A stretch of 35,196 bases of DNA from Bacteroidales bacterium (GTDB lineage Bacteria; Bacteroidota; Bacteroidia; Bacteroidales; UBA6680): positions 1-35,196 of the forward strand of contig JAFGOQ010000125.1 of assembly GCA_016926405.1 (NCBI GenBank), written 5' to 3'. Below are positions 1 through 35,196 of this stretch, piece after piece. Position numbers and translations under genes: made by a program. The stretch's first letter is position 1. The number at the start of each line of letters is the position of its first letter. Under the pieces are notes generated by a model, which saw only the letters and a program-made list of their open reading frames with translations, was not told the origin of the DNA and did not search any database.

Positions 1-38
1 AAAAATCTACTCGATTACTAAAAACAAGAAAAACTATC

Positions 39-54
39 AAAATATTTAATATGA
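39..54. repeat. 16-bp direct repeat, left copy
   Basis: AAAATATTTAATATGA occurs here and again, identically, at 1437-1452. The two copies bracket the ATPase gene and its structured tail. This could mark the ends of an inserted cassette, but the motif is pure A/T-rich and chance cannot be excluded. Confidence 0.4.
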
Positions 55-137
55 ATAAACGCTTTTTTTACTTCATCATTCTCTTTCTTTTTGCACCTCA
101 ACTAGCAAAAAGCGACGAAAACTCAACATTAAGATGA
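51..137 (+). pseudogene. Signal-peptide-like gene fragment (28 codons)
   Basis: An ATG opens a 28-residue reading frame that begins MNKRFFYFIILFFLF and looks like a lipoprotein or secretory signal peptide: a positive N-terminus, a hydrophobic core, then a polar stretch with a TGA stop at 135-137. Nothing exported follows. It therefore looks like the 5' end of a secreted-protein gene that lost its body, possibly when the adjacent ATPase islet arrived. It could equally be a chance frame. No function is assigned. Confidence 0.3.
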
Positions 138-195
138 CAAATAAGTATAACTATTGGTCATTACGATATTTCATTTTATCTTTGAAATAAAAAAG

Positions 196-1311
196 ATGTT
201 TGATAGAACGATACAAAACGCTATTAAAGACAAGATTAACGGAGGAAAAGCCATTATTTTAATTGGAGCGCGACAAGTTGGGAAAACAACATTGTTAAAT
301 GAAATTCTTAAAGATAACGACTATTTATTCCTTGATGCTGATGATCCTGTTACACGAAATCTTTTACAAAGTCCAACAACAGAACAAATTAGAACATTCA
401 TAGGTGGTTACAAATATATCTTCCTAGACGAAGCACAGAGAATACCTGGAATCGGATTGACTTTGAAAATCATAACAGACCAATTTAAAAATGTTCAGTT
501 ATTTGTAAGTGGTTCTTCTTCATTTGATTTAGGAAACGAATTGAACGAACCATTAACAGGTAGGAAATGGGAATATGAATTATTTCCTATTTCTTGGGAA
601 GAATACGAAAATAAAATTGGATTTATAAAATCTGAGCAACAGATTGAAAACAGATTGCTCTATGGGTTTTATCCAGAGGTTATTAATAACCAAGGGAACG
701 AACGTGAGACTTTAAAAAACCTTGTAAATAGTTATTTGTATAGAGATATTTTAGCATTTTCAGATATTAGAAAACCTGAAGTTCTAGAAAAACTACTACA
801 AGCTTTAGCTTTACAAATGGGAAGCGAGGTTAATTACAATGAGATTTCTCAACTTATCGGAATTAACAAAATTACTGTTCAAAAGTATATAGATATTTTA
901 GAAAAAGGATACATTGTTTTTCGATTGAATAGTTTTAGCCGAAATATTCGAAACGAAATAAAACAGAATAGGAAAATCTATTTCTATGACAATGGTATAA
1001 GAAATATGATTATCGGCAATTTCAACCAATTGGATTTAAGAGTTGACAAAGGAGCGTTATGGGAGAATTTTTTGGTTTCTGAAAGGAGAAAACAAAATCT
1101 TTATAAAGATACTTTTGCAAAAATGTATTTTTGGAGAACAAAACAACAACAAGAGATTGATTTTGTTGAAGAGAAAAATGGACAAATTACTGGATTTGAA
1201 TTCAAATGGAATAATAAAAAAGCTAAATTCCCTCAGAATTTTATAGAAACATACATGGCTGAAGGTCATGTGATTGATAGAAATAATTTTAGAGAATTTG
1301 TTAAAATATAA
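196..1311 (+). CDS. DUF4143-type ATPase (AAA_14 family)
   Basis: The product is a P-loop ATPase with a Walker A motif GARQVGKT at about residues 24-31, a Walker B motif YIFLDEAQ at about 74-81, a helical middle part with a winged-helix-like stretch, and a C-terminal DUF4143-type region. That region holds EIDFV...GFEFKW, which resembles a PD-(D/E)xK nuclease core (D, then ExK-like). The frame also contains an upstream ATG at 154, but the family begins with a motif like FDRxIQ, so I chose the ATG at 196 (371 residues). Proteins of this family are common, poorly understood and often lie in variable islands. Roles in defence or toxin-like activity have been suggested for relatives but are not shown. 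The gene stands alone between two 16-bp direct repeats and is followed by GC-richer structured DNA, which suggests lateral acquisition. Confidence 0.9.
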   Translation: MFDRTIQNAIKDKINGGKAIILIGARQVGKTTLLNEILKDNDYLFLDADDPVTRNLLQSPTTEQIRTFIGGYKYIFLDEAQRIPGIGLTLKIITDQFKNVQLFVSGSSSFDLGNELNEPLTGRKWEYELFPISWEEYENKIGFIKSEQQIENRLLYGFYPEVINNQGNERETLKNLVNSYLYRDILAFSDIRKPEVLEKLLQALALQMGSEVNYNEISQLIGINKITVQKYIDILEKGYIVFRLNSFSRNIRNEIKQNRKIYFYDNGIRNMIIGNFNQLDLRVDKGALWENFLVSERRKQNLYKDTFAKMYFWRTKQQQEIDFVEEKNGQITGFEFKWNNKKAKFPQNFIETYMAEGHVIDRNNFREFVKI

Positions 1312-1312
1312 C

Positions 1313-1440
1313 TTAACCAGTGCACAATCGAGCAAACGGCTGACAGACTTATGACCGCCAGTGCGCTTCTCACACCAATCAGGCAAGTCTGCGCCTTCTG
1401 ACTATACTTGCAGTTCAGCTGTAGCTGCTGCGCATTAAAA
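1313..1440. other. GC-richer structured tail behind the ATPase gene
   Basis: This 128-bp stretch is clearly richer in G+C than its surroundings and has no gene. It can fold: CAGACTT (1344-1350) pairs with AAGTCTG (1385-1391), flanked by GGC/GCC pairs (1338-1340 with 1393-1395). A second small hairpin forms from GCAG..CAGC/GCTGCTGC within 1411-1431. CCAGTGC occurs at 1318-1324 and 1358-1364. It resembles the structured tails that follow mobile single-gene cassettes. A canonical integron attC cannot be shown, because only one end (ACTTAAC) fits the box consensus. Confidence 0.45.
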
Positions 1441-1452
1441 TATTTAATATGA
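1437..1452. repeat. 16-bp direct repeat, right copy
   Basis: This is the identical partner of 39-54, located just after the structured tail of the ATPase gene. After the repeat the two contexts diverge. Confidence 0.4.
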
Positions 1453-1481
1453 TTAAAAAGGTGTCCAAAAACTAAATTAAA

Positions 1482-1550
1482 CTGTCATTCTGAGGCGAAA
1501 GATTATTTCATTGAAAACAGAACGTTTCGACTCCGCTAAACGTGACATTT
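1482..1550. repeat. Dispersed TGTCATTCTGAG-type intergenic repeat
   Basis: The stretch starts CTGTCATTCTGAGG and ends with CGTGACATT, so TGTCA and TGACA stand in inverted orientation about 60 bp apart. From memory, TGTCATTCTGA-type intergenic repeats are widespread in Bacteroidota genomes. No coding sequence was seen here. Confidence 0.4.
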
Positions 1551-1596
1551 TAATTTCTTTTAATTGATTTTGAATACACTTATAATGTAAAAAAAC

Positions 1597-1629
1597 AAAC
1601 CTGACAGGTATTTAAGACCTGTCAGGTTT
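1597..1629 (-). terminator. Rho-independent terminator of the metal-efflux operon
   Basis: A perfect 13-bp stem AAACCTGACAGGT/ACCTGTCAGGTTT has a 7-nt loop. On the minus strand it is followed by a T-rich run (TTTGTTTTTTT). It starts about 10 bp beyond the stop codon of the TolC-like gene. The same CTGACAG palindrome recurs at 2871-2896, so it may be a mobile palindrome serving as a terminator. Confidence 0.8.
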
Positions 1630-1638
1630 TTGTTAGAA

Positions 1639-2811
1639 CTACAGCTTATATTTATATAGCTTAGCAAGCTCCTGATAATACTCTTTCTCTTGTTCAAGCC
1701 ACTTGGTGTTTAGCTTGTAGTAATAATCGAGCTCTTGAAATAGGTCGAGTATTGATATATTTCCACCTTTGTAAGCCTTAAACAACAAGTTATTATTATT
1801 GCTGCTTTTTAATAAATCGCTAAGCGACATATATGCCGATTGCTTTTGCACAACACGGTTGTATGTTTGTTGCAATGCCGATGTGTATGCTACCTGATAC
1901 TGGTTTACAACCTCGGTTTTATACATCATATTAGCCTTTTGTGCCTTAACCTTATTACGGTTTTCCCACAACGGAATGGTCATTCCAACAACAACACCAT
2001 TAACAGAGTTGCTACCAGGGTTAATATTTCGGTACCCTACCGATAATTTAGGCAGTGTAAGCGATCGTTGCACGGCAACACTTTTTTTAGCAATATCGAC
2101 ATCGGCATTTAGTTGTGCTATGGTTGGATCGTTGGCAATAAAATCGGCCTTTAAAGTTTGAAAATCGGTAACCTGATATTGCTGATCGTATTGCTGATCT
2201 GAAACATCGATAGCCACTCCTCCATTAAGTTCGGCAAGTCTCTGAAGCTCGTTGTTGCGCTCAACTAAAATAGCATTATACTGGTTACTTAAATCCTGAT
2301 ACTCTAAAGCCGCTTTATTATAATCCATTCGACCAACATTACCCTGTTTAAACGATGTTTCCATAGCTTGCTTAATCTCTTTTACCTGCTCAAGTCGCTC
2401 GGCAAAGAATTTCATCTGCTTGTTATGGTAAACAATCTCTAGAAAAACATTCTTAGCCTCAAGCAAAATATCCTGACGTTTGGCCGAGTACTCGTTCTCA
2501 AGGTTAGATACTTGCTGCTTGGATAATCCACACTTTAAAAAATATGCGGTAGGAAACAAAAAGCTTTGCTTAACCAAAATCTCCGACTCTCCTGTCCCAC
2601 TCTGCAATACTTTAGAGTATTCTATTTCTGGATTTTCGGGTAAAATATCGGTTTTATATGTTAAGGCCACAGCATTAATCCGCTCGCGTTCGGCCTTTAA
2701 AACATTACTATTGCTCTCAACACTCTTCATTACCTCATCAATTTTTGGTTGCCCAAAAGCAACACCAGAGAGTAAAAAGGCAATTGTATATATTAATAAT
2801 CTTTTGTTCAT
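1639..2811 (-). CDS. TolC-family outer-membrane efflux protein (CusC/CzcC-like)
   Basis: This is the outer-membrane channel of the tripartite heavy-metal efflux pump encoded by the same operon. A Sec signal peptide of about 20 residues (ending near VAFGQ) is followed by the alpha-helical TolC repeat structure: long amphipathic helices rich in E, K, Q and N with the usual strand pairs (for example LTLPKLSVGYRNINPG and GVVVGMTIPLWENRNKV). At 390 residues it is slightly short for the family but looks complete. It is the last gene of the operon, 144 bp behind the RND pump gene, and is followed by a terminator at 1597-1629. There is no lipobox after the signal, so it is probably not lipid-anchored as CusC is in enterobacteria. 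The transported metal cannot be read from this gene. Confidence 0.93.
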   Translation of the reverse strand: MNKRLLIYTIAFLLSGVAFGQPKIDEVMKSVESNSNVLKAERERINAVALTYKTDILPENPEIEYSKVLQSGTGESEILVKQSFLFPTAYFLKCGLSKQQVSNLENEYSAKRQDILLEAKNVFLEIVYHNKQMKFFAERLEQVKEIKQAMETSFKQGNVGRMDYNKAALEYQDLSNQYNAILVERNNELQRLAELNGGVAIDVSDQQYDQQYQVTDFQTLKADFIANDPTIAQLNADVDIAKKSVAVQRSLTLPKLSVGYRNINPGSNSVNGVVVGMTIPLWENRNKVKAQKANMMYKTEVVNQYQVAYTSALQQTYNRVVQKQSAYMSLSDLLKSSNNNNLLFKAYKGGNISILDLFQELDYYYKLNTKWLEQEKEYYQELAKLYKYKL

Positions 2812-2870
2812 GTTTTTTAGTTATTAGAACTTTGTTATTAGTCTTTAGTCTTTCGACATTTTTAATAATG

Positions 2871-2896
2871 CTGACAGGTCTTGCAGACGCTGTCAG
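2871..2896. repeat. CTGACAG palindrome between pump and channel genes
   Basis: CTGACAG-GTCT-TGC-AGAC-G-CTGTCAG forms an 11-bp hairpin with one bulged base and a 3-nt loop. It shares its core with the terminator at 1597-1629. It sits inside the operon, with no T-run on the minus strand, so it may be an mRNA processing or stability element or simply a dispersed repeat. Confidence 0.5.
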
Positions 2897-2937
2897 ATTA
2901 TTCACATTTTTTATCTTAAATAATACATCACAAAAAA

Positions 2938-2967
2938 TCTTTGTGTCTTTGCGACTTAGCGGTTATG
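2938..2967. repeat. CTTTGTGTCTTTGCG-type dispersed repeat at the cusA-like 3' end
   Basis: A tract of the form TCTTTGTGTCTTTGCGACTT then AGCGGTT abuts and slightly overlaps the 3' end of the RND pump gene, which stops at 2956-2958. From memory, this wording is a frequent intergenic repeat in Bacteroidota. It may have supplied the last codons of the pump gene. Confidence 0.35.
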
Positions 2968-5900
2968 TTTTTTTAAGTTAACATAATAGTAAACCACAGG
3001 AATAACAAAAATATTAAGCAGTGTAGCCGAAAGTAAACCACCTAAAATTACAATAGCCATAGGGCTCTGAATTTCGTTTCCAGGCATATCGCCAGCCATT
3101 GCCAAAGGCACAAGCGCCAAAGCGGCTGTAAGAGCTGTCATAAGTATTGGATTTAATCTATCTAAACTACCTTTAACAATAGCATTATAAAGTGTTTCGC
3201 CTTGTAGAAGCAGAGCATCGTACCTACTAACCAGCAAAATACCATTACGAGTGGCAATACCAAACAGAGTAATAAATCCAATTATTGAAGGAATACTAAT
3301 AACCTGCGACGAAGCCCAAATGGCCATCACTCCACCAATAAGTGCCAAAGGTAGATTCATAAGAATTACTGCCGACATCTTAACATTTTTAAACTCCGAA
3401 TAGAGCAACATAAAAATTACTAACAGTGCCATTAGCGATGTTAATAAAAGTGTACGCGAAGCACGCTCCTCGCTCTCGAACTGCCCACCATACTCTATAC
3501 GATAACCTTCGGGAAGGTCGATGCTGGTATTAACAATTTTCTGAATATCTTTTACCACACTGCGCACATCGCGGTCGGCAACATTAACCGATATTACAAG
3601 CTTACGCTGAACATTCTCGCGGTTAACAGTATTTGGTCCCGATCCCGAAACAATATCGGCAACATAGCTAAGCGGTATTTTCTCGCCATTATCGGTATCT
3701 ATAAGAGCTGCATTTATGGCCTCAACATTATCGCGAAAAGGATCGGCAAACTGCACAATCATATCAAACGATCGTTCGCCCTCGAAAACCTCGGCAACCT
3801 TATCGTTAGCAAAAGCATTCTCGATAAAATTATTAAACTTATTTATTGATATTCCGTATCGTGCCAGCATCTCGCGTCGAGGATAGATTTTTATTTGTGG
3901 TGTCTCTATCTGTTGTTCTACATTTAAGTCGCCAATACCAGAAACCTCGCCCACTTTACCTTTTATTTGGTTTGCCAACGAAAACATTTTATTAAGATCG
4001 GTACCAAAAAGCTTGATGGCGATATTTGCCCTGGAGCCAGAAAGCATATGATCCATACGGTGACTTATAGGCTGTCCTACCTCAACCATAATACCTGGTA
4101 TTGAGTTTAGTTTCTGACGAACATCCTTAAGAAACTCGGAACGCGACCGATTTTTAAGAGTAAAAGGAACATCAAGCTCCGAAATATTTTCTCCAAACGA
4201 GTGTTCGGCCATCTCTGCCCTACCTGTCTTACGGCAAGTAACGTCAATCTCAGGAATAGAGAGTAAAAGCTCTTCGGCTCTACGACCAAGCTCGGCACTC
4301 TCGTCGAGCGTTACACTTGGCAGAGTAGCAAGATTTATTGTTAACGACCCCTCGTTAAAAGGAGGTAAAAAACTTCGTCCAAAAGTAACAATAACAACTA
4401 ACGAAAACAGGAAAGCACCAATTGCCGAAAACAACACAGCTTTTTTATGATTCAGCACTCTAACCAATCCTTTTCCGTATAATGACGACAGCTTGCGCTC
4501 TAGCCAACTTCCATGCTCGCCTTTTTCTAGTTTCTTTTGATTTGTAAGCAGAAAGCTACACAACACTGGTGTAACAGTTACTGCCACCATAAGCGAAGCA
4601 AAAAGAGCTACTATATACGAAATACCTAATGGTCTAAGCATACGTCCCTCCATCCCACTCAAAAAGAAAAGTGGCAAAAAAGCTACAATAATAATAAGAG
4701 TAGCATTAAGAATACTTGCACGAATCTCTTTTGATGCCTCGTAAATAACGGTAATTACATTCTGTCGCTCCGAAGACTCTTTTTTAGCATTTTCGCGCAG
4801 CCGTTTAAAAACATTCTCAACGTCGATAATAGCATCGTCAACCAACGAACCAATGGCAATAGCCATACCCCCCAAACTCATGGTATTAATAGTAAACCCT
4901 AACCAACGAAGAGTTAAAATAGATACTAACAACGAGAGCGGAATAGCCAACAACGAAATTAATGTTGTGCGATAGTTCATTAAGAACAGAAACAAAATAA
5001 TAATAACAAATATCGACCCTTCGATAAGTGCGTTCTTAACATTATTAACCGATGTTTGAATAAAATCGGCCTGAGTAAAAACGTCGGTATTAAATTTTAT
5101 ATCCTTAGGAAGAGTTTGCGAAATACTCTGCAACTCGTTTTTAAGAAGAGTGTTAAGCTCAATTGTATTTATGCCTGGTTGCTTAGTTACAGTAAGTACT
5201 AAAGCATCTTTACCTTTGTACGAACCTGTTCCTATTTTAGGTGCAGCACCAATTTTCACCTCGGCAACATCGCGAAGCTTAATAGGCATTCCGTCAACCT
5301 TTTTAATTACCGAGTTGGCAATATCGTCGAGATCTTTTGTGCGACCAATACCACGAACAATATATTTATTTCCGTACTGATTTATAAAACCTCCCGGAGT
5401 ATTTTGATTTGACTCTTTACAAACGTCAACAACCTCGTCTAAACCAATTTTATAGTATCGTAGTTTTTCGGGGTTAACCAATACTTGATACTGCTTTAAG
5501 TCGCCTCCAATAGTTGTTACTTGTGCCACTCCGCCAACCGACAAAAGTCGTGGACGAATAACCCACTCGGCAATTGTGCGCATCTCCATTGCCGAAGTAG
5601 AGTCGGCTGTTATAGAGAAAATAAACACCTCGCCCAATAACGACGATTGTGGAGCTATTGTAGGATTACCAACACCTTGTGGCAGTTGCTCCTGAACAGT
5701 CATTAGTTTTTCGGAAACAGTTTGTCGAGCGTCGTAAACATCAACACCCCAATCAAACTCAACCCACACAAGCGAGAAACCCATTGCCGACGACGATCGT
5801 ACACGGCGTATTCCAGTAGAGCCATTCACGGCAGTCTCAATAGGAAAAGTAACGAGACGTTCAACCTCTTCGGGAGCCATTCCGTGCGCCTCGGTCATAA

Positions 5901-6045
5901 CAACCACTGTTGGCGCATTAAGGTCGGGGAAAACATCAACCTCCATAGTGGTAGTAACGTAACTACCAGTAAGCAAGAGCAACACTGCTCCCACCATTAT
6001 TATAAGTCTATTCTGTAACGAATACTTAATAATTCGATTTAACAT
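2956..6045 (-). CDS. Heavy-metal efflux RND pump (CusA/CzcA family)
   Basis: This is the inner-membrane proton-driven pump of the operon, which exports metal cations through the adaptor and the TolC-like channel. The 1029 residues show the RND plan: one membrane helix near residues 12-30, a large periplasmic porter loop, a bundle of membrane helices starting near 335, a second porter loop, and a final bundle ending about 10 residues before the C-terminus. The TM4-like segment reads GMAIAIGSLVDDAIIDVENV. It carries the acidic residues (D, D, D, E) expected for proton relay in the heavy-metal subfamily, rather than the DD pair of drug pumps. ALPEGY-like loops and LFGIATRNGILLVSRY are also typical. 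The gene starts 33 bp after the adaptor stop. The substrate is probably Cu/Ag or Zn/Co/Cd, and I cannot choose between them without an alignment of the methionine relay sites. Confidence 0.95.
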   Translation of the reverse strand: MLNRIIKYSLQNRLIIMVGAVLLLLTGSYVTTTMEVDVFPDLNAPTVVVMTEAHGMAPEEVERLVTFPIETAVNGSTGIRRVRSSSAMGFSLVWVEFDWGVDVYDARQTVSEKLMTVQEQLPQGVGNPTIAPQSSLLGEVFIFSITADSTSAMEMRTIAEWVIRPRLLSVGGVAQVTTIGGDLKQYQVLVNPEKLRYYKIGLDEVVDVCKESNQNTPGGFINQYGNKYIVRGIGRTKDLDDIANSVIKKVDGMPIKLRDVAEVKIGAAPKIGTGSYKGKDALVLTVTKQPGINTIELNTLLKNELQSISQTLPKDIKFNTDVFTQADFIQTSVNNVKNALIEGSIFVIIILFLFLMNYRTTLISLLAIPLSLLVSILTLRWLGFTINTMSLGGMAIAIGSLVDDAIIDVENVFKRLRENAKKESSERQNVITVIYEASKEIRASILNATLIIIVAFLPLFFLSGMEGRMLRPLGISYIVALFASLMVAVTVTPVLCSFLLTNQKKLEKGEHGSWLERKLSSLYGKGLVRVLNHKKAVLFSAIGAFLFSLVVIVTFGRSFLPPFNEGSLTINLATLPSVTLDESAELGRRAEELLLSIPEIDVTCRKTGRAEMAEHSFGENISELDVPFTLKNRSRSEFLKDVRQKLNSIPGIMVEVGQPISHRMDHMLSGSRANIAIKLFGTDLNKMFSLANQIKGKVGEVSGIGDLNVEQQIETPQIKIYPRREMLARYGISINKFNNFIENAFANDKVAEVFEGERSFDMIVQFADPFRDNVEAINAALIDTDNGEKIPLSYVADIVSGSGPNTVNRENVQRKLVISVNVADRDVRSVVKDIQKIVNTSIDLPEGYRIEYGGQFESEERASRTLLLTSLMALLVIFMLLYSEFKNVKMSAVILMNLPLALIGGVMAIWASSQVISIPSIIGFITLFGIATRNGILLVSRYDALLLQGETLYNAIVKGSLDRLNPILMTALTAALALVPLAMAGDMPGNEIQSPMAIVILGGLLSATLLNIFVIPVVYYYVNLKKHNR

Positions 6046-6078
6046 AACTTTAAAATTTTAGTTTTACCAACAGAGTTA

Positions 6079-7605
6079 TTAGTGCTGATGCGCATGAGCA
6101 GGCATAGCCGACGACTTAGACGCTAAACGAACACGATAAGCTCCCGTAGAAACAACACGCTCGCCAGCCGACAAACCGCTAATAACCTCGACCATTTTAC
6201 CATTGTTTTTGCCAATAACAACCTCACGCTTTTCATAAGTGTCGCCACTTTTCTGAACAAAAACAAACATAAAACCCTGCTCTTCGGTAATAGACTCAAC
6301 AGGAACAGACAACACCTCTTGTCCCGAGTTTGTTAACAGATATACCTCGGCAAAACTGTTGGCAACAAAATGGTCGTCGTCGGTTTGAAAACTAAAATAT
6401 AGTGGAATAGAATAACCCTCGTTAACACTCTTACCGCGAGAGATTATTTTCCCATTTAATTGTAAAATATTGTGTATTGTTTTACACGTAGCAGGACGGA
6501 AATTAGCATCCTGAATCTCGTTAAGATGATGAAATTCGCTTTGAGGAAGATATGCTTTTAACAACAAATCGCCACGAGTAATAACTGTTGCAACAACTTG
6601 TCCGGCATTTACATAATCGCCATCTTTTACCAAAAGACGCTTAATAGTACCGTTAACCTTTGCTATTAACTGTTGATTTCCGCCAGAATAATTTTGCGAA
6701 AAAGTATTAAACTTCGACTCGGCTTTAAGAAAATCGCCTTTAACCTGCTCGAACTCTTTATCCGATACAATTTTCTCTTTATTAAGTTCCGAAACACGAA
6801 TATAGTTTGCCTTGGCATTTTCGTACTCTATTTTTGCCGATTGGTATCTAACATCGGAGTTATCGTCGCCCATACCTTTACCCTTAACAGTAAAAAGCAA
6901 CTGACCCGATTTTACCGACATACCTTCCAAAACATTTGAGCTGCTAAGATTTACTATACCAGCCGAATTTGAAGTAATTTGGGCAACAGAAGTTTGCCCA
7001 GGAAGAATCTCGCCCGAAGTACGAATTACCGACATAAACTCACTTTTTTGAACCTGGTGAGTTAACAAACCTATTTTCCAAGAGTCTTTCTTGCTGAATT
7101 TAATGTCTTGCGAATTCTCGGCCTCATGATCATGTATAATGTCGTGAACATCGTTAAATACTTCAACATTTAATATGCTATGAACATTGGTAACGCCATT
7201 AATAGAAATAGAAACTATAAGCTTACCTTGGCCTGTTTGCGATGGTTTAAGGGTAGCAACATACTGATTATTGCTATCGAATTTAGCACTGTTTTTTATT
7301 CCTTTTGTACCCATTGTATAGGCAACAAAAACATCGGCACCAATTACTGGCTTACCTGTTTTTGTATCGGTAATAGATATAATAAATGGAGTAACCTCGT
7401 TAAGTAACATATGAGTATACTCAACAAACACCTCGTTGTTGTTAACCCAATAAGTTTCGGAAATTGTGTGATTCTCTTCGGCGTGTTCGTCACCATCGGT
7501 ATGCTCGTGACCGCCATGGTCGTGTGAATGACCAGTGTTTTTGCTTTGATTACACGATGCCATAAGGGCTACCGCAACAAGCAGTATCATAATTTTTTTA
7601 AACAT
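6079..7605 (-). CDS. CusB-like periplasmic adaptor lipoprotein with His-rich ends
   Basis: This membrane-fusion protein links the RND pump to the outer-membrane channel. A lipoprotein signal (hydrophobic stretch, then LMASC with Cys at residue 18) anchors it in the inner membrane. Next comes a His/Asp-rich metal-binding segment (HSHDHGGHEH, about residues 26-35), an immunoglobulin-like extra domain of about 100 residues, a second HDIIHDHE motif, and then the classic barrel-sandwich and hairpin core (SAGIVNLSSS, GMSVKSGQLLF; VNGTIKRLLVKDGDYVNAGQ). The C-terminus ends HAHQH. At 508 residues it is longer than minimal adaptors because of the N-terminal domain. The His-rich ends suggest metal capture and delivery to the pump. 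The gene lies between the lipoprotein gene (40 bp) and the pump gene (33 bp). Confidence 0.93.
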   Translation of the reverse strand: MFKKIMILLVAVALMASCNQSKNTGHSHDHGGHEHTDGDEHAEENHTISETYWVNNNEVFVEYTHMLLNEVTPFIISITDTKTGKPVIGADVFVAYTMGTKGIKNSAKFDSNNQYVATLKPSQTGQGKLIVSISINGVTNVHSILNVEVFNDVHDIIHDHEAENSQDIKFSKKDSWKIGLLTHQVQKSEFMSVIRTSGEILPGQTSVAQITSNSAGIVNLSSSNVLEGMSVKSGQLLFTVKGKGMGDDNSDVRYQSAKIEYENAKANYIRVSELNKEKIVSDKEFEQVKGDFLKAESKFNTFSQNYSGGNQQLIAKVNGTIKRLLVKDGDYVNAGQVVATVITRGDLLLKAYLPQSEFHHLNEIQDANFRPATCKTIHNILQLNGKIISRGKSVNEGYSIPLYFSFQTDDDHFVANSFAEVYLLTNSGQEVLSVPVESITEEQGFMFVFVQKSGDTYEKREVVIGKNNGKMVEVISGLSAGERVVSTGAYRVRLASKSSAMPAHAHQH

Positions 7606-7644
7606 AACTTCAATTTTTAAGTTTGGGAACCTCTTTAAACATTC

Positions 7645-8031
7645 TTATTTTTTTGAGCTGCAGCAAGTTTTTGCTTCAGTCTCTTTTTTGTCAGCACAGC
7701 AAGCTTTTGCTTCGCCTTCTTTATGGTCACATTTTTTTGTACATGCTGCTTTTTCAGCATCAGTGCATTTTGTAGCATCAGCATGTTGACATTTCTCGCC
7801 ATCTTTATGACCAGCACATACATGAGCTTGAGCACCCTCTACAGCTGTTGTGTCAGCAGTAAATTCTTCTTGTCCTTCATGGTCGTGGTGATGTTGACAT
7901 TGATGATCATGACCTTCGTGATTATGAGTACATTCTGTCTCTGTTTTAGCCTCATCTTTTTGTGTATTATTAGTACACGCAGCAAATAAGTAAACTGATG
8001 CAACAAGCATAGCAAACATTAATTTTTTCAT
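7645..8031 (-). CDS. His/Cys-rich metal-binding lipoprotein
   Basis: This 128-residue protein has a lipobox (LFAAC, Cys at about residue 19) and is otherwise almost entirely charged residues, His and Cys: CTHNHEGHDHQCQHHHDHEG in the first half, then repeated C-H-K-D-G and CC motifs (KACCADKK, KTCCSSKK) in the second. It has no recognised domain. Placement in the metal-efflux operon upstream of the adaptor gene suggests a periplasmic metal sponge or chaperone that hands ions to the pump. The composition, with many Cys as well as His, favours soft or borderline metals (Cu, Zn, Cd), by inference only. A second frame over the same DNA is a shadow. Confidence 0.85.
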   Translation of the reverse strand: MKKLMFAMLVASVYLFAACTNNTQKDEAKTETECTHNHEGHDHQCQHHHDHEGQEEFTADTTAVEGAQAHVCAGHKDGEKCQHADATKCTDAEKAACTKKCDHKEGEAKACCADKKETEAKTCCSSKK

Positions 8032-8120
8032 CTTTTTAAATTTTTTAGGTTTCTACCAACGGCGGTAGTATTAAAGATAATTCGCCCCTTTCAGGAGCTA
8101 AAGCCACTAAAAAGTGACCA

Positions 8121-8537
8121 TTATGAAAGAATAAAAGGAGGTCCCCTTAACTTAAAAACTAAGCTAAATCCTTTTAATATTTTTGAAGTAGAATAATACG
8201 AATTAAAAATAGTTTTGATAGTCTTACCGAAACACATTATACCTGTTGAAGGGATAAAAGAAGATAGTCTATCTACAACTAATAAGCTTGTATGCGAAAA
8301 GTTACACTCGTGCTCGTGTTTGTGATAAGGATGGTAATTATTACAACAGTAACCACCATCTGCTAAAGCTAAAAAACTACTGTGACTATGTGAATGACCA
8401 TGAACGGCCGCTATAGAAGTTTTTGTTTCAACCGCTAAAGGGTTGTTTAAAATATGTCTATGAGGTATTATATCGTGAAGAACAATGAAGCTCATCACCA
8501 ACAAAAGAAAATAAGAAAATAGTCTCCTCTTAGCCAT
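8121..8537 (-). CDS. Small His-rich membrane-anchored protein, first gene of the metal operon
   Basis: The 138-residue product begins with a membrane or signal segment (residues about 6-24) followed by DIIPHRH, a HGHSHSHS cluster and a CCNNYHPYHKHEHEC cluster, and then a polar tail. Similar short His-rich proteins precede CusB/CusA genes in Bacteroidota; I recall them as a DUF6769-type family but am not certain of that name. It probably binds metal at the outer face of the inner membrane. It is the promoter-proximal gene, starting about 13-20 nt after the predicted transcription start, with 89 bp to the next gene. Confidence 0.8.
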   Translation of the reverse strand: MAKRRLFSYFLLLVMSFIVLHDIIPHRHILNNPLAVETKTSIAAVHGHSHSHSSFLALADGGYCCNNYHPYHKHEHECNFSHTSLLVVDRLSSFIPSTGIMCFGKTIKTIFNSYYSTSKILKGFSLVFKLRGPPFILS

Positions 8538-8556
8538 TAATAAAATTAGTTTCGTG

Positions 8557-8586
8557 CAAATTTAGCAGAAGTTACTAAACATCAAA
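8557..8586 (-). promoter_or_regulatory. Bacteroidota housekeeping promoter of the metal operon
   Basis: Read on the minus strand: -33 TTTG (8583-8586), an 18-bp spacer, and -7 TAAATTTG (8557-8564). The latter is a full match to TAnnTTTG and is followed by CA. The first gene starts at 8537. Confidence 0.7.
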
Positions 8587-8805
8587 GTTTATACTTGATA
8601 ATTATTTCATAAATAGGGGGGCATTCTAAATAAAAACACTTACCACTGTGAGACAGCAAGGCACAAAAGAACAAGGTATTTGGTGTTTGACATTTAGCTT
8701 TAGGGTGATGATTTTCTAAATAAAAGGGAATCATAAATTTTAATCCAAACGCAAAAATCTACTTCGGACGATATCAGGTTATTTCAGTTTTAACCTATAT
8801 TAAAA
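8587..8805. other. Intergenic stretch without recognised gene
   Basis: Apart from the promoter and terminator at its two ends, I see no gene or RNA here. A G-run (GGGGGG near 8617-8622) is the only compositional oddity. A metal-sensor binding site upstream of the operon promoter would be expected in this stretch but none is recognisable. Confidence 0.4.
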
Positions 8806-8842
8806 AAAAGCGACCTCACGGAATAAACCGCAGGTCGCTTTT
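8806..8842 (-). terminator. Terminator of the cation diffusion facilitator gene
   Basis: AAAAGCGACCT pairs with AGGTCGCTTTT (11 bp), with a further CGG/CCG inside. On the minus strand the stem is followed by a run of T. It lies about 55 bp beyond the stop codon of the CDF gene. Confidence 0.8.
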
Positions 8843-8894
8843 ATTATTTTAAATACGGTTATTTTACAAACCTATTAACTTATAAACAAAAAAT

Positions 8895-9785
8895 CTACAA
8901 AACCCTCTCCGAAACAGGATCGGTATGAATTGTAACACGAATTCCTAATTCATCATCTAAGGCCTTCTCCAAGCTATCAACAAGAGTATGCGATTCGTCT
9001 AGAGTTAAATCACCAGAGAGATAAATATGGAAAACAACCTCTTTGTGCATTCCGTAATCATGAACATGAAGATTATGAACTCCTAAATTGTAATCAGTAA
9101 TTTTTGAACAAACACTATTTATATTGTCAATAAACTTTTCATCGGGAGCTTGACCAAGAAGCGGGTTTACAGCCTCTCTAATCAACTCAAAAGCAGTATA
9201 AAACATTAAAGCAGAAATCAACAAACCTAAAACACCGTCGATCCACCAAAAATACTTACCGAAGAAAATACCTACAAGAATCATTACCGATGAGATAGCA
9301 TCGCTACGGTGGTGCCAACCGTCGGCTTTAAGTGACTTGTTTCCTGTAACACGAGCACACCAAAAAGCATATTGAGCCATTGCCTCTTTTACAATTACTG
9401 ATGCAGATGTTATAATTATTGCCCACAAGCCAAAATGAACTGACTTTTTATCGGATAAAATAGAAATTGAATCGGTAAAAAACGAAAAAGCAATAACGCC
9501 AAGCAAAACACCAATTATTATTGTTATTACACTCTCTATACGTCCATGACCATAAGGATGCTCTTTATCGGCTGGCTTGCTCGAATAAAATGCGCCAAAA
9601 ATAATTATTAGCGACGAAAAGGAATCAGACAAAGTATGCCAAGCATCAACTATAAGTGCAATAGAGCCTGTAACTATACCTATCCATATTTTAGCAATAA
9701 AAAGAAAAATGTTGCCAACCAACGACACAACACCTTCACGAACTGCTATCTTTTTATTATTCAAAACTTTGTCTTTACTAGCCAT
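8895..9785 (-). CDS. Cation diffusion facilitator (CDF) family transporter
   Basis: This proton-coupled divalent-metal exporter of the inner membrane has 296 residues. Six membrane helices are followed by a C-terminal cytosolic ferredoxin-like domain (VHNLHVHDYGMHKEVVFHIYL, then ESHTLVDSLEKAL). The two metal-site motifs are visible: DAWHTLSDS in helix 2 (near residue 47) and DGWHHRSDA in helix 5 (near residue 155), so each site supplies H and D. Such H/D sites fit zinc or iron better than manganese, as family knowledge rather than proof. It is monocistronic, with its own terminator at 8806-8842, and is divergent from the Rrf2-type regulator gene. It lies next to the RND metal operon but has separate transcription, so the two probably form one metal-resistance neighbourhood. 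Confidence 0.95.
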   Translation of the reverse strand: MASKDKVLNNKKIAVREGVVSLVGNIFLFIAKIWIGIVTGSIALIVDAWHTLSDSFSSLIIIFGAFYSSKPADKEHPYGHGRIESVITIIIGVLLGVIAFSFFTDSISILSDKKSVHFGLWAIIITSASVIVKEAMAQYAFWCARVTGNKSLKADGWHHRSDAISSVMILVGIFFGKYFWWIDGVLGLLISALMFYTAFELIREAVNPLLGQAPDEKFIDNINSVCSKITDYNLGVHNLHVHDYGMHKEVVFHIYLSGDLTLDESHTLVDSLEKALDDELGIRVTIHTDPVSERVL

Positions 9786-9829
9786 AAAAAAAAGGTATTT
9801 AAGAATAAGAGTACTTTTTTAACTTAAAC

Positions 9830-9863
9830 TTTGCAATTAATCAATATAATTAACAATTTTGCA
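9830..9863 (+). promoter_or_regulatory. Promoter of the Rrf2-type regulator gene
   Basis: TTTG (9830-9833), exactly 20 bp, then CAATTTTGCA (9854-9863), which matches TAnnTTTG except at the first base. The start codon is at 9929, giving a leader of about 60 nt that may hold an autoregulatory site. Confidence 0.55.
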
Positions 9864-9928
9864 GAGTTACTTTAAAAGAAAGCAAAAGTAATAAATAATA
9901 GTTTTTAAAATATTTCTATACATAATAT

Positions 9929-10327
9929 ATGTCGAAAATCGTATCACTTTCCGAAGCTGCGTCTATTGCATTACATGGTATAATTCTTATCGCACGTTCA
10001 GAAAACAATCTTAACGTTATTAAAATTGCAGAAGAGACAGGTAACTCAAAACACCATGTTGCAAAAGTAATGCAGCGATTGGTTAAAGATGGATACATTG
10101 AGTCGCAACGAGGACCAAGTGGCGGTTTTGTTCTTAAGAAGAACCCAAAAGACATTTCATTTTTGGAAATTTACGAAACTATTGAAGGTAAAATTGAAGT
10201 TCAAGACTGCCCTATGAACAAAAAAGTTTGCCCTTTCGAAAGATGTTTAATGAACAATCTTACTAACAAACTTACTCTCGAATTTAAAGAGTATCTAGAA
10301 AAACAGATAATACAAGACTATCTGTAA
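9929..10327 (+). CDS. Rrf2-family transcriptional regulator with three-cysteine cluster
   Basis: This is a 132-residue DNA-binding protein of the Rrf2/IscR/NsrR family. An N-terminal winged helix (residues about 8-70, with the recognition segment GNSKHHVAKVMQRLVKDGYI and the wing RGPSGGFVL) is followed by a dimer helix and the cysteines C94, C101 and C106 (spacing C-x6-C-x4-C). In NsrR and IscR three cysteines in this place hold an Fe-S cluster that senses nitric oxide or cluster status. The gene directly precedes hcp, whose product handles nitrogen oxides in known organisms, so NO sensing is the best guess. Redox or iron sensing is possible. It has its own promoter and a 189-bp gap before hcp. 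Confidence 0.92.
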   Translation: MSKIVSLSEAASIALHGIILIARSENNLNVIKIAEETGNSKHHVAKVMQRLVKDGYIESQRGPSGGFVLKKNPKDISFLEIYETIEGKIEVQDCPMNKKVCPFERCLMNNLTNKLTLEFKEYLEKQIIQDYL

Positions 10328-10416
10328 TCCAATATCTAGGGCCTTTTAGGCAACCTTTAAAAAAATATCTGAAAAAATTTATCCAAAATTTGGTTTTTCA
10401 ATTTTAATCCTCTTAT

Positions 10417-10449
10417 TTTGGCATTGCAATACCGAAATACTTTATTGCA
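10417..10449 (+). promoter_or_regulatory. Candidate hcp promoter overlapped by an inverted repeat
   Basis: TTTG (10417-10420), 17 bp, and TACTTTAT (10438-10445, 6 of 8 matches) form a weak Bacteroidota promoter. An inverted repeat TGCAATA (10425-10431) / TATTGCA (10443-10449) with an 11-bp centre overlaps the spacer and the -7 box. That is where a repressor such as the adjacent Rrf2 protein could act. The assignment to this regulator is inference. Confidence 0.45.
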
Positions 10450-10516
10450 GATAAAAAGGAAAGTGTTTAAAAAAACATGTAACTTAAATAACTAATTAAC
10501 AATAAAAACTAGAATT

Positions 10517-12169
10517 ATGGGAATGTTTTGTTTTCAATGTCAAGAGGCTGCTAAAGGTACAGGATGTACAGTTAAAGGAGTTTGCGGAAAGAAATCTAAC
10601 GTATCGAACCTACAAGATTTACTTATACACTCTGCAAAAGGAGTAGCTGCTTATAGCTCTGAGCTACGTAATATGGGTATCACTGACAAAAAGACCAATA
10701 AATACCTATTAGAAAGTCTTTTTATCACAATTACAAATGCAAACTTCGATGATATAGCAATTATTAAAGCTGTTGAAGAGGGTGTTGAAATTAGAGATAA
10801 TCTTAAAAAACAGCTAGCTGCAAAAGGTGTTACTGCAAAATTTGCTAATCACGATGTAGCAACATGGCAATTAGGTTCTTTCGAAGAGAATACAGCAAAA
10901 TCAGAATCTGTTGGTGTTCTTAGAACAGAGAACGAAGATGTTCGTTCTCTACGTGAACTAATAACATACGGGCTTAAAGGTTTAGCTGCTTACGCTCACC
11001 ATGCAATGAACCTAAATAAAGAGCAAAATGAAATTTATGCTTTTATTGAAAAAGCTCTACTTGCTACTATCGATGATACACTTTCTGCTGATCAGCTTGT
11101 TGCATTAACACTTGAAACAGGTAAATATGGTGTTGACACAATGGCTCTTCTTGATTCTGCTAACACCGAAGCATACGGAAACCCAGAAATAACAGAGGTA
11201 AACATAGGTGTAAGTAACAAACCTGGAATCCTTATCTCAGGTCACGACTTAAAGGATATTGAAGAATTACTTGCTCAAACAGACGGAACAGGTGTTGACG
11301 TTTACACACACAGCGAAATGCTTCCTGCTCACTACTATCCTGCTTTTAAGAAATACAAACACTTTATAGGCAACTACGGTAGCTCTTGGTGGGCTCAGAA
11401 CGAAGAATTTGAAACATTCAACGGACCTATTCTTTTCACAACAAACTGTATTGTTCCACCAAAATCGACAAGTAAATATGCCGATAAGGTTTACACAACA
11501 GGTGCGTCAGGGTTCCCTGGATTTAAACACATTGCCGACCGTACAGAAGGTGGCGCTAAAGACTTTAGCCAAATTATTGAGCATGCAAAAAAATGTGCTG
11601 CTCCAACTGAAATTGAGACAGGAACAATTGTTGGCGGATTTGCTCACAATCAAGTTCTTCAGTTAGCCGATAAAGTTGTTGACGCTGTAAAAACAGGTGC
11701 TATACGCAAATTCTTTGTAATGGCTGGTTGCGACGGTAGAATGAAAGACAGAAACTACTACACAGAGTTTGCTGAAAAACTTCCAAAGGATACTGTTATC
11801 TTAACTGCTGGTTGTGCTAAATATAGATACAACAAACTTCAACTTGGCGATATAGGAGGAATTCCACGCGTACTAGACGCAGGTCAATGTAACGATAGTT
11901 ACTCGTTAGCTGTTATTGCTCTTAAACTTAAAGAGGTCTTCGAACTAAACGACATTAACGAACTACCAATAGCATACAACATTGCATGGTACGAGCAAAA
12001 AGCTGTTATTGTTCTTTTAGCACTTCTTTCATTAGGCGTTAAGAACATACATTTAGGGCCAACATTACCAGCATTCTTATCGCCAAACGTAGCTAAGGTA
12101 TTAATTGAAAACTTTGGTATTGCCGGAATAGGCACTGTTGACGATGATATGAAGATTTTCTTATCGTAA
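10517..12169 (+). CDS. hcp: Hybrid cluster protein (hydroxylamine reductase / NO-handling)
   Basis: This 550-residue cytosolic Fe-S protein is known to reduce hydroxylamine in vitro, and in enterobacteria it acts on nitric oxide. The N-terminal cysteines C5, C8, C17 and C23 (C-x2-C-x8-C-x5-C) bind a cubane cluster, the spacing usual in anaerobes. The ligands of the hybrid cluster are all visible: H243, E267, C311, C405, C433, C458, E493 and K495. These are one position short of the numbering I remember for the Desulfovibrio vulgaris protein. No Hcr reductase gene lies nearby, so electrons must come from another donor. It follows the Rrf2-type regulator gene and is probably controlled by it. 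Confidence 0.97.
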
Positions 12170-12185
12170 TTGTACTATAATAAGG

Positions 12186-12236
12186 TCGAATCAATAATAA
12201 AAATGGGTGCTATGAAGGCACCCATTTCTGATTCGA
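12186..12236 (+). terminator. Terminator-like double stem after hcp
   Basis: A perfect 10-bp stem AAATGGGTGC/GCACCCATTT with a 7-nt loop (12201-12227) is nested in an outer TCGAATCA/TGATTCGA pairing (12186-12193 with 12229-12236). It lies 17 bp behind the hcp stop. It lacks a clear T-run, so it may act as a terminator or as a 3' stabiliser. Confidence 0.6.
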
Positions 12237-12300
12237 ACAAAAAAACTAATTGACATTAAAACAAAAGTTTTAGTTGCAGCTGACTAGACCGCAATTGTTA

Positions 12301-12331
12301 ATCAATTAACACTAAGCACTGATCAATTAAC
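12301..12331. repeat. Direct repeat ATCAATTAAC with 21-bp period
   Basis: The 10-mer ATCAATTAAC occurs at 12301-12310 and 12322-12331. The copies start 21 bp apart, about two helical turns, so they face the same side of the DNA. That spacing is common for tandem binding of a response regulator or other dimeric activator. Confidence 0.45.
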
Positions 12332-12439
12332 CTGCCACACACCATATAATACTGATAACACACCCATTACGATAAAACATATCGTTTTAAAACTTCTAAA
12401 CATACATTTCTGTTAAAATACAGTACACAAAATCACAAT

Positions 12440-12466
12440 TACAGTGTTCGATATATTAACACTGTA
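12440..12466. repeat. 9-bp perfect inverted repeat TACAGTGTT/AACACTGTA
   Basis: The arms at 12440-12448 and 12458-12466 surround a 9-bp centre. It could be a protein-binding site or a short hairpin, and it lacks a T-run. It lies 180 bp before the histidine kinase gene. Confidence 0.45.
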
Positions 12467-12646
12467 TGTTTTCTACACAACACAACCATCTCTAACACTC
12501 AGAAAAATGTTTATTAGCATAAAATAATAACCAAAATAAATTCAAAGGTGATTGTTATACAATATATAAATTGATATAAAAACACTTTTGCCTAATACGA
12601 TAATAAACGTATACTAATGAAACAACTTATTTGCTAATTTGCACAT

Positions 12647-13585
12647 ATGATAATTACAGTAGCATTAATACTATCGGTACTATTCCAGTTTAGTGCATTT
12701 TTCATTACAATATCGCTAATCCGCAAAACTAAATTCAATATTTCGTGGATAGCATTATCTGTGGGTTTTGCCCTAATGGCTTTTCGACGACTTTTAGTAC
12801 TTATTGATATAAGCAATAATCCACACAGTCATATTGAAGATAATTTTGACAGTTGGATTGCAGTAATAATATCATTACTGATGTTTATAGCATCATTTTA
12901 TATAAGACAAATTTTCAGACTTCAAAGTAAGATTAACAATCTTCGAAAAGAGAACCAGACTAAAATATTGTCAGCCATCATTAAAACAGAAGAACGCGAG
13001 CGTCAAAAATTCGCAAAAGAGCTACACGATGGTTTAGGCCCAATACTATCGTCTATAAAAATGTCACTTTCCGCAATTGATAAATCTATTATGAATCCAA
13101 AAAACGAACTTATAATAGACAAAACAGAAATGGCTGTAGATAATGCAATAATATCTATTAAAGAGATTTCCAACAATTTAAGTCCTCATATTTTAGAGCG
13201 TTTTGGTTTAGAAAAAGCTATTAAAACATTCACCGACACTATTGTAACATGTGAGAAACTAAACATACTAGTATCGTCAAATTTAAACGGCAAACGCTAT
13301 AACTATAATATCGAAGTAGTTATTTACAGAGTAATTGGCGAACTAATAACCAACACATTAAAACATGCTTCAGCATCTAATGTCGATATATCACTATTCA
13401 ATTATCCAAATAAATTGGAACTATTTTATTCAGACAATGGCATAGGTTTTAAAATAAACAATATTGACAGCAGTGGCATGGGACTAGTAAACATAAACTC
13501 CAGAGTAAAATCGCTAAATGGCTCTGTTGACATGTACAGCAAACCAAAACAAGGTTTTTTCATTAAAGTAACTATACCGCTATGA
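12647..13585 (+). CDS. Sensor histidine kinase, NarL/DegS type (HisKA_3)
   Basis: This is the membrane sensor kinase of a two-component pair. Three hydrophobic helices (about residues 2-24, 32-54 and 69-90) form the N-terminal part with only a very short outer loop, so sensing may occur within the membrane or in the cytosol. The dimerisation domain carries ERERQKFAKELHDGLGP with the phosphorylated His at H127. The ATPase domain shows the N box GELITNTLKHA, the G1 box DNGIGF and the G2 box GMGLVNI. The last codons overlap the response regulator gene by 4 bp (ATGA), so the two are translationally coupled. The signal is unknown. The position between hcp and the ABC/GTPase module suggests control of one or both. 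Confidence 0.93.
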   Translation: MIITVALILSVLFQFSAFFITISLIRKTKFNISWIALSVGFALMAFRRLLVLIDISNNPHSHIEDNFDSWIAVIISLLMFIASFYIRQIFRLQSKINNLRKENQTKILSAIIKTEERERQKFAKELHDGLGPILSSIKMSLSAIDKSIMNPKNELIIDKTEMAVDNAIISIKEISNNLSPHILERFGLEKAIKTFTDTIVTCEKLNILVSSNLNGKRYNYNIEVVIYRVIGELITNTLKHASASNVDISLFNYPNKLELFYSDNGIGFKINNIDSSGMGLVNINSRVKSLNGSVDMYSKPKQGFFIKVTIPL

Positions 13586-14226
13586 CTCCAAAATTAAAAA
13601 TATTTATTGTCGACGATCATAATTTATTTAGAGAAGGGCTATTATTTCTGCTATCTAACAGTAATTTAGAAGCTGATATTTACGAAGCTGAAAATGGCGA
13701 ACAATTTTTAGATAAATTTCAATTAATTAATCCTGATATAATTTTAATGGACATTGAAATGCCAGTTATTAATGGTATTACTGCAACATACGAGGCTCTT
13801 AAAATAAATCCAGAATTAAAAATTATTGCCCTTTCGATGTACGGTAATGAAAACTATTACACAGAGATGATTGATGCTGGCGCAAAAGGTTTTCTATTAA
13901 AAAACTCAAAATTCGATGATGTTAGAAATGCTATTTTAGACGTTTACAGTGGTAAAAATTATTTCTCACCTGAGATTCTCGATGGCATCATAAAAAACTT
14001 AAACAAGAAAAAATATAAAAAAGCCAATTATAATCTATCTGAACGTGAAGTAGAAATATTGTATAATATATGCAAAGGTTTATCAAACCACGAAATTGCA
14101 GATAATTTATTTATAAGCAAACGCACTGTCGACAAACACCGCGAAAACATATTGCTTAAAACACAATCAAAAAACACTGCCGAATTAGTAGTATACGCCA
14201 TTAAAAATAAAATCTTTGAAGTGTAG
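13582..14226 (+). CDS. Response regulator, NarL/FixJ type (REC + LuxR HTH)
   Basis: This 214-residue DNA-binding partner of the preceding kinase has a receiver domain (residues 5-120) with the acidic pair D11/D12, phospho-acceptor D57 (ILMDIEMP), S85 and K107. The C-terminal LuxR-type helix-turn-helix is LSEREVEILYNICKGLSNHE, then IADNLFISKRTVDKHRENI. All key residues are present, so it should be functional. Targets are not known. The nearest candidates are the repeats at 12301-12331 and the inverted repeat in front of the ABC-ATPase gene at 14322-14350. Confidence 0.95.
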   Translation: MTPKLKIFIVDDHNLFREGLLFLLSNSNLEADIYEAENGEQFLDKFQLINPDIILMDIEMPVINGITATYEALKINPELKIIALSMYGNENYYTEMIDAGAKGFLLKNSKFDDVRNAILDVYSGKNYFSPEILDGIIKNLNKKKYKKANYNLSEREVEILYNICKGLSNHEIADNLFISKRTVDKHRENILLKTQSKNTAELVVYAIKNKIFEV

Positions 14227-14295
14227 ATTTTTATAAGTAGAAACACGTACATCTACTATTTAAAACCTATAATTTTTAATTACGCTTTAATACTG

Positions 14296-14326
14296 TTTTA
14301 TTGCACACATTAGTTATACAATTTTG
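14296..14326 (+). promoter_or_regulatory. Candidate promoter of the module 1 operon
   Basis: TTTT (14296-14299, 3 of 4 for TTTG), 19 bp, then CAATTTTG (14319-14326, 7 of 8 for TAnnTTTG). The -7 box is the same octamer as in the Rrf2 gene promoter. Transcription would start near 14333, about 24 nt before the ATPase start codon. Confidence 0.4.
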
Positions 14327-14350
14327 TATTAGCACCTTACTAATACAAAA
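14322..14350. promoter_or_regulatory. 11-bp perfect inverted repeat across the module 1 transcription start
   Basis: TTTTGTATTAG (14322-14332) and CTAATACAAAA (14340-14350) are perfect complements around a 7-bp centre. The left arm overlaps the -7 box and the right arm ends 6 bp before the ATG at 14357. It can act as an operator, or as an RNA hairpin covering the translation start. Confidence 0.55.
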
Positions 14351-14356
14351 ATTAAA

Positions 14357-15124
14357 ATGCATATTATAGAAAACATAACAATAATAGGAGGTTTTGATAA
14401 AAAAGGCAATCCAGAAATTATAACCGAACTAATTGTTAACAAAGGCGAAATTATTGGCATCGTAGGGCCAACAGGAAGTGGAAAAAGTCAACTAATATCA
14501 GACATAGAACAGTTAGCTCAATTTGACACATCATCGAAACGACAAATTCTTATTAACGGCAAAACACCTAGCTACGAGCTCAGAAATAACCCACGAAAAA
14601 AAATGGTTGCACAACTGTCGCAAAACATGAATTTTGTAGCGGACATGACTGTTACTGAATTTCTTACTCTTCATGCCAAATGCCGTGGTAAATCAATAAA
14701 TGACGTAGGTAAAATTATTACTCTAGCAAACGAATTGACTGGAGAACCTATTAAACAAAACGATAATCTTACAATATTAAGCGGAGGACAATCGAGAGCA
14801 TTAATGGTTGCCGACGTTGCTATTATTAGCGAATCGCCTATTGTTTTAATTGATGAAATTGAAAATGCAGGAATAAAAAAATACGAAGCATTAGAATTAT
14901 TGTCGGGACAAGGAAAAATTGTTTTAGTTGTTACTCACGATCCCGTTTTGGCATTAACATCTCAAAAAAGAATATTTATGAAAAACGGAGCAATGCAAGG
15001 TATAATATTCAGTACCGTAGAAGAAAGAATTGCGTCGGAAAAACTAAATATCATTGATAAAAACATGCTAGTATTACGTGAAAAAGTACGAGCAGGCGAA
15101 ACTATCACCAATATAAATTTCTAA
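14357..15124 (+). CDS. Soluble ABC-type ATPase, module 1
   Basis: This 255-residue ABC nucleotide-binding domain has no membrane segment. Walker A is GPTGSGKS (37-44), Q-loop candidates lie in AQLSQNMNF (85-93), the signature is LSGGQS (141-146), Walker B is IVLIDE (162-167), and the switch histidine is H194 (VTHD). The tail ends [14 protein letters not shown]. It is closely related to the ATPase at 19289-20305: both have [34 protein letters not shown] and the same tail pattern. It lacks the N-terminal extension of that paralogue. No permease gene is nearby, so a transport role is doubtful. The next gene, 15 bp on, encodes a HypB/UreG-like GTPase, the same pairing as in module 2. I infer a soluble energy-dependent role in metal or cofactor handling. 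Confidence 0.92.
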
Positions 15125-15139
15125 AAAAACATTTAAATA

Positions 15140-15838
15140 ATGAAGTTAATAATTGTTGCTGGCACACCTGGAGCAGGAAAAACATCTATTCTTTTACATA
15201 CAATTAAAATACTAAAACAATCATACAAACCTTCGGTGGTTAAAATAGACTGCCTTAATACTGATGACGACAAGCGATTTGCCAAACTTGATGTTCCTGT
15301 ATTATTGGGCTTAGCAAAAGACATGTGTCCTGATCACTTCTCTATTTATAATATTCAAGAGATGATTGAATTTGCAAATAAAAACAAATCGGATATGTTA
15401 ATTATGGAGACTGCAGGCTTATGTCACCGATGCGCTCCATACACAAACAATAGTATTGGTGTTTGCATTATTGATGCCACAAGTGGACCAAATAATCCAA
15501 CTAAGGTAGGACCATTTTTAAGTAGTGCCGACATTGTTGCTATTACAAAAGGTGATATTATTTCGCAAGCAGAACGCGAAATTTTTAGAGAACGTATTCT
15601 TGAGGTTAATCCTAATTGTAAAATTATCGATATGAACGGAATATCTGGACAAGGTGCTGCCGAGCTTGCAAATATGATAAGCAAAATAACTATTTGCGAA
15701 TCAAAAACAGACTCTTTAAGACACAATGCTCCATTTTCGGTTTGTACTCTTTGTGTTGGTGAAAAAAGAGTTGATAAAAAACACCATCGAGGTTTGCTAC
15801 GAAAAATGGATGGTTTTCAACAATACATAGGGGAATAA
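15140..15838 (+). CDS. HypB/UreG-like GTPase with conserved cysteines, module 1
   Basis: This 232-residue SIMIBI-class P-loop GTPase is related to the nickel-insertion GTPases HypB and UreG. The Walker A motif is GTPGAGKT (8-15), the base-recognition motif is TKGD (137-140), and SGQGAAEL lies near the end of the G domain. Cysteines stand at C38, C63, the pair C95-x2-C98 in [11 protein letters not shown], and the pair C202-x2-C205 in the tail. All of them have counterparts in the paralogue at 20298-21002. That conservation suggests metal or cluster binding coupled to GTP hydrolysis. No hydrogenase or urease genes are present, so the client is unknown. It sits 15 bp after the ATPase gene and 14 bp before the Fe-S protein gene, so it is almost certainly in one operon. 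Confidence 0.9.
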
Positions 15839-15852
15839 AAAAAGATATTATT

Positions 15853-16512
15853 ATGATAAAAGATATTATTAAAAGCCTGCCTGGATATAATTGCGGAAAA
15901 TGCGGATGCTCTAGATGCGACGACTTTGCCGAAGAGCTATTACGTAACAATAAAAAAATACTAGATTGTTCCGTATTATCATTCGAAGAATTTAAAGATA
16001 ATAGGCTAAACATCGAAAAAGTTTTAGAAAACAACCCAAACACAATAGCATATAACGAAAAAATTATTGGATTAATAGACTCATACCAAGCCGATATTAC
16101 CTTAGATCCTATTGATGGAAGCAACTCATGCACTGAGGTATTACTACCAACATCGAATCATAAATTAAGAATAAACGATATAGTTAAATACCGACCATTA
16201 GGTTGTCCAATAATACATTTCGCTAGAATAGTTGAAATTAACGGGTTACTACTTTCAGTACATATTATAGGTCCAGAAAACAGAATTACAAACAGTGTTG
16301 ATAAATCAATAGACATTGGGCCATGTATAATTATTGCTTTTCATGGTAAGTATAAAGGCAAAAACATAAAAGTTGGTGAAACAATTCGCTTTTTACCATC
16401 GCATTGTATGATGCAAAAAGTACACTCTGGAGTAGTTGTTAACATTGAGAATAATAATGTAATAATTGAGGGAATAGATTTAAAAGTGTGGGATACACCT
16501 AAAACCTATTGA
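15853..16512 (+). CDS. Four-cysteine Fe-S protein with unknown C-terminal domain
   Basis: The N-terminus matches the short Fe-S domain found in RnfB and in the corrinoid Fe-S protein of acetyl-CoA synthase (PF04060 type): PGYNCGKCGCSRCDDFA, with C14, C17, C22 and a distant C39 as likely ligands, plus an extra C19. The remaining 150 residues are mostly beta-strand-like. They carry PLGCPIIHFARI (C118, H122), DIGPCIIIAFHG (C158) and GETIRFLPSHCMMQKVHSG (C185, H191), so a second metal site is possible. I do not recognise this domain. The cytosolic product (no signal peptide) probably donates electrons or a cluster to the ATPase/GTPase pair, judged only from its place in the operon. Confidence 0.85.
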   Translation: MIKDIIKSLPGYNCGKCGCSRCDDFAEELLRNNKKILDCSVLSFEEFKDNRLNIEKVLENNPNTIAYNEKIIGLIDSYQADITLDPIDGSNSCTEVLLPTSNHKLRINDIVKYRPLGCPIIHFARIVEINGLLLSVHIIGPENRITNSVDKSIDIGPCIIIAFHGKYKGKNIKVGETIRFLPSHCMMQKVHSGVVVNIENNNVIIEGIDLKVWDTPKTY

Positions 16513-16537
16513 TTAAAACTTTAACAATTTAAATACT

Positions 16538-17563
16538 ATGCTTATACCATTCATAATTCCTTTTATTATTGCCATATTTCTTTCGCTAAACATGGGAGGC
16601 AGCGGCACCGGACCAGCATTCTCTGCTGCTTTTGGAGCAAATATTATTAAACAGAGTTTAATATCTGGTTTATTCGGTATAGCTGTATTTATTGGAGCCA
16701 TTGTAGGAGGTGAAGAAACAGCCAAGACTGTTGGAAAAGGTTTAATAAACCCCAACTTAATGTCATTTACAGTTGTCTCAATAATTCTATTTTCGGTTAG
16801 CATATCGTTACTAATAGCCAACTTATTTGGAATACCTCAATCAACTAGTCAGTCAACTGTGCTTGCTATAATAGCACCAGCAATATACTTTAATTCGTTA
16901 AATTCAGACAAACTGCTATTCGAAGTATTACCAACATGGTTTATAATGCCTATTGCTGCTTTTGTTATTTCATTTATAATAGGCAAATATATCTACAAGC
17001 CAATACGTAAAAAAGGTTACACAATATCCAAAAGAGTTAATAACAGCCCTATTGTAAAAGGATTAATACTTCTTATGTCGTTATATGTAGCATTCTCAAT
17101 AGGAACAAATAACGTAGCAAATGCTGCTGGACCTTTAGCCACAATGGCTAGCAACGAATTAAATATTGCTCAAAATCATGCTGCCCATGTAATGATTTTA
17201 GCCACACTTATTGTTGCACCTAGTTTTGGTATAGGTAGTTCGTTTTTTGGAAACAAAATTTTACATAAAACAGGAAAAGACATTATACTTTTTGGTAGAA
17301 TTGAAGCTGTTATTATAGCTTTTATTTCGGGTAGTCTATTACTTACAGCATCATTAATAAAAGGAATTCCAACTTCGTTAGTTCAACTTAATGTAGCTGC
17401 AATAATAGGCATTGGTGTAGCTAAATTGGGAGCAAAAAACATCTTCAGAAAAACTGAAGTAAACAAATTTTTTGTTATGTGGCTTGTCTCTCCATTAATA
17501 GCATTTATACTATCGCTAGGTTTAATATACTTAGCCGACAAAATAAATATTTTGTATTTGTAA
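16538..17563 (+). CDS. PiT-family-like anion permease, module 1
   Basis: This is an integral membrane protein of 341 residues with about ten helices in two inverted halves, of the inorganic phosphate transporter (PiT) superfamily. The second half carries SIGTNNVANAAGPLATM, close to the GANDVANAxGP signature. The first half has NMGGSGTGPAFSAAFGAN in the equivalent place and so lacks the usual AND motif. This looks like the branch that includes sulfate permeases (CysP type), so the substrate may be another oxyanion rather than phosphate. It is the last gene of the module 1 operon, 25 bp after the Fe-S protein gene, followed by a strong terminator. It may supply the anion that the module handles, by inference. 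Confidence 0.88.
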   Translation: MLIPFIIPFIIAIFLSLNMGGSGTGPAFSAAFGANIIKQSLISGLFGIAVFIGAIVGGEETAKTVGKGLINPNLMSFTVVSIILFSVSISLLIANLFGIPQSTSQSTVLAIIAPAIYFNSLNSDKLLFEVLPTWFIMPIAAFVISFIIGKYIYKPIRKKGYTISKRVNNSPIVKGLILLMSLYVAFSIGTNNVANAAGPLATMASNELNIAQNHAAHVMILATLIVAPSFGIGSSFFGNKILHKTGKDIILFGRIEAVIIAFISGSLLLTASLIKGIPTSLVQLNVAAIIGIGVAKLGAKNIFRKTEVNKFFVMWLVSPLIAFILSLGLIYLADKINILYL

Positions 17564-17633
17564 CCAACAGGTTTTTAACCAAATATTAAAATCAAAGAAT
17601 CACTATTTTGATAATAAAGAGATAAAAAGCAAC

Positions 17634-17675
17634 AAACCGAGGGAAGACTATTTTTAGTAACCCTCGGTTTTTTTT
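17634..17675 (+). terminator. Rho-independent terminator of the module 1 operon
   Basis: AAACCGAGGG (17634-17643) pairs with CCCTCGGTTT (17661-17670), with an inner ACTA/TAGT pairing, followed by TTTTT. It lies 70 bp beyond the permease stop codon. Confidence 0.88.
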
Positions 17676-17737
17676 GTTTGTATTAGTGTTATAGACATTA
17701 GGCAGTGCATCTTACAAAATAACTGTCTAAAATTAGT

Positions 17738-17811
17738 TTGATCCCATTACCAATAGTAATAGTATATTTCAAAAATTGATTTAACACCATTACCGATGGG
17801 AATAGTGTATT
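17738..17811. repeat. Imperfect tandem duplication of about 35 bp
   Basis: TTGATcccATTACCAATAGT at 17738 onward and a copy at 17776-17811 (TTGATttaacaCCATTACC, then GATGGGAATAGTGTATT) are clearly related with small gaps. The rest of the gap between 17676 and 17917 shows no gene. Confidence 0.5.
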
Positions 17812-17917
17812 CCTAAATAAAAAAAGACTCCTCTCCTCTTAAACCAAAGCTTAGTTTGCTTGCAAAGTTTTTATTTGATGGAGTAGCACACAGAACTTAG
17901 TGGCATATATTATGTTG

Positions 17918-18649
17918 CTACAATATTTTTTTAGCAATAACAATAAACGCAAAACTTGATTCCGAATTAAAAGGTGACTTTTTAAAATCGCCATAAGTGG
18001 CATTAATTTTAAAGCCATACGATTCAATTCTGCGCAAAATTTCGTCAGGCAAGAAAGGCGTTAACACCTCACTATTTTCAAACAACTCGCCAGTCTCTTT
18101 CACAGTCAGCTTAGTGTTAAAACTAACTCTCCCATCGGCTCTATGCCAATTATATTCGCGCTCAAATTTCACAACATCGTTCTCAATAAGCGGTAATACC
18201 GACTCTTTATCAGCGTCGAATCTATCGTAATTAACAACTTGAAAAATTAGTTTCCCATCATTATTAAGTCGCTTGTAAATATTGTTAATAACTATGTCTA
18301 GCTCACCAATATTATTTAAATGAGCAATGGTATTACCTATACAATAAACCAAATCAAAAGAGTTATCAACAAAAACCAAATCAAAATTTAGCATATTACC
18401 AATAGCTATTCTATCTTTTTGCTTCTTTTCGGCTACTCTGTTTTTGGCCAGCAAGATCATATCATTATTAAGATCAATACCAAATGCGTTATGCCCTTTA
18501 TCTATTAAGAAAGGTAAAAAACCTCCCATTGAACAGCCAATATCGAGAATATTTGCAGACTGATGTGGCAAAAAACTTCCAATAAAATCGGTTTTAATTT
18601 TATCAACAGGAAAAATAAAGTCGTAGTAATTAGCGATTGAACTATACAT
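17918..18649 (-). CDS. Class I SAM-dependent methyltransferase
   Basis: This 243-residue cytosolic enzyme has a Rossmann-type fold. Motif I is ILDIGCSMGGF (34-44), an acidic residue follows strand 2 (AFGIDLNNDM), and motif IV-like VYCIGNTIAHL lies near residue 105. FKINATYGDFKKSPFNSESS near the end is typical of small-molecule methyltransferases of the ubiquinone/menaquinone type. The substrate cannot be read from the sequence. It lies between the two ABC/GTPase modules on the strand of module 2, but a 307-bp gap separates it from the last module gene. I would not count it as part of the system without expression data. Confidence 0.9.
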   Translation of the reverse strand: MYSSIANYYDFIFPVDKIKTDFIGSFLPHQSANILDIGCSMGGFLPFLIDKGHNAFGIDLNNDMILLAKNRVAEKKQKDRIAIGNMLNFDLVFVDNSFDLVYCIGNTIAHLNNIGELDIVINNIYKRLNNDGKLIFQVVNYDRFDADKESVLPLIENDVVKFEREYNWHRADGRVSFNTKLTVKETGELFENSEVLTPFLPDEILRRIESYGFKINATYGDFKKSPFNSESSFAFIVIAKKIL

Positions 18650-18956
18650 TGGATTTAGATTTTTGATATATGATGTATGATTTCAGATGTCACTAATTTG
18701 CTTTCTTGTTAAGCACAGCAGTCTTTCGCATTGCATTAAAAACTACTGTTAACTCATTAGCCTCTCGATACTATAGAGTAATCTCCTCTTTAGTAATCAA
18801 CTTCACCTCAATCAAGAACTCAATCCAATACACAGTTTTATCAGACTCTTAAACGACAATAACTAGTTTAGATATAAATTCTGCAATTGACCAATAACTT
18901 AAAAGCGAATTCAAACAACTGTACTTTCATAAATCATACTTCTTACTTCTCACTTT
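18650..18956. other. Intergenic stretch without recognised content
   Basis: These 307 bp between the zinc-ribbon-like gene and the methyltransferase gene (both minus) show no gene, no strong hairpin with a T-run and no good promoter match on either strand. Confidence 0.4.
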
Positions 18957-19199
18957 TTAATAATTGATTCCTGCTGCCATAATATTTTTTGGATCAAATG
19001 CGTGGCAAGGTGTAACGGCATAAACCATATTACATGTTGGGCATTTGCAGCAAAATTCAGCCATTTCAAATGTGCTTCCACATTCTACACACTCTATTTC
19101 CATTGGCATTGGCATTAACTGATCGGCAAAACCCATCATACGTACCTTATCCGCCACCTGTTTTCCATTCTCAAAACTTCCTGAACATCCGTCGTGCAT
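18957..19199 (-). CDS. Small Cys-rich zinc-ribbon-like protein, end of module 2
   Basis: This 80-residue cytosolic protein has cysteines C5, C37, C40, C50, C51, C53, C56 and C65 followed by H66. The core IECVECGSTFEMAEFCCKCP (residues 35-54) then TCN has two Cys pairs in zinc-ribbon or rubredoxin-like spacing. The N-terminus is also methionine-rich (MMGFADQLMPMPM). It is the last gene of the module 2 operon, 89 bp behind the ATPase gene across a palindromic repeat. A role as metal carrier or adaptor for the ATPase/GTPase pair would fit but is not shown. I do not recognise the family. Confidence 0.8.
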   Translation of the reverse strand: MHDGCSGSFENGKQVADKVRMMGFADQLMPMPMEIECVECGSTFEMAEFCCKCPTCNMVYAVTPCHAFDPKNIMAAGINY

Positions 19200-19212
19200 A
19201 ATTTTATGTTTT

Positions 19213-19259
19213 ACCCCAGGGTGTTACCCTAGGGTGTGAAATTTCACCCTTCAGGGTGT
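19213..19259. repeat. Palindromic AGGGTGT cluster inside the module 2 operon
   Basis: AGGGTGT occurs three times in the same direction (19218, 19231, 19253), with ACCCT in the opposite sense between them. AGGG-TG-TGAAA/TTTCA-CCCT can form a bulged hairpin (19231-19250), and CCCTAGGG is itself palindromic. It lies between the ATPase stop and the start of the small Cys-rich gene. It may attenuate or stabilise the mRNA, or be a REP-like repeat. Confidence 0.55.
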
Positions 19260-19288
19260 ATTTATTTATCTTAAAAGTAAATCTTGAT

Positions 19289-20305
19289 CTAGATAACTGA
19301 AGTAATAACCTCACCATTACGAATTCTGTGTCGTAAATTCTGAACAACTTTATCCATTTCATTAAGCTCTGTAAGCAATTCACGCTCTTTATCTGTTGTA
19401 TTTAAAACCTTATGAATTCCACCATTCTTAATAACAATTCTACGATCGCCCATAAGAGCTAAAATTGGATCGTGAGTAGCCATAAGCACAATTTTCTCTT
19501 CGCCAACAAGAAGCTCAAGCGCCTTTTTACGATCGATACCAGCGTTCTCAATCTCGTCGATAAGCACAATAGGGCTTTTACTAAGAATAGCAGTATCAGC
19601 AATCATAAGAGCACGACTTTGTCCACCACTAAGACTAGTTATCGGTGTTGATAACTCAAACTTCTCGCCAGCCAAATTATTTGCCGAAGCAATAATACGC
19701 TGAATTACATCCTCAATATTTTCAACCAAACGGCTCTGAGCATGAAGCTCTAAAAATTCGTACACAGTTAAGTCCATCACAAAATTCATATTCTGCGAAA
19801 GCTGCGCTACCAACTTATTACCAGACGACAATCGCCATTTTTTATCAGACACCTCGCCGTTAATAAGAATTGATCGCGATGTAGGTGTATCTTTCTGAGC
19901 TACCCACTCTATATCGCCCAACAGTCGGCTTTTTCCCGATCCTGTAGGACCAACAATACAAACAATCTCGCTTTTCTTAATTGTAAGCGCTTCGAAATTC
20001 TCCTTTTCGCCAAACTTATTTGTTCCTGGTAAAATTGTAAGACTATCGACACCACTATCAGTATCGTCACCTAAAAACAAAAGCATCTGGTTAATATATT
20101 CAACCAACGAATTTTCCATTGTATCGAAATCAATGGCACGATCTTCGGCCTCATCATCGTCGAATTTGCGAATAAAATCGCTAAACGAAAGTTGCTCGTT
20201 TGTATCAATCTCTAAACTTTGATCCGACAAAAAACCATCAACAAAAGGGTATTTATTGCGAAGCTCGGCAATAGGAATCCTCTTTATATCCTGAATATTA
20301 ATCAT
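19289..20305 (-). CDS. Soluble ABC-type ATPase with DUF1858-like N-terminal extension, module 2
   Basis: This is a 338-residue paralogue of the ATPase at 14357-15124. Residues about 110-338 are the ABC domain: Walker A GPTGSGKS (119-126), Q-loop region AQLSQNMNF (168-176), signature LSGGQS (225-230), Walker B IVLIDE (246-251), switch His H278, and tail LRHRIRNGEVITSV. The first 83 residues are extra and begin IPIAELRNKYPFVDGFLSDQ. That stretch has the helix pattern of DUF1858 domains and resembles the head of the binding-protein-like product of the same operon, so it may be a docking or shared ligand domain. There is no membrane segment and no permease nearby. The start overlaps the GTPase stop by 8 bp, implying coupled translation. 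Confidence 0.92.
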   Translation of the reverse strand: MINIQDIKRIPIAELRNKYPFVDGFLSDQSLEIDTNEQLSFSDFIRKFDDDEAEDRAIDFDTMENSLVEYINQMLLFLGDDTDSGVDSLTILPGTNKFGEKENFEALTIKKSEIVCIVGPTGSGKSRLLGDIEWVAQKDTPTSRSILINGEVSDKKWRLSSGNKLVAQLSQNMNFVMDLTVYEFLELHAQSRLVENIEDVIQRIIASANNLAGEKFELSTPITSLSGGQSRALMIADTAILSKSPIVLIDEIENAGIDRKKALELLVGEEKIVLMATHDPILALMGDRRIVIKNGGIHKVLNTTDKERELLTELNEMDKVVQNLRHRIRNGEVITSVI

Positions 20306-21002
20306 TTTTTTCGCCCTCCATATTTATTTTACGAACATTACCCATTTGGTACGAAGCACCAATTCTTGTTTCGCCAAGACAGTACGAACACATAGCCGAC
20401 GGCATCGAGAAACGTAATTTCTTACCAACCAATGTATCAACATCTGTTTTTTCGTCGTACAATAGCGTGCTAAGTTCAAATGCACCTTGCCCAGTAAGCC
20501 CGTTAACATGCATTGTAATAGCCGAAGGATTCACCGTCTGCACTCGCGATGCAAAAACCTCACGCTCTGCCTGCGAAACAATGTCGCCCTTAGTTATAAT
20601 AACTATGTCGGCCATTTTCAACATTGGCCCAACCTTTTTTGGAGTATTAATCCCACTAAGATTATCTATTACACAAATAGACTTAATATCTTTAATATAT
20701 GGCGAACAGCGATTACACAAACCTGCACTCTCGGTTATCAGCAAGTCGAGATCTAAACCACGCCCCCACTGAGCAACCTCTTCTACATTACTAACAAAGT
20801 AATGATCGGGGCATTGCGAACCCGAAAGCCCTTTACGCACAGGTACACCGGCTTTCTCATACAACTTATCGTCGTCGGTAGCAAGACAGTCAAACTTAAC
20901 AACACCAACCTTCAAACCACGATTTTTAATGGCATCAATTGTTTTTATAATTACCGAGGTTTTTCCTGTTGAAGGAGGCCCCGAAAATGTAACTAGATTC
21001 AT
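20298..21002 (-). CDS. HypB/UreG-like GTPase with conserved cysteines, module 2
   Basis: This 234-residue paralogue of the GTPase at 15140-15838 has Walker A GPPSTGKT (8-15), TKGD base recognition (137-140) and GLTGQGAFEL. C39 (DCLATDDDK), C64 (CPDH), C96-x2-C99 (SAGLCNRCSPY) and C205-x2-C208 (MCSYCLGETR) all line up with the module 1 protein. The P-loop and switch regions look intact. HypB and UreG use cysteines near the active site to bind nickel, so GTP-gated metal transfer is a reasonable inference, but the client and metal are unknown. The 8-bp overlap with the following ATPase gene and the 57-bp gap from the cupin gene place it in the middle of the operon. Confidence 0.9.
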   Translation of the reverse strand: MNLVTFSGPPSTGKTSVIIKTIDAIKNRGLKVGVVKFDCLATDDDKLYEKAGVPVRKGLSGSQCPDHYFVSNVEEVAQWGRGLDLDLLITESAGLCNRCSPYIKDIKSICVIDNLSGINTPKKVGPMLKMADIVIITKGDIVSQAEREVFASRVQTVNPSAITMHVNGLTGQGAFELSTLLYDEKTDVDTLVGKKLRFSMPSAMCSYCLGETRIGASYQMGNVRKINMEGEKND

Positions 21003-21058
21003 GTTTTTTAATTATTAGTTATTGGTCGTTAATAATTCGACACATCAAAACAACTTGT

Positions 21059-21397
21059 CTACAATATTTTTGTTTTAGCCTCTGGTCTAGGTGCTTTAGT
21101 TACCAATATTCTTGCAATTACATCGCTTTCATTACTTATATAATGAACAATATTAGCAGGACTCTCAATCAACGTATCTTTTTCAAAGGCTAACATCTCG
21201 TCTGCAATATGTATTGTTGGAGTACCTTCTAAAACATAAAAGAACACATCGACAGGTGTTTTATGTGGCTTTAAAGCTTCTCCTGGCAATAAGGTTATGT
21301 GCATTACCTGTGCCGAAGCATCGTTATACAATTGTCTAACATCTACTTTGTGCGGATTTTCTTTTATTGGTTCTGAATTAAAATTTCTGTGTATCAT
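21059..21397 (-). CDS. Small single-domain cupin protein, module 2
   Basis: This 112-residue cytosolic cupin has a first motif PGEALKPHKTPVDVFFYVLEG. It retains one His (H44) and the Glu and Gly, but has Thr where the second His usually stands. The second motif has DTLIESPANIVHYI with its His. With two His and one Glu left, a metal could still be bound, though more weakly than in classical enzymes. Small cupins of this kind often bind a ligand or metal rather than catalyse. It is the second gene of the module 2 operon, 60 bp after the binding-protein-like gene. The substrate is unknown. Confidence 0.85.
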   Translation of the reverse strand: MIHRNFNSEPIKENPHKVDVRQLYNDASAQVMHITLLPGEALKPHKTPVDVFFYVLEGTPTIHIADEMLAFEKDTLIESPANIVHYISNESDVIARILVTKAPRPEAKTKIL

Positions 21398-21457
21398 AAT
21401 TATTTTCCTTTTGGTTACTGGTCATTAGAATACTCACTGATGACAATGCTCTAATAA

Positions 21458-22693
21458 CTACTTAACAGCATTATTAAAAAGCCCTTCACATTTAGTTATA
21501 AGAGAGCCTATGTCATTATTATAGATATAATCCCAACCAACCCACATAAATTTATTATCGGCTGGTAAATTATTATCAACATCGGGATGAACACTTGGAA
21601 ACAACCCCTGATGAGAAAGCAATTCGCCAATCTCTTTCGACATAAACACATCGGCAATGGCTTTAATTTTATCCCTTTTACTCTTCTTAGTCAACATAAA
21701 AATTGGACTAATAATAGCTCCATCTTTAGGCCAAACAGCTTCCATACTGCTTCCTGGTTTTACCATTTTTGTAAAGAAATAAGGCATAATTGTAACAGCA
21801 GGCTTATCGGTCTTACTTCGTTCAGATTTAACCATTTGCGCAGGATGCATACTTACTAAAAGATTTCTACCTAAACCTTCAACCCCTTTGTCGCCATATT
21901 TCTGATGAATATGCAACATCATTGCATTAAACAAATCGAAATCAGAAACGGGTAAACTAATGCTATTCTCAAACTCTGGACTTAAAACATCTTCCCAAGT
22001 TTGTGGAATTCCACGTCCTTTTAATTCATTTTTATTTACTAGAAAAACAGCAGGCACTGCGGCAATTATCGAATAAAAACCCTTTGGGTCTTTAAGCGAA
22101 AGGTAGTCATTCTGAAAATCCGAATTATAACTCTCAAAATCCGAAAAATCTTCGAAAACACCTTTATTCATGAATTTACCCATAAGATCTTTCTCGAAAA
22201 AAAGATCGAAACCAGCCGATAAGAATATATCCGATAAATCGTCTTCTTTAGTTACCGAACGAACATAATTCTTAATTCCGTCAAGTCCCATTGATGCAGC
22301 CTGAAGGCTAGTTTCAACAGTAAGTCCGCTACCCTTCTGAAAATCGTCTAAAAAGGCATCCAACTTTTCAACCAAAGGCAAACGAACAGGACAAGGCAAT
22401 AAACCTTCAATGCGAATATCTTTACGTCCTGTAATAATCCCTTTTACCGACTCTTTATCGGTATTATATTTATTCTGATTAATAACTTCAACTAATAACT
22501 GCTGAATTGCAGAAAGACTAATCTGCTTAATTGTAGCCGCAACCTTAAGAGTAATCTGTTTACCGAAAGTAATTCGTTTACTCTCTTCTGCTATTTGCGA
22601 AAAACCCTGTGCTAAAAGCACATTAAGTGTCTCAGGATATCGCTCAGTAATATCGAACAACGAATCATCTACTTTAAAATAACTGTTTTCCAT
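21458..22693 (-). CDS. DUF1858-type domain fused to a cytosolic type II binding-protein fold, module 2
   Basis: This 411-residue protein starts with a DUF1858-like helical domain (SLFDITERYPETLNVLLAQG, residues about 11-30, then a region to about 70). The CxxC usually found in the redox version is absent. From about residue 95 it resembles iron-type substrate-binding proteins of ABC importers (COG1840/AfuA-like): LVNKNELKGRGIPQTWEDVL, SPEFENSISLPVSDFDLFNA and PKDGAIISPIFMLTKKSKR. No signal peptide, lipobox or membrane helix is present, so it should stay in the cytosol. It is the first gene of the operon containing the GTPase and ABC ATPase and no permease. I infer an internal ligand-binding component. 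What it binds is unknown. Confidence 0.88.
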   Translation of the reverse strand: MENSYFKVDDSLFDITERYPETLNVLLAQGFSQIAEESKRITFGKQITLKVAATIKQISLSAIQQLLVEVINQNKYNTDKESVKGIITGRKDIRIEGLLPCPVRLPLVEKLDAFLDDFQKGSGLTVETSLQAASMGLDGIKNYVRSVTKEDDLSDIFLSAGFDLFFEKDLMGKFMNKGVFEDFSDFESYNSDFQNDYLSLKDPKGFYSIIAAVPAVFLVNKNELKGRGIPQTWEDVLSPEFENSISLPVSDFDLFNAMMLHIHQKYGDKGVEGLGRNLLVSMHPAQMVKSERSKTDKPAVTIMPYFFTKMVKPGSSMEAVWPKDGAIISPIFMLTKKSKRDKIKAIADVFMSKEIGELLSHQGLFPSVHPDVDNNLPADNKFMWVGWDYIYNNDIGSLITKCEGLFNNAVK

Positions 22694-22765
22694 CAGACTA
22701 GTTTGGTTTTATAATTTATTTTATTTTCAATTATGTATTTAGGTATTCGAGTACTTAATACAATG

Positions 22766-22805
22766 CAAAGGTGAAAAAAAATTCCAAGTAAACAACACAT
22801 TGGAA
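22766..22805 (-). promoter_or_regulatory. Candidate promoter and operator of the module 2 operon
   Basis: On the minus strand CACCTTTGCA (22764-22773) matches the -7 box TAnnTTTG in all but the first base. Just upstream lies the inverted repeat TTCCAA (22782-22787) / TTGGAA (22800-22805) with a 12-bp centre, covering the expected -33 region, where no TTTG is obvious. A weak -33 box plus a dyad suggests activator control. The first codon is at 22693, giving a leader of about 65 nt. Confidence 0.4.
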
Positions 22806-22983
22806 CATTTTTTTAAAAAAAGCTAATTTATATATAAGCCACCACGATAAACATTTGAAGTCTAAATGATTTACATAACAGAAAGAACAAACCCTGAAAT
22901 AACAATCTCACAAACAAAATTAAAAGATAGAACAGGTTAAAAGAGAAAAGAAATAATCATTTAAGTATTTGCAAGCAAAAAAA

Positions 22984-23005
22984 AACCAGAGTATGATCTC
23001 TGGTT
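22984..23005 (-). terminator. Terminator of the sigma factor gene
   Basis: AACCAGAG/CTCTGGTT forms an 8-bp stem with a 6-nt loop, followed on the minus strand by eight or more T. It starts about 15 bp beyond the sigma factor stop, so the downstream module 2 operon should be transcribed independently. Confidence 0.85.
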
Positions 23006-23019
23006 CTTACTATTTAATA

Positions 23020-23523
23020 TTATCTATATCCCTCAAGTTCTTTCATAAGTTTTTGACGCGAAAAGAAAATTCTACTCTTCACTGTTCCTATCTTTAAATC
23101 AAGCTCCTCAGCAATCTCTTTATACTTATAACCCTCGGTGTGCATTAAAAATGGTATTCTAAATTCATCTGTTAATGCATCAATTTTTTTTGTAATCTCG
23201 TTTGATGAAAAACGCATATCAGGAGTGTCCTGAGTATAGCTAGTCGATTGATCGATAAAAAAACTATTATCGGTAGAATCGTTTGTTGTTTTACGCTTTA
23301 CATTTTTACGATAGTTATTAATAAAGGTATTACGCATTATTGTGAATGCCCAAGCCTTAAGGTTGGTCTCGTCCTGATATTTATCTTTATATGTTAACGC
23401 TTTTAACAAAGTCTCTTGAAGAAGATCGTTAGCGTCCTCTGAATTCATGGTTAAACTTAAAGCAAATCTCTCTAAACTGCTTTGAAGATTTAATAATTGG
23501 TAGTTAAAATTATTTTTTGACAT
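23020..23523 (-). CDS. ECF-type RNA polymerase sigma factor
   Basis: This 167-residue sigma-70 family protein has only regions 2 and 4. Region 2 contains DANDLLQETLLKAL and LKAWAFTIMRNTFINNYRK. Region 4 contains EFRIPFLMHTEGYKYKEIAE, then ELDLKIGTVKSRIFFSRQKLMKEL with the DNA-binding helix. Such factors in Bacteroidota usually pair with an anti-sigma (often FecR-like or a small zinc protein). None is adjacent here, and a terminator follows at 22984-23005. It is preceded by an excellent housekeeping promoter. Its targets cannot be deduced. The neighbouring module 2 operon is one candidate, since its promoter region lacks a -33 match. Confidence 0.95.
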   Translation of the reverse strand: MSKNNFNYQLLNLQSSLERFALSLTMNSEDANDLLQETLLKALTYKDKYQDETNLKAWAFTIMRNTFINNYRKNVKRKTTNDSTDNSFFIDQSTSYTQDTPDMRFSSNEITKKIDALTDEFRIPFLMHTEGYKYKEIAEELDLKIGTVKSRIFFSRQKLMKELEGYR

Positions 23524-23549
23524 AGCTTGTTTCTTTTAATTTGACAAAT

Positions 23550-23581
23550 CAAAATTACAAAACAATTAACTACCAAACAAA
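23550..23581 (-). promoter_or_regulatory. Housekeeping promoter of the sigma factor gene
   Basis: On the minus strand TTTG (23578-23581), exactly 20 bp, TAATTTTG (23550-23557): a full consensus match. The start codon follows about 27 bp downstream, so the leader is very short. Confidence 0.75.
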
Positions 23582-23794
23582 CAAACAACCCCTGTAACCA
23601 ACTGTAGCAAAACAGCTTACAATAACAATGATCAGTTGTATTATTCTGGTATTTAATTACTTATATAAGGATTTAACGCAAAATTCACATGAAAAAACAT
23701 TTTACAATTTAACATTCTTTAACATTTCGGCATGAACACACACCTATCGTTTACGACTTAGTCTTACGGATGATAATTTTAACCAAACATTTCA

Positions 23795-23823
23795 TTTCTG
23801 TATAAATAAGATTATTACCTTTG
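23795..23823 (+). promoter_or_regulatory. Promoter of the MATE exporter gene
   Basis: TACCTTTG (23816-23823) is a full -7 match followed by CA. TTTC at 23795-23798 is the best -33 candidate, 17 bp upstream. Transcription would begin near 23830, only about 14 nt before the TTG at 23844, which supports that start codon. Confidence 0.6.
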
Positions 23824-23843
23824 CAGCCCAAAAATTTATAGAA

Positions 23844-25292
23844 TTGAAGAAGATAAAAGATTTTACAGAAGGACACATTTTACGACAGATAATCACTCTG
23901 GCTCTGCCAATTATGGGATCGTCGTTTATTCAAATGGCGTACAATATGACCGATATGCTTTGGCTAGGACATATTGGTAGTGGAGCAGCGGCTGCGGTTG
24001 GTGCAGCAGGATTCTTTGTTTGGCTAGGTAACTCACTTGGTTTTACTACAAAATTTGGTGCTGAAATAGGCATTTCGCAATCACTAGGAGCAAAAAGTAC
24101 CAATAGAGCAAAACTTTTTGCCTCTCATTCAGTGATAATGGGTGTATCAATTGCTCTAATATTCACAGTTTTTATTCGTCTTTTTGCCGATAATTTAGTT
24201 GGCATTTTTAATTTTCAAGAAGCCGATGTTGTGAAAATGTCAACAGAATACCTAATGATTGTTTCTCTTGGTATGGTATTCACATTTATGAATCCAACAC
24301 TTTCGGGAATCTATAACGGAACAGGAAACTCATCAATACCATTCTATTTCAACACTGTTGGTTTAATTTTAAATATTGCATTAGACCCAATATTAATGTT
24401 TGGATATTTAGGAGCACCAGCTCTTGGGACAAATGGAGCGGCAATTGCAACTGTATTTTCTCAAGCAGTAGTAACAGGACTATTTATACTTCACCTATCA
24501 AGTAAAAGATCTCCTTTTCCAAATTTCTTCAACAGAGGAAAAATATCACCACAAATTGCAAAATCGATTTTTAAATTTGGTAGTCCAATAGCTTTACAAA
24601 GTGGAATGTTTTCGGTTTTCGCCATGATAATGGCTCGCATTGTATCCGACTGGGGAGCAATAGCAGTTGCTATTCAAAGTGTCGGCGCACAGATAGAGGC
24701 CATTTCATGGATGACAGCAAGCGCCTTTGCCACTGCACTCGGAAGTTTTGTTGGTCAAAATTACGGAGCAAAAAAGTTTGACAGAATCAGAAAATCATAT
24801 TTCCACACTCTATCAATAACATTACTATTTGGAATTGGAGCCTCCATTCTCTTTATTTTTGGTGGAGAGATGGTATTCTCGTGGTTTATCCCAGAACCAG
24901 AAGCTATTAAAATGGGTGGCGTTTACCTACGCATTTTAGGTTATTCGCAAACATTTATGATACTAGAAATTGTAACAACAGGAGCATTCAATGGAACAGG
25001 AAAAACAATTCCTCCTTCAATTACAGGAACGTTATTAACAGCCGCAAGAATTCCTTTAGCACTTTTACTAGCATACACTTTTGCAATGGAATTAGATGGC
25101 GTATGGTGGAGTATTACTCTTTCAAGCATTGCTAAAGGTACAATTCTGTTTATTTGGTTTAGAATAGCATTCAATAGATTACTAAGAAATCAGAATATTG
25201 AAATTGAAACAAAATCAATATTAATAAGATTACTACCTACCAGAATAAGACAACAAGTTTTCTCAATGCTACAACGAAACAAAAAGAATTAA
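23844..25292 (+). CDS. MATE-family multidrug/sodium antiporter (TTG start)
   Basis: This inner-membrane exporter of the MATE family has 482 residues and twelve membrane helices in two homologous halves. It begins with the typical amphipathic head FTEGHILRQIITLALPIMGS, then NMTDMLWLGHIGSGAAAAVG. It couples efflux of cationic drugs or metabolites to sodium or protons; the substrate here is unknown. The start codon is TTG. The first in-frame ATG lies about 23 codons later, inside helix 1, and would remove the conserved head. The promoter at 23795-23823 fits the TTG start. The gene is monocistronic and convergent with the DNA polymerase IV gene, sharing a terminator with it. Confidence 0.93.
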   Translation: MKKIKDFTEGHILRQIITLALPIMGSSFIQMAYNMTDMLWLGHIGSGAAAAVGAAGFFVWLGNSLGFTTKFGAEIGISQSLGAKSTNRAKLFASHSVIMGVSIALIFTVFIRLFADNLVGIFNFQEADVVKMSTEYLMIVSLGMVFTFMNPTLSGIYNGTGNSSIPFYFNTVGLILNIALDPILMFGYLGAPALGTNGAAIATVFSQAVVTGLFILHLSSKRSPFPNFFNRGKISPQIAKSIFKFGSPIALQSGMFSVFAMIMARIVSDWGAIAVAIQSVGAQIEAISWMTASAFATALGSFVGQNYGAKKFDRIRKSYFHTLSITLLFGIGASILFIFGGEMVFSWFIPEPEAIKMGGVYLRILGYSQTFMILEIVTTGAFNGTGKTIPPSITGTLLTAARIPLALLLAYTFAMELDGVWWSITLSSIAKGTILFIWFRIAFNRLLRNQNIEIETKSILIRLLPTRIRQQVFSMLQRNKKN

Positions 25293-25305
25293 ACAACTCA
25301 AGTAC

Positions 25306-25353
25306 TATAAAATAAATGATTTAGCCTAATATGGCTATTTCGTTTATTTTATA
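25306..25353. terminator. Bidirectional terminator between the MATE and polymerase IV genes
   Basis: A 21-nt arm TATAAAATAAATGATTTAGCC... pairs with GGCTATTTCGTTTATTTTATA (25333-25353) with about four mismatches and a 6-nt loop. A/T-rich ends on both sides suit both converging genes. Confidence 0.75.
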
Positions 25354-25369
25354 ATATCAATTAATATCT

Positions 25370-26443
25370 CTACAAGTTCAATTTTAATTGAATTGGCATA
25401 TCTAGATTAACAGCTTCGAAATTAGAAACCGACACACCCATTAACCTTATTGGCTGACTCTGAAATTCGGTATTATACAGAAGTACTTTAACTATTTTAT
25501 GCAGCTTTTCGAAAGCTGTTACTTGCTTCTCTTCTGTTTTACTACGCGAAATTACTGAGAAATCAGCAAACTTAATTTTAAGAGTTATAGTTCGTCCATA
25601 CATCTCTTTTTTATCGAGACGACTCATAAGCTCTTTTTCTATTCTATAAAGCTCTGCAACAATCTGAAATTTTGTTGTCAAATCCTTTTCAAAAGTATAC
25701 TCTGCACCAATAGATTTCCGTTCGCGATAAGGAACAACAGGTCTATTATCACGCCCACGACTTACTTCGAAAAAGAAAACTCCCTGCTTTCCAAAAAGTC
25801 TGATTAACGAATCTATTGTTAAGCTTCGAATATCTTTACCTGTATGAATTCCTACTTTGTGCATTTTGCGAGCCGTAACATCTCCCACTCCAAAAAAGTT
25901 TTCAACAGTAAGATTACCTAGATATTCAAGAGCATCTTTAGGCTTAATCTCAAAAATGCCATTTGGCTTGTTAACATCGGAAGCTTTTTTAGCCAAAAAC
26001 TTATTATACGAAACACCTGCCGAAGCATTTAATTGCGTCTTTTCTTTTATCTTTTTTCGTATATACTGAGCCACTTCAAAAGCCGAATCTATACCTAGAT
26101 TATTATTTGTAACATCTAAAAAAGCCTCATCAATAGACAATGGTTCAACAAGTGCTGTCACAGATTTAAATATCTCCATTATCTGTTTAGACACTTCTAC
26201 ATAAACCTCACGACGCATTTCAGCAAATATCAAATGAGGACATAATTTAGCAGCCACTACCGACGACATAGCCGAACGAACGCCAAACTTACGAGCCTCA
26301 TACGAAGCAGCTGCAATAACTCCCCTATCGCTATTACTCCCTACAACAATCGGCTTCCCCCGATATTCAACAAAATCACGTTGCTCAACCGATGCATAAA
26401 AAGCATCCATGTCTATATGAATTATTTTTCTATCAGTTTGCAT
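25370..26443 (-). CDS. dinB: DNA polymerase IV (Y-family translesion polymerase)
   Basis: This error-prone DNA polymerase bypasses lesions and stalled forks. The 357 residues show HIDMDAFYASVEQRD at the N-terminus (catalytic D11), PIVVGSNSDRGVIAAASYEARKFGV in the fingers, the palm motif SIDEAFLDVT (catalytic D105/E106) and a little-finger domain. ASAGVSYNKFLAKKASDVNKP is typical of the DinB branch. The expected C-terminal clamp-binding peptide is not obvious; the end reads AVNLDMPIQLKLNL, which could serve. It is a single gene convergent with the MATE gene and divergent from mnmD. I saw no LexA-like operator in its short upstream region. Confidence 0.97.
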   Translation of the reverse strand: MQTDRKIIHIDMDAFYASVEQRDFVEYRGKPIVVGSNSDRGVIAAASYEARKFGVRSAMSSVVAAKLCPHLIFAEMRREVYVEVSKQIMEIFKSVTALVEPLSIDEAFLDVTNNNLGIDSAFEVAQYIRKKIKEKTQLNASAGVSYNKFLAKKASDVNKPNGIFEIKPKDALEYLGNLTVENFFGVGDVTARKMHKVGIHTGKDIRSLTIDSLIRLFGKQGVFFFEVSRGRDNRPVVPYRERKSIGAEYTFEKDLTTKFQIVAELYRIEKELMSRLDKKEMYGRTITLKIKFADFSVISRSKTEEKQVTAFEKLHKIVKVLLYNTEFQSQPIRLMGVSVSNFEAVNLDMPIQLKLNL

Positions 26444-26555
26444 AAAAATAATTAGTCTGTAAAATTAACAAAATAGAAATAGCGGTTAAACAAAAAAATA
26501 ATCCTTTAGAGGTAACAAAACAATATCTTTACACAAAATAAAAAAAACAATAAGA

Positions 26556-27215
26556 ATGAAGAGGGAGCTTATTAAAACCGAAGATGGTTCGCACACATTA
26601 TATATTAAAGAGATGGACGAACAGTACCACTCTATTCACGGGGCTATTCAAGAGAGTAACCATGTTTTTATAGAAGCAGGTCTTTCAATAATTGATTTGG
26701 AAGAAATAACAATATTTGAAGCTGGATTTGGTACAGGTCTTAATGCCTATTTAACATGGGAGTACGCCAAGCAGCACAACAAAAAAATTCATTTTGTTAC
26801 AATAGAACTTTACCCTATCGACAATGAGATTATCCCTTTACTTAATTATGCATCATTAACAAAGAGCAACAATCAAGAAATATTCAACAAATTACACTTG
26901 GCTAAATGGGATACAACAACACAAATAGACCAATATTTAACAATTACAAAATTTAAACAAGATTTAACAACCTTTAACCATCTACATTATTACGACTTAG
27001 TATATTTCGACGCGTTTGGACCAGATAAACAACCGCAACTATGGACAGATGAAATTTTTGAAAGAATTACAGCAAAAACAAACAAAAACGGAGTACTTGT
27101 TACCTATTCGGCAAAAGGAGTTGTACGTAGATCGATTATTAAATCTGGTTTTGAGGTTGAACGCATACCTGGCCCTCCAGGAAAACGCCAAATGATGCGA
27201 GGTAGAAAAATTTAA
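26556..27215 (+). CDS. mnmD: tRNA 5-aminomethyl-2-thiouridine methyltransferase MnmD
   Basis: This stand-alone methyltransferase corresponds to the N-terminal half of bifunctional MnmC. It adds the last methyl group in forming mnm5s2U at the wobble base of several tRNAs. The 219 residues carry the AdoMet motif IFEAGFGTGLNAYL (53-66), the catalytic-site block YFDAFGPDKQPQLWTDEIFE, and the end TYSAKGVVRRSIIKSGFEVE then RIPGPPGKRQMMRGRK, all hallmarks of this family. The FAD-oxidase half is absent, which is usual for Bacteroidota and Firmicutes. The gene is divergent from dinB, with 112 bp between them, and stands 134 bp before the DUF5686 gene. Confidence 0.96.
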   Translation: MKRELIKTEDGSHTLYIKEMDEQYHSIHGAIQESNHVFIEAGLSIIDLEEITIFEAGFGTGLNAYLTWEYAKQHNKKIHFVTIELYPIDNEIIPLLNYASLTKSNNQEIFNKLHLAKWDTTTQIDQYLTITKFKQDLTTFNHLHYYDLVYFDAFGPDKQPQLWTDEIFERITAKTNKNGVLVTYSAKGVVRRSIIKSGFEVERIPGPPGKRQMMRGRKI

Positions 27216-27349
27216 CCTTTAATAAATTATAGAATAATTAACAAATAACTTATCCAACCCCTATGGACTAAACACATACACCTCTAATATTAAACCTTAA
27301 AACAAAAAAACATCTAACCATCGAACATTAACCCTAAACAATATTTAGA

Positions 27350-29965
27350 ATGAGTATTTACAGAAACTTATTATTACTATTTGTATTAACATTATCATTA
27401 AACACCGCTTATTCACAAGGTATAAAAGGAAGAATAATAGACGAGCAAGGCCAACCTATAGCACACGCAACAATTTATTCTTACCAAACAAAAAACGGAA
27501 CAACCTCTAACCAAATTGGCGAATATTCTCTTAAACTCCCTAATGGCAACAACAAAGTTTCGATTAGATTTTTGGGTCTTGAACCACAAGAAGTCGAAAT
27601 ACAGATTAGCGACAATTGGATAAACAAGAACTTCACTCTAAAGACACAAAATTTCGAGATAAAAGAGATTATTGTAACAAACAAAAGCGAAGATCCTGCA
27701 TATTTAATAATGCGCAGAGCCATAGGAATGGCTAATTTTTACAAAAATATTGTTCAAAAATACACTGCCATAGTGTATTTAAAAGGAGGAGCTGAGGTTA
27801 AAGCAATACCAAAAATATTAAAAAAACAGATCCCCATTGATACTGGGAAATTACACATCCTTGAAACACTCTCGGAAATAACTTTTGAGCTACCTGACAA
27901 AATCTCCGAAACTGTAATATCTATGCGATCGTCGGAAGAAGAAATGAACGAAAACCCTATGCGATATGCAAATATTAATATATACAGCATAGAGACTCTT
28001 GGAGTTATTTCACCACTAAATCCGAATGCTTTTTCATACTATAAATTCGAGTTATTAGGATCGTACAAAGAATTCGACAGAACAATCAACAAAATTAAAT
28101 TCACCCCTAAGCGTAAAGGTAAAGATTTAGTTTCGGGCACACTTCATATCTCCGAAGACTTCTGGAATATTAACAATTCTGAAATAACTTTTCAAACACC
28201 AGTTGGAGATGCTATTATTAAAGAGATTTACAATCCTGTTCAGGAATTTATTTGGATGCCTATTACAAAGACAATCTCTTTTAGTGGCGGGCTTATGGGA
28301 GTTAAATTTGAGTTTAATTATGTTGCTTCAATTAACAATTATAAAATTAAACTTAACCCAAATGTTAACCACAACTATTTGGAGCAAATTGCCAAAATCA
28401 ACAACTACACAATCAAAAACAACACAAAAGCAGTTGCTATTAATACTCCTACAAACAGAGTTGTTAAAAAACAATCAAAAGAGATTGAAGAACTTTTGAC
28501 TAAAGAAAATCTGTCTGACAAAGACATGGCTCGCATCTACAAAAAGATAGAGAAAGAGAATAAGAAAGAGATTAAAGAGAAACCATTGGAGATAAAAGAC
28601 AACATAAAAATATTACCATCTGCAAAAAGTCAAAGTCAAGAATTTTGGGACTCTGTTACAACTGTTCCATTAACAAAAAAGGAAAAGCTTAGTTATTTAA
28701 TTCGCGACTCTCTTGTGGAAGCACACAGCAAACCCGAATATTTAGATTCGGTGAAAAGAGCAAAACAAAAGTTTACTTTTAACTCCGCCATTTTTGGGAA
28801 AACGTTCCTTTATAAAAACGACTCCATCAGTCTTCAATTTAGCGGATTACTCAATCCTATTGACGGTATATGGTTTAACAGTGTCGATGGGTTTGTATAT
28901 TCCAACAACATAACATTTTATAAGGATTATAAAAATGCCAATTACTTATCGTTTAATATCTCGCCAGCTTACGCTATAGCACGAGAGGCTTTTATGATAA
29001 GCTCAAATTTAACCTACAAATATAATCCCATCAAGAGGTCTTATCTGTTTTTAGAAGCAGGAGCTAAATCAAAAGACTATTCTCCTTTTGGTGCAAACAA
29101 GACTATAAACACATTTGCATCACTATGGTTTAAAGAAAATTACTTACGACTATTTAACGAAGATTACATTTCGATAAAACACAAAACCGACATTTTTAAT
29201 GGCTTTGAACTTACTCTTGGTGTAAAATACTCGAATCGAAAAACACTAGAAAACAACACAAATTACTCGTTTACAAATAGAGATTTAGATTACAACACAA
29301 ACACAATTGAGGCATCAGAGGCAACTTTATTCTCCAAACAAAACAATTCGGCCTTCACTCTAAAAACCAACATAGAATACACTCCAAGATATCGATTCCG
29401 CTTTCGTGATGGACAAAAAATTATGGTAAGTTCAAAATATCCAACATTCTTTGGATCGGCAGAATTAGCTATTCCAGATATTTTAAACACCAACAATAAC
29501 TACTTAAAAACAGTTATTGGGATAAAGCAGTCAGTTGAATTAGGTTTTCTCTCGTCATTAACTTACAAAGCTCAATTTGGAACTTTTATTTACGATAACA
29601 AAGTTGGGTTTAGCGACTATTTCCATCTACCATCAAGTTTATCGCCAGTTAATTTCAAAACAGAATTTAACTCCTTTGCACTATTACCATATTACAACAA
29701 CAGTCATACAAATAGCTATTTTAATGCCAAAGCAGAATATAGTTGTAATCGATTTTTAATAAAACGACTACCAATTATTAACAACACTCTTATATCCGAA
29801 AATTTTGGAGTTAATTATTACACTACAAAAGGACTGAAAAATTATATGGAATTATCGTATGGTCTACACAATATTTTTATGGTAATTAATGCCGATTTGT
29901 TTGTTGGATTTAACAATTTCGATTACTCGGGAGTTGGTTTTAGAGTGGGAATACCAATTTTTTAA
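27350..29965 (+). CDS. DUF5686-type outer-membrane protein with carboxypeptidase-regulatory-like head
   Basis: The product has 871 residues. A Sec signal (cleaved near AYSQG, residues 20-24) is followed by a carboxypeptidase-D-regulatory-like beta domain (IKGRIIDEQGQPIAHATIYS, 24-43, to about 110), as in SusC-type receptors. Then comes a long region typical of DUF5686 proteins that ends in a predicted outer-membrane beta-barrel: alternating aromatic strands such as YLSFNISPAYAIAREAF and a terminal GVGFRVGIPIF ending in Phe. A Lys/Glu-rich stretch (residues about 365-425) may be a flexible linker. There is no TonB plug, so it is not a classical receptor. The family function is unknown. No partner genes are adjacent. 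Confidence 0.9.
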   Translation: MSIYRNLLLLFVLTLSLNTAYSQGIKGRIIDEQGQPIAHATIYSYQTKNGTTSNQIGEYSLKLPNGNNKVSIRFLGLEPQEVEIQISDNWINKNFTLKTQNFEIKEIIVTNKSEDPAYLIMRRAIGMANFYKNIVQKYTAIVYLKGGAEVKAIPKILKKQIPIDTGKLHILETLSEITFELPDKISETVISMRSSEEEMNENPMRYANINIYSIETLGVISPLNPNAFSYYKFELLGSYKEFDRTINKIKFTPKRKGKDLVSGTLHISEDFWNINNSEITFQTPVGDAIIKEIYNPVQEFIWMPITKTISFSGGLMGVKFEFNYVASINNYKIKLNPNVNHNYLEQIAKINNYTIKNNTKAVAINTPTNRVVKKQSKEIEELLTKENLSDKDMARIYKKIEKENKKEIKEKPLEIKDNIKILPSAKSQSQEFWDSVTTVPLTKKEKLSYLIRDSLVEAHSKPEYLDSVKRAKQKFTFNSAIFGKTFLYKNDSISLQFSGLLNPIDGIWFNSVDGFVYSNNITFYKDYKNANYLSFNISPAYAIAREAFMISSNLTYKYNPIKRSYLFLEAGAKSKDYSPFGANKTINTFASLWFKENYLRLFNEDYISIKHKTDIFNGFELTLGVKYSNRKTLENNTNYSFTNRDLDYNTNTIEASEATLFSKQNNSAFTLKTNIEYTPRYRFRFRDGQKIMVSSKYPTFFGSAELAIPDILNTNNNYLKTVIGIKQSVELGFLSSLTYKAQFGTFIYDNKVGFSDYFHLPSSLSPVNFKTEFNSFALLPYYNNSHTNSYFNAKAEYSCNRFLIKRLPIINNTLISENFGVNYYTTKGLKNYMELSYGLHNIFMVINADLFVGFNNFDYSGVGFRVGIPIF

Positions 29966-30451
29966 CACTTGATATTTAACCATTTGCCAAATGTGTTATC
30001 GCATGTAGATACACTATTTGCAAATAAAAACAACAATATAAATTCAAAATTTAACATTTCCTTTATATTTGCCTTTACAAAAGACATTTATAAAGGAATA
30101 TTTTTATAGATACACCCAAATAAAATTAGAACACAGAAACAAGTTAAAACCATTTTTTGCAATAAAATATCAAAACAAAAATATTGCGTTCATAGTTGAC
30201 AACTTGCAACGCATCCCCCCATTATATAATAGAGGTGATTCGGACGCTGCCTACGGTCATATCGATGGCAGTGATTCGCATCCAATCGTAATTATCATTC
30301 GCTCTCTAGAAGAAAGTAATACTTAAGTTGCAATGGTAGTTAACCAACTATTTACTATGAAAAACAACAAGAGCTAAGCGATTTATAAATGCTATTAAAT
30401 AATTACACATACAGAAAAGTATTGTGTCTAATACACACTATCACATACAAA
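29966..30451. other. Intergenic stretch with a promoter-like box and a GC-richer patch
   Basis: No convincing gene is present. A frame from a TTG at 30069 to 30326 (85 codons) contains no internal ATG and has no recognised domain. TATATTTG at 30064-30071 is a full -7 match, so a transcript may start near 30078. A GC-richer patch at about 30210-30290 holds CTGCC/GGCAG arms and two GATTCG copies and could fold. A small non-coding RNA is possible but not supported beyond this. Confidence 0.35.
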
Positions 30452-30478
30452 AAAAACCGAGAACAATTCTCGGTTTTT
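30452..30478 (-). terminator. Terminator of the BspA-like gene
   Basis: A perfect 12-bp stem AAAAACCGAGAA/TTCTCGGTTTTT has a 3-nt loop, with further T on the minus strand. It lies about 50 bp beyond the stop codon of the large surface-protein gene. Confidence 0.85.
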
Positions 30479-30526
30479 GTATATGTTATAACCAAGGCTT
30501 GCCTCGGTTATATTAATAATTATCTA

Positions 30527-33500
30527 TTATTTCTTTACAAACTGCTTAACAACTACTCCTTTGTCAACAAAGGCTCTTAATATATAAACTCCCGATTGAA
30601 GATTACTTACATCAATACCTATCTCATATGAATTAAGTTTAGTTGAGTAAACCACAACACCTGCAACGTTTGATATTGTAACCTCGCCAATTAACTCGCT
30701 ACCTTTTATATTTAAGGTTGAAGCAACTGGGTTAGGATATACTTTTATTGCATCAGACAATATATTATCTATAGCTGTTACTTTTGAAAGCGAAACTGCT
30801 TTAGATACCTTTTGATTTGTTACGGCAATCTCTCCTGTTTGTGTTTGATAACCCTGTGCCGATACCGAATACTTATAGTTTCCTGCAATTACATTCTCTA
30901 TAACTACAACACCATTTGCATTAGTTGTAAAATCGCCATAGTTATCACCCTGTGCAACTCCAGCAGTATTAACTGCGCTATTAAAAGATACAGTAGCATT
31001 AGCTATTGGACTTGTACCATTAGTAATGGTAAAGCTTACTGGGAAAACAACTAAAGTTGCAGCAAAATTATTGTCTGTCTTATTCTCATTAACATTAGTA
31101 AACGAATATTTTTCAGGCTCAAAACTGTATCCATCCTTACTTGCTAAGACCTCTAAATTTTGTCCGTAGTTTACTGTAAAGCTATAGCTATCGCCATCGT
31201 TTAATGTTTTACTATCGCTTGCATCACCACTTAACGAAACTGTAACACCATCGGCTCCGGTTACTTTACCAGAAATAGTATAACTGTTAATGCAGAAATT
31301 TGCGGTGTAAGCTACTTCCAGATCTGATACAGTTGCTCCAAACGCATACTCCTTGCTATTTTCATCTGTCCAATTTATAAATGTATGCCCCTCTTTTGTT
31401 GATTGAGGTAAGACAAATGAACTTATATTATTATCCGAAAAAGCATCATTTCCAATATAAGTAACATTATTAGGAATGGTTACACTAGTTAGGTTATTCG
31501 ACTCAAAAGCTTTATCTCCAATAGAAGTAACGCTATTAGGAATAGTTATATTTGTTAGTCTATTATCGCAAAACGCATATTTCCCTATAGAAGTAACACC
31601 ATTAGGAATTACTACATTAGCTAATTGATTATACGAAAAAGCATAATCTCCAATCGATACTAATGAATTTGGCAATTCTATTATTGCAAAGCCTTTAGCA
31701 CAGAATACCCCAAATCCATCAACTCCATCAGCTATACCAACAACAGTTTGACCATCTAAAGTTTCGGGAATAGTAATACATCTTGCTGCAAGATTGTAAC
31801 TACAACTTTGTATTACACCATTGGTAACAACAACATCGTCGTCTTTTAATGTGTATAAATCAGAGATTGCTATATATGTACTATAAGAGGCACTCACCGT
31901 TTCTCCTCCAGAGTAATTATTACCGTTAGTATCAATCCAGTTAATAAATGATACTCCATCAATTATTGGTGTTGGTAACACAAATGATAATAAGCTACCA
32001 GCTACACCAAAGGCATTTCCTCCAATAAATGTAACACTATTAGGAATGTTTACACTGGTTAGTTTATTGCCAGCAAATGCATCGTAACCAATAAATGTAA
32101 CACCATTAGAAATATTTACGCTAGTTAATTGATTATAAGAAAAAGCACTATTACCTATAAATCTAACACTATTAGGAATGTCTACGCTAGTTAATTCATT
32201 GTAGTAAAATGCTTCGGCTCCAATAAACGTTACACTTTTAGGAATATCTACATTAGTTAACTCATTGTTACTAAATGCTAAGAGTCCAATATGAGTTAAA
32301 GTATTAGGTAATTTAACTTTTAAAATACCTTTATTACCAAATACACCACTATCATCATTATAATCATCAGCTATCCCAACAACCGTCTGACCATCTAGTG
32401 TTTCTGGTATTACTATATCCTTAATAGCAAAATCATAACTACAACTCTCTATTACACCATTAGTAACCACAACGTCGTTGTCGGTAAGTGTGTACCTACT
32501 CAAAACTGCAGAAAAATCATTCTCTGTTTTATTCTCTGTAATATTTGCAAATGAATAATTTTCTGGAGTAAACTTATAATTAGTTTTTTTTGGAGTAACT
32601 GTTACCGACTTTCCTTTCTCAACAGTAAATGTATACTTTTCTCCATTATTTACAGTTTTTAAATCAGCAACATCACCACTTAATTCAACAGTAACATCAT
32701 CAGCACCAGTAACTGTTCCAGAAATTGTATATTTAGGTTCAGAAAACTGAGCAGTGTATTCAAGTGCAAAATCATTTATCTCTGCACCGTTGTTGTAAGC
32801 TTTTCCATTATTATCTTTCCAATTATCAGAATTTAAACCACCCAAAATGGCTGTAGGTAATTTTAAGAATGGTAAACTAAAATTATAATTAAATGCACCT
32901 AGTCCTATTTTAATTACTGTTTTAGGAATTACAACACTAGTTAATTTATTGTTTTCAAAAGCACTCTCTCCAATAATTAAAACACCTTCTGGTATATTAA
33001 GTGTATTTATTAGATTCTTTACAAACGCATTTGTTCCAATTGTTGTAACGCTCATTGGAATATCAACATTAGTCAATCTATTTCCAAAAAATGCATTACT
33101 ACCAATATTTTTAAGGGAAATTGGTAATTTAATATTTTCTATTCCATTATTTCCAAAAACTCCACCAAACAAGTCTCCTATCCCCACAACAGTCTGTCCA
33201 TCGAGAGTTTCAGGAATAACAATATCCTTAATAGCAAAGTCGTAGCTACAGCTTTGTATTACACCATTGGTAACAACTACGTCGTTGTCGGTTAGTATAT
33301 AATAGCTAGAAATATCTTCTAAATTTGCTGTATACGATTCCCACAAACTTGTAACAACAGCTCCTGCTGAATAAGAGGTGTTTTTACTATCTTTCCAATC
33401 GATAAGATTAAACCCACTAATATTTGGTGTTGGTAGCGTTAATGATGTTAAATTAGTGTTTTCGGAAAAAGCTGCTTCTCCTATTGTTGTAACACCTGTA

Positions 33501-34537
33501 CCAAAAGATATATTTTTAATTTCGTTTTTACTAAAACACTGTTTACCTAGAGTACTTACACTGTTTGGAATAACAATTTTAGATAGTTTATTAATCTTAA
33601 AAGAGTACTCACAAATAGTTTTTACACTTGCGGGAATAGTTACATCAACTATCTTATTATTATAAAAAGCGTTAATACCAATCTTTGTTAGAGTTGATGG
33701 TAAAAACACCTTTACAATCCCCTTATTAGCAAATACACCGTCTATATTTTTATCGGCTATTGCTGTTACAGTCTGACCATCTAAAGTTTCAGGAATAGTA
33801 ATACATGTTGATGCAAAATTGTAACTACAACTCTCTATTACTCCATTAGTAACCACAACATCGTCATCGGTAAGAGTGTAACTTACAACTGCTGTATAAT
33901 TTGTTGCAAAATCGGTAACAGATGCTCCACCAGCATATTCTTTACCATTACCATCTATCCAATTTATAAAATTGCCATTTGATAATACTGGCGTTGGTAA
34001 AGTAATAGACAACAAACCAGGATTACTAATAAAAGCTTCTGCCTTTATTAGTGTTACTCCTGTTCCTAGAACAACTTCAGTAATTTTATTAGTTGAAAAA
34101 GCGGCATTTCCAATAACACTCACACTATTAGGTATGGTAATACTTGTTAGCTTATTATTTATAAACGCCCACTCTCCTATTTCTTTAACACTTTCGGGAA
34201 TAGTTAATTCCGTAATATTATTCTTATAAAAAGCATAATTACCAATTTTGGTTAGTGTATTAGGAATTACAATTTTCTCAATCCCTTTATTGTAAAAAAC
34301 ACCATTGTACCAGCTTTTATCCTTAATCCCAACAACTGTCTGTCCATCTAAAGTTTCAGGAATAACAATGTCTTTAATAGCAAAATTGTAACTACAGCTT
34401 TCTATTACTCCATTGGTAACCACAACGTCGTTGTCGGTTAAGGTGTATTGTTGGGCTTGCACTGCTTGGGCACTGCCAACAATAAAAATTAATAGGCCTA
34501 ATAGCCTTACTCTTGTTTGGGTAAAAATTCTTTTCAT
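30527..34537 (-). CDS. Five-module BspA-like leucine-rich-repeat surface protein with T9SS sorting domain
   Basis: This is a secreted or cell-surface protein of 1336 residues. A signal peptide (1-28) is followed by five modules starting near residues 31, 220, 413, 682 and 895. Each opens with a header of the form YTLTDNDVVVTNGVI then ESCSYNFA then IPETLDGQTV, continues with several LRR_5 repeats of the type LTSVTIPNSVTSIGDKAF, and closes with an FINWTDENSKEYA-type segment. A beta domain (YTISGTVTGADDVTVELSGD type) appears twice, near 603 and 1086, and a carboxypeptidase-regulatory-like domain lies near 1168-1250. Residues about 1255-1336 are a type A C-terminal sorting signal of type IX secretion (VYPNPVASTLNIKG to KQFVKK). 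BspA relatives mediate adhesion; the ligand here is unknown. The modules are nearly identical in parts, inviting recombination. Confidence 0.95.
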   Translation of the reverse strand: MKRIFTQTRVRLLGLLIFIVGSAQAVQAQQYTLTDNDVVVTNGVIESCSYNFAIKDIVIPETLDGQTVVGIKDKSWYNGVFYNKGIEKIVIPNTLTKIGNYAFYKNNITELTIPESVKEIGEWAFINNKLTSITIPNSVSVIGNAAFSTNKITEVVLGTGVTLIKAEAFISNPGLLSITLPTPVLSNGNFINWIDGNGKEYAGGASVTDFATNYTAVVSYTLTDDDVVVTNGVIESCSYNFASTCITIPETLDGQTVTAIADKNIDGVFANKGIVKVFLPSTLTKIGINAFYNNKIVDVTIPASVKTICEYSFKINKLSKIVIPNSVSTLGKQCFSKNEIKNISFGTGVTTIGEAAFSENTNLTSLTLPTPNISGFNLIDWKDSKNTSYSAGAVVTSLWESYTANLEDISSYYILTDNDVVVTNGVIQSCSYDFAIKDIVIPETLDGQTVVGIGDLFGGVFGNNGIENIKLPISLKNIGSNAFFGNRLTNVDIPMSVTTIGTNAFVKNLINTLNIPEGVLIIGESAFENNKLTSVVIPKTVIKIGLGAFNYNFSLPFLKLPTAILGGLNSDNWKDNNGKAYNNGAEINDFALEYTAQFSEPKYTISGTVTGADDVTVELSGDVADLKTVNNGEKYTFTVEKGKSVTVTPKKTNYKFTPENYSFANITENKTENDFSAVLSRYTLTDNDVVVTNGVIESCSYDFAIKDIVIPETLDGQTVVGIADDYNDDSGVFGNKGILKVKLPNTLTHIGLLAFSNNELTNVDIPKSVTFIGAEAFYYNELTSVDIPNSVRFIGNSAFSYNQLTSVNISNGVTFIGYDAFAGNKLTSVNIPNSVTFIGGNAFGVAGSLLSFVLPTPIIDGVSFINWIDTNGNNYSGGETVSASYSTYIAISDLYTLKDDDVVVTNGVIQSCSYNLAARCITIPETLDGQTVVGIADGVDGFGVFCAKGFAIIELPNSLVSIGDYAFSYNQLANVVIPNGVTSIGKYAFCDNRLTNITIPNSVTSIGDKAFESNNLTSVTIPNNVTYIGNDAFSDNNISSFVLPQSTKEGHTFINWTDENSKEYAFGATVSDLEVAYTANFCINSYTISGKVTGADGVTVSLSGDASDSKTLNDGDSYSFTVNYGQNLEVLASKDGYSFEPEKYSFTNVNENKTDNNFAATLVVFPVSFTITNGTSPIANATVSFNSAVNTAGVAQGDNYGDFTTNANGVVVIENVIAGNYKYSVSAQGYQTQTGEIAVTNQKVSKAVSLSKVTAIDNILSDAIKVYPNPVASTLNIKGSELIGEVTISNVAGVVVYSTKLNSYEIGIDVSNLQSGVYILRAFVDKGVVVKQFVKK

Positions 34538-34859
34538 GTGATTAATTTTATAACCGCGAAAACTAATGGTTAATAACTATGTAAGCGTTTTATATTTCTT
34601 GGTTATGATTAAGATTTATTTTAGAAACGCTAAAGGTATAAAAAAGAGTAATCTGTTTAAACGTTGTTTTATTAACATTATAATTTCTCCCAAAAAGTTA
34701 TTAACAATATTTATGTGTTGAATAATGCAATATTTCAACTAAACATATAACTACAGAAACTTACACCAGCTAACAAACTATTATTTAACATAATACCGTT
34801 TTAAACTATTCCCCAATCAAATTATTAATATTAATATGATACCTAATAATTCTACCACT

Positions 34860-35196
34860 GAACTAGCAATAATTTTCTGGTGAACGATAGTTTGCAACAC
34901 TTGATCAGCTATAATTTTCTGGTAAACGATAGTTTGCAACACTTGACTAGCAATGATTTTCTGGTAAACGATAGTTTGCAACACTTGATTTGCTCTAATC
35001 TTCTGAAAAACGATAGTTTGCAACACTTGATTAGCTATGAATTTCTGGAAAACATTAGTTTGCAACACTTGATTAGCTATAATTTTCTGGTAAACATTAG
35101 TTTGCAACACTTGATTAGCTATAATTTTCTGGTAAACGATAGTTTGCAACACTTGATTAGCTATAATTTTCTGGTAAACGATAGTTTGCAACACTT
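34860..35196. repeat. 42-bp tandem repeat array, cut by the window edge
   Basis: Eight copies of a 42-bp unit stand head to tail without spacers. Its most constant part is GATAGTTTGCAACACTTGA. Copies near 34860-35060 are diverged, and those toward the right edge are nearly identical, so the array probably grows on that side and continues past 35196. The unit is a multiple of three, and frames stay open on both strands: on the minus strand VLQTIVYQKIIANQ repeats until a stop at 34817, and on the plus strand LISYNFLVNDSLQH repeats. Because both are open and neither resembles a known family, I call it a minisatellite. The minus frame could be the tail of a repeat protein beginning beyond the window. 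Confidence 0.95.

Follow-up and report, generated by a model that had tools for sequence, protein, structure and literature searches.

A cytosolic DUF1858-headed binding protein and its soluble operon, linked to the HcpR regulon and the hybrid cluster protein

Introduction

What purpose would an ABC-type substrate-binding protein (SBP) serve if it never left the cytoplasm? The question is raised by a gene in the window, that is, the whole 35,196-nucleotide stretch of Bacteroidales DNA analysed here. The original prediction, made from the sequence, took its product for an iron-type SBP in which a DUF1858-like helical domain replaces the signal peptide, and proposed that, alongside a permease-less ABC ATPase, it takes part in an internal hand-off of ligand rather than in uptake. 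The gene and those that follow it on the minus strand are:

21458..22693 (-): DUF1858 (residues 9-61) joined to a cytosolic SBP_bac_6 domain (residues 151-393), from profile matches, an AlphaFold model and 36 orthologs
21059..21397 (-): small cupin (PF07883), in the window operon
20298..21002 (-): HypB/CobW-like GTPase, overlapping the ATPase gene
19289..20305 (-): soluble ABC ATPase with an N-terminal helical domain of ~80 aa resembling DUF1858, from motifs and a model
18957..19199 (-): 80-aa HypA-like protein, with an MH[DE]GC start, a CxxC...CPxC zinc ribbon and a PC[HS] motif
17918..18649 (-): SAM methyltransferase after the operon, membership uncertain

A binding protein without an export signal

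The reading frame is real and runs on the minus strand from 22693 to 21458, the strand having been left unstated in the original prediction; its 411-aa product contains both of the motifs that had been cited for it, QTWEDVL and SPEFENSISLP. Profile searches bear out the DUF1858 head at residues 9-61 (Pfam PF08984, 40.9 bits against a cut-off of 32.2, E 2e-10) and, over residues 151-393, the identity as a binding protein (SBP_bac_6, PF13343, 261.8 bits against 24.6, E 8e-78). In the AlphaFold model (pLDDT 85.5) the head is helical, a linker near residues 75-88 is disordered and the rest is a binding-protein body; the model matches solved binding proteins, the closest in Foldseek being P5PA, AfuA, FbpA and FutA (E about 1e-14 to 1e-11, best 2.5e-14). 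Among the 36 orthologs the motifs LPCP-R, SAGFD, HP..MVKS, MPYFFTKM and WP.DG are invariant. A 2-aminoethylphosphonate binder was considered and rejected (18 bits against a cut-off of 393), and comparison with PHROGs gave no match.

The lack of an export signal likewise holds. The N-terminus is hydrophilic, the most hydrophobic 12-mer of the first 45 residues averaging 1.08 on the Kyte-Doolittle scale, where exported SBPs encoded at related loci reach about 3.2; a TAA codon stands six codons upstream with no ATG, GTG or TTG in between, such that there is no upstream start from which a signal peptide could be read; and neither a signal peptide nor a lipoprotein anchor was found, the first cysteine occurring no earlier than residue 101. 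The same is true of the family, since a signal peptide is absent from 36 of the 36 aligned orthologs, every one of which begins in the same DUF1858 domain. As judged from these sequences, the cytosolic nature of the SBP is well supported. The DUF1858 domains of the TIGR03980 type (Hcp-associated redox-disulfide) are characterised by a cysteine pair. The head of the SBP is not of this type, having no cysteine before residue 101, and the TIGR03980 model finds no match in it at E<=1.

The description 'iron-type' fares less well. It is true that the fold neighbours include ferric-binding proteins, with FbpA, FutA, AfuA and P5PA all sharing the SBP_bac_6-type fold, but they also include binders of sugar phosphates and of PLP, and iron is a candidate ligand. 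Moreover, where FbpA has two adjacent ferric tyrosines the SBP has an invariant Tyr305 followed by Phe, a presumed correspondence drawn through the FbpA motif rather than by structural superposition. The SBP further departs from these four proteins in its DUF1858 head, in a cysteine (Cys101) at the first cleft loop, and in lacking both export signal and permease. Within this group, FutA1 has been described as a predominantly intracellular SBP (PMC6254336).

A conserved soluble operon

A genome scan returned 80 relatives of the SBP, of 49-81% identity, from Bacteroidota, Clostridia, Spirochaetes, Cloacimonadota, Neomarinimicrobiota, Aminicenantes and Acidobacteria; in a Bacteroidota-wide search of 296 genomes the SBP was found in the window's own genome only. 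Across phyla the gene order is SBP-GTPase-ATPase-HypA-like-(Hcp), with frequent gene overlaps, and in the window the cupin is placed between SBP and GTPase. When the neighbourhoods were clustered, the GTPase cluster covered 79 loci (the window included), the ABC ATPases 74 and the zinc-ribbon protein 53, figures in which some absences stem from contig ends and start calls, and in which the ATPase cluster also took in unrelated transporter ATPases. Full-length copies lie directly downstream of the SBP for 72 ATPases and 76 GTPases. The Hcp gene follows or neighbours the operon in 27 SBP loci, typically as the next gene. No permease was found as an operon member in any of the 80 neighbourhoods, and with neither signal peptide nor permease the automatic reading of the SBP as part of an importer is rejected. 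The existence of a soluble, multi-phylum SBP operon is well supported.

Other neighbours are more sporadic. The small cupin also adjoins Rrf2 or SBP genes in eight further loci, mostly of Cloacimonadota. The SAM methyltransferase lies 3' of the operon in the window and in its two closest relatives, and other methyltransferases adjoin the paralogous trios described below. In two Spirochaeta MAGs (L040, L042) a ferric-reductase-like FAD/NAD membrane protein is encoded directly 3' of the operon (L040:9135-10490).

The partner proteins

The GTPase family retains the motifs GPPSSGKT, CPDH, GLCNRCSP, TKGD and a C-terminal CSYC, and its invariant residues include C64-P-D-H67, C96-x-x-C99, C110 and C205-x-x-C208. 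Its closest solved relatives are HypB and UreG. In alignment with HypB (2hf8), C64 and C96/C99 fall at or beside the metal-site cysteines, which we take to be zinc ligands of HypB, with the histidine offset by two residues from that of HypB. In HypA the nickel site is the N-terminal Met-His, and an N-terminal Met-His together with a CxxC/CxxC zinc ribbon is found in the HypA-like protein (54 sequences). The module in this regard resembles the HypA-HypB pair of nickel insertion into [NiFe] hydrogenase. It differs from that pair in several respects: the GTPase stays under the cut-off of the HypB family TIGR00073 (NCBIfam; 54 against 121 bits); the HypA-like protein, of only 80 aa, gives a weak, sub-threshold match to Pfam HypA over the ribbon (PF01155, E 4e-4; 16.1 bits in the window and 21.0 in L038, against a cut-off of 28.9); an ABC ATPase and an SBP are added; and the genetic linkage is to Hcp instead of hydrogenase.

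The ABC ATPase has the ABC fold with its catalytic motifs intact (Walker A and B, signature, H-switch). The soluble, permease-less SmsC2 of M. jannaschii (9h7x), from an Fe-S assembly system, is among its top fold matches, a likeness to SufC/SmsC that does not extend to the partners, since the module has SBP, GTPase and HypA-like proteins where SufC/SmsC has SufB/D. The modelled helices of its N-terminal domain lie near the DUF1858 positions of the SBP (12-18, 22-28 and 60-78). Because the profile comparison with DUF1858 is weak (E 7e-4, probability 26%) and a Pfam search of the domain gave no match, this head is described here as a predicted resemblance to DUF1858 only.

Regulation

Two further genes of the window bear on how the operon may be controlled and what it may serve:

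9929..10327 (+): regulator of the Rrf2 family that has a cluster of three cysteines and lies upstream of hcp; in Spirochaetes and Cloacimonadota, members of this family stand at the head of the SBP operon
10517..12169 (+): hybrid cluster protein Hcp, matching NF003658 at 867 bits; probably a client or partner

The box GTAACnnnnGTTAC, defined for HcpR2 by Rodionov and colleagues (PMC1274295), occurs in exact form ahead of the SBP gene at 35 of the 79 loci with starts as called, against a mean of 0.0 in shuffles and 25 of 827 other upstream regions. Setting the starts by protein alignment adds five Marinifilaceae, giving 40 of 79. The half-sites are constant, the spacer is variable, and the box also lies upstream of Hcp in 15 of 28 cases. 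Moreover, the Crp/Fnr regulators that neighbour the operon mostly have Arg-Pro at their DNA-reading positions, the pair tied to this box in HcpR2 in that paper. In its box, its Arg-Pro regulators and its hcp neighbour the operon is like the HcpR regulon as set out there; the DUF1858-SBP operon itself does not occur in the consulted passages of that paper or of a C. difficile study (PMC12915319).

The box is lacking upstream of the SBP in the window and its two closest relatives, and in 19 Rrf2-led SBP loci; the Clostridia loci L098-L107 and the paralogous trios (L133-L138) have none either. The CRP-like box of HcpR1, TGTGA-N6-TCACA, was also considered and shows no clear excess. Spirochaetes and Cloacimonadota have at the head of the operon a gene for an Rrf2 regulator whose cysteines are usually clustered, and in the window the Rrf2 gene precedes hcp, 10 kb from the SBP. 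On the evidence of these DNA motifs and regulators, the link of the SBP operon to the nitric oxide (NO)-responsive HcpR regulon is well supported, and in many anaerobes the operon would be switched on together with the enzymes of nitric-oxide defence.

Association with Hcp and flavodiiron proteins

Of 291 genomes sampled evenly from one Clostridia class, 14 bear the SBP, two of them in distant forms, and Hcp exceeds its cut-off in all 14; in the sample as a whole it does so in 138 (Fisher P = 2e-5, with relatedness ignored). Genomes of the same sample with Hcp and without the SBP system are numerous; Hcp therefore does not always need it. Among the 49 genomes that host SBP relatives, 45 have a gene of the Prismane family, which also covers CO dehydrogenase. 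Three Aminicenantes MAGs and one Spirochaeta MAG carry the operon and lack a Prismane gene, so that, unless these assemblies are incomplete, Hcp is not the sole client. All four encode a flavodiiron protein, a type common in anaerobes, and flavodiiron genes directly adjoin the operon in two Clostridia loci (L099, L100) and lie nearby in Marinifilaceae.

CO dehydrogenase is a relative of Hcp, and its maturation by CooC/CooT/CooJ similarly employs an accessory NTPase, although the protein families differ and neither an SBP nor an ABC ATPase is involved. For assembly or repair of the hybrid Fe-S-O cluster that Hcp carries, we know of no dedicated factor that has been assigned. According to a 2026 survey, the neighbourhoods of Hcp genes hardly lend themselves to the extraction of meaningful information (PMC13056359).

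Paralogous modules

When the same 291 genomes were searched with the GTPase, paralogous pairs of GTPase and ATPase came to light, most of them accompanied by short SBPs that have neither DUF1858 nor signal peptide. Some adjoin metal-chelate importers of the FecCD type and methyltransferases (L133, L135, L136). Since the partners of these pairs vary, the GTPase-ATPase pair appears to be a shared engine whose binding subunits can be swapped, employed in metal-related contexts.

Individual loci are of interest in their own right. In L137 (9112-16753) a trio of GTPase, ATPase and cytosolic SBP stands directly upstream of NifH/NifDK-like genes together with a FecCD-type importer, in a nitrogenase-like cluster that is uncharacterised; in L134 (9612-12088) the genes after the pair encode a putative heavy-metal-chelation protein (DUF4213/DUF364) and a methyltransferase. 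The window itself has a second module at 12647-17563 (+), which begins with a NarL-type two-component system and continues with:

14357..15124 (+): paralogous ABC ATPase that lacks the N-terminal domain
15140..15838 (+): paralogous HypB-like GTPase
15853..16512 (+): Fe-S domain protein (PF04060), in the place of the SBP
16538..17563 (+): PiT/sulfate-permease-like transporter

This arrangement recurs in two Marinifilaceae loci (L112 and L113). Its Fe-S protein is present in 2 of 49 host genomes, which places the second module outside the core system.

Proposed function

Internal hand-off of a ligand stands as the natural reading of an SBP that shares its operon, over several phyla, with a permease-less ABC ATPase. 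What the original prediction had missed are the two partners that resemble HypB and HypA, the link to Hcp and the nitrosative-stress control by HcpR or Rrf2, features which point to maturation or repair of a metallocentre. The reading that we favour, at a probability of roughly one half, is that the DUF1858-SBP, the ABC ATPase, the HypB-like metal GTPase and the HypA-like zinc-ribbon protein, all soluble, form a machine of the NO response that loads or repairs metallocentres of Hcp and, in some lineages, of a flavodiiron NO reductase, with the SBP as the ligand-binding subunit. The cleft of the SBP would capture, within the cell, a metal ion or a small complex of one, iron being the likeliest metal; the DUF1858-like domains of SBP and ATPase would hold the two proteins together; ATP-driven closing of the ATPase dimer would force the ligand out of the SBP; and the HypA/HypB-like pair, under the control of GTP, would pass the metal to an apo or NO-damaged metallocentre of Hcp or of the diiron NO reductase. 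Weighing against this reading are the operons without Prismane in four MAGs, the Hcp-bearing genomes without the system, the missing HcpR box in the window and the HypA and HypB assignments that fall below cut-offs.

An alternative is that the system has no dedicated client and acts in general repair or scavenging after NO stress, the SBP sequestering iron or dinitrosyl-iron complexes from damaged clusters while ATP and GTP drive their recycling to whichever Fe-S or diiron proteins need them. This would parallel the presumed iron handling of RIC/YtfE. DUF1858 is kin to ScdA_N, a domain of RIC proteins, which would fit this alternative, as would the flavodiiron genes beside the operon and an Aminicenantes locus (L036) that lies in the NO regulon without hcp. 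That hcp is nevertheless the direct operon neighbour in many loci, and that a HypA/HypB-like pair suggests directed insertion, makes general repair appreciably less probable than a machine that serves Hcp. Less probable again is a sensory role, whereby the cytosolic SBP would report a small metabolite (a sugar phosphate, PLP or a nitrogen species) and the ATPase and GTPase would be signalling switches: the sugar-phosphate- and PLP-binding proteins among the closest solved folds suit it, whereas the conserved Cys/His metal motifs of the GTPase and HypA-like protein and the metal-related contexts of the paralogs do not. As for an ordinary importer, with its permease encoded elsewhere and its SBP exported by an unrecognised route, the SBP and ABC ATPase folds and the full set of ATPase catalytic motifs are what it would require; confronted with orthologs that uniformly lack a signal peptide (36/36), an operon permease in 0 of 80 loci, a DUF1858 N-terminus and HypB-like and HypA-like partners, it is hardly credible.

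The operon offers a concrete and testable candidate for an assembly or repair factor of the Hcp hybrid cluster, as well as a hypothesis of function for DUF1858; in it an ABC-type binding protein would serve as an intracellular carrier of a metal or cofactor. Recognition of these SBPs as cytosolic would also correct their likely automatic annotation as transporter components. The component families are known; their combination of SBP, GTPase, ATPase and HypA-like protein has no earlier description in the open-access full text that was searched, subscription literature lying outside that search, and is apparently undescribed; it may form a class of its own. More tentatively, cytosolic SBPs with a paired ABC ATPase and metal GTPase and no membrane part could constitute an undescribed class of machines for different metallocentres (Hcp or flavodiiron proteins in the NO response, a nitrogenase-like enzyme, imported metal chelates), of which the DUF1858 version would be the first dedicated maturation or repair factor of the hybrid cluster; we regard this wider proposal as possible and somewhat doubtful.

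Other features of the window

Elsewhere in the window, the translations suggest a metal-efflux RND-type operon with His-rich small proteins at 1639-8537 (-), followed by a cation diffusion facilitator at 8895-9785. On reading, the frame at 30527-34537 (-) appears to encode a secreted protein of 1336 aa in which LRR_5/BspA-like repeats are numerous and a sorting domain forms the C-terminus. At the contig edge, a reading frame of tandem QTIVYQKIIANQVL-type repeats (34817-35194, -) is probably a noncoding DNA repeat.
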